Counted from the stretch's first letter, positions 1 through 64,000 are shown. The stretch: 64,000 bases of DNA from a virus (IMGVR_UViG_3300020731_000016:1-64000), one strand, 5' to 3'. A program made the numbers and translations. The notes: a model not told the origin generated them from the letters alone.

Positions 1-3
1 TTG

Positions 4-77
4 TGTCAACAACCAGATTCGAACTGGTAACTACTAGGTGCTTCAAACCTAAGCTCTACCATTGGAGCTATGTTGAC
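4..77 (-). tRNA. tRNA-Phe (GAA)
   Basis: A full cloverleaf can be drawn on the minus strand. It has a 7-bp acceptor stem (77-71 with 11-5), a D-stem GCTC/GAGC, an anticodon stem TAGGT/ACCTA with loop TTGAAGC (anticodon GAA), and a T-arm ACCAG/CTGGT with the normal loop TTCGAAT. No CCA is encoded. It is the first of a small tRNA group that an HNH homing gene now separates from tRNA-Ala. Confidence 0.9.
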
Positions 78-162
78 ATTTTTATCCATATTTCAAAGAA
101 CATATATCGTTTCCGATTGTTCAGCAAAGATAATAATATTTTTGATTCTACCAAATTTATTT

Positions 163-930
163 TTATTGAATATTTTTATTATATTTTTTATCCCACATTT
201 CTATTCGTTCTAATAATTGATTGTATGTTAAAATAGATTTTTTGTTTTTAGAAACATTTTCATTATGTATCATTAATTTACAATTTGCCGGATGTGATAA
301 TAATTTAGGATTAATACCTTTATTAAAACCATCTTTAACTGATAACATATGATCCCTACTTACACCACTTAAATTATTACCTCTATTTTTAGGTTTATAC
401 CAACCATATTTTTCAATTAACGAAAAATCAAATTCATTTGGATAATCATTCAAACTAAATTTAAAATTGGTTTCTTGTTTATATTTGGCAAATTCAGTCA
501 TATCTTTTTGATTGTTTTGTTTTTTACAATTATCTGAACAAAATTTTTTACGTATTTTTTTTTCTATTAGAATATCACAATTTTTACATTTAATAGTTTT
601 ATTTACTAATTTATTCTTATGTGATATAGACATTCTTTTTTTTGTTTCATTTGTAACTACTCTACCTATATTAGTAAATGAAGTGGAACATGACTGAGAA
701 CAAAATGAATTTCTTCTTTTTTCGTAACTTAAAATTTTATTACATTTTGGATTTAAACAAAATTTTAATTTTTTTTCATAAAGTTCTTTTGTTTTTTCAG
801 TTAACCCATTGCCATTTTTACTATAATCTCTTAAATTTTTATTTACATGATAATTTCTACATTTAAAAGAACAATAAATTCTATTGTTTTCAATTTCTTT
901 GTTACACTCAATATTTTTACATTTATTCAT
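163..930 (-). CDS. Free-standing HNH homing endonuclease with zinc-finger repeats
   Basis: 255 aa. The N-terminal two thirds hold Cys-rich zinc-knuckle units: CKNIEC with CSFKC, CLNPKC with CSQSC, and CKNC with CSDNC. These are typical DNA-reading modules of phage homing enzymes. The C-terminus carries an HNH-type core with RDH near residue 193, HPANCKL about 20 residues later, and a final N-x3-K. The gene lies between two tRNA loci and has the TATTTATA motif 3 bases upstream of its ATG. It is probably a selfish gene that cuts intron- or intein-free relatives. The exact subclass is uncertain. Confidence 0.8.
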   Translation of the reverse strand: MNKCKNIECNKEIENNRIYCSFKCRNYHVNKNLRDYSKNGNGLTEKTKELYEKKLKFCLNPKCNKILSYEKRRNSFCSQSCSTSFTNIGRVVTNETKKRMSISHKNKLVNKTIKCKNCDILIEKKIRKKFCSDNCKKQNNQKDMTEFAKYKQETNFKFSLNDYPNEFDFSLIEKYGWYKPKNRGNNLSGVSRDHMLSVKDGFNKGINPKLLSHPANCKLMIHNENVSKNKKSILTYNQLLERIEMWDKKYNKNIQ

Positions 931-933
931 ATT

Positions 934-941
934 TATAAATA
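934..941 (-). promoter_or_regulatory. TATTTATA motif (putative phage promoter)
   Basis: Minus-strand TATTTATA ending 3 bases before the HNH gene start at 930. Member of the motif family described in the findings. Confidence 0.4.
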
Positions 942-985
942 TTAATAAAATGGAAAAAAGTAAAGACGAATTAAAAACAATTTAG

Positions 986-1062
986 TGGAAGTTACGGTGA
1001 ACGATACCGTCTGATTTCCGCATTGCAAGTGCGGTGACCACACCAATGCAGTCCCAACCCCC
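986..1062 (-). tRNA. tRNA-Ala (TGC)
   Basis: A minus-strand cloverleaf: acceptor GGGGGTT paired with AACTTCC (two G-U pairs, one at the 3:70 position that defines tRNA-Ala), D-arm GACT/GGTC, perfect anticodon stem CCGCA/TGCGG with loop CTTGCAA (anticodon TGC), a 7-base variable loop, and T-stem ACGGT/ACCGT. The T-loop reads ATCGTTC, not the usual TTCRANY, so the 54-58 pair is swapped. That is unusual and could mean a weak or decaying tRNA. Its 5' end directly follows a tRNA-Gln-like fragment. Confidence 0.65.
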
Positions 1063-1118
1063 ATTTAATTCCCCATATTTCAAAGATCAGATGCTCATCC
1101 ACTAGAGCTTCACCCCCA
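1063..1118 (-). pseudogene. tRNA-Gln-like 5' fragment
   Basis: The minus strand reads like the 5' half of a tRNA: a G-rich acceptor strand (1117-1111), an excellent D-arm GCTC-loop-GAGC, and an anticodon-loop-like CTTTGAA (anticodon TTG, Gln). The anticodon 3' strand pairs poorly, and no T-arm or acceptor 3' strand follows. Instead the sequence runs into tRNA-Ala at a GGGGGTT that fits both a Gln T-stem start and the Ala acceptor. I read it as a recombination relic. A functional unusual tRNA cannot be excluded. Confidence 0.45.
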
Positions 1119-1142
1119 TTTTTTTTAAAGAACTATATAAAC

Positions 1143-1174
1143 AAAAAAACCTCGGAAGGTTATTCCGAGGTTTT
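1143..1174 (-). terminator. Rho-independent terminator
   Basis: An 8-bp stem CCTCGGAA/TTCCGAGG (1150-1157 with 1163-1170) is followed on the minus strand by seven T. It lies just downstream of the small ORF ending at 1199 and upstream of the tRNA genes. A short T-run on the plus side may make it bidirectional. Confidence 0.8.
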
Positions 1175-1198
1175 CACTTATAATGTTAAAATTAAAAT

Positions 1199-1300
1199 TT
1201 AACTTAAATCAGTATCAACAACTCGGAACATAATAATATCACGCTCATCCGCCCATTTTGAACAGATTGTAAACGACATCGTATGTTTGAATTGTTTCAT
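1199..1300 (-). CDS. Small ORF, 33 aa, unknown
   Basis: It reads MKQFKHTMSFTICSKW and ends VVDTDLS. No family was recognised. Support comes from context: a good Bacteroidota-type promoter lies 63 bases upstream (1363-1393) and a strong terminator directly downstream, so this interval is a complete one-gene transcription unit. The transcript could also act as a non-coding RNA. Confidence 0.5.
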   Translation of the reverse strand: MKQFKHTMSFTICSKWADERDIIMFRVVDTDLS

Positions 1301-1362
1301 TGAAATTCTTTTATTTTTTTTACTTTATAATACCTCAGATACTATTTTCTCCGATTGTATTG

Positions 1363-1393
1363 CAAATATAGATATAAATATTGGAATAAACAA
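1363..1393 (-). promoter_or_regulatory. Bacteroidota-type promoter
   Basis: Minus strand: TTG at 1393-1391, 20-base spacer, TATATTTG at 1370-1363. It would drive the 33-aa ORF, leaving a leader of about 60 bases. The interval 1301-1362 holds nothing else I can see. Confidence 0.65.
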
Positions 1394-1511
1394 GAAAAGT
1401 TCAAAGTTTTTTAAAAATATTTTTTTTTATTTTATTTTTCCATATTTTTTTAAGATGTTTATATTGTGAAATTAAAAGATTAATAATTCAATCTTTTCTG
1501 AATTTTTAATA

Positions 1512-1519
1512 TATTTATT
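1512..1519 (+). promoter_or_regulatory. TATTTATT motif
   Basis: Ends 3 bases before the ATG of the GIY-YIG gene. Confidence 0.3.
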
Positions 1520-1522
1520 AAT

Positions 1523-2329
1523 ATGAAAAAAACATTTTTATATATTAAAGAAACGCCATTAGGATTAAAATATTTAGGTAAAACAACACAAGATCCTTAC
1601 ACATATAAAGGTAGTGGTATATATTGGAATAATCATTTGAAAAAAAATAATTTTACAATAAATGACATAAAAACTACGATACTACTTGAAACCACAGATC
1701 GTAATGAATTAAAAGAAATGGGATTATATTATAGTGAGTTATATAATGTTGTAGACAATAAAAAGTGGGCAAATTTAAAACCTGAAATTGGTGATGGTGG
1801 AAGTGGTAAAATGAAAGATGAGGTTAAAGAAAAAATAAAAAAAACAATGAAAGGTAAAAAATTAATATGGTCTGAGGAAACAATTAAAAAAAGAAATGAA
1901 AAATTAAAAGGTAGAAAAATGCCACCATGTTCAGAGGAAACTAAATTAAAAATAAGTTTGGCCAATAAACTATGGGAACATAAACCATTAACTGAAGAAA
2001 CAAAAAGAAAAATTTCTGAATCAAATAAAGGTAAAATAGTCTCTAATGAGACTAAAATAAAAATCTCAATTAAACGAAAAGGAAAAAAACATACAGAAGA
2101 AACAAAAAACAAACTTTCAGAAGTTAATAAAGGTAAAATTGTTAGTGAAACAACAAAAATAAAAATGTCAAAAAATAAAAATAATGTCAAAAAAGTATTG
2201 GATGTTAAAACAAATTTTATATATGATACAATTAAGGATGCTGCCAATTCAATAAATATGAAACACACTACATTATGTGCAATGTTAAGAGGACAAAATA
2301 AAAATAAAACAAATTTAATATATTTATAA
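1523..2329 (+). CDS. GIY-YIG homing endonuclease with NUMOD3 repeats
   Basis: 268 aa. The N-terminal 90 residues resemble a GIY-YIG nuclease: LYIKETPLGLKYLGKTT for the first strand, then YKGSGIYWNNHLKK and an Arg/Glu pattern. Residues 100-230 hold at least four NUMOD3-like units of the type SEETKxKIS..NKGK, which bind DNA in homing enzymes. The C-terminus (about 210-268) looks like a NUMOD1-type helix-turn-helix around DAANSINMKHTTL. Base composition matches its neighbours. It is free-standing and inserted between the tRNA region and a membrane-protein gene. Confidence 0.8.
   Translation: MKKTFLYIKETPLGLKYLGKTTQDPYTYKGSGIYWNNHLKKNNFTINDIKTTILLETTDRNELKEMGLYYSELYNVVDNKKWANLKPEIGDGGSGKMKDEVKEKIKKTMKGKKLIWSEETIKKRNEKLKGRKMPPCSEETKLKISLANKLWEHKPLTEETKRKISESNKGKIVSNETKIKISIKRKGKKHTEETKNKLSEVNKGKIVSETTKIKMSKNKNNVKKVLDVKTNFIYDTIKDAANSINMKHTTLCAMLRGQNKNKTNLIYL
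2321..2328 (+). promoter_or_regulatory. TATTTATA motif
   Basis: Lies in the last codons of the GIY-YIG gene, 13 bases before the ATG at 2342. Confidence 0.4.
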
Positions 2330-2341
2330 TAAAATAAAATT

Positions 2342-2617
2342 ATGTCAGAAAATTTAAGTTTTAAATCGTGGATTCAGGATCTCTTCAAAGATGAGAGAGG
2401 TTCTACATCAATTAAACCGGTTGTTGCTTTGATTGGTGCTCTTTTCTTATGTGGAACAATGTTAGCTAATTCATTTAGTGCTGAGAATATCAAACCATCA
2501 AATGATTTGGTTAATGCTGTAATGGTAATTACTGCAATTGGTATGGGTGCAGATACTTTGGATAAGTTCTCATCAAAAAAGAAAGATGAATCTACTGACA
2601 CACCACCAGTAAATTAA
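2342..2617 (+). CDS. Small two-helix membrane protein, holin-like
   Basis: 91 aa. A charged N-terminus (SWIQDLFKDERG) is followed by two hydrophobic stretches: about residues 25-43 (VVALIGALFLCGTMLA) and 58-74 (VNAVMVITAIGMGA). The tail is Lys/Asp-rich. Size and topology fit a phage holin or holin-like membrane protein, but no lysis enzyme lies nearby and no signature was recognised, so the role is inference. The gene is closed by a strong terminator. Confidence 0.6.
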   Translation: MSENLSFKSWIQDLFKDERGSTSIKPVVALIGALFLCGTMLANSFSAENIKPSNDLVNAVMVITAIGMGADTLDKFSSKKKDESTDTPPVN

Positions 2618-2646
2618 AAAAGGGGAGAATTAATTCTCCCCTTTTA
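2615..2646. terminator. Bidirectional terminator
   Basis: A perfect 10-bp inverted repeat GGGGAGAATT/AATTCTCCCC (2622-2641) is flanked by A-run and T-run. It serves both convergent genes (plus ending 2617, minus ending 2630); the stop codon of the minus gene lies inside it. Confidence 0.85.
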
Positions 2647-2953
2647 TTTTTATTAATTGATTATGTAAATCTCTTATTTCAGTACATTTTTCAAATAATT
2701 CATTTTGTTGATAATATGGTAAAAGATCATCTATAAGAATGTTTATTTTCATCTTATCAAATTTAAATTCAGTGTCCCATTCAAGATTTTGAATTTTTGC
2801 CCTAACTAATAAATTAACATTCTCAATAGATATATCTTCAAGTTGTTTAAAACATTCGATGATTTCATTATATATTTTTTCAATATTATTATCATAGAAG
2901 TCTTTAAAATCTCCATGGTTTTCATCAATGGTTATTGTTTTTTCAAAATTCAT
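2630..2953 (-). CDS. Hypothetical protein, 107 aa
   Basis: Acidic, largely helical protein (DFKDFYDNNIEKIYNEI; CFKQLEDISIENVNLLV). No family was recognised. It follows the cREC gene one base downstream on the same strand, so it is probably the last gene of the RNA-repair cluster, and it ends inside the shared terminator. Confidence 0.7.
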   Translation of the reverse strand: MNFEKTITIDENHGDFKDFYDNNIEKIYNEIIECFKQLEDISIENVNLLVRAKIQNLEWDTEFKFDKMKINILIDDLLPYYQQNELFEKCTEIRDLHNQLIKIKGEN

Positions 2954-2954
2954 T

Positions 2955-3425
2955 TTAATCTTTTATTGTATGTTTTATCTGTACTCTTATACAGGTTTGA
3001 GGTTTTCTACAATTTTTAAAGAAATTATTAACGAAACCAATGATATTTCCAGCACCGATTGGATTTGCGGAATGTGTATAAACTGTTGGAAAAACAAATT
3101 TTTGGAATGGATTATCAATAAACACACCTTCTTCTGTTGGATGTGGTATTTGTAATCTATTTTCAAAATAATAATTTATCAACCATTTTGCACAATCAAG
3201 ACCGGTTTTTTCTTTAATATTATCATAATTAAGTGTATAATTCGGACCAACATTGTTAAAATATTCTTCCATTGCGGTATCACCTAAATCATGATCCAAA
3301 GAAATTATTTCAATATTATTCAAACCAATTTCTTTTATTTTTTCAACAAACTCATCATAGTTTCTTACTACAATCCAACCTTCTTCTGTGGGGGTTCTCA
3401 CATCATCTAAATAAATTTTATTCAT
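2955..3425 (-). CDS. cREC-like protein (cyclic-phosphate-processing receiver domain)
   Basis: 156 aa from ATG 3425 (an upstream TTG is less likely). The order of motifs matches the cREC family: KIYLDDVRTP at the N-terminus, ISLDHDLGD near residue 42, TGLDCAKWL near 75, and VYTHSANPIGAGNI near 120. cREC is a receiver-like domain proposed in the literature to process 2',3'-cyclic phosphate RNA ends. Its neighbours here are a polynucleotide 5'-kinase and an RNA ligase, exactly the partners such an activity would need. The catalytic role is inference from family and context. Confidence 0.75.
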   Translation of the reverse strand: MNKIYLDDVRTPTEEGWIVVRNYDEFVEKIKEIGLNNIEIISLDHDLGDTAMEEYFNNVGPNYTLNYDNIKEKTGLDCAKWLINYYFENRLQIPHPTEEGVFIDNPFQKFVFPTVYTHSANPIGAGNIIGFVNNFFKNCRKPQTCIRVQIKHTIKD

Positions 3426-4518
3426 CAATATTATTTTTAAACGGTTTTGAATATTTTGGGTATATATAATCCCATATTATGTTATCATAATTTTGTCTAT
3501 CATACATTTTAAACAAAATTGGTCTTAAATGTTTTTCTTGCATTAAAACCCATTCTGCATATGTTTTTCTTATTGGTAATTCTCCATCATAAGATTCGTA
3601 GATATTATCAAACAATTTACCAGCATATTCTTTTATTGAATGGAAATTATATCTCAAATCTCTGACTGTATCTTTCACCCATTTATAGAAGTCATCTGGT
3701 ACTTTTTCCAATATTTCATCTAATGGTTTATCTTCTTTCAAATATTCCCATAAATCACGATTAGAGATGTTTGTTAATATTCTATGTAATCTACAATATT
3801 CATCACCCTTTATCTTCATTCTGAAACCGTTCTTAAAACGAATAACAAAACCTTCTGCATCATTTGTTATGATTGACTTTAAGTTATCAAAGTCATTTAA
3901 CCCATCATATTTCTTAACAATCTTAAAACCTAAATTTGTCATTAGGTTTTTGAATCTGATACCACCGTCATAATCTTCGTCATTATAAAGATTTATTTCT
4001 TCACCTGTTTTAGTTTCGATAATTCCAAGTAATATTAAATCTTCGAAATCATATCCACATACGATTCTGTTTTCAGAATAGATAATTTCAAACAAATATG
4101 TATAATCGTCAGGTAGACGTTCATAATCGTATTTCTTCAACATTTCCATACCTTTTAATGCTTGTTCTGAAGTAAATGAACCACGAGTAGCCATTATCCA
4201 ATTATCTTTATAATTAAATAAAATACCCAATGAACCATCCATCTTTTCAAACACTTCAAATGATTCATTTGGTATCATTTCAGGTGCAAATTCCAAATAT
4301 TCTTCATAGTTGAAGAACTTATTAAATGGACGAGCGATAATGTCACCATCTGAATTTGTTACAAGTCCACGGCATTGTCTTGTCACATCATCCCATAAAC
4401 GATCATATTGGACTTTTGGTGAATAATTCCATGTAGTCAAATCCAGAACTGGATGAGTTTGTTTTAATAACAAACCATCATTGTGGTATTTTTCTAATAA
4501 TTCTGTTGTAATTAACAT
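3418..4518 (-). CDS. RNA ligase (T4 Rnl1-like)
   Basis: 366 aa from ATG 4518; the longer frame would overlap the promoter. Nucleotidyltransferase motif I is K-x-D-G at residue 92 (EKMDGSLGI), preceded by the CRGLV element near 49-53. Motif IV (EGFVIRF) and motif V (MKIKGDEY) follow in order. It should join 3'-OH and 5'-phosphate RNA ends through a ligase-AMP intermediate, for example to repair anticodon-nicked tRNAs. It overlaps the cREC start by 8 bases and lies 57 bases downstream of the kinase gene, with its own host-type promoter between. Confidence 0.88.
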   Translation of the reverse strand: MLITTELLEKYHNDGLLLKQTHPVLDLTTWNYSPKVQYDRLWDDVTRQCRGLVTNSDGDIIARPFNKFFNYEEYLEFAPEMIPNESFEVFEKMDGSLGILFNYKDNWIMATRGSFTSEQALKGMEMLKKYDYERLPDDYTYLFEIIYSENRIVCGYDFEDLILLGIIETKTGEEINLYNDEDYDGGIRFKNLMTNLGFKIVKKYDGLNDFDNLKSIITNDAEGFVIRFKNGFRMKIKGDEYCRLHRILTNISNRDLWEYLKEDKPLDEILEKVPDDFYKWVKDTVRDLRYNFHSIKEYAGKLFDNIYESYDGELPIRKTYAEWVLMQEKHLRPILFKMYDRQNYDNIIWDYIYPKYSKPFKNNIDE

Positions 4519-4538
4519 TATTTTTTTATTTAAGTTTT

Positions 4539-4570
4539 CAAATATAGTTGTAATATTTGAAACTACCAAA
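4539..4570 (-). promoter_or_regulatory. Bacteroidota-type promoter
   Basis: Minus strand TTTG (4570-4567), 20-base spacer, TATATTTG (4546-4539), 20 bases upstream of the RNA ligase ATG. Confidence 0.7.
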
Positions 4571-4574
4571 TAAA

Positions 4575-4997
4575 TTACAACTTTACCTCAAAACGGTTAC
4601 GCATTTTTTCTATTGTTTCATCAGGTACATTGTGTTCGTTAACACCACCATGACGATTTTCCACAATTACAGAATGAACTCTATAATTATATCTTTCTGC
4701 CATTTCATAATATGTTTTCATTTCCCATTCTTGGGTAAATGTATTTGCTACAACAATTTTAGAAAATTCATTTTTCATTTTATTTGCACATCTAACTTGA
4801 CAATCGTTATGTGCTTCTTTTATTTTTGTTATATCAAAATTATAATTACCCTTTTCATCCATGAAAAAATCATCGGAAGATAAAACATCGGTTGTATCGC
4901 TAGACATCCATTTTAATATGACATGTCCTAATGTTGTTTTCCCACTACCTGGTATTCCTCTTAATAATATTAAGTCTCCTTTGAATTTATTTTCCAT
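4575..4997 (-). CDS. Polynucleotide 5'-kinase (P-loop, N4BP2/Pnk-like)
   Basis: 140 aa. The Walker A motif is GIPGSGKTT at residues 14-22. LSSDDFF near 40, KEAHNDCQ near 62, VVANTFTQEWEMKTY near 85 and a C-terminal VPDETIEKMRNRFE fit the phage Pnk/N4BP2 kinase family. T4 Pnk is about 300 aa and has a second, HAD phosphatase domain for 3' and cyclic phosphates. That domain is absent here, and the cREC protein in the same cluster may supply it. Product: 5'-phosphate RNA for the adjacent ligase. Confidence 0.85.
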   Translation of the reverse strand: MENKFKGDLILLRGIPGSGKTTLGHVILKWMSSDTTDVLSSDDFFMDEKGNYNFDITKIKEAHNDCQVRCANKMKNEFSKIVVANTFTQEWEMKTYYEMAERYNYRVHSVIVENRHGGVNEHNVPDETIEKMRNRFEVKL

Positions 4998-5004
4998 GCT
5001 CTTT

Positions 5005-5012
5005 TATAAATA
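5005..5012 (-). promoter_or_regulatory. TATTTATA motif
   Basis: Ends 7 bases before the kinase ATG (4997). Confidence 0.4.
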
Positions 5013-5020
5013 AATAGTTA

Positions 5021-5055
5021 AAAAAATTGGGGTCAAATTAATGACCCCGTTTTTT
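5021..5055 (-). terminator. Terminator after the lipoprotein gene
   Basis: Stem GGGGTCA/TGACCCC (5029-5035 with 5042-5048). On the minus strand it is followed by AATTTTTTT; the plus side also has a T-run. Confidence 0.8.
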
Positions 5056-5218
5056 ACTTCTTGATGATAGTATCAGGTGTGTGAGTTGAATCACTTGTTT
5101 TAACACTATCAACCTTTACAGTTGTTGAGTCTGTTGTTCCATTTGTGGTTGACCCAGATCCACATGCAGTCATTGCAACGGTTGCAATAAGAGCAATTAC
5201 TAAAATAATTTTATTCAT
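5054..5218 (-). CDS. Small phage lipoprotein, 54 aa
   Basis: It starts MNKIILVIALIATVAMTACG: a short basic start, a hydrophobic core and a Cys at residue 19 in a lipobox-like MTAC. The remainder is a low-complexity Ser/Thr linker (GSTTNGTTDSTT...). It should be exported, lipid-modified and anchored in a host membrane. Small phage lipoproteins of other phages (T5 Llp for example) block superinfection; a similar role here is inference. It is a monocistronic unit with its own host-type promoter 4 bases upstream and its own terminator. Confidence 0.75.
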   Translation of the reverse strand: MNKIILVIALIATVAMTACGSGSTTNGTTDSTTVKVDSVKTSDSTHTPDTIIKK

Positions 5219-5222
5219 AGTG

Positions 5223-5254
5223 CAAATATAAATAAAATATTCTATACTTCCAAA
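5223..5254 (-). promoter_or_regulatory. Bacteroidota-type promoter, near-leaderless
   Basis: Minus strand TTTG (5254-5251), 20-base spacer, TATATTTG (5230-5223). Only four bases separate the box from the lipoprotein ATG, so the transcript should begin at or next to the start codon. Confidence 0.75.
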
Positions 5255-6475
5255 TTATTTTTTGGAGATGGTTAATTTGTCTGTTTTATAACGTATTGTT
5301 ATTTGACCATCTTCAATAACATTACCTCTTAAAATTTCTTCACTCAAGAAGTCTTCGCAAAGGTTTTGTATGATCCTTTTGATTGGTCTTGCACCATATT
5401 CTTCTTGGGTATTTAATTCAAAAATCTTATTTGTTACACTTTCATCAAATTTAATTTTATAACCCTTTTCTTTCAAACGATCATTTAATTTATTCAATTC
5501 AATAGAAATAATTGATTTGATTGTTTCATCATTCAATGGATTGAATAATATTAAATCATCAATACGATTTAAGAATTCAGGTTTGAATTGTTGTTTCAAT
5601 GATTTTTGAATCATTGTTTTTCTAACCTCATATCCTTGTTTTTCACTAGTGGCAGTTTTAAACCCTACACCACCACCAAAATCAGATACTTTCTTTGCCC
5701 CAACATTTGATGTCATGATAATGATGGTATTTGTGAAATTAACTTTTCTTCCAAAAGAATCTGTCAAATGACCTTCATCTAATATCTGAAGAAGTAAATT
5801 AAACACATCAGGGTGAGCTTTCTCAATTTCATCAAATAATATAACTGAGAATGGGTTGTTTTTAACTTTTTCTGTTAATTGACCACCTTCATCATATCCA
5901 ACATATCCGGGAGGAGAACCAATTAGTTTTGATACATTGTGTTTTTCCATAAATTCCGTCATATCAATTCTTATCATTTTATTTGGATCACCAAATAAAA
6001 TTTCTGCAATTGATTTTGCCAGATATGTGTTATGTGATAATATACCATTAGTATAATACCTTCTATTAGAACCTTCTATTAATTCAAGGTCATACATAAT
6101 TTCCTCATAACCTAAATTAGATATTTCTAACACTTCAGATTCAATCAATTTACCATCATTATCCGATACCATCACAAATGAACCAAATTTTAAGTCTTTA
6201 ACAAATACTTCGGTTAAACCAATTGGTTCAAATGTAGTTTCATCATAATCAATAAGAAAAATAATATGATTATCTGCACATTTAAGTTCTTTGCCGTCTT
6301 TTAATTTAAGATGATAAACTTCGTATGGTATTGTTTCATGAAGGGATTCTATATCAACAAACCCATCATCAGTTAAAACTTCATACTCACTAATTTTAGT
6401 TGTTTTAGTGATCTTTTTTAATGAATCAAGTTCATTTTTTACAATTAAGTTGTTTAATTTTTCTTTTTTTATCAT
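5255..6475 (-). CDS. ClpC-like AAA+ chaperone, C-terminal half, with split-intein C-part
   Basis: 406 aa. Residues 1-149 are the C-terminal part of a split intein: YEVLTDDGF, a block ending GILSHN, then extein Thr150. Residues 150-406 continue the second AAA+ domain: TYLAKSIAEILFGDP right after Walker A, MIRIDMTEF, the pore loop GYVGYDEGG, Walker B VILFDEIEKAHPDV, sensor IIIMTSN, FLNRID, and the D2-small domain. After trans-splicing with the product of 7766-9103, the protein would be about 671 aa. It should act as an ATP-driven unfoldase or disaggregase. Confidence 0.85.
   Translation of the reverse strand: MIKKEKLNNLIVKNELDSLKKITKTTKISEYEVLTDDGFVDIESLHETIPYEVYHLKLKDGKELKCADNHIIFLIDYDETTFEPIGLTEVFVKDLKFGSFVMVSDNDGKLIESEVLEISNLGYEEIMYDLELIEGSNRRYYTNGILSHNTYLAKSIAEILFGDPNKMIRIDMTEFMEKHNVSKLIGSPPGYVGYDEGGQLTEKVKNNPFSVILFDEIEKAHPDVFNLLLQILDEGHLTDSFGRKVNFTNTIIIMTSNVGAKKVSDFGGGVGFKTATSEKQGYEVRKTMIQKSLKQQFKPEFLNRIDDLILFNPLNDETIKSIISIELNKLNDRLKEKGYKIKFDESVTNKIFELNTQEEYGARPIKRIIQNLCEDFLSEEILRGNVIEDGQITIRYKTDKLTISKK
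6029..6475 (-). mobile_element. Split intein, C-part (ClpC-like protein)
   Basis: 149 residues ending in His-Asn with Thr as the +1 extein residue. The split lies close to the N-terminal end (31-residue N-part, 149-residue C-part), an atypical split site. The part contains the HINT block with CADNHIIFL. Confidence 0.8.
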
Positions 6476-6490
6476 TTGTTTAATTTTTTA

Positions 6491-6498
6491 CAAATATA
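6491..6498 (-). promoter_or_regulatory. TATATTTG box without clear -33
   Basis: Minus-strand TATATTTG inside the end of the homing gene, 15 bases before the ATG of the chaperone C-half. It may give the C-half its own transcript. I see no TTG at the right distance. Confidence 0.35.
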
Positions 6499-6501
6499 CG
6501 T

Positions 6502-7719
6502 TTATTTTTTTAAAAATAATAAACATTTTTTTAATACTTCTTCTTTATTACCCCATCTATATTCGGAATCCCATATAACTAAAACATCAAACCCATTTTG
6601 TTTTGCACAATTTAATTTTAATTCATCTTTATCCCACATCTCTTGTGCTGTAATGGTTTTTATAAACGGATGTGGATAATCATCAGCTTTATATTTATTT
6701 GGATTTCCATGAAACATATCACCATGAAATTCAATTATCCGTTTATTTTTAATATCGGTAAAATCATATAACCAAACACCACCTTCTTTTTTAGTTAATT
6801 TAAACTCACTATTATGTGTTGCGAAATGAACTTTATCCCTATTACTAATATCATATATTTCTAAAATTTTATAGAACAAATCTTGAGATATTTTAGAATA
6901 TCCAATAACTATATTACCATTGGTTAATAACGATTTTAACCATTTATTTTGTCTTTCAGTAAAACGTTTTTTACCTTCTTCTTCACCATACTTTGCAATG
7001 CATTTTTCAAGACTAAAAGTTGACTGATGTTCTGATACATTTTGTTTTGCATCTTCTTTTGAATAACCTTTATTAACCCAATATTCTATATTGGATGGAA
7101 TTAGTCTTTTTTCAAAATCAACTTGTTTCGCAGATTCAGTTTGGTTTTTACTAATAATGTCTTTTGCCTCATTTTCAGAACACCCCTTATTAACCCAGAA
7201 TTCAGAATTTGTTGGTGTTAAACAAATACGTTTTATTTCTTCTTCGGTGTAACCTTTATCAGCTAACATTTTTTTAGATTTACCATGATAAGTTTTAACA
7301 CATTTAGATGATTTTTGTTGCTGTTTAGATATTTCTTTATTAGCTTCTTCTATAGAATAACCCTTATTTATCCAATATTCCTTACATAAACGATTCCTTT
7401 GTTTTAATTCTTCATTACGTTTATCCAATTCAACCAAAGCGTCTTTATCATTCCAACCACGTTCAATCCAATATCCTAATTCTCCCCATTTTTTAGTTTT
7501 AAAACCATAATTTTTAACCAACCAACCACGCATTAACGATAACGAAACAACACCTTCTTGTTCTTGTAATTTAATTATTAATGATTCCATTTCTTTTTTA
7601 ATCGTTTCATTATCGTAGCGTATGTTTTTATCTAATTTTAAAACATGGTCTTTAAACGTTTCTAAATCTGGAAACACTTCAGTCACTTCTTTAATTCCTT
7701 TACTTGTTTTTATCTTCAT
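6502..7719 (-). CDS. Vsr-like homing endonuclease inside the broken chaperone gene
   Basis: 405 aa. The middle contains repeats of about 45 residues with the core [YF]W[IV]NKG[YC]S..EA, at about residues 116, 176 and 212; these probably read DNA. The C-terminus is a Vsr/EDxHD-like nuclease: RIIEFHGDMFHGNP, then TAQEMWDKDELKLNCAKQNG and a final strand VLVIWDSEYRW. This type of gene between two split-intein halves was described for 'fractured genes' in marine metagenomes. It lies 46 bases after the N-half and 26 bases before the C-half. Confidence 0.8.
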   Translation of the reverse strand: MKIKTSKGIKEVTEVFPDLETFKDHVLKLDKNIRYDNETIKKEMESLIIKLQEQEGVVSLSLMRGWLVKNYGFKTKKWGELGYWIERGWNDKDALVELDKRNEELKQRNRLCKEYWINKGYSIEEANKEISKQQQKSSKCVKTYHGKSKKMLADKGYTEEEIKRICLTPTNSEFWVNKGCSENEAKDIISKNQTESAKQVDFEKRLIPSNIEYWVNKGYSKEDAKQNVSEHQSTFSLEKCIAKYGEEEGKKRFTERQNKWLKSLLTNGNIVIGYSKISQDLFYKILEIYDISNRDKVHFATHNSEFKLTKKEGGVWLYDFTDIKNKRIIEFHGDMFHGNPNKYKADDYPHPFIKTITAQEMWDKDELKLNCAKQNGFDVLVIWDSEYRWGNKEEVLKKCLLFLKK

Positions 7720-7733
7720 GACATATATTTTAT

Positions 7734-7741
7734 AATAAATA
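7734..7741 (-). promoter_or_regulatory. TATTTATT motif
   Basis: 14 bases upstream of the Vsr-like homing gene (7719). Confidence 0.3.
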
Positions 7742-7765
7742 TCATGAAGTTTTAAAAAGTTAGGA

Positions 7766-9103
7766 CTAATTGGTGTCGGGTACTATATTTTTTATATCAA
7801 TCGTTTTTATCTCACCAGTTACTTTGTTTCTAACAGTTATTTTTGTATCACCACAAATACACTTACCAACACCAGTAGAACCTAAGAACATAAATGAACC
7901 GATTGGTTTATTTGTATCTTTAATTCCCACTCTATTTCTTCTGATAGATTTTGCAATTATTGAAATTGCTTCTTCTTGACCGATAACTTTCTTATTAAGA
8001 ATTTCTTCCATCTTTAAAAGTTTTTCAGTTTCCTTATTGTCAAGTTTTGCAATCGGAACACCGGTCATTTCTGTTATGATATGATAAACATCATCAACTG
8101 AAATTACTTTTTTATTTAATTTACATTCTTCCTCAAATTTGGCTTTGATTTCAATTATTTTATTTGCCAATTTCTTTCCTTCATCTCTCAATCTTGCTGC
8201 ATCTTCAAAATTCTGACTTCTTACAACCAATTTCTTTTGCTCATTGATTTTTTCAATTTCAGCATTAATTTTATCAACTTCTTCTGGTAGTTTTGTTGAG
8301 ATCTTCTTTTCTGAACCCAATTCATCCATTATATCAATTGATTTATCAGGAAATTGTCTATCTGTAATAAATCTACCAGATAATTTAACAATGGTTTCTA
8401 TAACATCATCATTATATGATACCATATGGAAATTCTCATAAGAAGTTTTTAAGTTCTTTAAGATTTCTATTGTTTCCAATTCTGTTGGTTCATTAAGAAT
8501 AATCTTTTGGAATCTTCTTACCAAAGCAGAATCTTTTTCGATATGTTTTTTATATTCATCGAAAGTCGTTGCTCCGATGCATTGTATTTCACCACGTGCC
8601 AAAGCGGGTTTAAGGATATTTGCTGCATCCATTGCACCACTTGCATTGCCAGCACCTACCATTGTATGTAATTCATCAATGAATACAATAACGTTGGTAA
8701 CACCTTCCAATTCATTTAAGATTGCTTTAATACGTTCTTCAAATTGTCCTCTGTATTTTGTACCAGCAACTAATGAGGTTAAATCCAAGGACATGATTCT
8801 TTTATCTAATAGATTAGAAGGACAATCACCTTTATATATCATTAGTGCAAGTTTTTCAACTAATGCAGATTTACCAACACCCGCATCACCAACAATAACT
8901 GCATTGTTCTTCTTCTTACGAGATAGAATTTGTGCAATACGTTTAACTTCTAAATCTCTACCTATAATAGGGTCAATCTTTCCTTCCTCTGCCAACTTAA
9001 CAAGGTCTCTGGAAAAATTATCCAAAATAGGTGTGTTTGAACCCTTCTTAGTTTTTTTAGGGTTAGTGGGTTGTTGACCCTCTTCGTAATAATCTACTGA
9101 CAT
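7766..9103 (-). CDS. ClpC-like AAA+ chaperone, N-terminal half, with split-intein N-part
   Basis: 445 aa from ATG 9103. It has no Clp N-domain: first-domain Walker A (GDAGVGKS) is already at residues 72-79. Walker B VIVFIDELHTM and VRRFQKI follow. A short UVR-type middle region (EKINEQKK...DAARLRDEGKKL) resembles ClpC more than ClpB. A second AAA+ domain starts and stops within its Walker A, GSTGVGK. Residues 415-445 are a 31-residue intein N-part beginning with Cys, and then the frame stops. Function requires trans-splicing to the 5255-6475 product. Confidence 0.85.
   Translation of the reverse strand: MSVDYYEEGQQPTNPKKTKKGSNTPILDNFSRDLVKLAEEGKIDPIIGRDLEVKRIAQILSRKKKNNAVIVGDAGVGKSALVEKLALMIYKGDCPSNLLDKRIMSLDLTSLVAGTKYRGQFEERIKAILNELEGVTNVIVFIDELHTMVGAGNASGAMDAANILKPALARGEIQCIGATTFDEYKKHIEKDSALVRRFQKIILNEPTELETIEILKNLKTSYENFHMVSYNDDVIETIVKLSGRFITDRQFPDKSIDIMDELGSEKKISTKLPEEVDKINAEIEKINEQKKLVVRSQNFEDAARLRDEGKKLANKIIEIKAKFEEECKLNKKVISVDDVYHIITEMTGVPIAKLDNKETEKLLKMEEILNKKVIGQEEAISIIAKSIRRNRVGIKDTNKPIGSFMFLGSTGVGKCICGDTKITVRNKVTGEIKTIDIKNIVPDTN
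7769..7861 (-). mobile_element. Split intein, N-part (ClpC-like protein)
   Basis: 31 residues: Cys1, ITVRNKVTGEIK, then IDIKNIVPDTN. The insertion lies between Lys and Thr of the Walker A motif GVGK/T. It is very similar to the N-part in the terminase gene (18216-18308). Confidence 0.8.
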
Positions 9104-9122
9104 AATTAAAATTTTATTTGTG

Positions 9123-9153
9123 CAAACATAACCCAAAAAATAATCCAAACAAA
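9123..9153 (-). promoter_or_regulatory. Bacteroidota-type promoter
   Basis: Minus strand TTTG (9153-9150), 19-base spacer, TATGTTTG (9130-9123), 19 bases upstream of the chaperone ATG. This fits the TAnnTTTG consensus. Confidence 0.6.
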
Positions 9154-9256
9154 ATATTTTTTTATTTTTGTCAAATTGTCAAACATATATGTCAAAAAGT
9201 CCATTTTTTTTATTTGGTATTTAAATTGATAATTTATGAGAAAAAATTAATAAATT

Positions 9257-9628
9257 ATGTTAACAAGAATCAGAAGTCCATTTTTTGACACATTAGAGTC
9301 AATTTTAGAACAAACTAACTTCAATGAGAGAAGTTATAATTCCTCAATAACTAATGTAACAGAGAATAATTATCAGGTTTTAGTATCAGTTCCCGGTTTA
9401 TCTAAGGATGATATTAAAATCACGATTAAGGATGGTTTATTAACCGTTTCTTATGATAAACCAAAGGAAAGTAAAAATCCATTTGTTGGATCATTTAAGA
9501 AGACATTCTCATTACCGGAGGATGGGGATGAGGGTAATATTACTGGAAAGGTCGAGAACGGGGTGGTGGAAATTTCAATTCCTAAAGTTCAGAAAAAATC
9601 CACAGAACGTATAATTGTGGTTAAATAA
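9257..9628 (+). CDS. Hsp20/alpha-crystallin small heat shock protein
   Basis: 123 aa. The alpha-crystallin domain spans about residues 32-123: VTENNYQVLVSVPGLSKDD, GLLTVSYDK, FKKTFSLPE and ENGVVEISIPK, ending with a short IIVVK tail in place of the usual I-x-I. It holds unfolding proteins for refolding. Related Hsp20 proteins are common in T4-like phages. It is divergent from the ClpC-like gene, so the pair could form a small phage chaperone unit, and it is closed by a terminator. Confidence 0.93.
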   Translation: MLTRIRSPFFDTLESILEQTNFNERSYNSSITNVTENNYQVLVSVPGLSKDDIKITIKDGLLTVSYDKPKESKNPFVGSFKKTFSLPEDGDEGNITGKVENGVVEISIPKVQKKSTERIIVVK

Positions 9629-9631
9629 ATT

Positions 9632-9660
9632 AAAACCCTCAATAAAATGAGGGTTTTTTT
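9632..9660 (+). terminator. Terminator after hsp20
   Basis: Stem CCCTCA/TGAGGG (9636-9641 with 9648-9653), preceded by AAAA and followed by seven T. Confidence 0.85.
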
Positions 9661-9672
9661 TATTTAATGGAA

Positions 9673-9680
9673 TATTTATA
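9673..9680 (+). promoter_or_regulatory. TATTTATA motif
   Basis: 13 bases upstream of the ATG at 9694. Confidence 0.4.
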
Positions 9681-9693
9681 TAAAAAAATATTA

Positions 9694-10413
9694 ATGAAAA
9701 AATCTGCATTGAATGAGGAAATAGTTAGAATCAAGAGTATGATGTCTAAACTAATGAATGAACAAAGTACACCTAATCCAACTATAGTAAAAAATTTGGG
9801 TAATATATTAAAATCAGTTCAAAGTAATAATGGTGTTATAAAAGACCCTAATAGTATGTATAATGGTCAATCAATTGTGGATCTTTATAACAATAATACA
9901 TTATCTGATGCTGATTTTAAAGCTGCATTAGAATATAATAAAACTGGTACAATACCAACAACTACTTCAACACAAACAGCTCAAACAGAACCACAAGAAA
10001 AAGGTTATAATTATAAAGTTAAGACAATTGCAAAATGGTTAAAAACTGTTGGTGATACTAATGGAGTAATTAAAGACCCAACTAGTATTTACAATGGTAA
10101 GTCATTATATGATCTTATGAATAATGATAAGTCTTTTGCGGATGCTGTTTCAACTGCATCAGATTATAATAAAACAGGAAATATTACCCCATATAATTCA
10201 CCTGAACCTGAAACAATATATCAAGTAAGTGATAGAATTAAAGAAATTGCAGGATGGTTAAAAACAAATCCAGATGGTACTATGATAAGTGGTCCATTTA
10301 AAGGTCAGACATTCCAAGAAATGTTAGGTTCACCTAATCGTCCTTCTGGTGCTGAATTAAATGCCGCAAGTAAATATAATGAGTTAATAAAAAAAAGTAA
10401 CATTAAAAATTAA
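9694..10413 (+). CDS. Tagged three-repeat protein (internal head candidate)
   Basis: 239 aa from ATG 9694; the upstream in-frame ATG overlaps the motif at 9673. It begins MKKSALNEEIVRIKSMM, a helical terminal peptide shared with other proteins here, with candidate cleavage after LMNE (residues 20-23). The rest is three imperfect repeats of about 60 residues with the pattern IxWLKT..G.IKDP.S.YNG.SL.DL, then YNKTG. Function unknown; a virion or packaged role is inferred from the tag. It is flanked by terminators, so it is a single-gene unit. Confidence 0.7.
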   Translation: MKKSALNEEIVRIKSMMSKLMNEQSTPNPTIVKNLGNILKSVQSNNGVIKDPNSMYNGQSIVDLYNNNTLSDADFKAALEYNKTGTIPTTTSTQTAQTEPQEKGYNYKVKTIAKWLKTVGDTNGVIKDPTSIYNGKSLYDLMNNDKSFADAVSTASDYNKTGNITPYNSPEPETIYQVSDRIKEIAGWLKTNPDGTMISGPFKGQTFQEMLGSPNRPSGAELNAASKYNELIKKSNIKN

Positions 10414-10434
10414 AATAATCTAAATTAACATATT

Positions 10435-10461
10435 AAACCCTCCAATAATGGAGGGTTTTTT
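10435..10461 (+). terminator. Terminator
   Basis: Stem CCCTCC/GGAGGG (10438-10443 with 10450-10455) followed by TTTTTTAT. Confidence 0.8.
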
Positions 10462-10500
10462 ATTTAATAATATTTTACTATCTTTATAAAAAACAAATTT

Positions 10501-10743
10501 ATGGCAATTTTAAAAGAAACAATTAATGGTGTTATGATTGAGGTTGATATTAATTCAACTAACTTAAAAAATGGAAAATATAACACACAAACAGAGGATT
10601 TAACGATGACATTCAATAATGGAAGTATTTATGAATATAATAAAGTTCCTTGGGATTTATTCACCAAATTTAGATTGGCAGAATCTCATGGTAAATTCTT
10701 TAACGAGAATATTGCAAGAAAATTTACTTATAAAAAACTATAA
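10501..10743 (+). CDS. KTSC-domain protein, 80 aa
   Basis: It matches the KTSC pattern: an early strand with SxN (here NSTNL), LTMTFNNGSIYEYNKVPW, then F..AESHGKFFNENI and a final aromatic. KTSC domains occur alone in many phages; their biochemical role is unknown. The stop codon overlaps the ATG of the next gene (TAATG), suggesting coupled translation. Confidence 0.75.
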   Translation: MAILKETINGVMIEVDINSTNLKNGKYNTQTEDLTMTFNNGSIYEYNKVPWDLFTKFRLAESHGKFFNENIARKFTYKKL

Positions 10744-11489
10744 TGAAATTATTTGAAGAATTAATAGAAGATAAGGAATTAGACAAGAAGATTGTTAATA
10801 CATTTAGGATGAAGAATTCTTTATGTCAGGACATATTTAACGGAACATCAATGAAAGATGATGTTAAAAATTCTCTTATAAAAATTTCAGATAATTTTAT
10901 TGATTCTTTGGGTATTGAATTTTTCATACATGACGTTATTTTAACCGGGTCATTAGCAAATTATAATTGGTCTGAGTATTCTGATGTTGATTTACATATT
11001 TTAATTGATTTTAAGGAAACTGATTATAATTTGGATATGTTAAAAGAATTCTTTGATGCAAAAAAAGATATTTGGAACGAACAACATAAAATAACAATTA
11101 AAGGTTTTGATGTTGAAATATATGTTCAAGATGTAAATGAGGAACACGTATCTTCTGGTGTTTATTCTGTACTTCATAATAAATGGATAGTTAAACCAAA
11201 TAGAAAAAACCCTAATATTGACGATAATAAAATTCTTAACAAATCAGAGGAGTTAGCAAAGAAAATAGATGATTTAATTGATAAATCAAAAGAGGGTAAA
11301 GATGTGTCTAAAGAACTTGAAAGATTAAGAAAAAAAATAAAAAAGTTCAGACAAACCGGATTAACTGATGGTGGTGAATTTTCTTATGAGAATTTAACAT
11401 TCAAATTGTTGAGAAGAAATGGATATATTGGGAAACTTTTGGAATTAAAAAATAAAATAACAGACAATAAATTGTCCATAACACAATAA
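10743..11489 (+). CDS. Nucleotidyltransferase-fold protein
   Basis: 248 aa. The core of a polymerase-beta-type nucleotidyltransferase is visible: LTGSLANYNWSEYSDVDLHILIDF (about residues 62-85) with Gly-Ser and the Asp-x-Asp metal pair, and a third acidic strand at FDVEIYVQD. The C-terminal half is a charged coil, ending in GGEFSYENLTFKLLRRNGYI. Substrate unknown. Similar proteins occur in T4-like head-gene clusters. It starts MKLFEELIEDKEL, only loosely like the tag peptides. Confidence 0.7.
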   Translation: MKLFEELIEDKELDKKIVNTFRMKNSLCQDIFNGTSMKDDVKNSLIKISDNFIDSLGIEFFIHDVILTGSLANYNWSEYSDVDLHILIDFKETDYNLDMLKEFFDAKKDIWNEQHKITIKGFDVEIYVQDVNEEHVSSGVYSVLHNKWIVKPNRKNPNIDDNKILNKSEELAKKIDDLIDKSKEGKDVSKELERLRKKIKKFRQTGLTDGGEFSYENLTFKLLRRNGYIGKLLELKNKITDNKLSITQ

Positions 11490-11516
11490 ATATCTTATTT
11501 TTTCATATAATCAATG

Positions 11517-11524
11517 TATTTATA
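11517..11524 (+). promoter_or_regulatory. TATTTATA motif
   Basis: 42 bases upstream of ATG 11567, further away than most members. Confidence 0.3.
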
Positions 11525-11566
11525 TGATAAGAATAAATCTATTTATTTAATTAAAATTAAAAAAAA

Positions 11567-12721
11567 ATGGCAGAGTACAAACCACTAGGTAGTGAAAAGT
11601 TAGACGGAGATGATAAATTAAAAAGAATTCTCGAATTAACTTACTACAATACGAATAAGAAAACATCTTCAAATAAACCAGAATTAGTTGAGTCATCAGT
11701 TAAGGGTGGAATTTATGGTATCGTTAAAGAAAACGGTAGCTATTATATTAAACAAGGTTTAAATGAACAATCACTTGATTATATTGGTGGTATGTTTATG
11801 AAGAATAAGAACAGATTTAGTTCTTATGCTGAAGCATATAAAAAACTTGAATTTTTAAGAGGTCAAGAAAATTTGCAAGAAGCAACAAAATATGTTCTAA
11901 AACAATCTAAACCTCAACAAGAAGCTCCAATGGCAGCACCATCAATGGACGCTCCACCACCACCTCCTCCTGCACCAACTGATACCGCACCTGATGATAG
12001 TATGGATACACCTCCATCACCTGAAACTGGTGATGAACCAACTGGTGATGAAGATAATCAAGAAAGTAAACGTTCTGACTATATGGCGGAAATACAAAAA
12101 TTTTCAGGTAAACTTGGTCAAGAATTGAGAGATCAACATCAAAAAATGGAAAGTGATGATATTAAGTATGTTCTTAATATGATTATATCTGCGGTTGATT
12201 TGGATAAATTACATGATAAAGATAGAAAAAAGATTGCGAAAGAATTTGAACCAGAAGAAGAGGATGATTATAGATCAAATGATACAACAACACCTGAAGA
12301 ACCTGAAGATGATGTTCCAACTGAACCAACACCAGGTGGTGATTCAGAATTAGGTGAAGGTATTGATATGTTAGATGAATTTGTCAATACACCAATAGAA
12401 ACTGATGAAATTGATTTATCAAACTATGCTTTTGATGAGTTGGAAGAACAAGGTGAAGATAAAACCCATTATGATGATGAAGATGATTATGATGATTGGG
12501 AAAAAAATCCATATAGAGACGAACATGATATGTTAGGTGATAAAGAATGGGATGAAGATGAATTGGAAGACAATCCATTTATAGATAATGGATCAGATGA
12601 TGAGGAAGATTATCCAAATCCAGACGAAGAGGATGACATTCAAGAAATTGATTTAGATGAAATTAAAAATGAAATAAACAAACATATTACATCAACATTA
12701 GGAAAATACTTTAAATCATAA
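11567..12721 (+). CDS. Acidic virion-type protein, 384 aa
   Basis: It has a folded N-terminal part (about 1-110: SSVKGGIYGIVKENGSYYI, SYAEAYKKLEFLRGQ), then a Pro/Asp/Glu-rich linker with a PPPPPP run, a helical segment near 165-225, and a highly acidic tail ending INKHITSTLGKYF. Not recognised by name. Composition and position, ahead of terminase in a chain of overlapping genes, suggest a prohead core or internal head component. Confidence 0.65.
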   Translation: MAEYKPLGSEKLDGDDKLKRILELTYYNTNKKTSSNKPELVESSVKGGIYGIVKENGSYYIKQGLNEQSLDYIGGMFMKNKNRFSSYAEAYKKLEFLRGQENLQEATKYVLKQSKPQQEAPMAAPSMDAPPPPPPAPTDTAPDDSMDTPPSPETGDEPTGDEDNQESKRSDYMAEIQKFSGKLGQELRDQHQKMESDDIKYVLNMIISAVDLDKLHDKDRKKIAKEFEPEEEDDYRSNDTTTPEEPEDDVPTEPTPGGDSELGEGIDMLDEFVNTPIETDEIDLSNYAFDELEEQGEDKTHYDDEDDYDDWEKNPYRDEHDMLGDKEWDEDELEDNPFIDNGSDDEEDYPNPDEEDDIQEIDLDEIKNEINKHITSTLGKYFKS

Positions 12722-13119
12722 TGAATTTATTATACATCAACCAAATTGGTTCAGATTATAAAGGTCAAAAACAATATGAGTTTATTTTCAGTAAATCTAC
12801 TGAGATAGAAGTTGAGGAATGGTTTATAGTACCGGCATCATCTTCAAGTTATCCAATGTCTCCGGGTGTTGAATATATAGATCTTGTGGGTTTATTAAAA
12901 AATACAGATATTGACTTAGAACTTATTCAAAACTCCGATTATTTCGGAGTTATTGATGCTGTGGATGGTGTGGTATCTTTAGGTTGGGAAAAATTTGATT
13001 TTGATTCTGAATATCAAAGGTTAAGTTTTAAATTTGGAGAATCTTTAGATTCGGTTACAAAAAAATTAAAATCAAGAGGACACGAATTAATAAAAGAAGA
13101 AATAAAAATTGAAATATAA
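12721..13119 (+). CDS. Conserved-looking phage protein, 132 aa
   Basis: Mixed alpha/beta protein with no known motif (MNLLYINQIGSDYKGQKQYE; SLGWEKFDFDSEY). Start and stop overlap the neighbours by single bases (TAATG on both sides), so it is translated with 11567-12721 and 13119-14402 as one operon, most likely for head assembly. Confidence 0.65.
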   Translation: MNLLYINQIGSDYKGQKQYEFIFSKSTEIEVEEWFIVPASSSSYPMSPGVEYIDLVGLLKNTDIDLELIQNSDYFGVIDAVDGVVSLGWEKFDFDSEYQRLSFKFGESLDSVTKKLKSRGHELIKEEIKIEI

Positions 13120-14402
13120 TGAAAAGAAATGAATTAGTTGGTATCCTTATGAATGAAGGATTTTCCGAAAAGACTTTGGTTAATTTTAGTGATAAACAAC
13201 TTGTTACATTAGCAAGTAGAATATTATCAGAACAAACAACCCCAACATTAAAAGTTCCCAAAGGGTCACCTCAAGAAAAAGATGCAATGAATAAAAAACA
13301 ATCTTTTATTGCATATGAAAATGAATTAAAAGGTGGACAAAAGAAATTAGATAAAAATCACAATGGTAAACTTGATTCTCAAGATTTTAAAATTTTGAGA
13401 GGTCAAAAAAAATCTGATATAGAAGAAGTTAAAAAAAATACACCAAAAAAGAAATCAGAAACAATTTATGATAAGGCTTTAAAACATTATGGTGGTGAAA
13501 AAGGTGTATTAAAAATGTTTGATAAAGAAGCAAAAAGAATTGGAATTAAATCTAAAAGTGAAGTAAAGGAAGATGAAAAATGGATTCAAAAAGCAATTGA
13601 TCCATCTAAGAAAGGTGCATTGAAAAGGGCATTACATGTTCCACAAGATGAAAAAATACCAGCAGGTAAATTAAATGCTGCTGCAAAAAAAGGTGGTAAA
13701 TTGGGTCAAAGAGCAAGACTTGCAAAAACATTAAGAAAACTTGATGAGTCTAATTCTGAATTAAATGCTAAACGTAATTTACAATATGAATTAAGTGAAG
13801 CTGGTTGTTCTTCTGAAGATTTAAATACAAAGGATATTAATGAATTGGCAGATAAGTTTTCAAAAAAATCTCAAGGTGTAAAATCAGCACATGATTATTA
13901 CAAGAGAGTTACTGGAAAAGATATGTCAAAAATCAACGAAAATTTGGCAATTAAGAAATGGGTTCGTACATTAGCTGAAAATAATTATCATTCATTCACA
14001 TCAAAAAAAGAAATTATGAATTTAATCAGCGAAAAAATGAACGGTGCGGAAACAATGCAACCAATGCCAGCAAAAGCAAAAAAAGGACACAATGGTATTC
14101 CTGAATTTATGACTTATGATGCAATTAAATCATCAGGTAGTCCAGCAGTTGCTCCAACGAAACCAAAAACAAAACCCGGTACAAAACCTGCACAACCGAC
14201 AAAACCAAAGAAAACCCCATTTAATCCAGGACCAAAGGAAAACCCAGGACCTTCTGCAATGAGAGAAAACAGTCCAGCAGTTGCACCAACAAAACCAAAA
14301 ACAAAGCCTGGTACAAAACCTTCAACTCCAAGTAAACCGAAAAAAACTCCGTTTAACCCAGGACCAAAGGAAAATCCAGGACCTTCTGCTCATAAGAAAT
14401 AA
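13119..14402 (+). CDS. Lys/Pro-rich tagged protein with EF-hand-like loop (internal head candidate)
   Basis: 427 aa. It begins MKRNELVGILMNEGFSEKTL with a gp21-type site after LMNE, and another LSE near residue 38. An EF-hand or dockerin-like loop DKNHNGKLDSQDF lies near residues 75-87. The body is very Lys-rich with KKGGKLGQRARLAKTLRKL near 190. The C-terminus has two nearly identical 40-residue Pro/Lys repeats. Such basic, cleavable proteins fit DNA-associated internal head proteins. Function is inferred. Confidence 0.65.
   Translation: MKRNELVGILMNEGFSEKTLVNFSDKQLVTLASRILSEQTTPTLKVPKGSPQEKDAMNKKQSFIAYENELKGGQKKLDKNHNGKLDSQDFKILRGQKKSDIEEVKKNTPKKKSETIYDKALKHYGGEKGVLKMFDKEAKRIGIKSKSEVKEDEKWIQKAIDPSKKGALKRALHVPQDEKIPAGKLNAAAKKGGKLGQRARLAKTLRKLDESNSELNAKRNLQYELSEAGCSSEDLNTKDINELADKFSKKSQGVKSAHDYYKRVTGKDMSKINENLAIKKWVRTLAENNYHSFTSKKEIMNLISEKMNGAETMQPMPAKAKKGHNGIPEFMTYDAIKSSGSPAVAPTKPKTKPGTKPAQPTKPKKTPFNPGPKENPGPSAMRENSPAVAPTKPKTKPGTKPSTPSKPKKTPFNPGPKENPGPSAHKK
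14139..14390 (+). repeat. Two 120-bp direct repeats in a coding region
   Basis: Units 14139-14258 and 14271-14390 (period 132) encode SPAVAPTKPKTKPGTKP followed by TPFNPGPKENPGPSA. The near-identity at DNA level suggests recent duplication and an easy site for copy-number change. Confidence 0.85.
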
Positions 14403-14427
14403 TGATAAAAAAAATATTTTTAGTAAA

Positions 14428-15903
14428 ATGCACATAACTAAACAAAACTTACTATCTTTGCTGAAACAAAATTTAAATGAAATGGCAATGGACTTCGATT
14501 CGGCGGATAGACCACATAGTGATATTACCCGTAAATTATCAACTGGTAATACACCAATAAAGAAAGTACCTCTACCAAAAACCGGTAGAGAACCAAATCA
14601 AAACTTCCAAGAGTTATTAGCATCAGAACGTTATAAAGAAGTAATTAGTAATGTTAGACGTTATACTGGTGTTCAAGACACCCTTGGGTCTAATCCTAAT
14701 ATGAGACTAATGCGTATGATGATGGATGCTCATAATCAGATTATTCGTATTGAAAGGGATCATAAACGAGAACTTACACAATTAGCAATTGATATTGTTA
14801 AAGAAGAAATGGGTATTGGTGAAGATGACGTTAATTTTGATGTTAAATTAGTTAACAACCAAGAAATCAATACAAATGATTTTGAAAGGGATCAACCAAA
14901 TGAAACAAATCCAGAGGAACTAAATCCAGATGAATATGATGATGAAGAAGAAGATGATGAAGATCAACCTCAACAACCTCAACAACAAGGTAATAGAGAA
15001 GAAGAACAAATTTTCTTTAGTCTTGAAAGATTAAATATTGAAAGAGCTAGACAAAGATTATTAAATGCTATTATGCAAGGTGCATCTAAAAGAGGTCATT
15101 ATTTATATCATACCGTTGAAGAAAGATTAAGACAAATTACTGGTTCAGATCAACTTATTAATCTTTATGGTATAATGATGTCAATTAATGATACAAATTA
15201 TTGGCAGTTTGGTGATAATACAATATCAGATTTTCAAAGTTCTGTAGCAGGAACTGCGGATGTTATTATGCCAAGACCTGATAATGATGAAGAAGGTGAA
15301 GAAGGTGAAGAGGGTGAAGAGGGTGAAGAGGGAGAAGAAGGTGAAGAAGGTGAACAACATGACCCATCTAAACCAACAATTATTGTAAGAGGTGTTAATT
15401 TTCCGGTATTGGTTCATGAATTAATTAAAGGTGCATTAAAAGTACTTACAGCACATGGTCAACCTGATTATGATAAACATCCAGAAGAAAGAGAATTATA
15501 TAGACAGGTTAAAAAACATGAAAATACTTTAGAAAAAGAAATATGGGATTTGAGATTAGGACCATCAATATGGGCTAGATTAAGAGATTCTTTTCCTGAT
15601 GAAGTTTTAGAAGAAAATAATAAAGATTTACAGAATTATTTATTAATGAATATCTTCTCACTTCCAGCAAAGAAATTCTTAGTGTTTATGAAAGAAGTCA
15701 TATCTGGTTCAGATAGTGGAAAACGTTTAATCTCAACGATGGTAGAATCTATCAAACAAATGTTTAGAGATGAAGATTACCAATCCGCAATTGAAGGTTT
15801 TAATGATGATTTAGATGATATTAGTGATGATACAGATGATGAAGATTTAGGTGACTTTTTAGGTGGTTTAGGAATATCTTTATCAGATGATGATGAAGAT
15901 TAA
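14428..15903 (+). CDS. Tagged head-region protein with acidic repeat, 491 aa
   Basis: Start chosen at ATG 14428, after the upstream gene ends; the longer frame would overlap that gene. It begins MHITKQNLLSLLKQNLNEMA: an amphipathic helix with an LNE cleavage-type site at residue 18. It then has helical regions (RLMRMMMDAHNQIIRI; ERLNIERARQRLLNAIMQ), an EGEEGE run near 290-307, a second folded part (VNFPVLVHELIKGALKVL), and an acidic tail. No function recognised. Its position just before terminase suggests a capsid or prohead role. A terminator follows. Confidence 0.7.
   Translation: MHITKQNLLSLLKQNLNEMAMDFDSADRPHSDITRKLSTGNTPIKKVPLPKTGREPNQNFQELLASERYKEVISNVRRYTGVQDTLGSNPNMRLMRMMMDAHNQIIRIERDHKRELTQLAIDIVKEEMGIGEDDVNFDVKLVNNQEINTNDFERDQPNETNPEELNPDEYDDEEEDDEDQPQQPQQQGNREEEQIFFSLERLNIERARQRLLNAIMQGASKRGHYLYHTVEERLRQITGSDQLINLYGIMMSINDTNYWQFGDNTISDFQSSVAGTADVIMPRPDNDEEGEEGEEGEEGEEGEEGEEGEQHDPSKPTIIVRGVNFPVLVHELIKGALKVLTAHGQPDYDKHPEERELYRQVKKHENTLEKEIWDLRLGPSIWARLRDSFPDEVLEENNKDLQNYLLMNIFSLPAKKFLVFMKEVISGSDSGKRLISTMVESIKQMFRDEDYQSAIEGFNDDLDDISDDTDDEDLGDFLGGLGISLSDDDED
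15292..15356 (+). repeat. GGTGAAGAA-type tandem repeat
   Basis: Nine-base units encoding Gly-Glu-Glu, repeated about seven times with small changes, inside the 491-aa protein. Confidence 0.8.
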
Positions 15904-15926
15904 ATTAAAAAATAGATGGATATTAA

Positions 15927-15957
15927 AAGGTGGTAATTTTTTACCACCTTTTTTTTG
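15927..15957 (+). terminator. Terminator before terminase
   Basis: Stem AAGGTGGTAA/TTACCACCTT with a long T-run. It separates the upstream head operon from terL. Confidence 0.85.
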
Positions 15958-15965
15958 TATTTATC
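15958..15965 (+). promoter_or_regulatory. TATTTATC motif
   Basis: Directly after the terminator and 3 bases before the terL ATG. Confidence 0.35.
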
Positions 15966-15968
15966 TAT

Positions 15969-18311
15969 ATGAATAGTAAAATAGAACAATTAAAGGAGTA
16001 TGCTAGAATAATTAAAGATACCCCTTACGCATTAAGAACATATCTTCAGACATATGATAACACGCAAAAGAAATATGTACCAATGGATTTGTTTCAGGAT
16101 CAAATCCAATTGATAGAAGATTATGAAAATTACAACGAAAATATTACGAGAAAATATCGTCAGGCTGGGGTTACTACTGTAACTGCGGCATGGTTATCTA
16201 AAAAACTACAATTAGCAAAACCTGAAAACCCTGAAAGAGTTCTTCTTATTGCAAATAAACGTGATACTGCCGTGGAAATGGCAAATAAGATAAGAAACTT
16301 TTTAGACCAATGGCCATCATGGATTAATGTTGGTTTTTCACCTGATAAGAATTCTGAAAGTAGATTTAAATTAAATAATGGTTGTGAGGTTAAAGCGGTT
16401 GCAACATCTCCCGATGCGTTACGTGGTTATACACCAACAATACTTGTATTTGATGAGGCTGCGTATATTGAAGCCGGTGAGGACTTTTGGTCAGCATCAA
16501 TGGCATCCCTTTCAACAGGTGGTAAGATTATATTAATATCTTGTGTTACAAAAGATACATATGTTTTTACAAAAAATGGTTTAGAACAAGTGTCCGATTT
16601 TATAGACGAAAATAAAACTATTGGTGATGGTTATATTGTTGATGATTATGAAATATTAGGAAAAGATAAAGTACGAAAATCTAACTTAATGTTAAATAAC
16701 GGTAAACAAAAAACATTAAAAATACATACTGTTAATTCAATTTTAGAAGGTACTGAAACACATAAAGTATGGGGTTTTTCTAATGAATTAAATAAATATG
16801 ATTGGTATAAATTATCCGAATTAAAAATTAACGATTATGTCAATGTAAATTTTGGTATGAACATGTGGGGTAATCAAGATGAAATTAATTTTGAATATGA
16901 TCCATCAAATAAAGAACATAATATTTTTAATCCGGGTAATAAAATAACAAAAGAATTATCATATTTTTTAGGATTATTTATTGCTGAGGGTTCAACATAT
17001 AAAAAATTAGATGAGAATGGTAAACATATTGGGAGTTCGATTACAATTACTTGTGGTGATGATATAAGTGAATATATTAAATCAATAGGTTTAACCTTTT
17101 CATCCCACGATAATTTACACTATACCATTGGATCAAAAAGTTTTTATAGTTTTTTAGAATATATTGGATTTGATTTAAATTTAAAAGCAAATCAAAAAAT
17201 TATTCCAAAAAGATTATTAAAGATGAGTAAAGAAAATATAAAATTTTTAATAAGAGGGATATATGATGGTGACGGTTATGTTGATAAAATTAGAGGTAGG
17301 GTTGGAATTGGCTTATCGTCTGCGGAATTGATAAACCAATTACGTATGTTACTTATTAATTTTGGTATTTTAACTGATTTTAATATTATGAATACAAAAC
17401 CAACCAAAAAAGTAAAAGTATTTTCTGTTAATTATAGAATTGTTTCAGATTCGATTAACTCCAAAATATTCTTTGATGAAATTGGTTTTAATTTTGAACG
17501 TAAATCAAAATATTATTTTTTACACGAAAATAAAGATATTAATTATAATAATCCAAAAGATATTATTCCAAATGGTTCTAAATTAATAAAAGAAATTTTA
17601 GTTAAAAACAATTTAAAAAGAAAAAATTTAGATAAAAAATTTAAAAAAATTTATGATGATAATTTAAGAAAAAAAAATATTTCAAGAAAAACATTTAAAG
17701 ATTTTATTGATTATTTTATTTTAAATAATTATGTGGTTAATGATATTGATAAAATTTATTTTGAAAATTCAAAATGGGTATCAATAAAAAAAATAGAAGA
17801 GAATGAAAACGAAACCTATGATTTTTCTTTATATAATGATGATTCTGATTTTTGGTGTCATTCTATCATTTATAATGGTATTTTAGGTCACCAAACACCA
17901 AATGGTTATGACCCAATATATTATGGTGTTTATGACCAAGCAATTCGTAAAATAAACGATTTCCATATTACCGATTTAAGATGGTTTAAAGATCCTCGTT
18001 ATACAAAAGATTTAAGATGGGTTAAATGTACTGATATTGTTCATTATATGTTAAATCGTGAATTATATAATGATGATGAAATTGTTATGTATGATTATGA
18101 TATTGAAAAATATGTTGAATATATTGAAGATGGATATAAACCGTTTTCAAGTTGGTTTGAATCAATGTCAAAGAAGTTCAAATATGACAAAAGAAAGATT
18201 GCACAGGAGTTGGAGTGTTTATCAAAAAACACAATTATAACCGTTAGAGATAAACAAACAGGTGAAATTAAAAAAATGAAAATTGGTCAACTATATAATG
18301 AATTAAAATAA
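15969..18311 (+). CDS. terL: Terminase large subunit, N-terminal part with one intein and a split-intein N-part
   Basis: 780 aa from ATG 15969. Extein 1-191 has the ATPase: adenine-binding Q (LFQDQIQLI), a Walker A variant RKYRQAGVTT, and Walker B ILVFDEAAY. Intein A (192-642) is followed by extein 643-749, starting at the coupling motif TPNG. Residue 750 starts a 31-residue split-intein N-part, and the frame then stops. Trans-splicing to 18486-19685 would give a 589-aa gp17-like terminase (T4 gp17 is 610 aa). The intact protein packages DNA into proheads. Confidence 0.9.
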   Translation: MNSKIEQLKEYARIIKDTPYALRTYLQTYDNTQKKYVPMDLFQDQIQLIEDYENYNENITRKYRQAGVTTVTAAWLSKKLQLAKPENPERVLLIANKRDTAVEMANKIRNFLDQWPSWINVGFSPDKNSESRFKLNNGCEVKAVATSPDALRGYTPTILVFDEAAYIEAGEDFWSASMASLSTGGKIILISCVTKDTYVFTKNGLEQVSDFIDENKTIGDGYIVDDYEILGKDKVRKSNLMLNNGKQKTLKIHTVNSILEGTETHKVWGFSNELNKYDWYKLSELKINDYVNVNFGMNMWGNQDEINFEYDPSNKEHNIFNPGNKITKELSYFLGLFIAEGSTYKKLDENGKHIGSSITITCGDDISEYIKSIGLTFSSHDNLHYTIGSKSFYSFLEYIGFDLNLKANQKIIPKRLLKMSKENIKFLIRGIYDGDGYVDKIRGRVGIGLSSAELINQLRMLLINFGILTDFNIMNTKPTKKVKVFSVNYRIVSDSINSKIFFDEIGFNFERKSKYYFLHENKDINYNNPKDIIPNGSKLIKEILVKNNLKRKNLDKKFKKIYDDNLRKKNISRKTFKDFIDYFILNNYVVNDIDKIYFENSKWVSIKKIEENENETYDFSLYNDDSDFWCHSIIYNGILGHQTPNGYDPIYYGVYDQAIRKINDFHITDLRWFKDPRYTKDLRWVKCTDIVHYMLNRELYNDDEIVMYDYDIEKYVEYIEDGYKPFSSWFESMSKKFKYDKRKIAQELECLSKNTIITVRDKQTGEIKKMKIGQLYNELK
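16542..17894 (+). mobile_element. Intein A in terminase, LAGLIDADG type
   Basis: 451 residues from Cys to His-Gln, +1 Thr. It is inserted in the ATPase coupling motif (ILIS / TPNG). LAGLIDADG motifs FLGLFIAEGS and LIRGIYDGDGY are visible. The last residue is Gln, not Asn, which is rare but known for working inteins. Confidence 0.88.
18216..18308 (+). mobile_element. Split intein B of terminase, N-part
   Basis: 31 residues beginning Cys, with IITVRDKQTGEIKK. It is inserted in the conserved QELE / CDF site of the terminase. The short N-part matches the atypical split of the known AceL-TerL intein, which also sits in a terminase. Confidence 0.85.
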
Positions 18312-18499
18312 TTGAATTTGATGGGATTTATTGGCATAGAAATTCAAAAGAAAAAGATGAAATAAGAGATGTAACCTATAAAAATTTAGGATATCAGATA
18401 TTAATCATAAGTGAAAATGATTTAATAGATAAAAAAAATAAAATTAGTGATGAATTAATTAGTAAATGTGTAAATTTTATAAAAAATGAAAATAAATAA
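18302..18499 (+). pseudogene. Remnant of a Vsr-like homing endonuclease
   Basis: An open frame with no start codon, between the two terminase halves. It encodes IIEFDGIYWHRNSKEKDEI, then NLGYQILIISENDL and a helical end. This is the C-terminal core of a Vsr-like nuclease, as in the complete gene at 6502-7719. About 300 N-terminal residues are missing. Its last codons overlap the ATG of the C-half, the same layout as in the dUTPase locus. Confidence 0.75.
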
Positions 18500-18809
18500 T
18501 AAATACGAAATATTAACACCAAATGGTTTTGAAGATTTTGATGGTGTACAAAAATTAAAAAAGAAAACGATTGAAATATTTTTTAATAATGATTTAAATC
18601 TTAGAGGATCATTTAATCATCAAATATATGATTATGATGGAAAACCAATTAAATTATCAAACATAAAAATTGGTGATAAAATCAAATCACATAATGGATT
18701 TTTAATAGTAAAAGACGTAAAGAAACATTATAATAAAACAAATGTTTTTGATATTATTAATTCAGGTAAAGACCATCTTTTTTATTCAAATGATATTATT
18801 TCACATAAT
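18486..18809 (+). mobile_element. Split intein B of terminase, C-part
   Basis: 108 residues ending His-Asn, +1 Cys. It has HINT block features (GSFNHQIYDYDG; FYSNDIISHN). No endonuclease domain remains inside. Confidence 0.85.
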
Positions 18810-19685
18810 TGTGATTTCTTAGGTTCAGGTGATGGTGTGATTTCTAGTGATATTCAAGAGAATATTAGAAAAAACATGATTAGAGTACCAAATGAAAAAT
18901 ATATGACAGGTACTTTATGGCAATGGAAAGAACCAATTGAAGGTCATAGATATATAATGGGTGTGGATGTTAGTAGTGGTCAAAGTGATGACTTTTCATC
19001 ATTTAATATTATTGATTTTGATGATAGAGAACAAGTAATGGAATATATCGGTAAAATACCACCAGATGATTTGGCATCAGTAGTATATAAATGGGCAATA
19101 TTATATAATGCATTTATTGTTGTTGATATTACAGGTGGATGGGGTGGTGGAACTTCCAAAAAACTTAAAGATATGAATTATAAAAACTTATATTATGAGG
19201 GTGTAAACACTCAGAATATTTGGGATTATAATGCAAAGGCAATGGAAAAATTACCGGGTATTAATTTCAATAATAAACGTGTTCAAATTGTATCTGCATT
19301 TGAAGAACAATTAAGAAAAGGATTTATTGTAAGGTCATCAAGATTATTAAATGAACTGAATACATTTGTTTATATGAATGGTAGACCTGATCATATGAAA
19401 GGTGCACATGATGATGCAATTATGAGTATGTCAATTGCAATGTATGCTGGTGATATTTGTTTTAACCAATTACAAAGAACTGAACAAGTTAATAAGGCTA
19501 TGATGGAATCATGGACAATGAGTGAAAGAACATATGAACCACAAAGATCATTATATTCTTATGGTGGTTCTTTTGATCAAATTAGTGGTATGTATATGGA
19601 TAATTCACAATATGGTAATGGTTTTAATTCACCAACATTAGACCAATATAAGGAAAACGCATGGTTATTTGGTAAACAAAGATAA
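18486..19685 (+). CDS. terL: Terminase large subunit, C-terminal part with split-intein C-part
   Basis: 399 aa. Residues 1-108 are the intein C-part (YEILTPNGFEDF ... DIISHN). Extein 109-399 starts CDFLGSGDG and contains the RNase H-like nuclease: YIMGVDVSSGQSDDFS with the first catalytic Asp, FIVVDITGGWGGG with the second, and HDDAIMSMSIAMYAGD near the end with the third. It cuts concatemeric DNA during packaging. A separate ATG and a 174-base gap mean it is translated independently. Confidence 0.88.
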   Translation: MKINNKYEILTPNGFEDFDGVQKLKKKTIEIFFNNDLNLRGSFNHQIYDYDGKPIKLSNIKIGDKIKSHNGFLIVKDVKKHYNKTNVFDIINSGKDHLFYSNDIISHNCDFLGSGDGVISSDIQENIRKNMIRVPNEKYMTGTLWQWKEPIEGHRYIMGVDVSSGQSDDFSSFNIIDFDDREQVMEYIGKIPPDDLASVVYKWAILYNAFIVVDITGGWGGGTSKKLKDMNYKNLYYEGVNTQNIWDYNAKAMEKLPGINFNNKRVQIVSAFEEQLRKGFIVRSSRLLNELNTFVYMNGRPDHMKGAHDDAIMSMSIAMYAGDICFNQLQRTEQVNKAMMESWTMSERTYEPQRSLYSYGGSFDQISGMYMDNSQYGNGFNSPTLDQYKENAWLFGKQR

Positions 19686-19727
19686 ACCTTTATTAATCAT
19701 TAAAAAAGATTTATATTAATAGAAAAG

Positions 19728-19735
19728 TATTTATA
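19728..19735 (+). promoter_or_regulatory. TATTTATA motif
   Basis: Ends 3 bases before the portal ATG (19739). Confidence 0.4.
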
Positions 19736-19738
19736 TAT

Positions 19739-22700
19739 ATGGCAGAACAAAATAACATGACAGTATTTCAGAAATTAACTAGAATGTTTGGTTATCCCGG
19801 TCAAACTAAATCAGAAGATAAACCGGTATCACCTTCGTTTAATTTCTCAAAAGATGAATTATTAAAAACAAATAGTAGGGAAGAATTTGAAACGGCATTA
19901 TTACAATCACAACAAAGTAATTATATTGCCGATAAATGGTCAAAATTAGATCAATCAATTTATAATCAATCAATCTATTATGAACCAAATAGAATATCTG
20001 CATATTATGATTACGAATCTATGGAATTTTGTTTGGCTGGTGATACAAAAATTGCAACTCCAAACGGTTTTATAACAATTAAGGAATTATCGGATATGGG
20101 TAAAGATCATGAATTTATTGTTTATTCATATGACCATAATTTAAAAAAAGTTGTACCTGCATGGGCACGAAATGCTCATCATACAAGAGATGAAATGACA
20201 TATAAAGTTATTTTTGATGATGGGACACATATTATTGGTACATATGATCATAGACTTATGAAAAGAGATGGTTCATTTAGTAGAATTTCTGAATTAAAAC
20301 CTGGAGATTCTATGATGCCATTTTATAGAAAATCTTTTTATAATAATAAAAAATATAATTGGGTTTATGTATGTAATTCAAATGAGGGTCATAATGGGTG
20401 GATTTCTGAACATAATTTAATTGCTGAATGGTTTTATGAAAGAAAAATAGAAAAAACTGAAGAAGTTCATCATTTAGATTTTAATGGTAAAAATAATTTA
20501 CCTGAAAATTTAAAAATTATGGATATTAATGAACATCGCTCATATCATGCAAAATTAAATAATGAAAAATTATGGTCAAATCCAGATTTTAGACAAAAAA
20601 TGTCTGAAGTTGCCAAAAGAAAAGGTAAATTAAGTTGGAATGGAAAAAGAAGTGGTAAAAATAATCCCGCTTATTTTCATATGCCTTTTGATTTGATAAC
20701 AGAAACCGCTAAAAAATGTAAAACATTAAAAGGAACGTCAAAAGCATTAAATATTGCACATACAAAATTACAGAGAGAAATAATGTGGGCTGGATATAAG
20801 GATTGGTCAACATTTTGTGATGCTTATGGTATTGAAAAATCAAAATATTCAACAGTAAGGGTAAAAGGAGATAATTATGTTTTAAATCATAAAGTAGTTT
20901 CGATTGAGCAGTATAAGATTATTCCGGTATATGATTTAACTGTTCCAGGGTATAAAAATTTTGCAACTGATACTATTTTTTCACATAATACACCAGAAAT
21001 ATCTGCAGCGTTAGACATATATGCAGAAGAATCTACAACAATGTCTGAAAAAGGTGAAATTCTTACAATTTATTCCGAATCAAAAAGAGTTAAACATATA
21101 CTTGAGGATTTATTTAATACAAGATTAGATATTAATACAAACCTACAAATGTGGGCAAGGGGATTGTGTAAATATGGAGATGATTTTGTTTACTTAAAAA
21201 TAGACCCTGAAAAAGGAATTGTGGGTTGTCAACAATTACCAAACGTTGAAATAGAAAGAGTTGAGGGGGCTTCATCTAAATCCCCACAACAAATGGATAA
21301 TAGGGTACCAACTAGAGAACTAAGATTTATGTGGAAAAATAAAGATTTAGAGTTTCAATCGTGGGAAATTGGTCATTTTAGATTATTAGGCGATGATAGA
21401 AAATTACCATATGGTACTTGTTTAAAGTATAATACTAGAATTGAAACTGAAAATGGTTATTCTGAAATACAAAATATAAAAATCGGTGATTTGGTTTGGT
21501 CATTCGACACTATTACACAAACGAAAGTTTTATCAAAAGTATTAGATACAGTAAATTCTGGTATTAAAAAAACATATAAAATTTCAACTAAAAATAATTT
21601 TATTGATGTTTCTAAAGAACATAAGGTATTATATTATAACACTAATAGTAAAAATTTTGAATATAAAAACACCTTAGAATTTAAAATTGGTGATTTATTG
21701 GTGATTAATAAGACAAACAAATATAACGTTAATACAATAATAGATAAAACAAAACCAATAAATAACAATAATGGGTATTGGAATAATATAGATTGTGTAC
21801 CAAATGTTGTGACTCCTGAATTTGCAGAACTATTTGGTTATTTAATAGGAGATGGTTGGATAAGTAATAATGCTGTTTATATTGCTCTTTCCGAACACAA
21901 AACAATTAATGAAAAATATGTTAAATATTTGGAAGATTTTAGTGGAAAATCAATTAAATTTCATGGTGGTGAAAATAACACTTCTCAAGGTGTTTGTAAT
22001 TCTAAAATGTTGAAAGAAATTTTAATACAATTAGGATTTTCAGGTAAGTTTAACGAAAAAAGAATACCAAAATGGGTTTATTCATCGTCATATGATGTTC
22101 GTAAATCATTACTTAATGGTATTATTGATTCTGATGGTAGTTTGTTTATTGATAAATGGAATTTTTTACGTTATAATATTGAACTTTCAAATGAAGAATT
22201 AATATATGATATTAAAATTTTGGTACAATCGTTAGGTTATAAAAGTGGTAAAATATCATCAAGATTACGTAATGGTGGTAAAATTGGTGATAGAATGTTC
22301 AAAACTCAAAGTGAATCGTTTTATTTTTATTTTTATGAATCAATATTATCACAAAAAAAGAAATACGATATACAAAATAGATTAAATGATGATTTTATTA
22401 TTGAACCAATCGTTTCAATTGAAGATTCTGGCGAACATGAGACATATGATATTTTTGTTGAAAACAATAACCATAATTTTTATGCAAACGGGATTGTTGT
22501 TCATAATTCAATGTTAGATAAAATTAGAAGAATTTGGAAACAACTTTTATTAGCGGAAGATGCTATGTTAATTTATAGAACATCTAGAGCACCTGAAAGA
22601 CGTGTATTTAAAATATTTGTAGGTAATATGGATGATAAAGATATTGAACCATATGTACAACGTGTTGCAAATAAATTTAAAAGACAACCTATTTCCGATC

Positions 22701-23602
22701 CAACAAATGGTCAAGTTGATATGAGATATAATCAAATGGCGGTTGACCAAGATTATTTCGTTCCTGTTCGTGACCCAGCACAAACAATGCCAATTGAAAC
22801 ATTACCAGGTGCACAAAACTTAGGTGAAATTGCCGATATTGAATATATCCAAAAGAAAATGTTGGCTGCGTTACGTATACCTAAAGCGTTCTTAGGATTT
22901 GAGGAAGTTGTTGGTGATGGTAAAAACTTAGCCTTAATGGATATTCGTTTTGCAAGAACTATCAATAAAATACAAAAATCTTTAATACAAGAATTAAATA
23001 AGATTGCGTTAATCCATTTATATCTATTAGGTTTAGAAGATGAATTAAATGAGTTTAGTTTATCGTTGACAAACCCATCAGCACAATCTGATTTATTGAG
23101 ATTAGAACAATGGAAAGAAAAAATTACATTATATAAAGATGCAACATCCGATCAATCTCAAATGGGTATATTACCAGTATCTCACACATGGGCTAAGAAA
23201 AATATCTTGGGTATGAGTGATAATGAGGTGATTTTAGATTTACAACAACAACGTTTAGAAAGAGCAATTGGATTTGAATTAACAAATACACAATTAATTA
23301 TTAAACGTTCTGGTGTGTTTGATGAGATTGATTCTAAATATGGTATACCGGAAGAAGAAAGAGAAAAAATTGAAGCTCAAGGTGGTGGTGAAGCTCAGGG
23401 AGGAGGTGGAGCACCAATGGGTGGTGGTGGTGCACCTCCGGCAGGTGGAGGTGGTGAAGGACCATTAAGTGAATCAAAAAAACATAAAATATTAGGTATG
23501 TTGGGAGAAAGTGAAAATTTTTCTGATCTTTTTAATATGGAAAAGGCACAACAGAATATTTATGAAATAGAAACAAAAATAAAAGATATATTAAATGATT
23601 AA
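19739..23602 (+). CDS. 20: Portal protein (gp20-like) with two inteins
   Basis: 1287 aa precursor, about 604 aa after splicing (T4 gp20 is 524 aa). Portal extein features: YYDYESMEF / TPEISAALDIYAEEST around intein A; PYGT / SMLDKIRRIWKQL, then DAMLIYRTSRAPERRVFKI after intein B; QMAVDQDYFVP; IEYIQKKMLAALRIPKAFL; and a Gly-rich acidic tail. It forms the dodecameric ring at the packaging vertex that docks terminase. Its gene follows terL and overlaps the next gene by 8 bases, the T4-like gene order. Confidence 0.92.
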   Translation: MAEQNNMTVFQKLTRMFGYPGQTKSEDKPVSPSFNFSKDELLKTNSREEFETALLQSQQSNYIADKWSKLDQSIYNQSIYYEPNRISAYYDYESMEFCLAGDTKIATPNGFITIKELSDMGKDHEFIVYSYDHNLKKVVPAWARNAHHTRDEMTYKVIFDDGTHIIGTYDHRLMKRDGSFSRISELKPGDSMMPFYRKSFYNNKKYNWVYVCNSNEGHNGWISEHNLIAEWFYERKIEKTEEVHHLDFNGKNNLPENLKIMDINEHRSYHAKLNNEKLWSNPDFRQKMSEVAKRKGKLSWNGKRSGKNNPAYFHMPFDLITETAKKCKTLKGTSKALNIAHTKLQREIMWAGYKDWSTFCDAYGIEKSKYSTVRVKGDNYVLNHKVVSIEQYKIIPVYDLTVPGYKNFATDTIFSHNTPEISAALDIYAEESTTMSEKGEILTIYSESKRVKHILEDLFNTRLDINTNLQMWARGLCKYGDDFVYLKIDPEKGIVGCQQLPNVEIERVEGASSKSPQQMDNRVPTRELRFMWKNKDLEFQSWEIGHFRLLGDDRKLPYGTCLKYNTRIETENGYSEIQNIKIGDLVWSFDTITQTKVLSKVLDTVNSGIKKTYKISTKNNFIDVSKEHKVLYYNTNSKNFEYKNTLEFKIGDLLVINKTNKYNVNTIIDKTKPINNNNGYWNNIDCVPNVVTPEFAELFGYLIGDGWISNNAVYIALSEHKTINEKYVKYLEDFSGKSIKFHGGENNTSQGVCNSKMLKEILIQLGFSGKFNEKRIPKWVYSSSYDVRKSLLNGIIDSDGSLFIDKWNFLRYNIELSNEELIYDIKILVQSLGYKSGKISSRLRNGGKIGDRMFKTQSESFYFYFYESILSQKKKYDIQNRLNDDFIIEPIVSIEDSGEHETYDIFVENNNHNFYANGIVVHNSMLDKIRRIWKQLLLAEDAMLIYRTSRAPERRVFKIFVGNMDDKDIEPYVQRVANKFKRQPISDPTNGQVDMRYNQMAVDQDYFVPVRDPAQTMPIETLPGAQNLGEIADIEYIQKKMLAALRIPKAFLGFEEVVGDGKNLALMDIRFARTINKIQKSLIQELNKIALIHLYLLGLEDELNEFSLSLTNPSAQSDLLRLEQWKEKITLYKDATSDQSQMGILPVSHTWAKKNILGMSDNEVILDLQQQRLERAIGFELTNTQLIIKRSGVFDEIDSKYGIPEEEREKIEAQGGGEAQGGGGAPMGGGGAPPAGGGGEGPLSESKKHKILGMLGESENFSDLFNMEKAQQNIYEIETKIKDILND
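20030..20989 (+). mobile_element. Portal intein A with HNH endonuclease
   Basis: 320 residues, Cys to His-Asn, +1 Thr. The insert carries an HNH motif (EEVHHLDFNGKNNLPENL, then NEHRSYH) instead of LAGLIDADG, the only HNH intein in the window. It ends TDTIFSHN. Confidence 0.88.
21419..22507 (+). mobile_element. Portal intein B with LAGLIDADG endonuclease
   Basis: 363 residues, Cys to His-Asn, +1 Ser. LAGLIDADG motifs ELFGYLIGDGWI and LLNGIIDSDGS. Confidence 0.9.
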
Positions 23603-24344
23603 TGAAATGAAAAAATTTGGTGATATAAAATCAAAAATGTTAACTAAGTTAACTGAATCTTATTCTAAACAAAATAAAGAAGAAATAAAATCAATATTGA
23701 ATTTAATTAAAGAAAATAAAGATTTTAAAGAACTTTATTTATTTTACGAAGAAATAGAAAATAAATATTTTGAAGATAAAGAAGTTGCTCAATTATATGT
23801 TGAACAAATTGGTTCAATGTTAAAAGAAAGAAAACCTTTGGATGGTAAATTTATTAATAAATTATCATCGGTATTAAAAGATGTTGAAATTAATGAAAAT
23901 GAAATTTATAATAGTTTAGATATATTATGTGAGGAAGATTCATTATTAAACATTGATAAAAAAGTAATATCAAAGAAAAAACTTGTAGACTATTTATTAA
24001 TTAAGAAAAATGTTGTTGAAAATACCGGTATAAAATATGTTCAAAACGAAACTTTATTACACTCAGTTTTAGCAAATAATTTTAATGTACTTTATGATAA
24101 CACGTTGAGCGAAAGCGAAAAAGATGAATTAAAAACTATTTTATCCTTATCACAAGAAGAATTAACAAACAAAACTACTGAATTAAAAGAATCTATTAAT
24201 TTACAAATTGAAAATTTATTAAAAGAATCATCTACTGACGAATTAAAAAACTCACTTGATAAAGTGAAGGAAGAAATTAAAACGATGGATACATCGAAAC
24301 ATAATTATTACAGATTAACACAATTAAAAAATGGTCTTATTTAA
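23595..24344 (+). CDS. Possible prohead core protein, 249 aa
   Basis: It sits between portal and protease, where T4 has the prohead core genes 67 and 68. Helical and charged throughout. The alternative start at 23607 gives MKKFGDIKSKMLTKLTESY, a tag-like helix ending in an LTE site; I list the first ATG but favour either. No sequence signature was recognised. Its stop codon lies inside the terminator shared with rpsU. Confidence 0.6.
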   Translation: MINEMKKFGDIKSKMLTKLTESYSKQNKEEIKSILNLIKENKDFKELYLFYEEIENKYFEDKEVAQLYVEQIGSMLKERKPLDGKFINKLSSVLKDVEINENEIYNSLDILCEEDSLLNIDKKVISKKKLVDYLLIKKNVVENTGIKYVQNETLLHSVLANNFNVLYDNTLSESEKDELKTILSLSQEELTNKTTELKESINLQIENLLKESSTDELKNSLDKVKEEIKTMDTSKHNYYRLTQLKNGLI

Positions 24345-24354
24345 GACCATTTTT
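24326..24354. terminator. Bidirectional terminator containing both stop codons
   Basis: Stem AATGGTCTTA/TAAGACCATT, with A-run and T-run on the two sides. The plus gene stops at 24344 and the minus rpsU at 24337, both within the hairpin. Confidence 0.8.
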
Positions 24355-24528
24355 TATTTTCTCAGTATGTATTGCCCTTAACTTACTATCTCTCTTTTCA
24401 ACAGAAGGTTTAATATATTCCTTTCTATTTTTTAAATCCTGAAGTTGTCTTGTCTTTTGAACTTTTTGTTTATAAGTTCTCAATGCAGCATCAATACTTT
24501 TTTCTTTTGTTACGTCAATTATAATCAT
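24337..24528 (-). CDS. rpsU: Ribosomal protein bS21
   Basis: 63 aa from ATG 24528; the longer frame is AT-rich upstream sequence. MIIIDVTKEKSIDAALRTYK, then a basic middle, YIKPSVEKR and a Lys/Arg-rich end match bacterial S21, including Bacteroidota versions. S21 is the ribosomal protein most often found in phage genomes and is thought to replace the host copy on 30S subunits, near the site that reads mRNA leaders. It is a single minus-strand gene placed within the head operon, with its own TATATTTG box. Confidence 0.9.
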   Translation of the reverse strand: MIIIDVTKEKSIDAALRTYKQKVQKTRQLQDLKNRKEYIKPSVEKRDSKLRAIHTEKIKNGLK

Positions 24529-24545
24529 AATATAAATAATTACTG

Positions 24546-24553
24546 CAAATATA
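24546..24553 (-). promoter_or_regulatory. TATATTTG box upstream of rpsU
   Basis: 17 bases before the rpsU ATG. The -33 element is not clear. Confidence 0.5.
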
Positions 24554-24633
24554 ATAAAAAATTTTGTACTATGAAATATTTTGTTTAAATTTATTATTAA
24601 CAATAAACAGAATATAAAATATGTGTAAAATTA

Positions 24634-25056
24634 ATGAAGACAGGAAAGTATATACCTTTAGGGTATTATAATAACGTAAAGATAGGTTATGGTACAGTAG
24701 ACTTTAAGAACTTAAAAACAATTTATTTATCCTTTAATGCATGGGTACAACCAGAAGAAATGGAAGATTTTGATAGTTGTATTTTTAAAACAAGAAGAAG
24801 AGTAAAAGAATACATTGGAGACTTACAAGATAAATATTTTAAACAACAATGTATTGTAGATTTGGATGTGAGGACTAAAGGAATAAAATTAGAAAAAAGA
24901 TCTTTTATGGATTTGGAAATAACTTTATTTGTTAATTCACATTTTGATGTTAAATCAAAAGACACAAAAAATAAAATCAAAAATATCTTAGAATCCGTTA
25001 TTGACAATAGTTTTAGCGATAAAAAATTGTTCAATTTTCATAAAACTAAGAAATAA
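24634..25056 (+). CDS. Hypothetical protein in the prohead region, 140 aa
   Basis: Compact alpha/beta protein: YIPLGYYNNVKIGYGTVDF, then FNAWVQPEEMEDFD and a conserved-looking basic segment KTRRRVKEYIGDL. Not recognised. It lies between rpsU and the protease gene, so a role in head assembly is likely but unproven. Confidence 0.65.
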   Translation: MKTGKYIPLGYYNNVKIGYGTVDFKNLKTIYLSFNAWVQPEEMEDFDSCIFKTRRRVKEYIGDLQDKYFKQQCIVDLDVRTKGIKLEKRSFMDLEITLFVNSHFDVKSKDTKNKIKNILESVIDNSFSDKKLFNFHKTKK

Positions 25057-25070
25057 TAAGAATATCGACA

Positions 25071-25078
25071 TATTTATA
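25071..25078 (+). promoter_or_regulatory. TATTTATA motif
   Basis: 17 bases upstream of the small ORF at 25096, and ahead of the protease gene. Confidence 0.4.
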
Positions 25079-25095
25079 GTAATAACAAACTATAA

Positions 25096-25164
25096 ATGAA
25101 GGTATTAAAAGAAAAAAGATTATCTGCTAATGGGTATAAATGGAAATATTCTAATATTTATTAG
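25096..25164 (+). CDS. Possible 22-aa leader peptide
   Basis: MKVLKEKRLSANGYKWKYSN plus two residues. It ends 3 bases before the protease ATG. It may be a real small gene, a translation-coupling leader, or chance. Confidence 0.3.
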   Translation: MKVLKEKRLSANGYKWKYSNIY

Positions 25165-25167
25165 GAT

Positions 25168-27015
25168 ATGGATAAGAATACAACATATAAAGATAATAGA
25201 ATCCTTTTAATCGAATACGATGCAGGATACGTATCTCCTAAAGAAAATACTAAGATTATACAGGAAATGAAGGATTTGGACTATTCAGAAGACCTTATCC
25301 TTTATGCTGTGCTACAAAAATATGATACACCAAATAAGAATGGTAGAATTTATCCCGAAGTATTATTAAAGAGGGAAAACGAAAAATATCAATCTGTAAT
25401 TAAAAAAGGTAGTGCTTTAAATGAATTAAATCACCCTTCATGTCACACGGGTGATGTTGATATTTTAACAACCTCTGGTTGGAAAAATATCCAAAATTTA
25501 AGTGAGTTTGAAGAAATTATCACATTAAATGAAAATGGTGTTCAAGAGAACAAAAAAATTTATTCAACGGTAAAAGAAAAATATAAAGGTAAGATGATTC
25601 GATTATATGGTCGTAACATTAATACTTTAGTAACTCCTAACCATAAATTTCCTGTTATAAACAATAAAAAATTTTCATTTATAACATCAGAAGAAATTTT
25701 AAAATCTTTTAATCAAAATAATAAACTTTCAAATTTTTATATACCTAAAGTAAGTAAAGTAAATGATTTGAAAAATGAATATTTTAAATTGGAAGGGGTT
25801 TTAGAAAATGAATTTGATATAAGATGTGAGGAAGATGTTAAATTTTTATATAAAAAAGATTTATATATACCTATGGATGTTTTTATGTGGTTTATGGGTA
25901 TATATTTATCTGAAGGACATGTTGGTTTAAGTAGCGTTAAAAAAAGAAAATCAATTCTTTCAAATGGTGAAACATGTTACTATGAATCATCCGATAATGG
26001 TTATATTGTTGGTATTTCGCAAAAAAAAGAAGAATCTACAGAATTAATTGAGGGATTATTATCTTTTTTACCGTTTAATGTAAAAAAATATGTTAAAAAA
26101 AATGGTACAACTTCATTTATAATTAATGATAGACGATTGTGGAAATTTTTAAAACCTTTGGGAAAATCACATCAAAAATATATCCCTGAAATCTTAAAAA
26201 ATCAATCACCTGAAAATTTAGAAAACCTTATTAAATGGTTTAAATTAGGAGACGGTAGAACTATTGGAAAATACAACCAATCTGATATATTTTCAACATC
26301 AGAAAAATTAATTAATGATTTGCAAGAAATTCTAATAAAAACAGGTAAGTCTGGAAATATTAGAAAAGAAATAAGAAATAAAGATAGGTTTATTATTGAA
26401 GATAATGGTAAAAAACGTCTAATAAAAGGTGAAAATACCAAAGACATGTGGTTTTTAACATTATCAAAAACAAATGGGATATATTTAGACAATCGTAGTC
26501 TTAAAGTTACTGAAGAAGATTTCGATGACTATGTTTATTCTGTTGACGTTCCAAACCATACGTATTATGTTAGAAGTAATGGTAAGTGTCATTGGACTGG
26601 AAATTCTTCACTTATCGACTTAGATAGAGTTTCACATTCAATATTGGAAACATGGTGGGATGGAAAAATGTTAATGGGAAAAATTAAACTATTCACATCA
26701 CCAGGTTGGAAAAAAATGGGTATTGTTAGTACCAAAGGTGACCAAGCTGCAATGTTATTAATGAACGGAGCAACACTTGGTATTTCTTCACGCGGTGTTG
26801 GTTCATTAAAAAATGTTAAAGGACAAAATATAGTTCAAGATGATTTCGAATTAGTATGTTTTGACTTAGTATCATCACCATCTACACCGGGTGCATACAT
26901 TTTTGCAGATCCATCTGAAAGAGACCAATATCAAGAATCTGAAGGAGAAAAACCTGCGGTAGACGATCGCATGAAAAAATTAATGGGTAATTTAAATAAT
27001 TTTTTATCAAAATAA
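25168..27015 (+). CDS. 21: Prohead maturation protease (gp21-like) with intein
   Basis: 615 aa precursor, 227 aa after splicing (T4 gp21 is 212 aa). The extein has the S77 protease features: LQKYDTPNKNGRIYP, the catalytic His in ELNHPS just before the intein, SLIDLDRVSH after it, and the catalytic Ser in LGISSRGVGS. T4 gp21 cuts head proteins after [LI]-x-E; the capsid and many tagged proteins here carry such sites. It lies directly upstream of scaffold and capsid genes. Confidence 0.9.
   Translation: MDKNTTYKDNRILLIEYDAGYVSPKENTKIIQEMKDLDYSEDLILYAVLQKYDTPNKNGRIYPEVLLKRENEKYQSVIKKGSALNELNHPSCHTGDVDILTTSGWKNIQNLSEFEEIITLNENGVQENKKIYSTVKEKYKGKMIRLYGRNINTLVTPNHKFPVINNKKFSFITSEEILKSFNQNNKLSNFYIPKVSKVNDLKNEYFKLEGVLENEFDIRCEEDVKFLYKKDLYIPMDVFMWFMGIYLSEGHVGLSSVKKRKSILSNGETCYYESSDNGYIVGISQKKEESTELIEGLLSFLPFNVKKYVKKNGTTSFIINDRRLWKFLKPLGKSHQKYIPEILKNQSPENLENLIKWFKLGDGRTIGKYNQSDIFSTSEKLINDLQEILIKTGKSGNIRKEIRNKDRFIIEDNGKKRLIKGENTKDMWFLTLSKTNGIYLDNRSLKVTEEDFDDYVYSVDVPNHTYYVRSNGKCHWTGNSSLIDLDRVSHSILETWWDGKMLMGKIKLFTSPGWKKMGIVSTKGDQAAMLLMNGATLGISSRGVGSLKNVKGQNIVQDDFELVCFDLVSSPSTPGAYIFADPSERDQYQESEGEKPAVDDRMKKLMGNLNNFLSK
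25441..26604 (+). mobile_element. Protease intein, LAGLIDADG type
   Basis: 388 residues, Cys to Gly-Asn (CHWTGN), +1 Ser. Motifs WFMGIYLSEGH and LIKWFKLGDGR. The penultimate residue is Gly instead of His. It is inserted two residues after the catalytic His, so unspliced protease must be inactive. Confidence 0.88.
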
Positions 27016-27068
27016 CCACTTTTTTATTGATTTTAATAGAGAAAAAATAGTTTTTCAAAAAAACATAA

Positions 27069-27076
27069 TATTTATA
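27069..27076 (+). promoter_or_regulatory. TATTTATA motif
   Basis: 18 bases upstream of the scaffold ATG. It may serve scaffold plus capsid genes, as no separate motif precedes the capsid gene. Confidence 0.45.
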
Positions 27077-27094
27077 ATAAAATAAAAAACACAA

Positions 27095-28630
27095 ATGAGT
27101 CAAAAATCCATTTTAGAACAAGCGTTACTTCAAGTACAAAATCTTGAAGATGCAGTGAAAGTAAACGCAAAAGGAATACTTGAATCTACCATGAAACAAG
27201 AATTAAAAGATTTACTTAAAGAAAGTATGGAAGAAGAGGAAGATGTAACAACAGATGACGATGTTGATACGAATCCTGACGAAGAGGAAACAGATGATAT
27301 GTCAGACGACACAGATGAAACAGATGTAGATGATACAGATGGTAATGAAGGTGACGATACTGAAAATGATGAAGACCTTGATAAAGAACCTGATAATGAT
27401 TCAGATGATTATGGAAATGATGAGGATTCTTTAGACGAAGAAGGTGAAGAAGATGAACCATCAATTGATGATTCAGATGATTCAGATGATTCAGATGATT
27501 CAGATGTTATGGACATGACTGGTGCATCACATGATGAAGTTTTGAAAGTTTTTAAAGCAATGAAACCAGAAGATGGTATTGTAGTTAAAAAAGATGGAAA
27601 CAAAATTGAATTTAATGATGGTGAGTCAGATTACATTATCAAATTAGATGATGAAGGTGAAATGGATGAAAATTGGGAGCACGATATGGCTGAAAACGAT
27701 AATCCATTCGATAAAAAAGTTGGTAATCCAAAAATGAGACCTGGACATTCAGTTATTACTGGAAAAGGAGCTGGTTCACATAGTGAAACTTTTAATAAAC
27801 CTTCAACGGAAGACCATGATCCATTCGATAAAAAAGTTGGTAATCCAAAAATGAGACCTGGACATTCAGTTGCAATTGACGAAAATGATGAACCATTTTC
27901 TAAGAAAGTTACTGGTAAATTAAAATCAGAACCTGGTAAATCAATCGCAATGGATGAAAATGATGAACCGTTCTCTAAAAAAGTTACTGGTAAATTAAAA
28001 TCAGAAAAAGGTCATTCACTAACAATGGATGAAAATGATGAACCATTTTCTAAAAAAGTTACTGGTAAATTAAAATCAGAAAAAGGTCATTCAGTAGCAA
28101 TGGACGAAACAGACGAAACTGTTTATGAAATTGAACTTGATGACGAAGGTAAAGAAGGTGATCAAAATGAAGCATCAAGAACATTCGGTAATGGAGTAAG
28201 AGGACCAAGACAAAAATATACGTATCAAGCTGGTCGTCACGAAATGAACGAAGAAATTAGTAAATTAAGAAAACAAAACGCTGAGTATAAGGAAGCTTTG
28301 GTTTTATTCAAAGACAAACTTAACGAGGTTGCAGTATTCAACGCTAATCTTGCACACATGACATGTTTATTTACCGAACAAACAACAACTAAAAAAGAGA
28401 AATTGAATATTATTAAGAGATTTGATTCAATTTCTTCAATAAACGAATCAAAAAATTTGTTTAGAATAATCGAAACTGAATTAACTGACAAAAAACCAAT
28501 TAGTGAAGCAGTAGTAGAAAAAATCTCTATGACACCAACATCTTCTTCTACGAATGTATTATCAGAAGCAAAAGCATATGAAAATCCACAATTCAAGAGA
28601 ATGAAAGATTTAATGTCAAAATTAAAATAA
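27095..28630 (+). CDS. 22: Prohead scaffold protein (gp22-like)
   Basis: 511 aa. Helical N-terminus (SILEQALLQVQNLEDAVKV), long Asp/Glu-rich segment (residues 45-145), then repeats with DEPFSKKVTGKLKSE, then a coiled-coil C-terminal part (EISKLRKQNAEYKEAL; TKKEKLNIIKRFDSI). Composition and place between protease and capsid genes match T4-like scaffold proteins, which fill the prohead and are degraded by gp21. It is larger than T4 gp22 (269 aa), mainly because of the acidic and repeat regions. Confidence 0.82.
   Translation: MSQKSILEQALLQVQNLEDAVKVNAKGILESTMKQELKDLLKESMEEEEDVTTDDDVDTNPDEEETDDMSDDTDETDVDDTDGNEGDDTENDEDLDKEPDNDSDDYGNDEDSLDEEGEEDEPSIDDSDDSDDSDDSDVMDMTGASHDEVLKVFKAMKPEDGIVVKKDGNKIEFNDGESDYIIKLDDEGEMDENWEHDMAENDNPFDKKVGNPKMRPGHSVITGKGAGSHSETFNKPSTEDHDPFDKKVGNPKMRPGHSVAIDENDEPFSKKVTGKLKSEPGKSIAMDENDEPFSKKVTGKLKSEKGHSLTMDENDEPFSKKVTGKLKSEKGHSVAMDETDETVYEIELDDEGKEGDQNEASRTFGNGVRGPRQKYTYQAGRHEMNEEISKLRKQNAEYKEALVLFKDKLNEVAVFNANLAHMTCLFTEQTTTKKEKLNIIKRFDSISSINESKNLFRIIETELTDKKPISEAVVEKISMTPTSSSTNVLSEAKAYENPQFKRMKDLMSKLK
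27468..27506 (+). repeat. GATGATTCA tandem repeat
   Basis: Nine-base units encoding Asp-Asp-Ser repeated four times in the acidic part of the scaffold gene. Confidence 0.75.
27881..28105 (+). repeat. Three 75-bp direct repeats in the scaffold gene
   Basis: Units starting at about 27881, 27956 and 28031, each encoding ENDEPFSKKVTGKLKSE followed by a Gly-x-Ser end. A related earlier pair encodes DPFDKKVGNPKMRPGHS (about 27700 and 27820). Confidence 0.8.
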
Positions 28631-28664
28631 AAATAAATAAAAATAAAACAAAAACACAATTAAA

Positions 28665-30449
28665 ATGGGAGCATTATTAGAATCAGGTATGGTTGGTAAT
28701 ATAGGGTTAAAACACCTTAGAGTTATCAAAGAAGATACCATCAGCAAATGGGACTCATTAGGATTCTTAGAGGGTCTTGATGGTCATCAAAGAGAAAACG
28801 TGGCGCAATTATACGAAAACCAAGCGTCATATTTGATAAACGAAGCTGCAACAGCAGATGCATCAGGTTCTTTTGAAACTGTTGTATTCCCTATCATCAG
28901 ACGTGTATTCTCTAAATTATTAGCGAATGATATCGTATCTGTACAGGCAATGAACTTACCAATTGGTAAATTGTTCTTCTTCATTCCAAAAATCCAAGAA
29001 AGATATGGTGCAAATAACCAACACTACCATCCTTATGGATATCCAAGTACTTCTTCCACATGGAACGAAGGTTATAACACAGGTGCTGTAAACTTGTATG
29101 ATCGTTTCTACACTAACGGTGATGGTAACGACGCTAACTCAAGTTTATATGACTATTCTAAAGGTCAATATTCTGCAATCACTGGTATCGCTCCAGCATC
29201 AGCAGTTACTTTTAGTAATGGTGCAATTACTCAGTTATCACTTTCTGCAGTAACAGGTACATCTGCACAAGCAAACATCGTATTGGCATTTACTGGTTTT
29301 ACCACAACAGGTGAAGGTCAATTAATTGGACCAAATGGTAACATAATGGATACGGAAGAGTTCTTAGCATCTATGGAGATTTTCTTCACAACTGGTGGTA
29401 CTTTAAGTTCAAATACTTATCAAGGTTCTTTATCAAGAAACTTCTCTATCGTTACACAAAAATATGGTAAAGGTATTGTTGAGTACGGTCAAAAATTAAC
29501 TTCAACATTCCCAACACAATCAAGTGGTCAATATTATGTTGATACTGTAAACCAACAAGGTACAATGTATATTCAAGTGGATATGCAAAACTACACTACA
29601 ACTGGTTTCACTAACGTAGTACCAGGTACAGGTTTCACATTATCTGACTTTGAATTAAGATATAGAGTATACGATACATTAGAGTTTGAAGATGAAATCG
29701 GTGAGGTTTCTTTCGACTTACAATCTGTAACTGTATCTGTAACAGAAAGAAAATTAAGAGCATCTTGGTCTCCTGAATTGGCTCAAGACGTAAGTGCTTT
29801 CCATAACATTGATGCTGAAGCTGAATTAACAGCTTTATTATCTGAACAAATCGCAGCAGAAGTTGACCGTGAAATCCTTCGTGATTTGAGAAAAGGTGCA
29901 GCATGGAATGCTAAATGGGATTACAATGAGTGGAGATATGGTGGTGCTAACGGTGCTACTTTACAAGGTTACACTCAAAAAGACTGGAACCAAACATTGA
30001 TTACAAAAATCAATCAGTTATCAGCTCAAATCCATAAAACTACTTTAAGAGGTGGTGCTAACTGGATCGTTGTTTCATCAGAAGTTTCTGCAGTATTCGA
30101 TGATTTAGAGTACTTCCACGTTTCAAACGCATCTCCTGAAGAAGATCAATACAACATGGGTATCGAGAAAATTGGTACTTTAGGTGGTCGTTATCAAGTT
30201 TATCGTGATCCATACTTCCCACCTAACAAAGTGTTAATTGGACATAAAGGTAAATCATTGTTAGATAGTGGTTACATATACGCACCATACGTGCCATTGC
30301 AACTTACCCCAACAATGTTTAATCCGTTCACTATGACACCGATTAAAGGTATCATGACTAGATACGCGAAAAAAATGGTCAATAACCGCTACTTCGGGGT
30401 TATTACCGTAAGAGGTATTCAAGTGTTTAACAATGACACATTAAGATAA
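28665..30449 (+). CDS. 23: Major capsid protein (gp23-like)
   Basis: 594 aa (T4 gp23 is 521). Typical N-terminal region LKHLRVIKEDTISKWDSLGF, then a protease site LINE/A after residue 60, the position of T4 maturation cleavage, followed by SFETVVFPIIRRVFSKLLA and the HK97-fold core. The C-terminal part has GIEKIGTLGGRYQVYRDPYFP and MTRYAKKMVNNRYFGVI. Codon use is richer in C-ending codons than most neighbours, as expected for the most abundant product. A strong terminator follows. Confidence 0.94.
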   Translation: MGALLESGMVGNIGLKHLRVIKEDTISKWDSLGFLEGLDGHQRENVAQLYENQASYLINEAATADASGSFETVVFPIIRRVFSKLLANDIVSVQAMNLPIGKLFFFIPKIQERYGANNQHYHPYGYPSTSSTWNEGYNTGAVNLYDRFYTNGDGNDANSSLYDYSKGQYSAITGIAPASAVTFSNGAITQLSLSAVTGTSAQANIVLAFTGFTTTGEGQLIGPNGNIMDTEEFLASMEIFFTTGGTLSSNTYQGSLSRNFSIVTQKYGKGIVEYGQKLTSTFPTQSSGQYYVDTVNQQGTMYIQVDMQNYTTTGFTNVVPGTGFTLSDFELRYRVYDTLEFEDEIGEVSFDLQSVTVSVTERKLRASWSPELAQDVSAFHNIDAEAELTALLSEQIAAEVDREILRDLRKGAAWNAKWDYNEWRYGGANGATLQGYTQKDWNQTLITKINQLSAQIHKTTLRGGANWIVVSSEVSAVFDDLEYFHVSNASPEEDQYNMGIEKIGTLGGRYQVYRDPYFPPNKVLIGHKGKSLLDSGYIYAPYVPLQLTPTMFNPFTMTPIKGIMTRYAKKMVNNRYFGVITVRGIQVFNNDTLR

Positions 30450-30469
30450 TCTTATAAAAAACAAAATAA

Positions 30470-30498
30470 AAAACCTTCGAGAAATCGAAGGTTTTTTT
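30470..30498 (+). terminator. Terminator after capsid gene
   Basis: Stem CCTTCGA/TCGAAGG with GAAA loop (30474-30491), then seven T. Confidence 0.9.
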
Positions 30499-30516
30499 AT
30501 GTCTTTTAATTGACAA

Positions 30517-30547
30517 TTGATTTTTTGGTGTATTTATATTATATTTG
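30517..30547 (+). promoter_or_regulatory. Bacteroidota-type promoter
   Basis: TTG (30517-30519), 20-base spacer, TATATTTG (30540-30547). Six bases separate it from the ATG at 30554, so a leaderless mRNA is expected. Confidence 0.7.
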
Positions 30548-30553
30548 TTTATT

Positions 30554-31240
30554 ATGAAGAAAAAAGAAATTACCGAAGAAGGGTTGAAAAATTTAATAAA
30601 AGATTATACTGATAATTTTTTAAGTTCAAACACATTATCTGAAAAATATGATTTACCTAAAAAAAGAGTTTTATTAATATTAAAAGAAAATAATATTAAA
30701 ATGAGAAATTCTGGAAGATTAGATCTTGGTGGAAAAAAAATTGCAAATAAAAAATGGATTGAATTAAATAAAGAATATGTTAGTAAAAAACAAAAAGAAT
30801 GGTATGAAGATAATAAAGAATATAGAAAAAATTATCTAAAAGAATATCGAAAAAATAATTACGAAAAAATAAAAGAAACAAAACGTAATTATGAAAAAAC
30901 GCGTAAATCAAATGATCCGTTATATAAATTAATTGGTAATTTTAGGACAGCAATTTATATTGTTCTAAAAGAAAATAACATAAAAAAATATGGACATTAT
31001 TTTGATATATTAGGTTATAAACCGAAGGATTTGATAGAACATTTGGAAAAAAAATTTACGGATGAGATGACATGGGATAATTATGGTGAATGGCATGTTG
31101 ATCATAAATTACCAATAACATCATTTAATTTTAAAGATATAAATGATGAGGAGTTTAAAAAATGTTGGTCGTTGGATAATCTTCAACCAATGTGGGGTTC
31201 TGAAAACATATCTAAATCTAATAAATTATTTTTTGCTTAA
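30554..31240 (+). CDS. HNH homing endonuclease
   Basis: 228 aa from ATG 30554; the upstream TTG lies in the promoter box. N-terminal helix-turn-helix-like region (SSNTLSEKYDLPKKRVLLIL), a charged linker, then HNH: TWDNYGEWHVDHKLPITSF with the first His pair, CWSLDNLQPMWGSEN, and a final NK. This is the free-standing phage type often found near capsid genes. It sits directly after the capsid terminator. Confidence 0.85.
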   Translation: MKKKEITEEGLKNLIKDYTDNFLSSNTLSEKYDLPKKRVLLILKENNIKMRNSGRLDLGGKKIANKKWIELNKEYVSKKQKEWYEDNKEYRKNYLKEYRKNNYEKIKETKRNYEKTRKSNDPLYKLIGNFRTAIYIVLKENNIKKYGHYFDILGYKPKDLIEHLEKKFTDEMTWDNYGEWHVDHKLPITSFNFKDINDEEFKKCWSLDNLQPMWGSENISKSNKLFFA

Positions 31241-31262
31241 TAATTTTTTTTTATTATATTTG
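31232..31262 (+). promoter_or_regulatory. Bacteroidota-type promoter, near-leaderless
   Basis: TTTG (31232-31235), 19-base spacer, TATATTTG (31255-31262). Four bases to ATG 31267. It overlaps the end of the HNH gene. Confidence 0.7.
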
Positions 31263-31266
31263 TGTT

Positions 31267-31575
31267 ATGGGAGAAATTGAATATGAAAAACTACGTTTAG
31301 ATGTTTTACAAAAATTAATTGAAGAACGTGGAATTGAATGTAAATCAAACAAAACAGAAATAATAAAACATCTTATAATGGATGATGAAGGAAAGTATAT
31401 TAGAGAAACGACATATGAGAAATATGGAAAAGATATGTTTCTTTGTGGTATTGATATAAAAAATCAAAAACACATTATGGATATGAGTAAACTAATAGAA
31501 AAAAAAGAAGCAAAAAGATTCGATATGTATTCAAATAATAGAATACATTATATAACAAAACAAAAATTAATGTAA
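31267..31575 (+). CDS. SAP-like domain protein, 102 aa
   Basis: The N-terminal 35 residues follow the SAP pattern (LRLDVLQKLIEERGIECKSN, then KTEIIKHL), a helix pair that often binds AT-rich DNA. The rest is charged with no known motif. It is co-transcribed with the dCMP deaminase: its stop overlaps the deaminase ATG. Role unknown. Confidence 0.65.
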   Translation: MGEIEYEKLRLDVLQKLIEERGIECKSNKTEIIKHLIMDDEGKYIRETTYEKYGKDMFLCGIDIKNQKHIMDMSKLIEKKEAKRFDMYSNNRIHYITKQKLM

Positions 31576-32015
31576 TGGAATGGAATGAATATTTTTTAAG
31601 TATTGCAGAACAAGTAAAAGTAAAATCAAAAGATATTAATACACAGATAGGTGCGGTTATCGTTGGGAGTGACAGGGAGATACTTTCTACGGGTTATAAT
31701 TCGTTTCCAAGGGGTTTGGATGATACGAAAGAAGAACGTCAGGAAAGACCTGAAAAGTACTTCTGGATGGAACATGCTGAACGTAATGCAATATATAATG
31801 CGGCAAGAGTTGGAACACCAATAAAAGATTCATCAATTTATATCACATCTGGTGTTCCTTGTATGGATTGTGCAAGAGGAATAATTAATTCAGGTATTAA
31901 AAAAGTATATTGTAAAAGGGTTTGTACTACTACAAATAAAGATATGTGGGATGAACACCAGAAACGTAGCATAGACATGTTACATGAATGTGGTGTGGAA
32001 GTTATATTTTATTAG
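31575..32015 (+). CDS. dCMP deaminase
   Basis: 146 aa. Zinc site residues are visible: HAE at 67-69 (EHAERNAI) and PCMDC with Cys96 and Cys99. The insertion around residues 48-60 and the C-terminus resemble phage deoxycytidylate deaminases. It converts dCMP to dUMP for thymidylate synthesis, which fits an AT-rich genome, and the same window has a dUTPase feeding the same pool. Its 3' end overlaps the convergent ADP-ribosyltransferase gene by 14 bases. Confidence 0.92.
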   Translation: MEWNEYFLSIAEQVKVKSKDINTQIGAVIVGSDREILSTGYNSFPRGLDDTKEERQERPEKYFWMEHAERNAIYNAARVGTPIKDSSIYITSGVPCMDCARGIINSGIKKVYCKRVCTTTNKDMWDEHQKRSIDMLHECGVEVIFY

Positions 32016-32502
32016 GTAATTGATCGTAATAATTTTTTAATTGATGTTCGTATTTAAAATATTTTATATTATCCGGTGGATTATAATTAACCATTTCTCT
32101 ACCTTTAATTACCAATCCATCATAACCTAAATTTAACATTTCAGTTCTTATATCAGTTTGATTAAAAAATTCAGTTGGATTATAAGACATATTGCGTTCT
32201 TTACACCAATTGTTAATTACATTTTGAAGAAAGATTTCTGCCAAATTTGCATCATGAACAACTTTTGGTGTTTTTGGAATAGCATTTAATACGAAATAAA
32301 CTTTACCGTATTTGTTTGCCATACTTTTATTACTTAGAAATGCAGTATATAATCCTGAACCAAATCTACCACCCGCATTATTTTCTTTACCGAGTTCATT
32401 AACACCACGTAACGTTACATTTTTACGTTTCCATTTAAGATAATCTTGGTGAGATTGTTCGGTTAATGTTTTTAGTTGTTCTTCTGTTATAATTATTTTC
32501 AT
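32002..32502 (-). CDS. ADP-ribosyltransferase-like protein with capsid-targeting-type tag
   Basis: 166 aa. It starts MKIIITEEQLKTLTEQ, a tag with an LTE cleavage-type site at residue 15. The body follows the ART fold: TLRGV (Arg32), GSGLYTAFLSNKSMANKYG (48-66), a strand VYFVLNA, then GYDGLVIKGREMVNYNP with the likely catalytic Glu, then IKYFKYE. It resembles ART domains of phage polyvalent proteins. T4 packages an ART (Alt) through a cleavable N-terminal peptide to modify host RNA polymerase on injection; a similar role here is inference. The start overlaps the upstream gene by 4 bases. Confidence 0.7.
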   Translation of the reverse strand: MKIIITEEQLKTLTEQSHQDYLKWKRKNVTLRGVNELGKENNAGGRFGSGLYTAFLSNKSMANKYGKVYFVLNAIPKTPKVVHDANLAEIFLQNVINNWCKERNMSYNPTEFFNQTDIRTEMLNLGYDGLVIKGREMVNYNPPDNIKYFKYEHQLKNYYDQLPNKI

Positions 32503-33275
32503 AAATTATTATTAGGTAATTTAGTGTCTTTTATGAATTTACTATGTGAATTTTTATAAGATTTTTGTGATTCATCTTCCACATCTTTTGTGTATTGCCA
32601 GTTCCAATATAAGTCATTGTTTGGTTTAAATCCGTAAAATCTATGTACTTCTTTTTGAAGGTTATTAACATTTTCACCATTCCAATTTTGACCAACACAT
32701 ATATAACCGGTTTCAATATCTTTAACTAAATTTTGTTCACCTAAAGTTGTCCTAATATTTTCTATCCAATTTAATCTTTCAATTAAATTTTGATAATACA
32801 TATTGGTTTGTCCCCATCTTATTGAACTAAAAAAAATGAGAGCATCAGATTCAAACAATTCTTTACTAATCTTCCAAAGTTCGTCTTTTGGGTTATTAAA
32901 ACTTGCCCAACATCTGTGATGACCTGATGGGTTTTTATCTTTATCTTTAAGTTTTGATTTTAATAAACCACAAGTATTACCATCTTTTCTTGATACATTT
33001 CCCTCACAAGGTAAAATATTTAATTCTGACACATCTATTAAAACTGATTTATCACCCAATTCATCATTGTTATACATTGCAATCATTTTTGATTTAGGTA
33101 TATCAATATCATTTTTATCCCAATTATATCTATTTGAACAACTTAATAATAAAACTTTTTTCTTTTTCTTTAGGATGTCTATTGTTGTCTTTATTGATTT
33201 CCATGCATCAGATTGAACCATTTCCTCGGAAATCATCATTTGTCTTATTCTTTCTATATTTTCGTTTAAATTCAT
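32499..33275 (-). CDS. Flavodoxin-like/FMN reductase-type protein with tag
   Basis: 258 aa. It begins MNLNENIERIRQMMISEEMV: tag helix with an ISE site at residue 17. The rest fits a flavodoxin-like fold: KKVLLLSCSNRYN (phosphate-loop strand), ESDALIFFSSIRWGQTNMYY and LIERLNWI, where NADPH-dependent FMN reductases have the YW-flavin loop and dimer helix, then TGYICVGQNWNGE. The many Trp and Tyr residues are notable. A redox enzyme in the capsid would be unusual. Activity is uncertain; the fold assignment is moderately supported. Confidence 0.65.
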   Translation of the reverse strand: MNLNENIERIRQMMISEEMVQSDAWKSIKTTIDILKKKKKVLLLSCSNRYNWDKNDIDIPKSKMIAMYNNDELGDKSVLIDVSELNILPCEGNVSRKDGNTCGLLKSKLKDKDKNPSGHHRCWASFNNPKDELWKISKELFESDALIFFSSIRWGQTNMYYQNLIERLNWIENIRTTLGEQNLVKDIETGYICVGQNWNGENVNNLQKEVHRFYGFKPNNDLYWNWQYTKDVEDESQKSYKNSHSKFIKDTKLPNNNL

Positions 33276-33280
33276 GTTAA

Positions 33281-33288
33281 TATAAATA
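33281..33288 (-). promoter_or_regulatory. TATTTATA motif
   Basis: 5 bases before ATG 33275. Confidence 0.4.
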
Positions 33289-33346
33289 TAATAAAAAAAT
33301 AAATAAATTTTACCATATTTTACATGTCCAATATGAAATTTTGTTA

Positions 33347-33354
33347 TATTTATA
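33347..33354 (+). promoter_or_regulatory. TATTTATA motif
   Basis: 14 bases before the GIY-YIG ATG. A Shine-Dalgarno-like AAAGG lies in between, rare in this window. Confidence 0.35.
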
Positions 33355-33368
33355 ATAAAAGGTAAGTT

Positions 33369-34262
33369 ATGATAATTTATAAATCAACAAATAAAGTTAA
33401 TGGTAAGATATATATTGGACAAACAATTAATAGTTTGGAATCAAGAATTAAAAATCATATTAAAGAAAGTAAAAAAGAAAATGTAAGAAGACCATTTTTA
33501 AAAGCAATAAAAAAATATGGTATTGAAAATTTTTCATTTGAGATAATTGATCATGCAAATAATTTAGATGAATTAAATGAAAAAGAAATAATTTGGATTA
33601 GTGAATTTAATTCAATTTTACCTAATGGTTATAACATAACCGGAGGTGGACAAGGTAAAAAATTAAAGACAACAGATGAATTTAAAAAATCAGTATCAGA
33701 AGGATTAAAAAAATCAGAAAAATGGCAAAAAATATTAAATAGCGAAGAGTACTTAAAAAAAAGAGAAGAAATGTTTATTAATTCAGCTAAAGGTAAAAAA
33801 TTCACAAAAGAACATAAAGATAAAATTTGGGAAGGAAATAAAGAACGAATTTTAAAATATAATAAAAGCACCTCTAAAGAATGGATTATTGTTGATGTAA
33901 ATAACAATATAAAAAGAATAACAGGAAAAGAAGAGTATTTTAAAAATTTAGGGATGGATTCTGGCAATATGAGTAGAATGGCAAATAAATTAAGTAAAAA
34001 TAAAGTAATTAAAAGATATAACGGATATTATTGTTTCATTAATAATGGGGAATCTGATGAGATAATATTAAATAATGTTATAGAATTAGACAATATTTAT
34101 AAAACAGAGTTTAATATTTATAATAAAATAACACAAGAGACTAAAATAATAAAAAAAGATGAAATATATTCTTTCTGTGTGAGAGAAAGTTATGATTATT
34201 CATCTTTTTTAAGAATGATTAAAGGTAAATTTAAAACATATAAAAATTGGAGTCTTAAATAA
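33369..34262 (+). CDS. GIY-YIG homing endonuclease
   Basis: 297 aa. Complete GIY-YIG core at the N-terminus: IIYKSTNKVNGKIYIGQT, then SRIKNHIKES with the Arg, KYGIENFSFEIID, and the Glu in LNEKEIIWI with SILPNGYNITGGG. Linker with NUMOD3-like pieces (FTKEHKDKIWEGN), then a C-terminal DNA-binding part. It is inserted on the plus strand in the middle of a minus-strand island of tagged genes. Confidence 0.88.
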   Translation: MIIYKSTNKVNGKIYIGQTINSLESRIKNHIKESKKENVRRPFLKAIKKYGIENFSFEIIDHANNLDELNEKEIIWISEFNSILPNGYNITGGGQGKKLKTTDEFKKSVSEGLKKSEKWQKILNSEEYLKKREEMFINSAKGKKFTKEHKDKIWEGNKERILKYNKSTSKEWIIVDVNNNIKRITGKEEYFKNLGMDSGNMSRMANKLSKNKVIKRYNGYYCFINNGESDEIILNNVIELDNIYKTEFNIYNKITQETKIIKKDEIYSFCVRESYDYSSFLRMIKGKFKTYKNWSLK

Positions 34263-34306
34263 AAAAAAATATCTTATAAAATTATAATTTTATAAGATAT
34301 TTTTTA
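34262..34306. terminator. Bidirectional terminator
   Basis: Long perfect hairpin AAAAAATATCTTATAAAAT and its complement, with only a few bases in the loop. It ends both the plus GIY-YIG gene and the minus gene starting at 35036. Confidence 0.85.
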
Positions 34307-34307
34307 A

Positions 34308-35036
34308 CTACCAGGCTCTGCAACTCCAGTAGTTCGGGCGATCTCTTGGTCCTGGATTATCACAATGGTGTCTTGCTCTAAATGATTTACGATGTGATGG
34401 GATATGTTTTTTAATTCTCATATTTGGGTCACCAAAATTAACTTTTATAACATTACCCTTTTCATTTTTAACATAAACAGAACGTTTTTTGGGTCCATTT
34501 GGTGTTAAAAATGGTTTACCTAACTGAACTTTTCTTCCTTTATATTCTGCTTCATTCAATAATTCATCAGGAATAAAATTAGTATTTTGAACAGAACCAA
34601 ATTCATCTTCAAAGATAATATCATTATTTTCATCAAATTCATTTAATGAATGTATTTCTTTTAAAATTAAATTTGTAATATTACTTATAATTTCTTCATT
34701 ATAATGAGTTAATTTAGGTGAGTTACCAGTACCACTTTTTGGGTGATCTTTTTCTGCATTTCTTTTTTGATTCGTCATTGCCTTTTTTTCTTTTTTTGTA
34801 TATGAATTAGCTGTTTTTGGCGTTTCTTTTGAAACTTTTTTGGATGGTCTACATTTTGGGTAACTTCCATCTGCCGCCTTCTTTCTTCCACATGGTGGAT
34901 GTTTTCCATTAACTTTTTTGCTAACGTCAACCCATTTTTCTTTAAACCATCTATTAAGATCTTCTTTTAAAACCTCACCAGATTCTAAAGATTCTTGAAT
35001 GTAATTAAAATCTTCTTTATTAACTAATATTTTCAT
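34308..35036 (-). CDS. DUF5872-like basic Cys protein (internal head candidate)
   Basis: 242 aa. Start MKILVNKEDFNYIQESLESG: tag-type helix with an IQE site. Then WFKEKWVDVSKKVNGKHPPC and CGRKKAADGSYPKCRPSKKV match the DUF5872 pattern, and KKAMTNQKRNAEKDHP extends it. The C-terminus has KSFRARHHCDNPG...NYWSCRAW, a Cys/His arrangement seen in several marine phage proteins. Very basic overall, so DNA binding in the head is plausible. No experimental function known to me. Confidence 0.7.
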   Translation of the reverse strand: MKILVNKEDFNYIQESLESGEVLKEDLNRWFKEKWVDVSKKVNGKHPPCGRKKAADGSYPKCRPSKKVSKETPKTANSYTKKEKKAMTNQKRNAEKDHPKSGTGNSPKLTHYNEEIISNITNLILKEIHSLNEFDENNDIIFEDEFGSVQNTNFIPDELLNEAEYKGRKVQLGKPFLTPNGPKKRSVYVKNEKGNVIKVNFGDPNMRIKKHIPSHRKSFRARHHCDNPGPRDRPNYWSCRAW

Positions 35037-35044
35037 TGTTTATA

Positions 35045-35374
35045 TTATTTAACTGTTCTCCATCCACCACCATGAGATTTATATCTTTTAGCAGCGGCAC
35101 CATTACAATATGCACTTGGACAGACTTTGTATTTAGATCTTGCCCACGCTAAACAACTAGCCCATAATTTTGAGTTTGTTGGTTTGTGTTTTGCTTCATC
35201 TATTTCCATTTCTTCATTGTCTTCGTTTATTGTTTTATTTTTAGGAACACAATTAGGAACTTCTTTTCCATTTTTCATTTTTTTACCAACCATTTTATAA
35301 CCCTCCCAACAAGTACTATCCATTTTTTCATTAAGGATTGATCTTAATTGTTCTTCTGTTATTATTATTTTCAT
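35045..35374 (-). CDS. Tagged small Cys-rich basic protein, 109 aa
   Basis: It begins MKIIITEEQLRSILNEKM, almost the same tag as the ART protein, with an LNE site at residue 16. Then CWEGYKMVGKKMKNGKEVPN and C, a motif repeated in many phage proteins, and C-terminal LWASCLAWARSKYKVCPSAY followed by a GGGWR end. Function unknown; a small basic packaged protein is the most economical reading. Lies 8 bases upstream of the DUF5872-like gene. Confidence 0.7.
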   Translation of the reverse strand: MKIIITEEQLRSILNEKMDSTCWEGYKMVGKKMKNGKEVPNCVPKNKTINEDNEEMEIDEAKHKPTNSKLWASCLAWARSKYKVCPSAYCNGAAAKRYKSHGGGWRTVK

Positions 35375-35380
35375 ATTTTA

Positions 35381-35926
35381 TTAATTAATATATGCGTTTA
35401 GTTCGTATTTTTTACCCAAGTCAGTTACTTGTATTTGTAATGCCTTTCTTTGTTCTCTACCATTTTTGAAAAGGGTGATAGTAAATCTATTTGTTCTACC
35501 ATTTCTTGGTCTAGCAGGACCAAAACCTATTTTAGTTGCTGTTTCATCTTTATCATATTCATAACCTCTAGCTTCAGCATATTCCAATGCTGAATTTATT
35601 GCGGAAGTATATGTATCGTGATATACTTTATAATCAAATTTTGATTCATTTAAATTTTGTTGTTCAAAATAACCTTCCATAAAGTTTGCAACTTCTTCAA
35701 TATCATCTTTTGATGTTGTGATATGGTCTGCGGCCCAAGCATGTTCACCAGTGATTAATTTATCAAAACCTGGATGATGTTTAAAATTCAATATTTTTTC
35801 AATATCATTTTTCAAATTAACTAAATTAGATAGAACCATATATGTACCATCATTTTTTTCTTTTTCAATTTGTTCAGAAATAATTCTTTTTAATTGAGCT
35901 TCACTAATTTTAATTTTTCTTTTCAT
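35381..35926 (-). CDS. Tagged protein, 181 aa
   Basis: Start at ATG 35926, chosen because the tag MKRKIKISEAQLKRIISEQ begins there and the longer frame overlaps the next gene. ISE site at residue 18. The body has a long helical part and a strand-rich end (KIGFGPARPRNGRTNRFTIT; ALQIQVTDLGKKYEL). Not recognised. First gene of the tagged-protein island, with a TATTTATA motif 4 bases upstream. Confidence 0.65.
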   Translation of the reverse strand: MKRKIKISEAQLKRIISEQIEKEKNDGTYMVLSNLVNLKNDIEKILNFKHHPGFDKLITGEHAWAADHITTSKDDIEEVANFMEGYFEQQNLNESKFDYKVYHDTYTSAINSALEYAEARGYEYDKDETATKIGFGPARPRNGRTNRFTITLFKNGREQRKALQIQVTDLGKKYELNAYIN

Positions 35927-35930
35927 AATA

Positions 35931-35938
35931 TATAAATA
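35931..35938 (-). promoter_or_regulatory. TATTTATA motif
   Basis: 4 bases before ATG 35926, overlapping the end of the upstream gene region. Confidence 0.4.
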
Positions 35939-35939
35939 C

Positions 35940-37310
35940 TTATTTTTCTGATACAATCTCAAATTTTATTTGATCTTTATAATAAATTTCTTCTGTATGT
36001 GTATGACCTTTAAATTCCATATAATATTCTCTTGGAATTAAATAATTGGTATCTAAATAGAAGGAGTTTTCGTTGGTTACATCTAATTGTGTCCAATCGT
36101 AAACAATAACGTCAGTGTGACCTTCTTTCACAAAAAGTCTATAATAAACTTCTTTAAATAATTGTGTTTTTGGTACATCTATTGATCTAAATGAAACGAC
36201 AATTTTTCTTATATCACCTTGTTTTATTTTATCAGATTGTTTGATTCCAAAATATTGTATTGAATATCTTTGTAGTTCTGTTTGATTAGTACCAACTGTG
36301 AAATTTGCTGAGTATGGATTTGGAATAAATTTTTGTGTTACATCGTTAATTGATATACCATCTAAACTTAATGATTTCCATTTATCATAGAAGAATCTTC
36401 TACCATCACAAATCTGACCTGATAGACCAAATGTGACTTTATAAATACCTTTTCTTATCTTTGTTGTAGTTAACCCAGTAAGTGTTGGGATTGGGGTATT
36501 TGATGAATCTAAAATATCAACAGTAGGAAGATAATCTAAATCATAAAAATTAGTTCCTTTTGTTACATATAAATATAAATTTTGGGGACTATTTTCTATA
36601 AATAAATTTCTATCATCATCTATTCTATCATCAAAAATTGTTTCAACAAATGGTTCAAAAAACGTTTGTGTATATTTTGTAAAGAAAGCAACAGATTGTT
36701 CAAGAGAGTTAGTTATACTTTGATATGGTACTGAGAATGCAAGTCCTAATCCATAATTTGTAGAATCACCAGTTAAAATACTATTAATATAAGATGTGAT
36801 ATCTACATTTATATTTTCATTTCCGTTATCAAAATGAATAGTATTGATAATTGTTGGGTTTGTATCATAGATACCAGGTGTTGTCCAACCACTTAATGTT
36901 GTTTTATTATACCAGTTAGATGGTTTAATATCATATGTGTGATTATCTATTGAAATATCTGCAGTATATTCGTAATCGTAACCTGTACCTTCATCCCAAT
37001 ATTCATCTATTTGAAATATAATCAAATCAAATGAGCTGGTTCTTTGTTTACCAGTATTTTTGATTTCATTTCTCATTGTTTCATCACCAAATATTGTGTT
37101 GGTCATGTTAAGATAATGTTTTGTATTAGAATCTATTACAAAATCATTATTATCTATTTTGTATTTTAAATCGGTTAAATCTACTTTAAAAATGAATTTA
37201 GAAAATCCATTACCATAGTATAATTCGGTAGCTGGAAATTTTGATGTGTTGACATCAGAATTTTTAATTATTGTATTGTTTTTTTCAAAATATGAACGAA
37301 AATATGACAT
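35940..37310 (-). CDS. Virion structural protein, 456 aa
   Basis: Strand-rich, Asn/Tyr/Thr-rich protein (YFRSYFEKNNTIIKN; GDSTNYGLGLAFSVP; KIRKGIYKVTFGLSGQICDG). Composition and neighbours point to a tail, neck or baseplate component. No specific T4 homologue recognised. It has its own TATTTATA motif and is followed by the tagged island. Confidence 0.6.
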   Translation of the reverse strand: MSYFRSYFEKNNTIIKNSDVNTSKFPATELYYGNGFSKFIFKVDLTDLKYKIDNNDFVIDSNTKHYLNMTNTIFGDETMRNEIKNTGKQRTSSFDLIIFQIDEYWDEGTGYDYEYTADISIDNHTYDIKPSNWYNKTTLSGWTTPGIYDTNPTIINTIHFDNGNENINVDITSYINSILTGDSTNYGLGLAFSVPYQSITNSLEQSVAFFTKYTQTFFEPFVETIFDDRIDDDRNLFIENSPQNLYLYVTKGTNFYDLDYLPTVDILDSSNTPIPTLTGLTTTKIRKGIYKVTFGLSGQICDGRRFFYDKWKSLSLDGISINDVTQKFIPNPYSANFTVGTNQTELQRYSIQYFGIKQSDKIKQGDIRKIVVSFRSIDVPKTQLFKEVYYRLFVKEGHTDVIVYDWTQLDVTNENSFYLDTNYLIPREYYMEFKGHTHTEEIYYKDQIKFEIVSEK

Positions 37311-37319
37311 CTTTTTTAT

Positions 37320-37327
37320 TATAAATA
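37320..37327 (-). promoter_or_regulatory. TATTTATA motif
   Basis: 9 bases before ATG 37310. Confidence 0.4.
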
Positions 37328-37333
37328 TCTCAA

Positions 37334-38875
37334 TTAGTTGATTCTAATTGAATTATTTAAAAGATCATTTTCAATTGTTTCAACTAATTTAATTAACTTA
37401 TCATAATTAGGGTCACCTTTAACTAATGGACCATGTAAATTATGTTCATGACTTAATAATAAGTTAATCATCGCATATATTAATTTAATTAAATTTTCAC
37501 CTCTTACTGTTGCAAATGTATTTGGTTCTATTTTTTCAATATAATCACTTTGAGTATAATCATATGTGTTTAAATTATTGAAATCAATAGGTTTATTTGT
37601 TTCATTGGTATCTGTAGATAAAAAATAAATTCTATCAGATACTAAAGTTCCAAAACTTTGTTCCGGTGAATTATTATTAATTTTGGCGTATTCTATTGTT
37701 TTTTCTTTTGTTTTAGTTTTTGGTTTAACAGATTGTTGAGACCATATTAAACCATTTGTTGGTCCGACTTTAGAAACTTCAATATTACTTAAAATATTGG
37801 TTCTATTATTTTTTTCTGTATCAGTTAAACCATTTCTATGAACAAATTCATATGTTGGTCTAAAATAGAATGGGTGTAAATCTTCATTTAAATACTTACT
37901 ATTTTCAGGAGTACTTAATTTGGAATCGGTTAATGTTTGTTTTAAACCATAATCATGTAATAAACTAATTATATGTCTAATTTCAATTGTTGATATTTTT
38001 ATTAGGTCACCATCTGCTGGGTCTAAAGGTACTGAAAATGTTGTGGTGCCTGATGGTGTTGTTATAAATTTACTAGTTCCACTGGTTATTGGTGTGTATT
38101 CATTGAAATTAGTTGTTAAATAAGTCGGTCCTACAGCTTTATTTTGATCTATTTTATATAAATAAAAATTAATTTTTGTTGGGGTTAATAAATCATCTAC
38201 ATCATATTCAACAACATATTTAATTATACCAGATTCAACATTACTTTCATTTGTTTTTTCTTGAACTAATTCCATTGTTTTTGAGAATTTCTTCAAGAAT
38301 AATTTTGAATATTTTGATCCTAATATTGGTTGAGATAATAGGGTTTTTTTATCAACAACACTTGCTGCTCCTTTGGATAGTAATTTACCTCCTCTTAATA
38401 CGATACCATTTTCTGTGAATAAAATATCTGAACCATCTTTTCCATATAAAGCATTATCAGTATTTTTTGGGTGAGCACCTTCTGCTCTTTTATTAACATA
38501 GTTACCGTTAGTATCAAATATTGCTGGACTATGTTTATATGTCACACCATATGATAAGTTTTCAACTTGTTGTGAATATGTTTGACTATTAAAATCATGT
38601 AATGTTGTAAATGGTCCTGGTATATATTCTTGGTTAACAGTTTCTTTTGTTGTGTTATAATTAATAAGTTTAACTGCTTGTTGTTTTGATGGTATAAAAT
38701 TAATTGTTGGTGGTAAGAATGGTAGACATATAAATGGATCTCTATCTCCCCATGGAGTATAATCCATTGCCTTTTCTTTTTCACCAATATAATCATTATA
38801 ACGAATTGCACGTATTCTCCCAATACCCAATGGGTCTACGTTATCAACACAAATTGCAATATCTATTATTTTCAT
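37334..38875 (-). CDS. Baseplate hub-like structural protein (gp5/OB-fold type)
   Basis: 513 aa. The first 60 residues (VDNVDPLGIGRIRAIRYNDY...YTPWGDRDPFICLPFLP) resemble the OB-fold start of gp5-type hub proteins, where a short barrel opens with a 'DP-LGIGRI-RV' strand. The rest contains KDGSDILFTENGIVLRGGKL and a C-terminal helix. No lysozyme domain is seen, unlike T4 gp5. Hub assignment is tentative; virion structural is fairly safe. Confidence 0.6.
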   Translation of the reverse strand: MKIIDIAICVDNVDPLGIGRIRAIRYNDYIGEKEKAMDYTPWGDRDPFICLPFLPPTINFIPSKQQAVKLINYNTTKETVNQEYIPGPFTTLHDFNSQTYSQQVENLSYGVTYKHSPAIFDTNGNYVNKRAEGAHPKNTDNALYGKDGSDILFTENGIVLRGGKLLSKGAASVVDKKTLLSQPILGSKYSKLFLKKFSKTMELVQEKTNESNVESGIIKYVVEYDVDDLLTPTKINFYLYKIDQNKAVGPTYLTTNFNEYTPITSGTSKFITTPSGTTTFSVPLDPADGDLIKISTIEIRHIISLLHDYGLKQTLTDSKLSTPENSKYLNEDLHPFYFRPTYEFVHRNGLTDTEKNNRTNILSNIEVSKVGPTNGLIWSQQSVKPKTKTKEKTIEYAKINNNSPEQSFGTLVSDRIYFLSTDTNETNKPIDFNNLNTYDYTQSDYIEKIEPNTFATVRGENLIKLIYAMINLLLSHEHNLHGPLVKGDPNYDKLIKLVETIENDLLNNSIRIN

Positions 38876-39075
38876 TATTTACCAGTTCGTTTACTTATTT
38901 CATTATTAACTTTATTATACAATTCCTCAACACTATCAAGATGTCTTGTTAGATCTATAATTAGTTCTTTTGTTTTATTAAATTCATCAAATAATTCATT
39001 TTTTACTAAAAACAAATCATTATTTGATCTATCTTGGATATTTTCTACAATATCAATTATTTTTTTCTTATCCAT
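38875..39075 (-). CDS. Small coiled-coil protein, 66 aa
   Basis: Almost entirely helical with heptad-like spacing (IIDIVENIQDRSNNDLF; LIDLTRHLDSVEELYNKV). The stop overlaps the start of the next gene by one base, so it is part of the tail-type operon. Unknown. Confidence 0.65.
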   Translation of the reverse strand: MDKKKIIDIVENIQDRSNNDLFLVKNELFDEFNKTKELIIDLTRHLDSVEELYNKVNNEISKRTGK

Positions 39076-39076
39076 T

Positions 39077-40966
39077 TTACATTGATTTTCCCGCTAATGT
39101 CATCATACCAGGTAAAATTGTACCAGGTCCAGATGGTGTTGCAACAATAATCGGTAAAGTATTTGTTGATTTTGTAAAACCATTCATATCTTTTTCTTCT
39201 GTATGACCATCAATAATTGATTTTACCATTGCTTGAAGATTACTACTTTCCCCATAAATTGGACCCATATTTATTCCTGCTGCTGACATTCTTTCTGATA
39301 TATTCATACTTGCTCTTTCAGGACTAAAACCCGGTTGTTTGTCTGCAAATAGTAATAATAAATTAGGTACTTGGTTTGATCCGTTTACTGCCAATGCAGT
39401 ATTAATTGCAGTTATAATTGCATTAAATAAGTCATAACAATTATCTAATCCAGTTTCTAAAACTTTTAATAAAAATGAAATCAGTGCACTTATAATGACC
39501 AAATATCTTTTAAATTTACCTTTAATAATTTTTTGTGCTGTTTTTAATAAAAATTTTAATAAATCCGCTTTAACTAATTTCCAAAATGTTCTTATAAATA
39601 ACCAAAATAAATCAGTAATTATTCCATTAAATAATTTAAATAATTTTTTCATTAAACTTTTTAAATCTAATGAACCTAAATTATTTTTAATTACTTTATA
39701 CATTAAAACAATTGGATAAATAATTTTTGGTGATAATATTGAAGTGATTATTGCCTTTGGTATGTTTAATATAAATAAATTTTGTAAATTTAAATTAAAA
39801 TTAATTGGTAATAAATTCCCTTCTGATTGTGCTGCAGCATCATTTGCAACTTTTGAGAATGTCTCATTTATTGCAGTATTTAATGGTTTTTTATTTATAT
39901 AATAAACAAAATCTTCAATCATTTTTCCATTGACTGGAACTTCAAAATTATTACAATCTGCAAATTTTAAAACTCTTCTTTTTCTTGTATCTTCATCATC
40001 TAAATCAATACCTTCAACATCATCAAAATTAAAATAAGCTTCGATATCTTCTTCGTTTTCATCAAACATGTTATGTTGATTTTCTAACTTATTTTTATTT
40101 TTTGGTGAACCACATACTGCGAACAATTTTTTAATTATTCTTTGTATCTCATTCATACCATCTAAGAAAAAAGAAGGTTCAGAACCGTCTCCTTGTATTG
40201 TCATTAACATTGCCGTTTTTGCAATATGTTTTAAATCTGGTAATTCTATTGAAGAGTAATAATCTGCAAAAAATTCACTTACTTTTGGTTTTGTATTTTC
40301 TTGTGTTAGACCTGAAACAATAAAATACTGATTTGGTGCACTCCAATTTGCAGTAAATAAAGTTTTATTATTATTTGTATTAAATTGGTAAGGACCACTT
40401 GTAAATGATGTATAAAAATCTCTATTTAATTTTAATTTACCTTTATTTGGTGATGTTGCCTCATACATTATCTGACCTGATGAAGATGAAGGATCAACGG
40501 TAAACATTTTTAAAAGATCAAATTCATTAGGTGTAATTGTTAATTGATCAATATTAATAGATGTTAATGTACCACAAATACCATCTCCAGCAAAAAAAAC
40601 TTTCTCAACATTACTAGATACTATTTGTTTCGCAGAATCTAATGTCGTTTTCCCTGCACTCATTGCATGTTTCTTTAACTGACCAGTTATTGAAGTTTTA
40701 TCATTCCCACCAGGTTTATTATTGTTACCAAAAAAACCATTTGCAATATCCATTAATTCACCAAAAATATCTTTATTATTGGTTTTTTTTGAATTTGTTT
40801 GACCAAATTGACCTAGTTTTTTACCTAATAATTGATCTGTTGATGGTAAGTCTTTAAGATATTTATCTTCTAAACTATTTGCAAAGGCATTGGGGTCATC
40901 ATTAATTTTTTTGATGGCCTCTAATTTTGATTGTATTTTATTTTTTACACTTCTTGTATCACTCAT
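39077..40966 (-). CDS. Large structural or membrane-active protein, 629 aa
   Basis: The N-terminal half is mixed, with acidic segments (NEEDIEAYFNFDDVEGIDLD). From about residue 400 there are several hydrophobic and amphipathic helices: IPKAIITSILSPKIIYPIVL, TDLFWLFIRTFWKLV and YLVIISALISFLLKVL. This could be a tail tube-associated or injected protein that contacts the host membrane. Not recognised. Its neighbours are tail-type proteins. Confidence 0.55.
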   Translation of the reverse strand: MSDTRSVKNKIQSKLEAIKKINDDPNAFANSLEDKYLKDLPSTDQLLGKKLGQFGQTNSKKTNNKDIFGELMDIANGFFGNNNKPGGNDKTSITGQLKKHAMSAGKTTLDSAKQIVSSNVEKVFFAGDGICGTLTSINIDQLTITPNEFDLLKMFTVDPSSSSGQIMYEATSPNKGKLKLNRDFYTSFTSGPYQFNTNNNKTLFTANWSAPNQYFIVSGLTQENTKPKVSEFFADYYSSIELPDLKHIAKTAMLMTIQGDGSEPSFFLDGMNEIQRIIKKLFAVCGSPKNKNKLENQHNMFDENEEDIEAYFNFDDVEGIDLDDEDTRKRRVLKFADCNNFEVPVNGKMIEDFVYYINKKPLNTAINETFSKVANDAAAQSEGNLLPINFNLNLQNLFILNIPKAIITSILSPKIIYPIVLMYKVIKNNLGSLDLKSLMKKLFKLFNGIITDLFWLFIRTFWKLVKADLLKFLLKTAQKIIKGKFKRYLVIISALISFLLKVLETGLDNCYDLFNAIITAINTALAVNGSNQVPNLLLLFADKQPGFSPERASMNISERMSAAGINMGPIYGESSNLQAMVKSIIDGHTEEKDMNGFTKSTNTLPIIVATPSGPGTILPGMMTLAGKSM

Positions 40967-41346
40967 TATATTGAATATGTTGTTTTTGATGTTCCTTTAT
41001 CATCATCATTAACTAATTTATCTAATATAGCTCTATCTTCGTCAGATAATGTAAGTTTACCAATTGGTCCTCCACCATTACCTTGACCTTGTGTTTGTTT
41101 TAATAAAACACTTTGTAATTTAACTAATGATATTTTCTTTTCAGCACATTCATTAAGGATTTTTTGTTGTTCTTTAATTACAGGTCCAATCATACTCATA
41201 TCCTCAGCATCTTTCATAAATGCAAGCATTTTTTTCATAATTAATGATGCTGTATTTTTTTGTTCAACAATATCATTATAAATTTCTTGCATTAAAGACA
41301 ATGCAGAATCAACATCTAATGATATAATATTTCTTTTGTTTGCCAT
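40966..41346 (-). CDS. Helical virion-operon protein, 126 aa
   Basis: Helical protein with Met-rich region (IMKKMLAFMKDAEDMSM) and a Gly-rich hinge (QGQGNGGGPIG). Stop and start overlap by one base with the 629-aa gene. First gene of the structural operon; TATTTATT motif 3 bases upstream. Unknown. Confidence 0.6.
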   Translation of the reverse strand: MANKRNIISLDVDSALSLMQEIYNDIVEQKNTASLIMKKMLAFMKDAEDMSMIGPVIKEQQKILNECAEKKISLVKLQSVLLKQTQGQGNGGGPIGKLTLSDEDRAILDKLVNDDDKGTSKTTYSI

Positions 41347-41349
41347 ACT

Positions 41350-41357
41350 AATAAATA
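41350..41357 (-). promoter_or_regulatory. TATTTATT motif
   Basis: 3 bases before ATG 41346, in the gap after the sigma factor gene. Confidence 0.35.
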
Positions 41358-41366
41358 GATGTTTTT

Positions 41367-42065
41367 TTATTTTATGACATCTTCTAATATACCATTATAC
41401 ATTTTTTTATAACGTTTTAATGATAATCTTATTTCTTTTGTTGATAAAGATGTCATTTCTCTCAATGATAAAAGTATTAGGTTCTTATTAAATTTATTAC
41501 CTCCACCAATTTGAAATATTTTATTAAAATTGGTAAAAATTTCAAGTAATGCGTATCCTAATTTTTTTTCATTTTCGTTCATTTCTTCATTTTCCATGAA
41601 TTCTTCTAATTCTACCACTAATTTTGTAATAATATCAGAATAATCAACGTCTTCATGGTCTATTGTATATGATAAATGAGGACTTTCCTCTATTTCAGAA
41701 GAAATGTCCTCATATGATATACTTCTATTACTTTCTTTGGTGTCTTTTTGAATTGCACCCATCAAGTAATTTTTACAAATCGTACCAAAATACGAATACG
41801 CCTTCGTATTTTTGGTATGATCAAATTTGTTTAATTTTGTAATTAGAAAAGACCATGTATCGGTATGATTTTCATCAAATGATATACCTTTTCTATATAA
41901 TTTATAGCGTCGAATAATTGATTCGATCATTATAATTAGGGGTTCTCTTAAATATTCATTGAATATCTTATTCCTTTCAGTTTCGTCTTCAGATTCTAGA
42001 TATCTTACTACCGCTTCTTCTTGTTCAACCCCAAAATACTCTTTTTGGGTTCTTTTTTTTGGCAT
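41367..42065 (-). CDS. 55: gp55-like late sigma factor
   Basis: 232 aa. Sigma region 2-like segment: EYLREPLIIMIESIIRRYKL, then DTWSFLITKLNKFDHTKNTK and AYSYFGTICKNYLMGAIQ, close to the core-binding/-10 region of T4 gp55 and small sigmas. The C-terminal part is basic (LSLKRYKKMYNGILEDVIK) and could contact the sliding clamp, as in gp55. It would redirect host RNA polymerase to late promoters; the TATTTAT[A/T] motif is the best candidate target in this window. Confidence 0.78.
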   Translation of the reverse strand: MPKKRTQKEYFGVEQEEAVVRYLESEDETERNKIFNEYLREPLIIMIESIIRRYKLYRKGISFDENHTDTWSFLITKLNKFDHTKNTKAYSYFGTICKNYLMGAIQKDTKESNRSISYEDISSEIEESPHLSYTIDHEDVDYSDIITKLVVELEEFMENEEMNENEKKLGYALLEIFTNFNKIFQIGGGNKFNKNLILLSLREMTSLSTKEIRLSLKRYKKMYNGILEDVIK

Positions 42066-42847
42066 TAAGCTGGTACATAATTAATTTCTCGTTTATTTTT
42101 AAAGAAAAATTCTTTTTTAGCTGAATCTATCCAAAACTTAACTTCATCCTCAGTTAATTTTTCATTTTCAAATGACCAAAATAATGAATCTTCTCTTAAA
42201 TTCACGTGTTGATAACCAATACGTGGAACTGTCATTATTTTAACTTGATTATTAGTTAATCTTAGTAAAAATTCATAACTAAATGTTAGTTTCATGTTTT
42301 CTTTAAACACCCCATTTTCTTTAATGGTTTTTGTTCTATAAAGACCACCACTAGTTTGATAATTTTGGAATTCTAATAATGTTCCATTATCAATATAACC
42401 TTGTTGATCTGTAAACCCGTATGCCCAAGATGATTCATTCGTAAAACTTAAAAAATTACCATCTTTATCAACATCTTTAATGATTGGAAGAAATACATCA
42501 ACATCTGTATATGTGTTAATATGTTCATTCATTGATTTCAACCATATTGGTTTAAATATGTCATCAATTTCCAATATTGCAAACCATTCGGTATCACATG
42601 TTTCAATACCTTTGTTAATTTGTGAACAAAAATCTGTTTTACCTAAATTAACGATATAATTGATTTCTAATTTTTGTCCAAAATCTATTTTGGTTATTTC
42701 ATTTTTAATGTCTGCTGGACAAATAATTGAAACTTTAACATCATTATAAAATGTGTTCATAGAATCAATTGCAATTGTTAACATTTCTTTATAATCTTCA
42801 TCTATTTTGTGTACTGCTAAAAGTACTGTTATATTCTTGTTCTCCAT
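42065..42847 (-). CDS. GT-A (family 2-like) glycosyltransferase
   Basis: 260 aa. ITVLLAVHKIDEDYKEML and AIDSMNTFYNDVKVSIIC at the N-terminus, DFCSQINKGIETCDTEWFAI, then the metal site LEIDDIF near residue 92, and a DQQGYIDNG acceptor part. Fits small GT2 enzymes. Donor and acceptor unknown; phage glycosyltransferases often modify DNA or virion surfaces. Start and stop overlap neighbours by one base. Confidence 0.75.
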   Translation of the reverse strand: MENKNITVLLAVHKIDEDYKEMLTIAIDSMNTFYNDVKVSIICPADIKNEITKIDFGQKLEINYIVNLGKTDFCSQINKGIETCDTEWFAILEIDDIFKPIWLKSMNEHINTYTDVDVFLPIIKDVDKDGNFLSFTNESSWAYGFTDQQGYIDNGTLLEFQNYQTSGGLYRTKTIKENGVFKENMKLTFSYEFLLRLTNNQVKIMTVPRIGYQHVNLREDSLFWSFENEKLTEDEVKFWIDSAKKEFFFKNKREINYVPA

Positions 42848-43908
42848 TATATTGTTTCTTTATTTATATTTTCAATCCCTTTTTCGATTGCTTCTTTTCT
42901 TTTATTTTTTATTGATCCAAAAATAGATAATATGTTATTTTGTGTCACATGTGTATCATATGGTAATAAAGTATCTTTCATTTTAGTTTTAACTTCGTCA
43001 GTTAAATCAATACCATCTAACCAAGATAATAAGAAAGTACCTAAAATATCTACCAATTTATTGGTATCATCTGTCCACATACCATTTTCTCCTAACCAAT
43101 CTGGTTCTGTATCAGGTATCTTACCAATAACAGGAACAGCACTTTTTAATGATTCAAGAGGAAATGTACCAAATGTAGATTCGTTATCCACCCATAATGA
43201 TACAACACATTCTTTTAGTGCTTCACTAAAGTCTTTATAATTCATTTGAACCATATCTCTGAATGTGATGAATCTAAGTTGTGGATACCTAAGATAAAAT
43301 TCAGATATTAATCTTCTATGGATGACTCTATCTCTACAATTAATCGCTACCAATGGTTTTATTGGTTTTTCTGAAGGTGTGAAATTATCACCAATTATTG
43401 GTGGTATAATGAACACTAATGCTTCCGGAAAGTTTTGTAAAATATATTTTTTACTTTCTTCTGTTGTAGTAATTACCCTGTCAAATCCAAAATCAATCCA
43501 TCTACTACCAACTGGTAATGTTTCAAAAATATAATTTTTTTGTTGAACTAACATTACTTTACTACATTTAACATTAGTCAGTTGTTGTAAAACATTTGAA
43601 TAGTATTCAGGAACGACAATAGTGTCATCAATTTTAATTTCTGGTCTGTCTTCTTTAATAGATACGACTTCTAATTTAGAATAATCGTCACCTAACCAAG
43701 GTACGCCACCATATGTTTTATCTTCAACAAGGATTTTTGATGGGAATCCATTATTATTTAATGTTAAAGCCATATCATAGATATGTTTAACTGATGCTCT
43801 TGGGTTATTTTTTGTGTCATATGTTAAAAAATACGTAACACTTTGACCCCCCTCTAATCTACCTATCGCTTCGATTAGTTTTTGTATTTGTTCTTCTTTA
43901 TTCATCAT
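42847..43908 (-). CDS. GT-B glycosyltransferase
   Basis: 353 aa. Two Rossmann-like halves: SVTYFLTYDTKNNPRASVKH with a helix of the first domain, a central VITTTEESKKYILQNFPEA, then the GT4-type C-half LVAINCRDRVIHRRLISEF, WVDNESTFGTFPLESLKSAV with the E-x7-E-like donor site, and PVIGKIPDTEPDWLGENG. Similar enzymes are found in marine T4-like phages. Two consecutive ATGs; the first overlaps the stop of the 103-aa gene. Confidence 0.8.
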   Translation of the reverse strand: MMNKEEQIQKLIEAIGRLEGGQSVTYFLTYDTKNNPRASVKHIYDMALTLNNNGFPSKILVEDKTYGGVPWLGDDYSKLEVVSIKEDRPEIKIDDTIVVPEYYSNVLQQLTNVKCSKVMLVQQKNYIFETLPVGSRWIDFGFDRVITTTEESKKYILQNFPEALVFIIPPIIGDNFTPSEKPIKPLVAINCRDRVIHRRLISEFYLRYPQLRFITFRDMVQMNYKDFSEALKECVVSLWVDNESTFGTFPLESLKSAVPVIGKIPDTEPDWLGENGMWTDDTNKLVDILGTFLLSWLDGIDLTDEVKTKMKDTLLPYDTHVTQNNILSIFGSIKNKRKEAIEKGIENINKETI

Positions 43909-44209
43909 CTTCTATATATTCAATTAAAATTTCACTTTTTATTAGACTATTCATCGCAATTTGAAAGGATATGTCTTCGTTTTTAAATCCTTTTAATAAT
44001 GTGTCGTCTTCTGATTCTTGAAAGTCATTGATGACTCTATCTAAACACATTTTCACCATTTCATATTTGAAAACGTTGATTTCTAAATCTGAAGGTACTT
44101 TTTCTTCATCTTTATTATCAGCGTCATCATCATTTATTCTTGTGATTTTGCATTTGTCAATGATTTTGTCGAAGTCAATGTAGTACTGTTTTCTGAAAAA
44201 TTGATCCAT
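43898..44209 (-). CDS. Hypothetical acidic protein, 103 aa
   Basis: Asp/Glu-rich, helical (NDDDADNKDEEKV; FKYEMVKMCLDRVI). It overlaps the upstream gene by 76 bases in another frame and the downstream GT-B gene by 11, a very compact arrangement. Unknown. Confidence 0.6.
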   Translation of the reverse strand: MDQFFRKQYYIDFDKIIDKCKITRINDDDADNKDEEKVPSDLEINVFKYEMVKMCLDRVINDFQESEDDTLLKGFKNEDISFQIAMNSLIKSEILIEYIEDDE

Positions 44210-44823
44210 GTTTCTTTTATTTCTGTTAATTTAGTTATTTCTTCTCCAATTGTAAAGAATTCATTGTATTTAGTATTAAATTTATAGACAAATTTATCAA
44301 TAGGACATTTTTCTATTATTTTTTTATTATCCGTTATCCAATAATGACAATTTTTCCAAGCATCTTCAATTTCATTTGATTTAATAAACTTAATATTATT
44401 TGCCATTATACCATTTTTAGATAGGAAAAATAATGTTGCTGGTTTTGCTTTACCAAATTCATCCAAACCAATTAAAGTAATATTATGTTCTAAATTTGAG
44501 GAAATTAATTTATTTAAATCTGTTATCACAGTTGAGTAACTAAGACCTGCATGACCGAAGATTTCTATTGGGAATTCTAAGAATAAAAAATATTCAAATT
44601 CTTCTTTTGATTTAAATTTATAACTATTTAATATATTATCATTTTGAACAGGTAAATTTATTCCATATTCAAAATTACTATCATCTGAATCAATAACTTC
44701 TCCAGTTTCAACATCAAGTTTATCACCGATTTCATCTGAGTTTAAATAATAATCTACGTAGTGGTAGTTGAATTTTTGTATGAGGTTTCTAATAACCCCG
44801 TCAATACTAATATATATTTCCAT
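44134..44823 (-). CDS. HAD-like fold protein, probably degenerate, 229 aa
   Basis: It opens with MEIYISIDGVIRNLIQKF, the position of the HAD nucleophile loop (normally D-x-D-G), but the first Asp is Ser, so phosphatase activity is doubtful. Later YSTVITDLNKLISS and ITLIGLDEFGKAKPATLFFL are consistent with the HAD core. A binding role is possible. The last 76 bases overlap the next gene. Confidence 0.5.
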   Translation of the reverse strand: MEIYISIDGVIRNLIQKFNYHYVDYYLNSDEIGDKLDVETGEVIDSDDSNFEYGINLPVQNDNILNSYKFKSKEEFEYFLFLEFPIEIFGHAGLSYSTVITDLNKLISSNLEHNITLIGLDEFGKAKPATLFFLSKNGIMANNIKFIKSNEIEDAWKNCHYWITDNKKIIEKCPIDKFVYKFNTKYNEFFTIGEEITKLTEIKETWINFSENSTTLTSTKSLTNAKSQE

Positions 44824-44917
44824 GTCGACTAATATAGTATTAGTGTAAATATAAGTAAATAATAAACCAATATCACTATAATAAATGATATGGGTTTATT
44901 GTGCAAAAATTACTTTA

Positions 44918-46693
44918 TTACTTAGCTAAATGTGCTTTGTATTTTTTATATATCTTCTGTATTAATGGATCTCTTTTTTGGAATGATTCATCTAATTCTT
45001 TAATACCGATTTCAGGTTCATTACCAAGTATTTCAATTAAATCAAAAATACCAGTATTTCTAATATCAGTTTGGAATGGATCTGCCATTAATATTAATTT
45101 TGATGAAGAACTTTTTCTTGTTATAAAAGATATTTGTTCATGTAAAACCGCACCTTGTATTTCATCTGCAATAATACATGCATTTTCAAAACTAACACCT
45201 CTACAAAATTGTATTGGTTCAAATATTACAGTTTCTTCTCTGAATAATTTTTCTGTTTCTAACTTACCGATAATTTTTTCCATATTATCAATAAATGAAC
45301 GTAAATAAGGTTCTATTTTTTCTTCTGAAGTACCGGGTAAAAATCCCATACTTTTACCAATTTCAACGATTGGTTTTGTTAATACAATTTTCTCAATATT
45401 CTTTTTCCTTAATTCAGTTAAAGCATAATAAAGAGCTATTGTTGTGTTATGTGTAACAATAAAATTATCGGTTAAATATAAATGTGATGGTGAATCAACA
45501 TAAATACATTGACATTCTTTTTCACCAACATACTCAATTTTTTTAATTATTCTTTTAAATTCATTACGTTTATTATTTAGTAAACGTTCTCTTTTTCTTG
45601 TTAATGTGAATAATTTATGATAATCTTCAAAATAAAGATATACATTATAATTTATTGATGTTTTAATAATATCACCATTATTATTTTTATATTTACTTTC
45701 TCTATGTTTTATTTTACCAACACCACCCAATGAAAATATTAAAAATAAAATATCATTAGCTAATTGTAAACTACTTGTACTTATGGATATTCTTTGATTT
45801 TTTTCTACAGTACCGTCAGTATCCAATAACCCATTTAATAATTTTAAACGATTATCAATATTTGTGAAAATGTATTCTTTTGGAATAAATTTTTCTTTAC
45901 TACCAACATTAATATTTAATCGTCTTATTTCATTTAAAATTTCATTTTTTTGTTTAACCCCATTTATTCGATAATCACAACTTTTCAAATCTTTTTTCTT
46001 TAATGAACAATTATGTTCTTTTATAATCTCATCAACAGAATTTAATATTTCTTTATCAATTGTAGATAAAATTACGGAATTTTGTGTTAATCCCCCATCA
46101 CCTAATAATACACCTATTAAATAAGGATCTATATTATGGTTATCTTTAAAATACTCCGATTTTGAAAAATCAATAGGTTTGTGTTTTGGTAAATAATAAT
46201 TATTACTTAATTTTGAAATAATTTCTTTTGTTGGTAATGTTTCATATTTCAAATAATTGGTATTGATATATTCTTTTCCATTTTTTTTATGGAATTGATT
46301 ATACAAATTTTTCTTTTTTATAACACTCCATAAATGTTCTTCACAACATTCTGTGGTAGAACCATCATTTAATGTTATTTTAACTATCTTTTTAACCCCT
46401 TGTGGATAAATACCTAAAATAGTTGTCTCATCACCATTTTCTGTAATTATTTTATCTCCAACAATTAAATCCCCCATTAATTTATAACCATTAGATGTTA
46501 CAACATTTGAATCTAATGGTTGTGCTTTTCCACAACCCGGATCGGCAAGTAATAATGTTATTTGATTATTTCTTATAAATTCGACTACTTCTTTTTGATT
46601 GTCGTCTAATGTGATTTGAAACTTTGGGGGTGTTTTAGGAACTCTCTTCTCTTTGTAAACATTGTCTGTATGCGGTTTAGACGCCATATTCAT
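44918..46693 (-). CDS. phoH: PhoH-like ATPase with intein
   Basis: 591 aa precursor, 231 aa after splicing. Extein: ITLLLADPGCGK / TTIALYYALTEL (Walker A split by the intein), IVLTKPIVEIGKSMGFLPG, VIFEPIQFCRGVSFENACII, Walker B IADEIQG, SSKLILMADPFQTD. This is the PhoH/RNA-helicase-like family common in marine phages, of unsettled role. A second possible start is at the third residue (ATG 46687). TATTTATA motif 10 bases upstream. Confidence 0.88.
   Translation of the reverse strand: MNMASKPHTDNVYKEKRVPKTPPKFQITLDDNQKEVVEFIRNNQITLLLADPGCGKAQPLDSNVVTSNGYKLMGDLIVGDKIITENGDETTILGIYPQGVKKIVKITLNDGSTTECCEEHLWSVIKKKNLYNQFHKKNGKEYINTNYLKYETLPTKEIISKLSNNYYLPKHKPIDFSKSEYFKDNHNIDPYLIGVLLGDGGLTQNSVILSTIDKEILNSVDEIIKEHNCSLKKKDLKSCDYRINGVKQKNEILNEIRRLNINVGSKEKFIPKEYIFTNIDNRLKLLNGLLDTDGTVEKNQRISISTSSLQLANDILFLIFSLGGVGKIKHRESKYKNNNGDIIKTSINYNVYLYFEDYHKLFTLTRKRERLLNNKRNEFKRIIKKIEYVGEKECQCIYVDSPSHLYLTDNFIVTHNTTIALYYALTELRKKNIEKIVLTKPIVEIGKSMGFLPGTSEEKIEPYLRSFIDNMEKIIGKLETEKLFREETVIFEPIQFCRGVSFENACIIADEIQGAVLHEQISFITRKSSSSKLILMADPFQTDIRNTGIFDLIEILGNEPEIGIKELDESFQKRDPLIQKIYKKYKAHLAK
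45446..46525 (-). mobile_element. PhoH intein, Ala-1 type, LAGLIDADG
   Basis: 360 residues, from Ala (AQPLDSNVV) to His-Asn, +1 Thr. It is inserted between Lys and Thr of Walker A. Motifs YLIGVLLGDGG and LLNGLLDTDGT. Ala at position 1 means the usual first N-S shift is impossible, so an alternative splicing route is needed. Confidence 0.88.
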
Positions 46694-46703
46694 ATCCTTT
46701 TTT

Positions 46704-46711
46704 TATAAATA
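46704..46711 (-). promoter_or_regulatory. TATTTATA motif
   Basis: 10 bases before the PhoH ATG (46693). Confidence 0.4.
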
Positions 46712-46746
46712 TGGCGTTAAACCTGAATACTTTATATATGTATTTT

Positions 46747-47052
46747 TTATTTACCAGAACTACCAAATCCACCTGTACCTCTCTCAGTATCAGAGAGTGT
46801 TTCGGATTCAATAAATTTAATTTGAGGATAAGGTAAAATAATTATTTGTGCTCCTCTTTCACCTAATTCATATTTGTTAAAAAATGGTGCGTTATCAGTA
46901 ACTATTTTGAATGTGGCTTTAATTTCACCTCTATAACCACAATTATGTAAACATAAATTATTTCCAAAGAAATTATGATTTTTTTCTACTGTTAAATGAT
47001 AAATTGGTTTACTATTAGTTTTTTCAATTTTTTTTATTTTGGTATATTTCAT
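46747..47052 (-). CDS. dut: dUTPase, C-terminal part with split-intein C-part
   Basis: 101 aa. Residues 1-37 are an intein C-part (PIYHLTVEKNHNFFGNN, ending LCLHN), then extein Cys38. CGYRGEI continues dUTPase motif 3, FNKYELGERGAQIIILPYP is motif 4, and RGTGGFGSSGK is the Gly-rich motif 5 that closes over the nucleotide. Spliced to the product of 47929-48633 it makes a 203-aa dUTPase. Its ATG lies inside the end of the homing gene. Confidence 0.88.
   Translation of the reverse strand: MKYTKIKKIEKTNSKPIYHLTVEKNHNFFGNNLCLHNCGYRGEIKATFKIVTDNAPFFNKYELGERGAQIIILPYPQIKFIESETLSDTERGTGGFGSSGK
46942..47052 (-). mobile_element. Split intein of dUTPase, C-part
   Basis: 37 residues ending His-Asn, +1 Cys. 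This is the conventional split position (as in DnaE inteins), unlike the Clp and terminase split inteins. Confidence 0.85.
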
Positions 47053-47872
47053 TTACTTTATTTTTAATCTTATTTAATGTTATTTTTTTTGTTTTATAAT
47101 CATTTTCCCATATTATAATAACTTCATACCCATTATCGGTTAATAATTTAACCCGTTGATTATCATTTTCCCATATTTCTTTAGCGGTTTTTCTAATTTG
47201 TTTATGGTAATAATCGGGATTAAAAAATAATGGATTACAGTGCCAATAATCACCATAACATTCAATTAATATTTTATTATTTATTAAAATATCAGGAAAT
47301 GTTTTTCTCATTTTTAAATCTATAAATCCATTTGAATCAACTGTTAAATTTTTAATTTTTAATTTTAAAAATTCAAATATTTCTTTTTCAAATTTAGATG
47401 TTCTTTTACCAACAAATTTAGACTTACACTCATTTGAACAATAACCTTCATCCTCCCAATTTGAACTAATATATACTTTATCACAAGAATTACATTTTCT
47501 TTTTATTCTACCTGATAAGTGTTTACATTCATTTGAACAAAATTTAGAAACTTTTCGATAATTCCAAGTTTCATATTCTTTACCACAATGATCACATGAA
47601 AATTTATTTTTTTTTAATTTTATAGTATTATTATTTTTCTGTTGATTCTTACTTGCACATGATATTGAACAAAATCTTCTTTTAGTGTAATTTTGAACCT
47701 CAACTTCTTTATCACATTCTTCACATTTAATAATTTTTCTTTTTCTTAATGGATTTAATATTGTTGACATTGAATTGATTCTACATTCATTTGAACAATA
47801 TTTTGAATGATCTCTATTTGTTAAAAATTCTTTATTACATTGTAAGCATATTTTTTCTTGTTTTTCACACAT
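47024..47872 (-). CDS. Vsr-like homing endonuclease with zinc-finger repeats, inside the broken dUTPase gene
   Basis: 282 aa. At least five CxxC-type zinc units in the first 165 residues (CLQCNKEF...CSNEC; CEECDKEV...CSISC; CDHCGKEY...CSNEC; CNSCDKVY...CSNEC). The C-terminal Vsr/EDxHD nuclease has MRKTFPDILINNKILIECYG, DYWHCNPLFFN, AKEIWENDNQRVKLLTDNGY and VIIIWENDY. Same nuclease class as at 6502-7719 but with zinc fingers in place of the repeat module. It overlaps the dUTPase C-half by 29 bases. Confidence 0.85.
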   Translation of the reverse strand: MCEKQEKICLQCNKEFLTNRDHSKYCSNECRINSMSTILNPLRKRKIIKCEECDKEVEVQNYTKRRFCSISCASKNQQKNNNTIKLKKNKFSCDHCGKEYETWNYRKVSKFCSNECKHLSGRIKRKCNSCDKVYISSNWEDEGYCSNECKSKFVGKRTSKFEKEIFEFLKLKIKNLTVDSNGFIDLKMRKTFPDILINNKILIECYGDYWHCNPLFFNPDYYHKQIRKTAKEIWENDNQRVKLLTDNGYEVIIIWENDYKTKKITLNKIKNKVNEIYQNKKN

Positions 47873-47890
47873 ATAACCACATTCTATTAC

Positions 47891-47898
47891 AATAAATA
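47891..47898 (-). promoter_or_regulatory. TATTTATT motif
   Basis: 18 bases before the homing gene ATG (47872). Confidence 0.3.
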
Positions 47899-47928
47899 TC
47901 CAATAGAATGTAAAAGAATACGATATAT

Positions 47929-48633
47929 TTACATAAATCTTAAGATTTCGTCATTTTCTGTTAAATCAAAAACTTTTTTCCATCCTGATTTAGTAAAAAC
48001 TTCTTTTTCATGTGGTAATTCTACAATATCTCCATCTTCTGTGGTAATTCTCAATAAATCTTTATTTTCTACTATCCACATATCTGTAACCATATCAGTT
48101 TCTATTGAATTTAATTCTTCGTTATATGATAAAATTGGTATTGATATATTTTCAAATAAATCTTCAACATTAATATCCCCATTAATAGTTTTTATTTTTG
48201 TTCCAGATGGAACACAATCTACAACCCCAACTGCGTTACTTAATAATAAATCATATTCTCTAACAGAAGAACGTGGGAATATCAGTCCAACATATCCTCT
48301 AGGTATTTCCATGGCAATACCAAATCCATAAGTCACATCTCCATCAGTTTGATTAATTATTTCAGTAATTGTTAAATCCATACCAGCATCACCATCTTTT
48401 GAATATGATGGTATAACTGCATTTGGATGTGTTTTTTTAACTTTAATTTCCATTGCTGATGAATTTGTTACCATAGTTTTTTGTACGTCAGTATTTAACT
48501 TTAATAACAAATCATCTAATTCACTTATAAAATTTAAATCAATTTCTTCATCATCTGATTTTAATTGACTTTCAAAATTTTGTAACTTACTAATGTAGTC
48601 TTTAATCTCTTCTTTTTCCATGTTCTTTTTCAT
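47929..48633 (-). CDS. dut: dUTPase, N-terminal part with split-intein N-part
   Basis: 234 aa. An N-terminal helical extension (1-60) precedes the dUTPase fold: DGDAGMDLTIT (motif 1, residues 80-90), PRGYVGLIFPRSSV (motif 2), and NAVGVVD (start of motif 3, with the catalytic Asp at 139). Residue 140 Cys starts a 95-residue intein N-part, and the frame ends at LRFM. It hydrolyses dUTP to dUMP, protecting phage DNA from uracil; with dCMP deaminase it feeds dTMP synthesis. Two starts possible (residue 1 or 5). Confidence 0.88.
   Translation of the reverse strand: MKKNMEKEEIKDYISKLQNFESQLKSDDEEIDLNFISELDDLLLKLNTDVQKTMVTNSSAMEIKVKKTHPNAVIPSYSKDGDAGMDLTITEIINQTDGDVTYGFGIAMEIPRGYVGLIFPRSSVREYDLLLSNAVGVVDCVPSGTKIKTINGDINVEDLFENISIPILSYNEELNSIETDMVTDMWIVENKDLLRITTEDGDIVELPHEKEVFTKSGWKKVFDLTENDEILRFM
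47932..48216 (-). mobile_element. Split intein of dUTPase, N-part
   Basis: 95 residues: CVPSGTKIKTINGD, then WIVENKDLLRITTEDGD and LPHEKEVFTKSGW. With the 37-residue C-part it is a mini-intein of 132 residues with no endonuclease domain. Inserted directly after the catalytic Asp. Confidence 0.85.
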
Positions 48634-49177
48634 CTATTATTGCCAATTCTATTCCTTGTTTAACAATATTTGTTAATGCTTCTGAATAGAATTTAGCTTG
48701 TTTATCGGTTTCGTCTTTATCCAAATTTACGATTGCTTGGAACTCGATTTCCTTCAATTTAACACCATAATTAATTGCATAATATGCAGATCTTTCACCT
48801 GTTCTTAATGAAACAATATCATCGTTAAATTCATACATTTTACCTAAGTTTTTTCTATGCCATTCACTTGCATTTGGTTTAAATAAAAAGACTTTACCTA
48901 TTTGTGAAAGAAATACACACTTAATAATGGATTCTTTATTTTGTCTAATTGTTTCAGGTAATAAATCATTAATTTGGACAGCGTATTTACACGCTTTAAT
49001 CAAATGATTTAATAAACCACCCGGAAAACAACCATACATCTCCAATGTGGGAGATGCTGGTGAAATATAAAATCCATCACCTAAAAAATCTAATAATTCT
49101 GGTGTGAAAATTTCATATTTATTATTTGTTTCAATAAACTTTTGTTTATTTGCATCTAATTGTTGTGTTGTTAACAT
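48602..49177 (-). CDS. HD-domain-like protein, metal site altered, 191 aa
   Basis: It resembles phage HD phosphohydrolases: CFPGGLLNHLIKACKYAVQI holds the first His, and KCVFLSQIGKVFLF corresponds to the usual LHDIGK strand, but His-Asp is replaced by Ser-Gln. GERSAYYAINYG fits the later part of the domain. With the metal pair lost it is probably not an active phosphohydrolase. It overlaps the dUTPase start by 32 bases. Confidence 0.6.
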   Translation of the reverse strand: MLTTQQLDANKQKFIETNNKYEIFTPELLDFLGDGFYISPASPTLEMYGCFPGGLLNHLIKACKYAVQINDLLPETIRQNKESIIKCVFLSQIGKVFLFKPNASEWHRKNLGKMYEFNDDIVSLRTGERSAYYAINYGVKLKEIEFQAIVNLDKDETDKQAKFYSEALTNIVKQGIELAIIDEKEHGKRRD

Positions 49178-49184
49178 AATTTTT

Positions 49185-49373
49185 TTATTTAATATAATCC
49201 CGATTTTCTTTTTTTGCTAAACTTAATTTTAGTTGTAGATGGTCAATTAATTTTTTGTAATTAATTCTGTCAGAATCACTCATTTTTTTAGTATCTAACT
49301 CAAATTTTCTTTTAGCAATTAAACCTTCAAGTAATTCAATAAAAGTTATTACTTTAAATTTTTTTATACCCAT
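49185..49373 (-). CDS. Hypothetical protein, 62 aa
   Basis: Basic helical protein (ITFIELLEGLIAKRKFELD). Tightly packed between the DUF4494-like gene (3-base gap) and the HD-like gene (7-base gap), so co-transcribed. Unknown. Confidence 0.65.
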   Translation of the reverse strand: MGIKKFKVITFIELLEGLIAKRKFELDTKKMSDSDRINYKKLIDHLQLKLSLAKKENRDYIK

Positions 49374-49376
49374 TAA

Positions 49377-49610
49377 TTAACCTTTATAAAATTCGGGAGT
49401 ATTTTTTTTGTCAATAACACATTCAATTGGTAGTTTAACAATTGATAGAGTTTCGCTTGCTCTGATATCACCTTCTCTGTATTTTGCGGCAACTAACATT
49501 GCTTCCTCAGCAGATTCTGCTTCTAAAGCGTACTTTAATTTTTGAAGACGGTTATTTCCGTTTCTGTCTACTTGTTCGGTTTCATAACCGATTGTAACTA
49601 AATAATGCAT
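49377..49610 (-). CDS. DUF4494-like protein, 77 aa
   Basis: YLVTIGYETEQVDRNGNNRL, then LKYALEAESAEEAMLVAAKY resembles DUF4494, small proteins mostly from Bacteroidota and their phages. Function unknown. First gene of an operon with its own host-type promoter; supports a Bacteroidota host. Family match is tentative. Confidence 0.6.
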   Translation of the reverse strand: MHYLVTIGYETEQVDRNGNNRLQKLKYALEAESAEEAMLVAAKYREGDIRASETLSIVKLPIECVIDKKNTPEFYKG

Positions 49611-49630
49611 ATTTTATAATTTTAATAAAT

Positions 49631-49662
49631 CAAATATAATCAATATTTTTTGATTTACCAAA
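49631..49662 (-). promoter_or_regulatory. Bacteroidota-type promoter
   Basis: Minus strand TTTG (49662-49659), 20-base spacer, TATATTTG (49638-49631). 20 bases to ATG 49610. Would drive the DUF4494-like, 62-aa, HD-like and dUTPase N-half genes. Confidence 0.7.
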
Positions 49663-52026
49663 TTATTGGGTGATAGTTTTAAAAAACTCCACTCTATCTT
49701 TACATACATTCCTCAATGCAAATTTATCTTTAACAGTTTCATAAAGACGATTACCAAGATCTTCAATCATATTGGGATTATCCACTAAACGTTTCATATG
49801 TTTACCCCAATCTTTATGGTTTCTATTAGGGTCTACTAATAGAGCATTACCTTTATCATTAAATTTACCACTATCTACCGCAGATATTAAATCCAAATTA
49901 TATGGTTTAACATTACTAGCAATTAACGCCTTTTTATGGAAACCTGCTTCAATAACCTTTAATTGTGATTTATTTGCATTAAAATGAGACTCTGCTAATG
50001 GTGCTAAAGAAATATCAAAATAGTTATAATTTATGGCATATTTTGCAACATCCAATGTCCATCTTCTTCTATATGTTTCATTATCATCTTTATATTCAGG
50101 GGATGGTGTAAATGATTTAAGATAAGTTTCGTATGTAGGATTAGTTACTCGATAATTATCGGTAAATATTTGTTCATACTTATACCAAACTGTTTCTTCT
50201 GGTTTTATTGGTCTTTGTGTTACTTGTTTTGTGTCTGGATTAAATTCACTAACAGTACCTCTAGTATCAAATCCACATAGTACAAATTGAGTATTTTCAG
50301 GTTTTTCATGTTGGATACTTGAAATACCATTTCTAAGTAATTCTAGGTCATGTAAGTGACTATTACCTATCCAAAATGGTTTACCATTTCTTCTAACATA
50401 AATAATGTGATTAGTAACCTCAACACAATAAACAAATCCATTGTAGTATCTTTGATATTGTTCATTACTTTTTACTAATGGTGTTGATTTATTATGTTTA
50501 CTAATATTTGGATTTTTTGAAAAATTAATTTGATAACTATCAAATTGATTTATAATTTGTCTACCTTTAATATATGATGTTCTTTTACCTCTATTTTTAA
50601 TCGTACTTGGTAAACCAATTTTTAATGATATTTCTTGTAAATCGTCAATTAATGATTTAGAACTACTCCACGCTCTTTTTCTTTTATAAATATTATTTTC
50701 AATATTACCATCACCATTTATAAACCATTCTAAAAATATATTTAATTGTCTACTAGATAATTCTTTTAAATCTTTTGGAATAAATTTATCATTTGCATAA
50801 CCAAATTGTGAAAGATAATACCATAATTGTTTATCAAATATACGAATTTGTTTTTTATCTTTACTATATATTGGTTTAAATCCCATTTTTTCCAATAAAT
50901 TAAACATCGTTTCAAGATAATTATTATCTTTAATTTGTGCAATACCAACCTGGTGTAAACCTTTAGTTTTACTTGTCCAACCTTCTGCCATCCAAAAACC
51001 AAAAAATTTTAACCAATCATCCATTTCAAATTCTTTTTCATTTCCATATTTATTAAATAAACGTGTTGTTTTAATAAATTTTTTAGATATGATATTATCT
51101 ATTTCAGATGTTTCCAATTCTAATTCTTCATAAAATTCAATGCTAGGTAATGTAAAAAATTCTTTTTCAATACCATTCCATATAGCATCTCTTTTAACGT
51201 GGAAATTTTTTCCATGTATTTTTTCCGATTGTACTAACCCCAAATTTAATTTTTTATGACCCAAATGTTTTATTTCAGACGCATACATATTATGATTTGG
51301 TGTTACTTCGTACTCAATTAATTTATTTTTACCACAATTTAAATTACCTTTAAATGGTTCACAAATATATCCAGATGGTTTATGATATTCAATTTCATTT
51401 GTATTTGGATTTAATGTTGCAACTTTTTCAGTTTTATCTAATTGATCAAATCTTATCCAACCATTATCTGTTAATATTTCTGTATCAGGTGTCATACAAC
51501 TTCCCCCTAACCATCCGAATCTAATTTTATCAGATTTAAATGGTTTTGGTTGGAATTGTGGTTCTTCATCATTAACCGCATTTGGAAATATTGTTGTATT
51601 TTTTAACCCTAATTTTTCTTTAATTGTATTTGCAAATATAGTTGTTGTTGTGGTAATATGGTCAACCAATCTTAACATCTCAATTTTTTTCTCACCAATT
51701 TTATGTTCTTTAACTTGGTGGTACATTGGGTGTCTCATATCAACAAACCAAAGGTCATCAATATCCATTACTGTTTTAATTCCCTTTTCTTTTAACCATT
51801 TAATACGAGCAATATTTGCTTCATGGGTTGTAGGTACAACAAAACTATGGAAAACAACTACATTATAATCTTTGAAGAAATCATCATTATCTTCAGGATT
51901 AAAAGAAATATCTACATGTATTTCATCTGAGTAGTTATCACCAATATATCTAAATGGATCTAAAATTCTAAATTTACCTACACCGAATTTATCTGATGGG
52001 ATTGCTAATATCTTTATTTTTGACAT
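49663..52026 (-). CDS. GT-B glycosyltransferase with intein
   Basis: 787 aa precursor, 408 aa after splicing. Extein: KILAIPSDKFGVGKFRILDP, FHSFVVPTTHEANIARIKWL, TVMDIDDLWFVDMRHP, and TTTTTIFANTIKEKLGLKNT, then the C-half FGWLGGS / SHLHDLELLRNGI with EAGFHKKALIASNVKPYN. Typical of phage GT4-like enzymes. The intein sits in the conserved donor-binding loop. Third glycosyltransferase of the window; substrate unknown. Confidence 0.85.
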   Translation of the reverse strand: MSKIKILAIPSDKFGVGKFRILDPFRYIGDNYSDEIHVDISFNPEDNDDFFKDYNVVVFHSFVVPTTHEANIARIKWLKEKGIKTVMDIDDLWFVDMRHPMYHQVKEHKIGEKKIEMLRLVDHITTTTTIFANTIKEKLGLKNTTIFPNAVNDEEPQFQPKPFKSDKIRFGWLGGSCMTPDTEILTDNGWIRFDQLDKTEKVATLNPNTNEIEYHKPSGYICEPFKGNLNCGKNKLIEYEVTPNHNMYASEIKHLGHKKLNLGLVQSEKIHGKNFHVKRDAIWNGIEKEFFTLPSIEFYEELELETSEIDNIISKKFIKTTRLFNKYGNEKEFEMDDWLKFFGFWMAEGWTSKTKGLHQVGIAQIKDNNYLETMFNLLEKMGFKPIYSKDKKQIRIFDKQLWYYLSQFGYANDKFIPKDLKELSSRQLNIFLEWFINGDGNIENNIYKRKRAWSSSKSLIDDLQEISLKIGLPSTIKNRGKRTSYIKGRQIINQFDSYQINFSKNPNISKHNKSTPLVKSNEQYQRYYNGFVYCVEVTNHIIYVRRNGKPFWIGNSHLHDLELLRNGISSIQHEKPENTQFVLCGFDTRGTVSEFNPDTKQVTQRPIKPEETVWYKYEQIFTDNYRVTNPTYETYLKSFTPSPEYKDDNETYRRRWTLDVAKYAINYNYFDISLAPLAESHFNANKSQLKVIEAGFHKKALIASNVKPYNLDLISAVDSGKFNDKGNALLVDPNRNHKDWGKHMKRLVDNPNMIEDLGNRLYETVKDKFALRNVCKDRVEFFKTITQ
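50362..51498 (-). mobile_element. Glycosyltransferase intein, LAGLIDADG type
   Basis: 379 residues, Cys (CMTPDTEIL) to Gly-Asn (FWIGN), +1 Ser. Motifs FFGFWMAEGWT and FLEWFINGDGN. The penultimate residue is Gly, as in the protease intein; the two are probably related (both read VRxNGK near the end). Confidence 0.88.
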
Positions 52027-52076
52027 AAAATTTGTTTATACGTCAATAATAATATATATAATCCAAAAAGAAAAGG

Positions 52077-52823
52077 TTATTTCGCCTTGTTAACTTTAGT
52101 AATTTTTCCTGAAAATACTGAATCACCAACTTTAACAACTAAATTTTCATTTATTGAAGTTGTTTTTTGTGCGGTCAATAATTGATTTAATTTTTCATCC
52201 ATTATTTTACGAATAGTATTTTCAATGATAGGTGTTAACGCAGTTATAATTTCATTAACATCTTGTTTTGAATGAATTACTTGTGTTTGTTGTGGTCTTG
52301 ATGATGTTTTTGATTTACTTGGTCCAACACCTTCTTGTTCCATTAATTTTCTTGCTTTATTAACAAAATTAATATCAAGTGAATCTGCCAATGATATTTG
52401 TTGTGGTTGTTGTATAGGATGTTCTATCATTAGTTTTTTTATATTTTCTGGTAGTTTAGTGTTTTGTATTCTATTAACGTCTAAAACATTTGAGCTAACT
52501 GGTCTTGTTGGGGCTGGTCTTGATTCTTCCATCATACCCATCATATCATATCCACCCATTTGTTGTGGCATATGTCTTTGTTGTGGTACCATTCTTTGTT
52601 GTGGTACCATTCTTTGTTGTGGTACCATTCTTTGTTGTGGCATCATTGGTTGGTTCATACCCATTCCACTTGAAGCTAATTCTTCAGGTGCAGATCTTAA
52701 AACTTGTTCATTTACATTGCCAGTTTCATAATCACCATTATCCACTTTATTCATTATTTTTTTTGCTTGTACTAATCTCATCATTAAATCATTTTCTGAG
52801 ATTACTCCATTTCCTTGTTGCAT
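52077..52823 (-). CDS. Virion-type protein with PQQRMV repeats, 248 aa
   Basis: Helical start (NDLMMRLVQAKKIMNKV), a Met/Gln/Pro-rich middle with four PQQRMV-like units, a helical segment with ARKLMEQEGVGPSKSK, and a C-terminal strand part NLVVKVGDSVFSGKITKV. Function unknown. Heads a minus-strand region of repeat-rich, tagged proteins, so a structural role is likely. Confidence 0.6.
   Translation of the reverse strand: MQQGNGVISENDLMMRLVQAKKIMNKVDNGDYETGNVNEQVLRSAPEELASSGMGMNQPMMPQQRMVPQQRMVPQQRMVPQQRHMPQQMGGYDMMGMMEESRPAPTRPVSSNVLDVNRIQNTKLPENIKKLMIEHPIQQPQQISLADSLDINFVNKARKLMEQEGVGPSKSKTSSRPQQTQVIHSKQDVNEIITALTPIIENTIRKIMDEKLNQLLTAQKTTSINENLVVKVGDSVFSGKITKVNKAK
52573..52644 (-). repeat. 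Four 18-bp tandem repeats
   Basis: Units of ATTCTTTGTTGTGGTACC (plus-strand reading), the outer two diverged, encoding Pro-Gln-Gln-Arg-Met-Val. A candidate for copy-number variation. Confidence 0.85.
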
Positions 52824-52854
52824 ATTTAATATATTTTATTAATTATAATTATTA

Positions 52855-53580
52855 TTATGATAACATTAAAGTTTTAATTCTTTTAATATTTTCTTTTAAT
52901 GTTTCATCTTCTGGATTTTCTTCCGGTTTTTCTTCGGGTTTTGGTTGTGGTAATTCAGTAGATGGTTTTATTTCTTTATTTGGTTCAACCGGAGTTGGTT
53001 CAGGTTTCACCTCTGGTTTTGGTTGAGGTAATTCTGTTGGTTTAGTTGGTTCAACAGGGGGTTTTACTTCGGGTTTTGGTTGAGGTAATTCCGGTTCAAC
53101 TTTTTTAATTGGTTCTTTTATAGGTTTTGGTTTTGGTTCTTTTTTAACCGGTGTTGTTGTATCCCAATTTGATTTAACATACGTAACTCTCATTCCACCA
53201 TATCTTGGAGTTTCATCACCTTCTTTATAACCTGGTCTTTTTTCATTGAATTGGGTATTATTATTAACTTGAACATTACTCATTCTACTAACCATAAATG
53301 TTCTCCATCCGTGTTCATTAAAACCTTTTTTTGAAACAGAAGGTGGTTGTACATACGCTCTAATCACTAAATTACCTTTACTATTAACACCCATAGCAAC
53401 CGCCTCTGCGTTAATCCTTTTTCCTTGTTTAACACTTTTTTCTTTTGGTTTTTTTGGACCTGTATAATAAAAGGTAATAGGATTCCTATTAACAATTGCA
53501 TCGACAATTGGTTTACTTTGTCTTGTTTTAAGAACATTTTGTTCTTCAAGTATTTTAAAAAATAATTTAGTTAATTTCAT
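52855..53580 (-). CDS. WYL-domain-like protein with tag and proline-rich tail
   Basis: 241 aa from ATG 53580, chosen because the tag MKLTKLFFKILEEQNVL (LEE site at residue 12) starts there. Residues 20-135 fit a WYL/Sm-like domain: VDAIVNRNPITFYYTGPKKP, RINAEAVAMGVNSKGNLVIR, HGWRTFMVSRMSNVQV, TQFNEKRPGY. The tail repeats ELPQPKPEVKP. The extreme C-terminus (LKENIKRIKTLML) resembles the tag helices of other proteins. WYL domains bind nucleic acid or nucleotide ligands in regulators; a packaged WYL protein would be new to me. Confidence 0.6.
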   Translation of the reverse strand: MKLTKLFFKILEEQNVLKTRQSKPIVDAIVNRNPITFYYTGPKKPKEKSVKQGKRINAEAVAMGVNSKGNLVIRAYVQPPSVSKKGFNEHGWRTFMVSRMSNVQVNNNTQFNEKRPGYKEGDETPRYGGMRVTYVKSNWDTTTPVKKEPKPKPIKEPIKKVEPELPQPKPEVKPPVEPTKPTELPQPKPEVKPEPTPVEPNKEIKPSTELPQPKPEEKPEENPEDETLKENIKRIKTLMLS

Positions 53581-53581
53581 A

Positions 53582-54025
53582 TTAAAAATCAGGATATGTT
53601 TTTTTTCCATTATATTTATTCGATGCAATTTCATTATTTCTATTATTTATGTCAAGTGGAGTTACTGCTTGATCATTATTTAATGTTGAATAAGCATCAT
53701 TGGAGTTATACTGATTAGTTGCATTATATGTATTGATTGCTTCTTCTGTGGTTCTATTAGTAATATCCAGTGGAGTTACCGCCAAATCTTTATTTATTAC
53801 TGAATAAGCAACATTAGAACCATATGGTTTATTAGGACCATATGTGTTAATTGACTGTTCAGTATTTCTATTATTAATATCAACGGGTGTTACTGCTTGA
53901 TCATTATGTAGTGATGAGTATGCGTCATTACTATCATAAATTGAACTTGGGTTATACTTATTTACCGCAATTTCTGTCGGTCTTAATTCATTTGCAATTG
54001 CTTCTAATGGTGAAATATTTGGCAT
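53582..54025 (-). CDS. Tandem-repeat protein, 147 aa
   Basis: Three to four repeats of about 40 residues with the pattern YxSNxAYSxLNxDxAVTP, L/VDIxNRxTExxxNxY. Asn/Tyr-rich, no known family. Lies 1 base upstream of the WYL gene, so in the same operon. Probably structural. Confidence 0.65.
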   Translation of the reverse strand: MPNISPLEAIANELRPTEIAVNKYNPSSIYDSNDAYSSLHNDQAVTPVDINNRNTEQSINTYGPNKPYGSNVAYSVINKDLAVTPLDITNRTTEEAINTYNATNQYNSNDAYSTLNNDQAVTPLDINNRNNEIASNKYNGKKTYPDF

Positions 54026-54026
54026 G

Positions 54027-54524
54027 TTAATATGTTATTAATTTTTTTATTTTTTCAATTTCCTCAAATAAACCTAATGAAACTATTGGGGATATTGATG
54101 ATTTATGTGAATTACTTTTAATCAAATTTGTTGGTACAGTAAATCCAAATTTTTTTGTATGTTTTTTTAAATATGAATTTTTTCTTTCTCCAGTAATTGC
54201 TGACATTTCATCAGCATCTTTTCTTCCTTCTTTCCTATTATCAATTAAATCGCGTTCACCTTGTAAATGTTTTTTTGACCAATTATCCATTAATTGACCA
54301 CCATAAAGATTATATCTAACTCTATCTTTAATTTTATCAATAGTTTGTAAATCATGGATAATTCTTTTTAATTGTCCATAAGTTACTTTTTTATCGTTTA
54401 ATATATTTTGAGCACGTTGAACACCATGTGTATTCTTATCTTGTAAACCAGTTATTGTATGGTTAATTAGATTAAGAATATCTTGTGGGACATCAAAAAC
54501 TCTATCTTTTAATTCTCTATTCAT
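54027..54524 (-). CDS. Helical protein with C-terminal tag-like helix, 165 aa
   Basis: Mostly helical and basic (LKRIIHDLQTIDKIKDRVR; SKKHLQGERDLIDN). The last residues LGLFEEIEKIKKLITY resemble the N-terminal peptides of the tagged proteins, but at the C-terminus. Stop/start overlap with neighbours is one base. Function unknown. Confidence 0.6.
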   Translation of the reverse strand: MNRELKDRVFDVPQDILNLINHTITGLQDKNTHGVQRAQNILNDKKVTYGQLKRIIHDLQTIDKIKDRVRYNLYGGQLMDNWSKKHLQGERDLIDNRKEGRKDADEMSAITGERKNSYLKKHTKKFGFTVPTNLIKSNSHKSSISPIVSLGLFEEIEKIKKLITY

Positions 54525-55270
54525 TATTTTAAATGTTTCAAAATATCCTTTAATGATAAATTGTGACTATCCAAACTATTTTTTAATGATTTTAATTGTT
54601 TTAAAACAATTGGGTTAATTTCTTTTTCTTCATCCAAATCATTATCAAGAATATCATTTGGATCATTTTTTCTTGATAAGATACTTTCAAGATATTCTTC
54701 CATGAATTTTTTAGGATTTTCAACTAATCTAATTTTATCATCAGGTAGTTTTTGATCATAACCCATTTGACCTAATCTTTCAATAGCTTCTTCATGTGTT
54801 AAACCTAATTCTTTTGTAAAATGTCTATAAGCTTCTTTAAAACTTTCATCATCACCTAAAGTATCTTCATAACCTAAAGATTTACTCAAATCTGCTTCTG
54901 ACATACCAAAATATTTCATTGACACAGCACCATATGCACTAGATGACCCCATTTGTCCTGTTGACATTTTAACGACTTCATCAGTAGTTTTATTGTCTGT
55001 AACACCTTTGGTATTGAAATCTGTTGGTTTTTTACCTCTAGCAATGTTTCCTTCATCATCAACGATTTCATCAACCTCTTTTTTAGGTTTTTTAACTTTT
55101 TTTGGTAAATGTTTAAAATCTGTTTTATCTGAAAATTCATGAGCCATTTTACCCCATTTTTTCCTTTCTTTTGGTGAGGTTGATTTATCTCCCGCTTTTG
55201 CATAGAAAAATTTTTGTTGTGCTTTTGACACAAATTTCTCTTCTATTATCTGTTTTATAAAATTATTCAT
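54524..55270 (-). CDS. DUF3008-like tagged protein, 248 aa
   Basis: It starts MNNFIKQIIEEKFVSKAQQK: short helix with an IEE site at residue 11, then SKAQQKFFYAKAGDKSTSP, the signature of DUF3008-type phage proteins, and KKWGKMAHEFSDKTDFKHLP. Middle is acidic linker, C-terminus helical (LKQLKSLKNSLDSHNL). Function unknown; first gene of this minus-strand operon with a TATTTATA motif. Confidence 0.65.
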   Translation of the reverse strand: MNNFIKQIIEEKFVSKAQQKFFYAKAGDKSTSPKERKKWGKMAHEFSDKTDFKHLPKKVKKPKKEVDEIVDDEGNIARGKKPTDFNTKGVTDNKTTDEVVKMSTGQMGSSSAYGAVSMKYFGMSEADLSKSLGYEDTLGDDESFKEAYRHFTKELGLTHEEAIERLGQMGYDQKLPDDKIRLVENPKKFMEEYLESILSRKNDPNDILDNDLDEEKEINPIVLKQLKSLKNSLDSHNLSLKDILKHLK

Positions 55271-55285
55271 TAAATATTGCTTTTA

Positions 55286-55293
55286 TATAAATA
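55286..55293 (-). promoter_or_regulatory. TATTTATA motif
   Basis: 15 bases before ATG 55270; pairs with the plus-strand copy at 55311 as a divergent control region. Confidence 0.45.
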
Positions 55294-55310
55294 TCAAAAG
55301 TTATTAAAGA

Positions 55311-55318
55311 TATTTATA
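55311..55318 (+). promoter_or_regulatory. TATTTATA motif
   Basis: 5 bases before ATG 55324. Confidence 0.45.
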
Positions 55319-55323
55319 TAATT

Positions 55324-56640
55324 ATGGCAAGTCAAAATATTTTTAATTATTATGGTATTAAATTAGATGGTAAGGTGGATTTTTCTGAGGTATATGACTA
55401 TGAAATCACAAAAAATGATTTAGATTATAATTCAGATGTTATCCAATTTAATTACGATATCACATATACATCTCTTACAATAAATAGTGGTTTAAGTGGA
55501 TTTACTTGTGTTAGAGACTCTATTACAATTAGTGATGGTACAAGTAATTATACCTTTGATTACAATGATTTTATTAATTTTTTTGGTGATCAATATGAAT
55601 ATATAATATTAAATAATGATGTTTATGTCAATTTAGATGGTATTACATATTATAATATTATTAGTTATAATGATATTATTAACACCCCTTCTTCATGGTT
55701 AATCAATAATTTATCAGGGTCAACAATAGAATGCGAAAGTAAAATAACCAATTCATCAAATTGTTGTCCACCTTCTCCACAATTGGAAAATAAACCTTGG
55801 GCTTATAAATTTAATACCGGTGGTGGAAATGATTATTGTTCACCATATATTAAAAGAAGAACAGAAAAAGGTTGGACTTTAGATTTTATTTTTAATAGAG
55901 AACATAGTGGTTGGACTGAAGGTTCTGTTTTTTATTATATTGGTGTAAGAGGTGAAGATAATGTTGCAAATTATGCAGATAATAACTTATCTTTTCAATT
56001 TACACCTGATGGTAGAATAAAATTTATTTCTGTTAGATATTCTGGTGTTTGTGACCCGGTATCAGGTTATAGTGATGGTTATTATATTGAAAGTGGTCAA
56101 ACCCCAACTTTATGTACAACAGGTGATACAAAAGATTTTAATGTAACTATTGTATTTGATAGAGATTATAGATTAACAGATTGTAATATTGAAAATGATG
56201 GTGGTTGGAATGATCTAATTGAGGAATATGTAATAACACCATTAGACACAACTGATTCTGAAATAACATCAACTCAAATTGCAACATTTAATACATATGA
56301 GATTTTGAATAAAAAATGGGAATCAGAAAGAAAACAAAGATTGGGAACATTGAAAATATATTTAAATGGTAATCCAATTTATAAAATAAAAGAATGGGAA
56401 GAGATTATACCATCAACAAGGGGAACTCAACCATTTATTCAATCTTGGGGTGGTGGAACAGGTTTAATGGGTGGTATTCATGAAGGTACATGTTGTTTTG
56501 ATATAAAAAGTATTAAATATTATGAAGAACCTCTAGATTATTTTCATGTTAGACATAATTTCCTAATGTCATTAAAAAGTGGTGATTATGATTATTTCAT
56601 ATGTGGAAATAATTGTGTGGATAATGTAACCGCATTATAA
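55324..56640 (+). CDS. Tail-type structural protein, lectin-like fold, 438 aa
   Basis: Strand-rich and Asn/Tyr-rich; central region (WAYKFNTGGGNDYCSPYIKR, GWTLDFIFNREHSGWTEG, NNLSFQFTPDGRIKF, LGTLKIYLNGNPIYKI) follows the alternating pattern of a concanavalin/laminin-G-like sandwich, which in tails often binds sugars. The N-terminal part could attach it to the tail. Not recognised further. Confidence 0.6.
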   Translation: MASQNIFNYYGIKLDGKVDFSEVYDYEITKNDLDYNSDVIQFNYDITYTSLTINSGLSGFTCVRDSITISDGTSNYTFDYNDFINFFGDQYEYIILNNDVYVNLDGITYYNIISYNDIINTPSSWLINNLSGSTIECESKITNSSNCCPPSPQLENKPWAYKFNTGGGNDYCSPYIKRRTEKGWTLDFIFNREHSGWTEGSVFYYIGVRGEDNVANYADNNLSFQFTPDGRIKFISVRYSGVCDPVSGYSDGYYIESGQTPTLCTTGDTKDFNVTIVFDRDYRLTDCNIENDGGWNDLIEEYVITPLDTTDSEITSTQIATFNTYEILNKKWESERKQRLGTLKIYLNGNPIYKIKEWEEIIPSTRGTQPFIQSWGGGTGLMGGIHEGTCCFDIKSIKYYEEPLDYFHVRHNFLMSLKSGDYDYFICGNNCVDNVTAL

Positions 56641-56648
56641 AAAAATAA

Positions 56649-56656
56649 TATTTATT
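56649..56656 (+). promoter_or_regulatory. TATTTATT motif
   Basis: 3 bases before ATG 56660. Confidence 0.35.
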
Positions 56657-56659
56657 AAT

Positions 56660-57028
56660 ATGGAATTTTATATAAGACAAGGGGCAAGTGACCCAATTTT
56701 AAAGTTAAAGTTAATTGATGATGGTATAAATGATAAATCATCAATTAATGATTTATTGGAAAATTCTGATATTACATTTGAAATGTCAGAATATAAAACA
56801 AATATTCCTGTTATATTGAATGGTACTTGTTGGACAACATCAAGAACTAAAAAATATGATATGACTACTGATGAATATTACATTACATTTAGATTTACAG
56901 AAGAACAAACATCTCAAATAGGTAAATTTGAAGGTAAATTTATTGTTCAATTTTTAGATACAAATCAAGACCCAACTACTAAGTTAATTCTACCTGTAAA
57001 AGAGAAACTATACATCAATATTTTTTAA
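56660..57028 (+). CDS. BppU N-terminal-like baseplate protein, 122 aa
   Basis: FYIRQGASDPILKLKLIDDG, then ITFEMSEYKTNIPVILNGTC, TTDEYYITFRFTEEQTSQIG and FEGKFIVQFLDTNQ follow the N-terminal domain of baseplate upper proteins, an Ig-like adaptor. It probably connects the lectin-like protein or a tail fibre to the baseplate. Confidence 0.6.
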   Translation: MEFYIRQGASDPILKLKLIDDGINDKSSINDLLENSDITFEMSEYKTNIPVILNGTCWTTSRTKKYDMTTDEYYITFRFTEEQTSQIGKFEGKFIVQFLDTNQDPTTKLILPVKEKLYINIF

Positions 57029-57046
57029 TCTGACTTTTTTTGACTA

Positions 57047-57054
57047 TATTTATT
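57047..57054 (+). promoter_or_regulatory. TATTTATT motif ahead of DNA polymerase
   Basis: 61 bases upstream of ATG 57116, so any transcript from here has a real leader, unlike most members. Confidence 0.25.
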
Positions 57055-57070
57055 TTTTGTTAAGACTAAC

Positions 57071-57085
57071 TACGATTTACTCGTA
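57071..57085 (+). promoter_or_regulatory. Small hairpin in the polymerase leader
   Basis: TACGA-TTTAC-TCGTA, 5-bp stem and 5-base loop, 30 bases before the ATG. T4 gp43 binds a hairpin in its own leader to repress translation; whether this one serves so is speculation. Confidence 0.25.
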
Positions 57086-57115
57086 AGCTAATGTGTCAAT
57101 TTAAAAGTAAAATAT

Positions 57116-60100
57116 ATGTCAGAAGTAATCTCACAGGAACTTATCGAAAGTTTCCTTAATGGTGGCGACCCCGAACAATTTATAGTCGGAGTAGAATTCA
57201 GTTACGCCACGAACAAAATTCACAAAATTATTCAAGACCCAGAAAAGGGTAAAATTGTAAAAATGGATTCATTTACACCATTCCTATGGGTTGGTGATTT
57301 GAATAATCAAAACTTTTACAACAACAATAAGTCACTTCAAAAACAAAAAATGGGTGAACATGGTATTCTAATTGAAAAATTGAATACCGGTGGTAATGAA
57401 AGACTTGAAAATGGTCATAAATTTTTAGTAAAAAGTATTAAAGGTTATGGTGATTTAATAAATTTCTTTAAACAAGGTGGAATAGATCCTTGGGGTGAAA
57501 AACATAGACACTTATTTACCATATTATCTCCTGTTGAACAATATTTAGTTCAAACAAAGAAACGTTTATTTAAAGGTATTGATGAATATTCAGATGTTTA
57601 TCGTTTTGTATTTGATATTGAAACCACTGGATTAGAACCTGAGACTTGTAATATCATATTGATTGGAGTTAAGGATAATCGTGGTTTAAATAGAACAATC
57701 TCTGCATTTGGTGAGGATGGTGAAAAGAAATGTATTGAAGAATTTTTCAAAATAATTAGAGATAAAAAACCAACAATTATTGGTGGTTATAATTCCGCAT
57801 CATTTGACTTTCCATTCATATTAAAAAGAGCCGAGATATTAGGTGTCAATGTGAAAGATTTAACCAAAATATTTACGGATGATGGAATTAAACAAAGAGA
57901 AGGTGTTTTAAAACTCGCAAATGAAGTTGAACCATATACACAACATATTATATGGGGATTTAATATCATTGATATTTCACATGCGGTTAGAAGAGCACAA
58001 GCAATTAATTCAGAAATTAAGAAATGGGGATTAAAATATATTACCAAATATTTGGAAAAAGAAAAACCAAATCGGGTATATGTGGAAGGTGGTTCAATAT
58101 CTAAGATATACTTGGATAATGAACAATATTATGTAAACCCAAAAACAGGTGGATATAGAAAAATGGGTTCTCCCGGTACTGAAAATTTATTAAGTAAATA
58201 TCCCGGTAAATTTGAGATATGGTCAGGTTCAAGAATTGTTGAACAATACCTTGATGATGACTTATATGAAACAATGTTAGTGGATGATTCATTTAGTCAG
58301 TCTACATTTCTAATATCAAAACTTGTACCTACAACATATGAGAGAATTGCAACAATGGGTACTGCAACATTATGGAAAATAATAATGTTAGCATGGTCAT
58401 ACGAAAATAACCTTGCCGTACCATATAAGGCAGAACGTAGATCAATTACAGGTGGTCTTTCAAGATTATTAAAAGTTGGATATGCTAGGGATATTGTTAA
58501 ATTTGACTATGCATCTCTTTATCCATCTATTCAACTTGTATATGATGTATTTCCTGAATGTGATATTATGGGTGTACAGAAATCAATGTTAAAGTATTTC
58601 CGTAACATTCGTATTAAGTATAAAAGACTTAAAGAAGTTCATGAAAAAACCGATCCTATATTAGCGGAATCATATGATAGAAAACAATTACCAATTAAGA
58701 TATTCATTAATGCTTACTTTGGTTCATTATCAGCACCACATGTATTTCCTTGGGGTGATATGGATAAGGGTGAAACAATCACTTGTGTTGGTCGTCAATG
58801 TTTACGTATGATGATTATGTTCTATTTGAAAAAAGGTTATGTACCTTTGGTAATGGATAGTGTAGAATATGATACCCCTATTTATCTAAAAGATATTGAC
58901 GATAATTTGGTTATTTTGCCTATATGTGATTTATTTGATGATACCAAAAAAATAACATCTGAAATTGGTGAAAGAGATTTTTCTGAAAAAGAATATACTG
59001 TATTAACAAGAAGTGGTTGGAAAAATATTAATTATGTTTATAGACATGAAACTAATAAACCAATACATAAAATTGTAACTAAAAATAGATTAGTTAATTG
59101 TACATCAGATCATTCATTATTTCAAAATGAAATCCAAATAAAACCATCTTCATTAAAAAGAGGTGATAAGATTGATATAATTGACATACCTCTTTTAAAA
59201 AATGAAAATAATATGTCCACTGATATGGCGAAACTAATTGGTTTTTTTATTGGTGATGGTTCATCATATTATAAAAAGGTTAATAGGACATACTCAAGTA
59301 AAAAATTGGGGTTACGTTCATATAGTTCATTTAAAGGAGAGTTTACATTAAATAATTCTAATATTGAACTATTGAATAGTATGGAAGATTTAATAAAAAA
59401 AGAATTTAACATAGACTGTCCAATTAAAGATTATCGTTCACATTCAAAAGTTTTTAAATTAAAAACATCTAAAACTCTATTATCTAAATGGTTTTCTGAA
59501 AAATGTTATACATCATATCGTGAAAAACAAATACCAAAAGAAATTTTAAATGGCAATATTGACATATTAAAATCATTTATGGATGGGTTTTATTTGGCAG
59601 ATGGTTGGGGGAATGATTTCAATGAACCTAAAGATATTACACAGAAATCTAAAGTATGTTTAGCAGGAATATCTTATATTTTAAATAGATTAGGTGTCAA
59701 TTATATAATATCAATAAGAAAAGATAAACCTAAAATAAGTTCCTTAATTTTAGGTACTGAAAAAAAAGATGTTTACTATAAATTAAACAATGAAAAATCA
59801 AAAAGAAAAGAAAACGAAGTATGGTTTAATGAAATACAAGAAAACAGTAATAAATTTGTTTATGATATCTCAACTGAAGATGGTACATTTGTTGGTGGTA
59901 TTGGTGGTATTATATTAAAAAACACCGATGGTGTTAACTTTGAAACACCTGAAGATATAGAAGATCACGTTTATATAGGTAAGGGTTTAAATGAATTGGT
60001 AGAAGAAGGAAAAGAATATCGTGGTATTAAAGCGGATACTGCCGAGTTTAACGATATTTTTATGAGAAATGAAATGGGTTTAGATATTGACTATGTTGCA

Positions 60101-61075
60101 AAATCTTGTATTAATGTGTCAAGAAAAAACTACATTATTAAAATGGAGAAAAAAGGTAAGGAAAAAATTAAACTTACCGGTAATACCATAAAATCTAAGA
60201 AACTACAACAATATATTGTGGAATTCTTAGATGAAGGATTAAAATTTTTATTAAATGGCGATGGATTATCTTTTGTTGAGTTGTATTATTCTTATGTGGA
60301 AAAGATATGTAATAAGGAAATCCCACTTTCCAAGATAGCAAATAAATCTCGTGTTAAACAAGGTGTTGAAGATTATAAGAAACATTGTAAAAAACAAACC
60401 AAATCAGGTTCTTTGATGTCAAGACAAGCACATATGGAATTAGTTATAATGAATAATTACCCTGCCGGTCTTGGTGAAACAATTTACTATGTTAATAATG
60501 GTACTAAGAAATCTTCTGGTGATGTTCAAAAAATAAATAAACCAACTAAGAAACAGAACGAAGAATATCAAAATAAATATGGTGTTCCAATGCCGTCTGA
60601 ATATATTGAAGTTAATTGTTATATGATACCTGAAAAGGAAATAATGGAAAATCCTGATATGGTTGGTGATTATAATGTTGCTCGTTATTTGAATAATTTT
60701 AATAAACGTGTTGAACCGTTATTGGTTGTATTTAAACCTGAAATAAGAGAAGATATTTTAGTTGAAAACTTAGATGAAAGACAATTTTTTACCAAACTTC
60801 AATGTGAATTGGTTAATGGATTCCCATTAAAAGAAAGTGGTCAAGATAAGTTCGATGAAGTTATGACTTTATCTGAAAGTGAAGTTGCATTCTGGAACAG
60901 AGTTCGTAGAGATCCTTATTTCATGTACATTGAGGATAGTTTAAAACTTGCTGATCCATTTTGGGTTGAACATAATAGACGAGTTGTAAATTATGAAGAA
61001 GTTTCGACAACTAGTAATGAAGATGAATTATTAAATGATGATTCAGATTTAATGTTACATGCAAATCACGTTTAA
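57116..61075 (+). CDS. 43: DNA polymerase family B (gp43-like) with intein
   Basis: 1319 aa precursor, 964 aa after splicing (T4 gp43 is 898). 3'-5' exonuclease: FDIETTGLE (Asp167, Glu169), NSASFDFPFILKRA. Polymerase motif A FDYASLYPSIQ, motif B INAYFGSLSAPHVFPWGD, motif C VMD / TDGVNF split by the intein. A C-terminal acidic tail (DEDELLNDDSDL-type) ends the protein. It replicates the phage genome. The intein interrupts the two catalytic Asp of motif C, so unspliced enzyme cannot work. Confidence 0.94.
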   Translation: MSEVISQELIESFLNGGDPEQFIVGVEFSYATNKIHKIIQDPEKGKIVKMDSFTPFLWVGDLNNQNFYNNNKSLQKQKMGEHGILIEKLNTGGNERLENGHKFLVKSIKGYGDLINFFKQGGIDPWGEKHRHLFTILSPVEQYLVQTKKRLFKGIDEYSDVYRFVFDIETTGLEPETCNIILIGVKDNRGLNRTISAFGEDGEKKCIEEFFKIIRDKKPTIIGGYNSASFDFPFILKRAEILGVNVKDLTKIFTDDGIKQREGVLKLANEVEPYTQHIIWGFNIIDISHAVRRAQAINSEIKKWGLKYITKYLEKEKPNRVYVEGGSISKIYLDNEQYYVNPKTGGYRKMGSPGTENLLSKYPGKFEIWSGSRIVEQYLDDDLYETMLVDDSFSQSTFLISKLVPTTYERIATMGTATLWKIIMLAWSYENNLAVPYKAERRSITGGLSRLLKVGYARDIVKFDYASLYPSIQLVYDVFPECDIMGVQKSMLKYFRNIRIKYKRLKEVHEKTDPILAESYDRKQLPIKIFINAYFGSLSAPHVFPWGDMDKGETITCVGRQCLRMMIMFYLKKGYVPLVMDSVEYDTPIYLKDIDDNLVILPICDLFDDTKKITSEIGERDFSEKEYTVLTRSGWKNINYVYRHETNKPIHKIVTKNRLVNCTSDHSLFQNEIQIKPSSLKRGDKIDIIDIPLLKNENNMSTDMAKLIGFFIGDGSSYYKKVNRTYSSKKLGLRSYSSFKGEFTLNNSNIELLNSMEDLIKKEFNIDCPIKDYRSHSKVFKLKTSKTLLSKWFSEKCYTSYREKQIPKEILNGNIDILKSFMDGFYLADGWGNDFNEPKDITQKSKVCLAGISYILNRLGVNYIISIRKDKPKISSLILGTEKKDVYYKLNNEKSKRKENEVWFNEIQENSNKFVYDISTEDGTFVGGIGGIILKNTDGVNFETPEDIEDHVYIGKGLNELVEEGKEYRGIKADTAEFNDIFMRNEMGLDIDYVAKSCINVSRKNYIIKMEKKGKEKIKLTGNTIKSKKLQQYIVEFLDEGLKFLLNGDGLSFVELYYSYVEKICNKEIPLSKIANKSRVKQGVEDYKKHCKKQTKSGSLMSRQAHMELVIMNNYPAGLGETIYYVNNGTKKSSGDVQKINKPTKKQNEEYQNKYGVPMPSEYIEVNCYMIPEKEIMENPDMVGDYNVARYLNNFNKRVEPLLVVFKPEIREDILVENLDERQFFTKLQCELVNGFPLKESGQDKFDEVMTLSESEVAFWNRVRRDPYFMYIEDSLKLADPFWVEHNRRVVNYEEVSTTSNEDELLNDDSDLMLHANHV
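58859..59923 (+). mobile_element. DNA polymerase intein, Ser-1 type, LAGLIDADG
   Basis: 355 residues from Ser (SVEYDTPIYL) to Lys-Asn (GGIILKN), +1 Thr, in motif C (D/TD), a known intein hot spot in family B polymerases. Motifs LIGFFIGDGSS and FMDGFYLADGW. Ser at position 1 and Lys at the penultimate position are both unusual but compatible with splicing. Confidence 0.9.
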
Positions 61076-62193
61076 ATTACATTAATAGGTGAAGGCATTG
61101 CTCTGAACTTCAAAGATTTATTAAGATTCTCCGCCTCGTTAGCTTTACGTTCCATCATTTTATCGGGGCGGAGTCTTTCTAATCTAGTCATTAATTCTTC
61201 GGCTAATTTTAATTTTTCATCTTTTCCTTCAGTTAATAATGTTGTATAATCTAATTTAATTTCACTATCAGGTACTTTAAGATCACCTGAATATTTACCC
61301 CAAATTCTACCTAAACCTTCTTTAGAGTATGCAATTAAGTATTTTCTAACCCAATTTTGTGATGGATTATTTAATTTATCCCAAGTTAATTGTTCAGTCA
61401 TAACATCAGATGGTAATTTAATTACATCTCTATTAATATCCAAACAAGTATCTCTATCCATCGTATCATAATACCAATACCAAACTTGATAATTACCATC
61501 ATTTTCTTGATTTCCAAAATCAAATCTACCTCCTGGTACGTTATATAAATGAACATGTTTTGTTCCGTTTGGTCCAGCAGTAATTCTATATGTTACATCA
61601 CCACCAATTAAACGGTTTTTAATATTTCTATCACCCATTCTTAATAATAAGTCATACGCAGGCATCATAAAATATGACCCAGATGAACCTTGTTGTGCAA
61701 AACCACCTATACCACCAAAACCTACTCCACCAAGGCCACCAAATCCACCTAAAAATGGATCAATAATTGAGTCAGATAAAGTGGCTCGAGTAAACCATAA
61801 TAATTCATTAATTTCACGTCCTGCGGGTATTTCATATACTTGTTGATTATCTACAAGAGTAAAATAATCTTTTTTTAGTTCCCAAGGACCATTCGACTGT
61901 AAACCAACAATTTTTGAATATGAATATGTGTATTGTGTTTCATAATCCAAACTTCTTGTTGTAAATGCACGAGTTAATGATTGGGTATCAACATTAAGAC
62001 CCATTAATGATGACCATTGTGATTCAATCAACCAATCACTAACATATTGTTCATATTCTGCAATGGATAATTCTAAAAAAGTATCCATTTGTTCTTCTGT
62101 TAATTCAATACCACGAACTGGCATACCTAAAAGGTGGAAAACCTGTGTATATAATTTTTCTTTATCTATTGGACTAATGATGGTTGATGACAT
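61072..62193 (-). CDS. Head-tail connector-like structural protein, 373 aa
   Basis: Helical N-terminus (LYTQVFHLLGMPVRGIELTE; TFLELSIAEYEQYVSDWLIE), a Gly-rich loop near 145-165 (FLGGFGGLGGVGFGGIGGF), then strands KHVHLYNVPGGRFDFGN and an ordered C-terminal half with MTRLERLRPDKMMERK. Similar proteins in marine T4-like phages are annotated as neck or structural proteins; I cannot name the T4 equivalent. Its stop overlaps the polymerase stop by 4 bases on the other strand. Confidence 0.6.
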   Translation of the reverse strand: MSSTIISPIDKEKLYTQVFHLLGMPVRGIELTEEQMDTFLELSIAEYEQYVSDWLIESQWSSLMGLNVDTQSLTRAFTTRSLDYETQYTYSYSKIVGLQSNGPWELKKDYFTLVDNQQVYEIPAGREINELLWFTRATLSDSIIDPFLGGFGGLGGVGFGGIGGFAQQGSSGSYFMMPAYDLLLRMGDRNIKNRLIGGDVTYRITAGPNGTKHVHLYNVPGGRFDFGNQENDGNYQVWYWYYDTMDRDTCLDINRDVIKLPSDVMTEQLTWDKLNNPSQNWVRKYLIAYSKEGLGRIWGKYSGDLKVPDSEIKLDYTTLLTEGKDEKLKLAEELMTRLERLRPDKMMERKANEAENLNKSLKFRAMPSPINVI

Positions 62194-62196
62194 ATA

Positions 62197-62228
62197 TTTG
62201 TTTTATTAAATAAATATTACTATATTTG
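62197..62228 (+). promoter_or_regulatory. Bacteroidota-type promoter, near-leaderless
   Basis: TTTG (62197-62200), 20-base spacer, TATATTTG (62221-62228); five bases to ATG 62234. Its spacer contains the divergent TATTTATT motif at 62209. Confidence 0.75.
62209..62216 (-). promoter_or_regulatory. TATTTATT motif
   Basis: 15 bases before ATG 62193, overlapping the divergent host-type promoter, so the two directions could exclude each other. Confidence 0.35.
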
Positions 62229-62233
62229 GTATT

Positions 62234-63208
62234 ATGACATTTAATGATTTCAAAACATTTTTTTCAAGTAACCTAAAATGGGTATATAGAGATAAATGTG
62301 ATGCTGTTCTTAAAAGACAATACACTAAAATTGGTAAATATCGTTTTTGTGATAAAAATCAAAAATATGGTATCCTTGATAATGATGGTAGATGGGGGTT
62401 TGAAAATACCATAAATACTAATTCAAGATGTGCATTAGAATTATATAATATTTATCTTGAGTTTGGTAATGAAAAATTAGATTTTTTTGATAATACAGAA
62501 TATTCAATTAATAAATTATGGAATTTTATTGAAGAAAACTTTGAATTATTGTTAACTTATAATATTGAAACAAAATACTATCATAGGTTTAGACTTATTT
62601 GTAATCTTTCTTGGTCAAGAGGTCAAATAACATCGGTTTTATTTTACCTAACTCATAAAAATATATTTCCTGACACTATTAAAACGACTATTGAATTAGA
62701 AAGAGGTTTGTTTTTAGATTTAAAAGGAATTGATGGATTGTTAACACAAAAAGATGGGACTGATATAACGTTACAAATAAAAAGTGGATCTTTTGAAAAG
62801 AAGAAACGATTTTATATAATTAATGGTGCTCAAAATGATTTTAATAGTCCCGCTAATTATTATTGTTATATTAATATCGGTGAAAATAATAACCAAATTA
62901 TTGTTTTTGAAAATAAAAAAGAAAACATAATGTCAAATGGTAGTCAATGTATAATTGATGAAGAATTTGTAAAATATATAGATATGGAAAATAAAGAAAA
63001 TATATCACAAAAATTAATGGAAATATTATTGTTTTGTTCAAAAAATAAATTTGTTTTTGAATTAAAAAATAATGAAGATGAAAATGGATTTAAAATTGAT
63101 ACTGAACCTGAAAAAGTGGTAACAATTTCAATTAAAGATTTTGAAGATAAAGATTTATATGATTTATTGGAAGAGAACTTTAACTTATTAAAGAATCTCC
63201 CCCAATAA
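62234..63208 (+). CDS. Possible PD-(D/E)XK-type nuclease, 324 aa
   Basis: No full family match. Around residues 155-185 ELERGLFLDLKGIDGLLTQK is followed by GTDITLQIKSGSF, which fits a PD-(D/E)XK core (Glu on a helix, Asp, then [D/E]-x-K as Q-x-K), and YYCYINIGENNNQIIVF could be the following strand. The N-terminal part (YRFCDKNQKYGILDNDG) and C-terminus are charged. A single-gene unit on the plus strand with its own early-type promoter, between two minus-strand genes; it could be a homing, DNA-degrading or anti-host nuclease. Confidence 0.5.
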   Translation: MTFNDFKTFFSSNLKWVYRDKCDAVLKRQYTKIGKYRFCDKNQKYGILDNDGRWGFENTINTNSRCALELYNIYLEFGNEKLDFFDNTEYSINKLWNFIEENFELLLTYNIETKYYHRFRLICNLSWSRGQITSVLFYLTHKNIFPDTIKTTIELERGLFLDLKGIDGLLTQKDGTDITLQIKSGSFEKKKRFYIINGAQNDFNSPANYYCYINIGENNNQIIVFENKKENIMSNGSQCIIDEEFVKYIDMENKENISQKLMEILLFCSKNKFVFELKNNEDENGFKIDTEPEKVVTISIKDFEDKDLYDLLEENFNLLKNLPQ

Positions 63209-64000
63209 TTCTTTCGTAAAGGATTCTGAATATTCCCCGTCACCCATTACCTGATCTATAATGTTTTTCTTTTTATTCAACATATTATAGATTATTCTTT
63301 CTATTGTATTATCAAATATTGGGTAATAAACCATGACACCCTTTTTTTGACCATATCTGTATGCCCTATCTTCTGCTTGTGAATGTAATGCCGGTACAAA
63401 TGCCAAGTCATTCATAATTACAACTTCCGCAGCAGTTAAAGTAATACCAACACCACCAGCAACAATATTAGAAATAAATATTTTTATTTTATCTTCATTT
63501 TGAAATTTATCAACACTTTCCTGTCTTTTTTCTTTTGACATTCTACCATCTAATATTACTGAATTTTTCTTGTATTTTTCATGTAACATATCCAATGTCA
63601 TTGTGAAATTAGTAAATACAATAACCTTTTTATCTTGTTCTAATGCTTTATCAATTAATTCACAAGTATAGTCTATTTTTTCAAATGATATTACTTGTCT
63701 AATTTTCATTAAACGATTGATTGTAACGGTAATATTTTCATTATCCTTCTTTTCGTTAGAAATCCTCATGAAATCTTCCAACTCTTCTTCATAATAGGTA
63801 CTTTTTAACTCCAAAAAAACTGGTGATATAAACTTCTCTGGCAAATCTAATATATCCGTCTTCATTCGTCTTAAAACAAGGTTTTTTGTACGTTCTCTTA
63901 GTTCATCTAAGTGACTAGCACCACTAGTATTCCATATTTTTTTACCATTTACAGTAAATTGAAATCCTTTACAATATCTTTTAACATAACTTTGCCAATT
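63188..64000 (-). CDS. SNF2/UvsW-type helicase, C-terminal part (runs off the edge)
   Basis: The frame stays open to base 64000; the ATG at 63865 is internal. It contains a SMARCAL1-like linker (SYVKRYCKGFQFTVNGKKIW; LRERTKNLVLRRMKTDILDL), then helicase lobe 2: KVIVFTNFTMTLDMLHEKY, MSKEKRQESVDKFQ, ISNIVAGGVGITLTAAEVVI, and motif VI QAEDRAYRYGQKKGV. Members of this group anneal or remodel DNA forks; T4 uses UvsW for related work. The 3' end overlaps the convergent gene by 21 bases. Confidence 0.85.
   Translation of the reverse strand, partial: NWQSYVKRYCKGFQFTVNGKKIWNTSGASHLDELRERTKNLVLRRMKTDILDLPEKFISPVFLELKSTYYEEELEDFMRISNEKKDNENITVTINRLMKIRQVISFEKIDYTCELIDKALEQDKKVIVFTNFTMTLDMLHEKYKKNSVILDGRMSKEKRQESVDKFQNEDKIKIFISNIVAGGVGITLTAAEVVIMNDLAFVPALHSQAEDRAYRYGQKKGVMVYYPIFDNTIERIIYNMLNKKKNIIDQVMGDGEYSESFTKELLGEIL

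What the first reader, a model, noticed from the sequence alone, without database searches (positions are those of the whole stretch)
5255..9103. ClpC-like chaperone broken by an atypical split intein with a live Vsr-like homing gene between the halves
The N-half ends in GVGK plus a 31-residue intein start; the C-half begins with a 149-residue intein end and resumes at Thr of Walker A. A complete 405-aa Vsr-like homing gene lies between them. This is the 'fractured gene' layout reported for marine metagenomes, but a AAA+ unfoldase as host gene is new to me. ATPase activity of domain 2 depends strictly on trans-splicing.
Basis: partly seen in the sequence, partly recalled or inferred. Interest (0 to 1): 0.85.

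Follow-up and report, generated by a model that had tools for sequence, protein, structure and literature searches.

The report
Phage ClpC gene split by intein
In a lake-type phage genome, the gene for a ClpC-like protein-unfolding machine is cut in two inside its ATP-binding loop by a self-splicing protein element (a split intein) with a DNA-cutting 'homing' gene between the halves; it belongs to a large set, not found described in the literature available here, of such cuts in the ATP-binding loops of many phage motor proteins, some of them cut twice with apparently matched pairs of intein halves.

Summary
On the minus strand a ClpC-like gene is fractured at D2 Walker A (GVGK|T): N-half 445 aa (414 extein + 31 N-intein), a complete 405-aa Vsr/EDxHD-like homing gene, C-half 406 aa (149 C-intein + 257 extein). 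Joined exteins (671 aa) align over their full length with intein-free phage homologues (78.5%, one gap). Two further IMG/VR records carry the same layout. The C-intein folds as a Hint domain (AF2 pLDDT 94); its closest PDB sequence is the atypically split Cat intein; all splicing residues are present. The cassette is mobile: against L084 the exteins have dS 1.6-1.8, the endonuclease 0.13.

Beyond the finding: this C-intein family recurs in viral contigs at Walker A GK|T/S, in ClpC D1 and D2, TerL, DnaB-like helicase, clamp loader, SbcC-like, BCS1-like AAA and ClpX-like proteins. Some ClpC genes are fractured at both P-loops, and the two intein pairs then carry opposite charges at one co-varying position (K-D versus D-K; no same-charge pair among 67).

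Splicing itself is inferred; 'strictly depends' is not shown. The kind is known (fractured genes, atypical split inteins); host, site generality and charge swap appear new.

The parts
7862..9103 (-). N-extein: ClpC-like D1, UVR-containing middle domain and D2 up to Walker A GSTGVGK (414 aa)
7769..7861 (-). N-intein, 31 aa, starts Cys1 (block A CICGDT), Lys13 in the RNK motif
   Evidence: similar-length N-inteins in relatives
7714..7749 (-). inverted repeat whose 3' arm contains the endonuclease start codon (predicted RNA hairpin; possible translation control)
   Evidence: -17.1 kcal/mol, z -4.8, 0 of 200 shuffles; present in relatives
6502..7719 (-). Vsr/EDxHD-like homing endonuclease, 405 aa: N-terminal helical W-x-x-[KR]-G repeats (residues 83, 115, 174, 213) and C-terminal nuclease domain
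6029..6475 (-). C-intein, 149 aa: 18-aa leader plus 131-aa Hint part; block B ADNH, block F MYDLEL, block G SHN
5258..6028 (-). C-extein: rest of D2 from Walker A Thr (+1), Walker B, sensor 1, VGF, EFLNRID, GARP (257 aa)

Best explanation
A mobile 'fractured gene' element. A ClpC-like (N-domain-less) AAA+ unfoldase gene of a T4-like phage is interrupted between Lys and Thr of the D2 Walker A motif by a naturally split class-1 intein with an atypical, N-terminal split (31 + 149 aa). The two gene halves are translated separately; the intein halves associate, splice in trans (Cys1 attack, Thr+1 trans-esterification, Asn cyclisation) and rebuild a 671-aa ClpC with an intact P-loop. The free-standing EDxHD/Vsr-like endonuclease between the halves cuts intein-less (and probably endonuclease-less) alleles and spreads the cassette by homing. 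Its own translation is probably damped by a hairpin over its start codon. Shown: layout, exact junction, empty sites, conserved splicing residues, predicted Hint fold, cassette transfer between divergent ClpC genes, purifying selection on all parts. Inferred: splicing, cleavage, hairpin control.
For: Exact colinearity of the joined exteins with intein-free homologues. Block A Cys, block B His, block F Asp, His-Asn and Thr+1 present; H52, D111, H130 and N131 of the C-intein core invariant across 21 relatives. AF2 Hint model pLDDT 94 with intein hits in PDB including Cat, VidaL, gp41-1. A contiguous mini-intein at the identical ClpC D2 site in L115. Cassette mobility: window vs L084 nt identity of exteins 61-62% but N-intein 90%, endonuclease 94%, C-intein 86%; dS 1.62/0.27/0.13/0.66/1.78 for N-extein/N-intein/endonuclease/C-intein/C-extein. 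Endonuclease omega 0.17-0.37, C-intein omega about 0.07-0.19. Sporadic presence: most of the best 80 relatives of the C-half are intein-free. Three independent records.
Against: No splicing or cleavage assay. The Intein_splicing Pfam hit is under its curated cut-off. Endonuclease fold matches are above E=0.001 (1vsr 0.054, 3r3p 0.16; model pLDDT 70) and no PDB sequence matches its profile. Low extein omega could partly predate the insertion, since the endonuclease dS is lower than the extein dS.
Confidence: 0.88

Rival explanations
1. Endonuclease insertion split the gene and the halves assemble non-covalently into a working D2 without splicing, as for nrdA split by mobE in phage Aeh1; the intein pieces are passive.
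For: Split enzymes with an embedded homing gene exist in phages (mobE within the Aeh1 nrdA gene; PMC2988022; non-covalent assembly there is from general knowledge).
Against: C-intein omega about 0.1 and invariant catalytic residues; the split lies inside a P-loop, where a free end and a 149-aa domain at Thr would disrupt ATP binding; co-varying charges between N- and C-intein.
Confidence: 0.06
2. The locus is a decaying pseudogene: the phage ClpC is non-functional and both halves are remnants.
For: The gene is broken into pieces; some relatives have decayed endonucleases (L080, L123).
Against: All ClpC motifs intact; extein omega 0.12-0.13 versus the split orthologue L085; no stop or frameshift in any of the three ORFs; same form in three records.
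Confidence: 0.04
3. Assembly or sequencing artefact joining unrelated pieces.
For: The source is a metagenomic viral contig.
Against: Same arrangement in contigs from samples 3300000439 and 3300013094 and in many diverged relatives.
Confidence: 0.01

Closest known systems
Fractured genes with split inteins and free-standing endonucleases (Dassa et al. 2009, NAR 37:2560; full text not held, known from citations and memory)
   Same: Conserved enzyme gene interrupted by a split intein with a free-standing Vsr-like endonuclease gene between the intein parts; phage-type metagenomic source.
   Different: Host is a ClpC unfoldase; the split is the atypical N-terminal one; the family is bound to Walker A of many ATPases.
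Atypically split inteins AceL-TerL, VidaL, engineered Cat, PolB16 OarG (PMC10189870, PMC13014065)
   Same: Short N-intein (reported natural range 15-37 aa; here 31) and long C-intein; Cat is the closest PDB sequence.
   Different: Different host gene and insertion site; here a homing gene lies between the halves.
I-Bth0305I and EDxHD homing endonucleases (PMC3943268; PDB 3r3p), E. coli Vsr (1vsr)
   Same: C-terminal domain gives them as sensible Foldseek matches (probability 0.93-0.97), with conserved E/D/H/D residues; N-terminal extended modular region.
   Different: Weak statistics; N-terminal W-x-x-[KR]-G helical repeats not matched to a known module.
T4-type regulation of homing endonucleases by RNA hairpins (I-TevI, SegB, MobE; PMC2988022)
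   Same: Stable hairpin covering the translation start of the endonuclease inside a host operon.
   Different: Covers the AUG; a late promoter inside the hairpin was not shown here.
Contiguous P-loop inteins (DnaB, RecA, RadA and others; PMC5874633)
   Same: Insertion in the phosphate-binding loop of NTPases.
   Different: Those are contiguous inteins, not split ones with a free-standing endonuclease gene.

Membership tests
Split intein, class 1, atypical N-terminal split | Block A Cys1, block B His, block F Asp, block G His-Asn, nucleophilic +1 residue | tested here: met
   Sequence and alignment A1: Cys1, ADNH, MYDLEL, SHN, Thr+1; the usual block B Thr is Ala in the whole family
Split intein, class 1, atypical N-terminal split | Hint fold | tested here: met
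   AF2 pLDDT 94; 46 PDB matches at E<0.001, nearly all inteins with a few other Hint proteins
Split intein, class 1, atypical N-terminal split | N-intein much shorter than the usual ~100 aa | tested here: met
   31 aa; relatives mostly 27-39 aa
Split intein, class 1, atypical N-terminal split | Trans-splicing activity | not testable with these tools
   needs co-expression
Fractured gene arrangement | Two gene halves with split intein parts and a free-standing endonuclease gene between | tested here: met
EDxHD (Vsr-like) homing endonuclease | Vsr-type nuclease fold | tested here: inconclusive
   Foldseek 1vsr and 3r3p are the sensible top hits, probability 0.93-0.97, but E 0.05-0.16; no sequence hit in PDB; tblastn to annotated phage 'VSR endonuclease' genes 9e-15
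EDxHD (Vsr-like) homing endonuclease | Conserved E, D, H, D residues | tested here: met
   E305, D319, E330, H337, D365 invariant in 13 sequences; assignment of the motif to these residues is mine
EDxHD (Vsr-like) homing endonuclease | Site-specific cleavage of the intein-less allele | not testable with these tools
   indirect only: cassette transfer between diverged genes
ClpC-type AAA+ unfoldase | Two AAA+ modules, UVR-type middle domain, ClpP loop | tested here: met
   the ClpC N-domain is absent here but present in related split genes

The most novel reading that the evidence does not exclude
Phages carry a mobile family of atypically split inteins with EDxHD-type endonucleases that is specialised on Walker A (GK|T/S) and has moved between unrelated P-loop ATPases; where one ClpC gene is fractured at both P-loops, a charge swap between N- and C-intein (K13-D versus D13-K) keeps the pairs orthogonal, so that three polypeptides are joined in the right order instead of the middle piece cyclising.
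Probability: 0.6. Interest if true: 0.82.

Novelty: new variant of a known kind. Interest (0 to 1): 0.7.

Why it matters
It makes three things testable. (1) Why inteins prefer P-loops: here one intein family sits at the same GK|T/S in about eight kinds of ATPase site, so homing and splicing constraints can be separated. (2) How two homologous split inteins in one gene avoid mis-splicing: a natural charge-swap code is predicted from sequence and can be tested with single substitutions; it would also give new orthogonal short-N-intein pairs for protein engineering. (3) Whether splicing in the P-loop of an unfoldase acts as a switch during infection.

Tried and rejected
Pfam and NCBIfam do not recognise the endonuclease; PHROG gives only a family of unknown function. 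phmmer of the endonuclease against PDB gave chance hits only and its profile gave none. The hairpin was tested for compensatory changes: pairs vary on one side only (0 two-sided changes in 9 close sequences), so covariation adds no support; the support is the shuffle z-scores and its presence in diverged loci. A late-promoter-like motif in the hairpin loop (TTTATTATAAAAT) is not enriched in the window, so no promoter claim is made. Literature searches for split intein with ClpB, intein with ClpC, and intein with Walker A or P-loop in phages found no report of this host; Dassa 2009 is not held. My regular expression for N-halves requires GK, so the 'all at GK' count is biased by construction; the unbiased statement is that every C-intein scoring at least 100 bits is followed by T or S. 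Regex mis-matches (L150, L153, second hits in L165 and L187) were removed from the counts quoted.

Full report
What was checked. The N-half (9103-7766) has 414 extein residues ending GSTGVGK and 31 further residues; the middle ORF (7719-6502) is 405 aa and open; the C-half (6475-5255) has 149 residues ending SHN and resumes at Thr. Pfam/NCBIfam assign both exteins to the ClpA/B/C family and the start of the C-half to Intein_splicing and Hint; the best PDB match is ClpC. The joined exteins carry both Walker A motifs, both Walker B motifs, pore loop GYVG, VGF, EFLNRID and GARP.

Proof of the junction. A scan of viral contigs with the C-half gave 590 confirmed relatives, of which the best 80 were kept. 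About 70 of these read straight through GSTGVGKT with no insert; the spliced window protein aligns with L012 over 671 of 671 residues at 78.5% with one gap. The element is thus an exact insertion between Lys and Thr of the D2 P-loop, with empty sites in related phages. The same split allele is in L002 and L082, from other samples.

Is it an intein. All catalytic positions are present, and those in the C-intein are invariant in 21 relatives. The C-intein model (pLDDT 94) is a Hint fold; Foldseek gives 46 PDB matches below E=0.001, nearly all inteins, among them Cat, VidaL and gp41-1. By sequence the closest PDB entry is Cat, the consensus intein with an atypical split site. L115 has the same intein unsplit at the same ClpC site: an ORF of 1019 aa, with N-intein and C-intein sequences fused. 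Natural atypical N-inteins are reported as 15-37 aa (PMC13014065).

The endonuclease. It is related to phage proteins annotated as VSR endonucleases. Its model is of moderate confidence (pLDDT 70); E. coli Vsr (1vsr) and I-Bth0305I (3r3p) are the sensible Foldseek matches with probability 0.93-0.97 but E-values 0.05-0.16. E305, D319, E330, H337 and D365 are invariant. The N-terminal part holds four W-x-x-[KR]-G helical repeats, probably the DNA-reading part (inference). It is under purifying selection (omega 0.17-0.37), hence 'live' is well supported.

Mobility. Window and L084 carry the cassette in ClpC genes that are only 61-62% identical in DNA (dS 1.6-1.8), yet N-intein, endonuclease and C-intein are 90, 94 and 86% identical (dS 0.27, 0.13, 0.66). 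L005 and L127 have N-inteins with dS 0 inside exteins with dS 0.9-1.25. The element therefore moves between ClpC genes, and the N-intein plus endonuclease appear to exchange more often than the C-intein. Some split alleles have no endonuclease (L007, 34-bp gap; L124; L131, overlapping halves) or a decayed one (L080): splitness persists after endonuclease loss.

A wider family. A profile search with the C-intein found 467 related stretches in viral contigs and 6 in bacterial genome contigs; the best 80 plus the 6 were read. After removing near-duplicates and mis-matches, 67 have an identified N-half ending GK followed by a Cys-initial N-intein, mostly 27-39 aa, and about 50 have a Vsr-like gene between. 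Hosts, confirmed by Pfam on joined or C-terminal exteins or evident from sequence: ClpC D2, ClpC D1, TerL, DnaB-like helicase, clamp loader gp44-like, a BCS1-like AAA protein, an SbcC-like AAA_23 protein, and a ClpX-like protein. Every C-intein scoring at least 100 bits is followed by Thr or Ser. On the C-intein tree host labels cluster but need 21 changes where 7 are the minimum; two starred forks join different hosts (L110 D1 with L107 D2; L146 clamp loader with L007 ClpC). The tree has few columns and is weakly resolved.

Doubly fractured ClpC. L090 has five ORFs: D1-N with IntN, endonuclease, IntC-D1-D2N-IntN, endonuclease, IntC-D2C. L006 and L123 are also split at both P-loops; L116, L127 and L162 combine the D2 split with an intein at a neighbouring D1 site; L008 has a contiguous Ala1-type intein in the D1 P-loop plus the D2 split. 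The middle piece carries IntC in front and IntN behind and would cyclise or mis-join if the pairs were interchangeable.

A charge code. N-intein residue 13 (RNK or RND) and the C-intein residue of GF-x-D/K are oppositely charged: 46 pairs plus/minus, 10 minus/plus, none of equal charge among 67 (Fisher p 3e-11; second of 3390 column pairs by corrected mutual information, the first involving the same N-residue). D13-K occurs in 10 of 11 ClpC D1 inteins; the exception, L152, has K13 with D. The state changes at least 5 times on the C-intein tree, 10 times on a tree built without the specificity segment, which argues against one founder event, with the caveat of weak resolution. In L006, L090 and L123 the two pairs in one gene are of opposite type. 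That this sets orthogonality is an inference, directly testable; whether the two residues touch was not modelled.

Hairpin. The endonuclease AUG lies in the 3' arm of a predicted hairpin: window -17.1 kcal/mol, z -4.8; L005 z -6.1; diverged sequences in L089 z -5.3, L140 z -5.0 and L090 z -7.8; absent or weak in L098 and L145. In L089 and L140 the stem ends just before the AUG. This resembles T4 endonuclease regulation (PMC2988022). No compensatory changes were seen among close sequences.

Placement. It works like, and by tested features is a member of, the fractured-gene class with atypically split inteins. ClpC as host, the concentration on Walker A across unrelated ATPases, the double fractures and the charge swap were not found in the literature available here. 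Splicing, cleavage and the strict dependence of D2 ATPase on splicing remain unproven.

Noticed in passing
window 15930-18311 and 18486-19685 (+): TerL carries a contiguous LAGLIDADG intein and, further on, a second atypically split intein (N-intein CLSKNT..., C-half followed by CDFLG, the site type I recall for AceL-TerL); between the halves only a remnant of a Vsr-like endonuclease is left (ORF 18302-18499). Its charge type (RDK with GFED) equals that of the ClpC intein, so cross-splicing in the same cell is conceivable.
   Followed up: partly
window 46747-48633 (-): dUTPase gene fractured by a canonically split intein with another Vsr-like endonuclease gene (47024-47872) between the halves.
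   Followed up: partly
window 19739-23602, 25168-27015, 44918-46693, 49663-52026, 57116-61075: Further inteins in portal gp20 (two), prohead protease, PhoH (Ala1-type at GCGK|T, possibly class 3), a glycosyltransferase-like gene and DNA polymerase: about ten inteins in 64 kb.
   Followed up: partly
L099 816-6810: In the near-identical 162-kb contig, a ribonucleotide reductase gene is fractured twice by canonically split inteins with two different intervening endonuclease-like genes. A TnpB-like ORF follows.
   Followed up: no
L090, L006, L123: ClpC genes fractured at both P-loops, in L090 with an endonuclease in each gap (five ORFs).
   Followed up: yes
L110 versus L107: The L110 D1 C-intein looks like a chimera: first ~20 residues D1-type, the rest D2-type, keeping the D1 charge.
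   Followed up: partly
L174 4873-7974: Endonuclease fused in frame to the C-intein and TerL C-extein: one ORF of 1033 aa.
   Followed up: no
L016, L009, L097 (C-half ORFs): C-halves with extra N-terminal domains of 60-150 aa in front of the C-intein; L003 and L004 have extra small ORFs between endonuclease and C-half.
   Followed up: no
window 9257-9628 (+): An Hsp20 gene stands divergently next to the ClpC N-half, a possible phage proteostasis pair.
   Followed up: no
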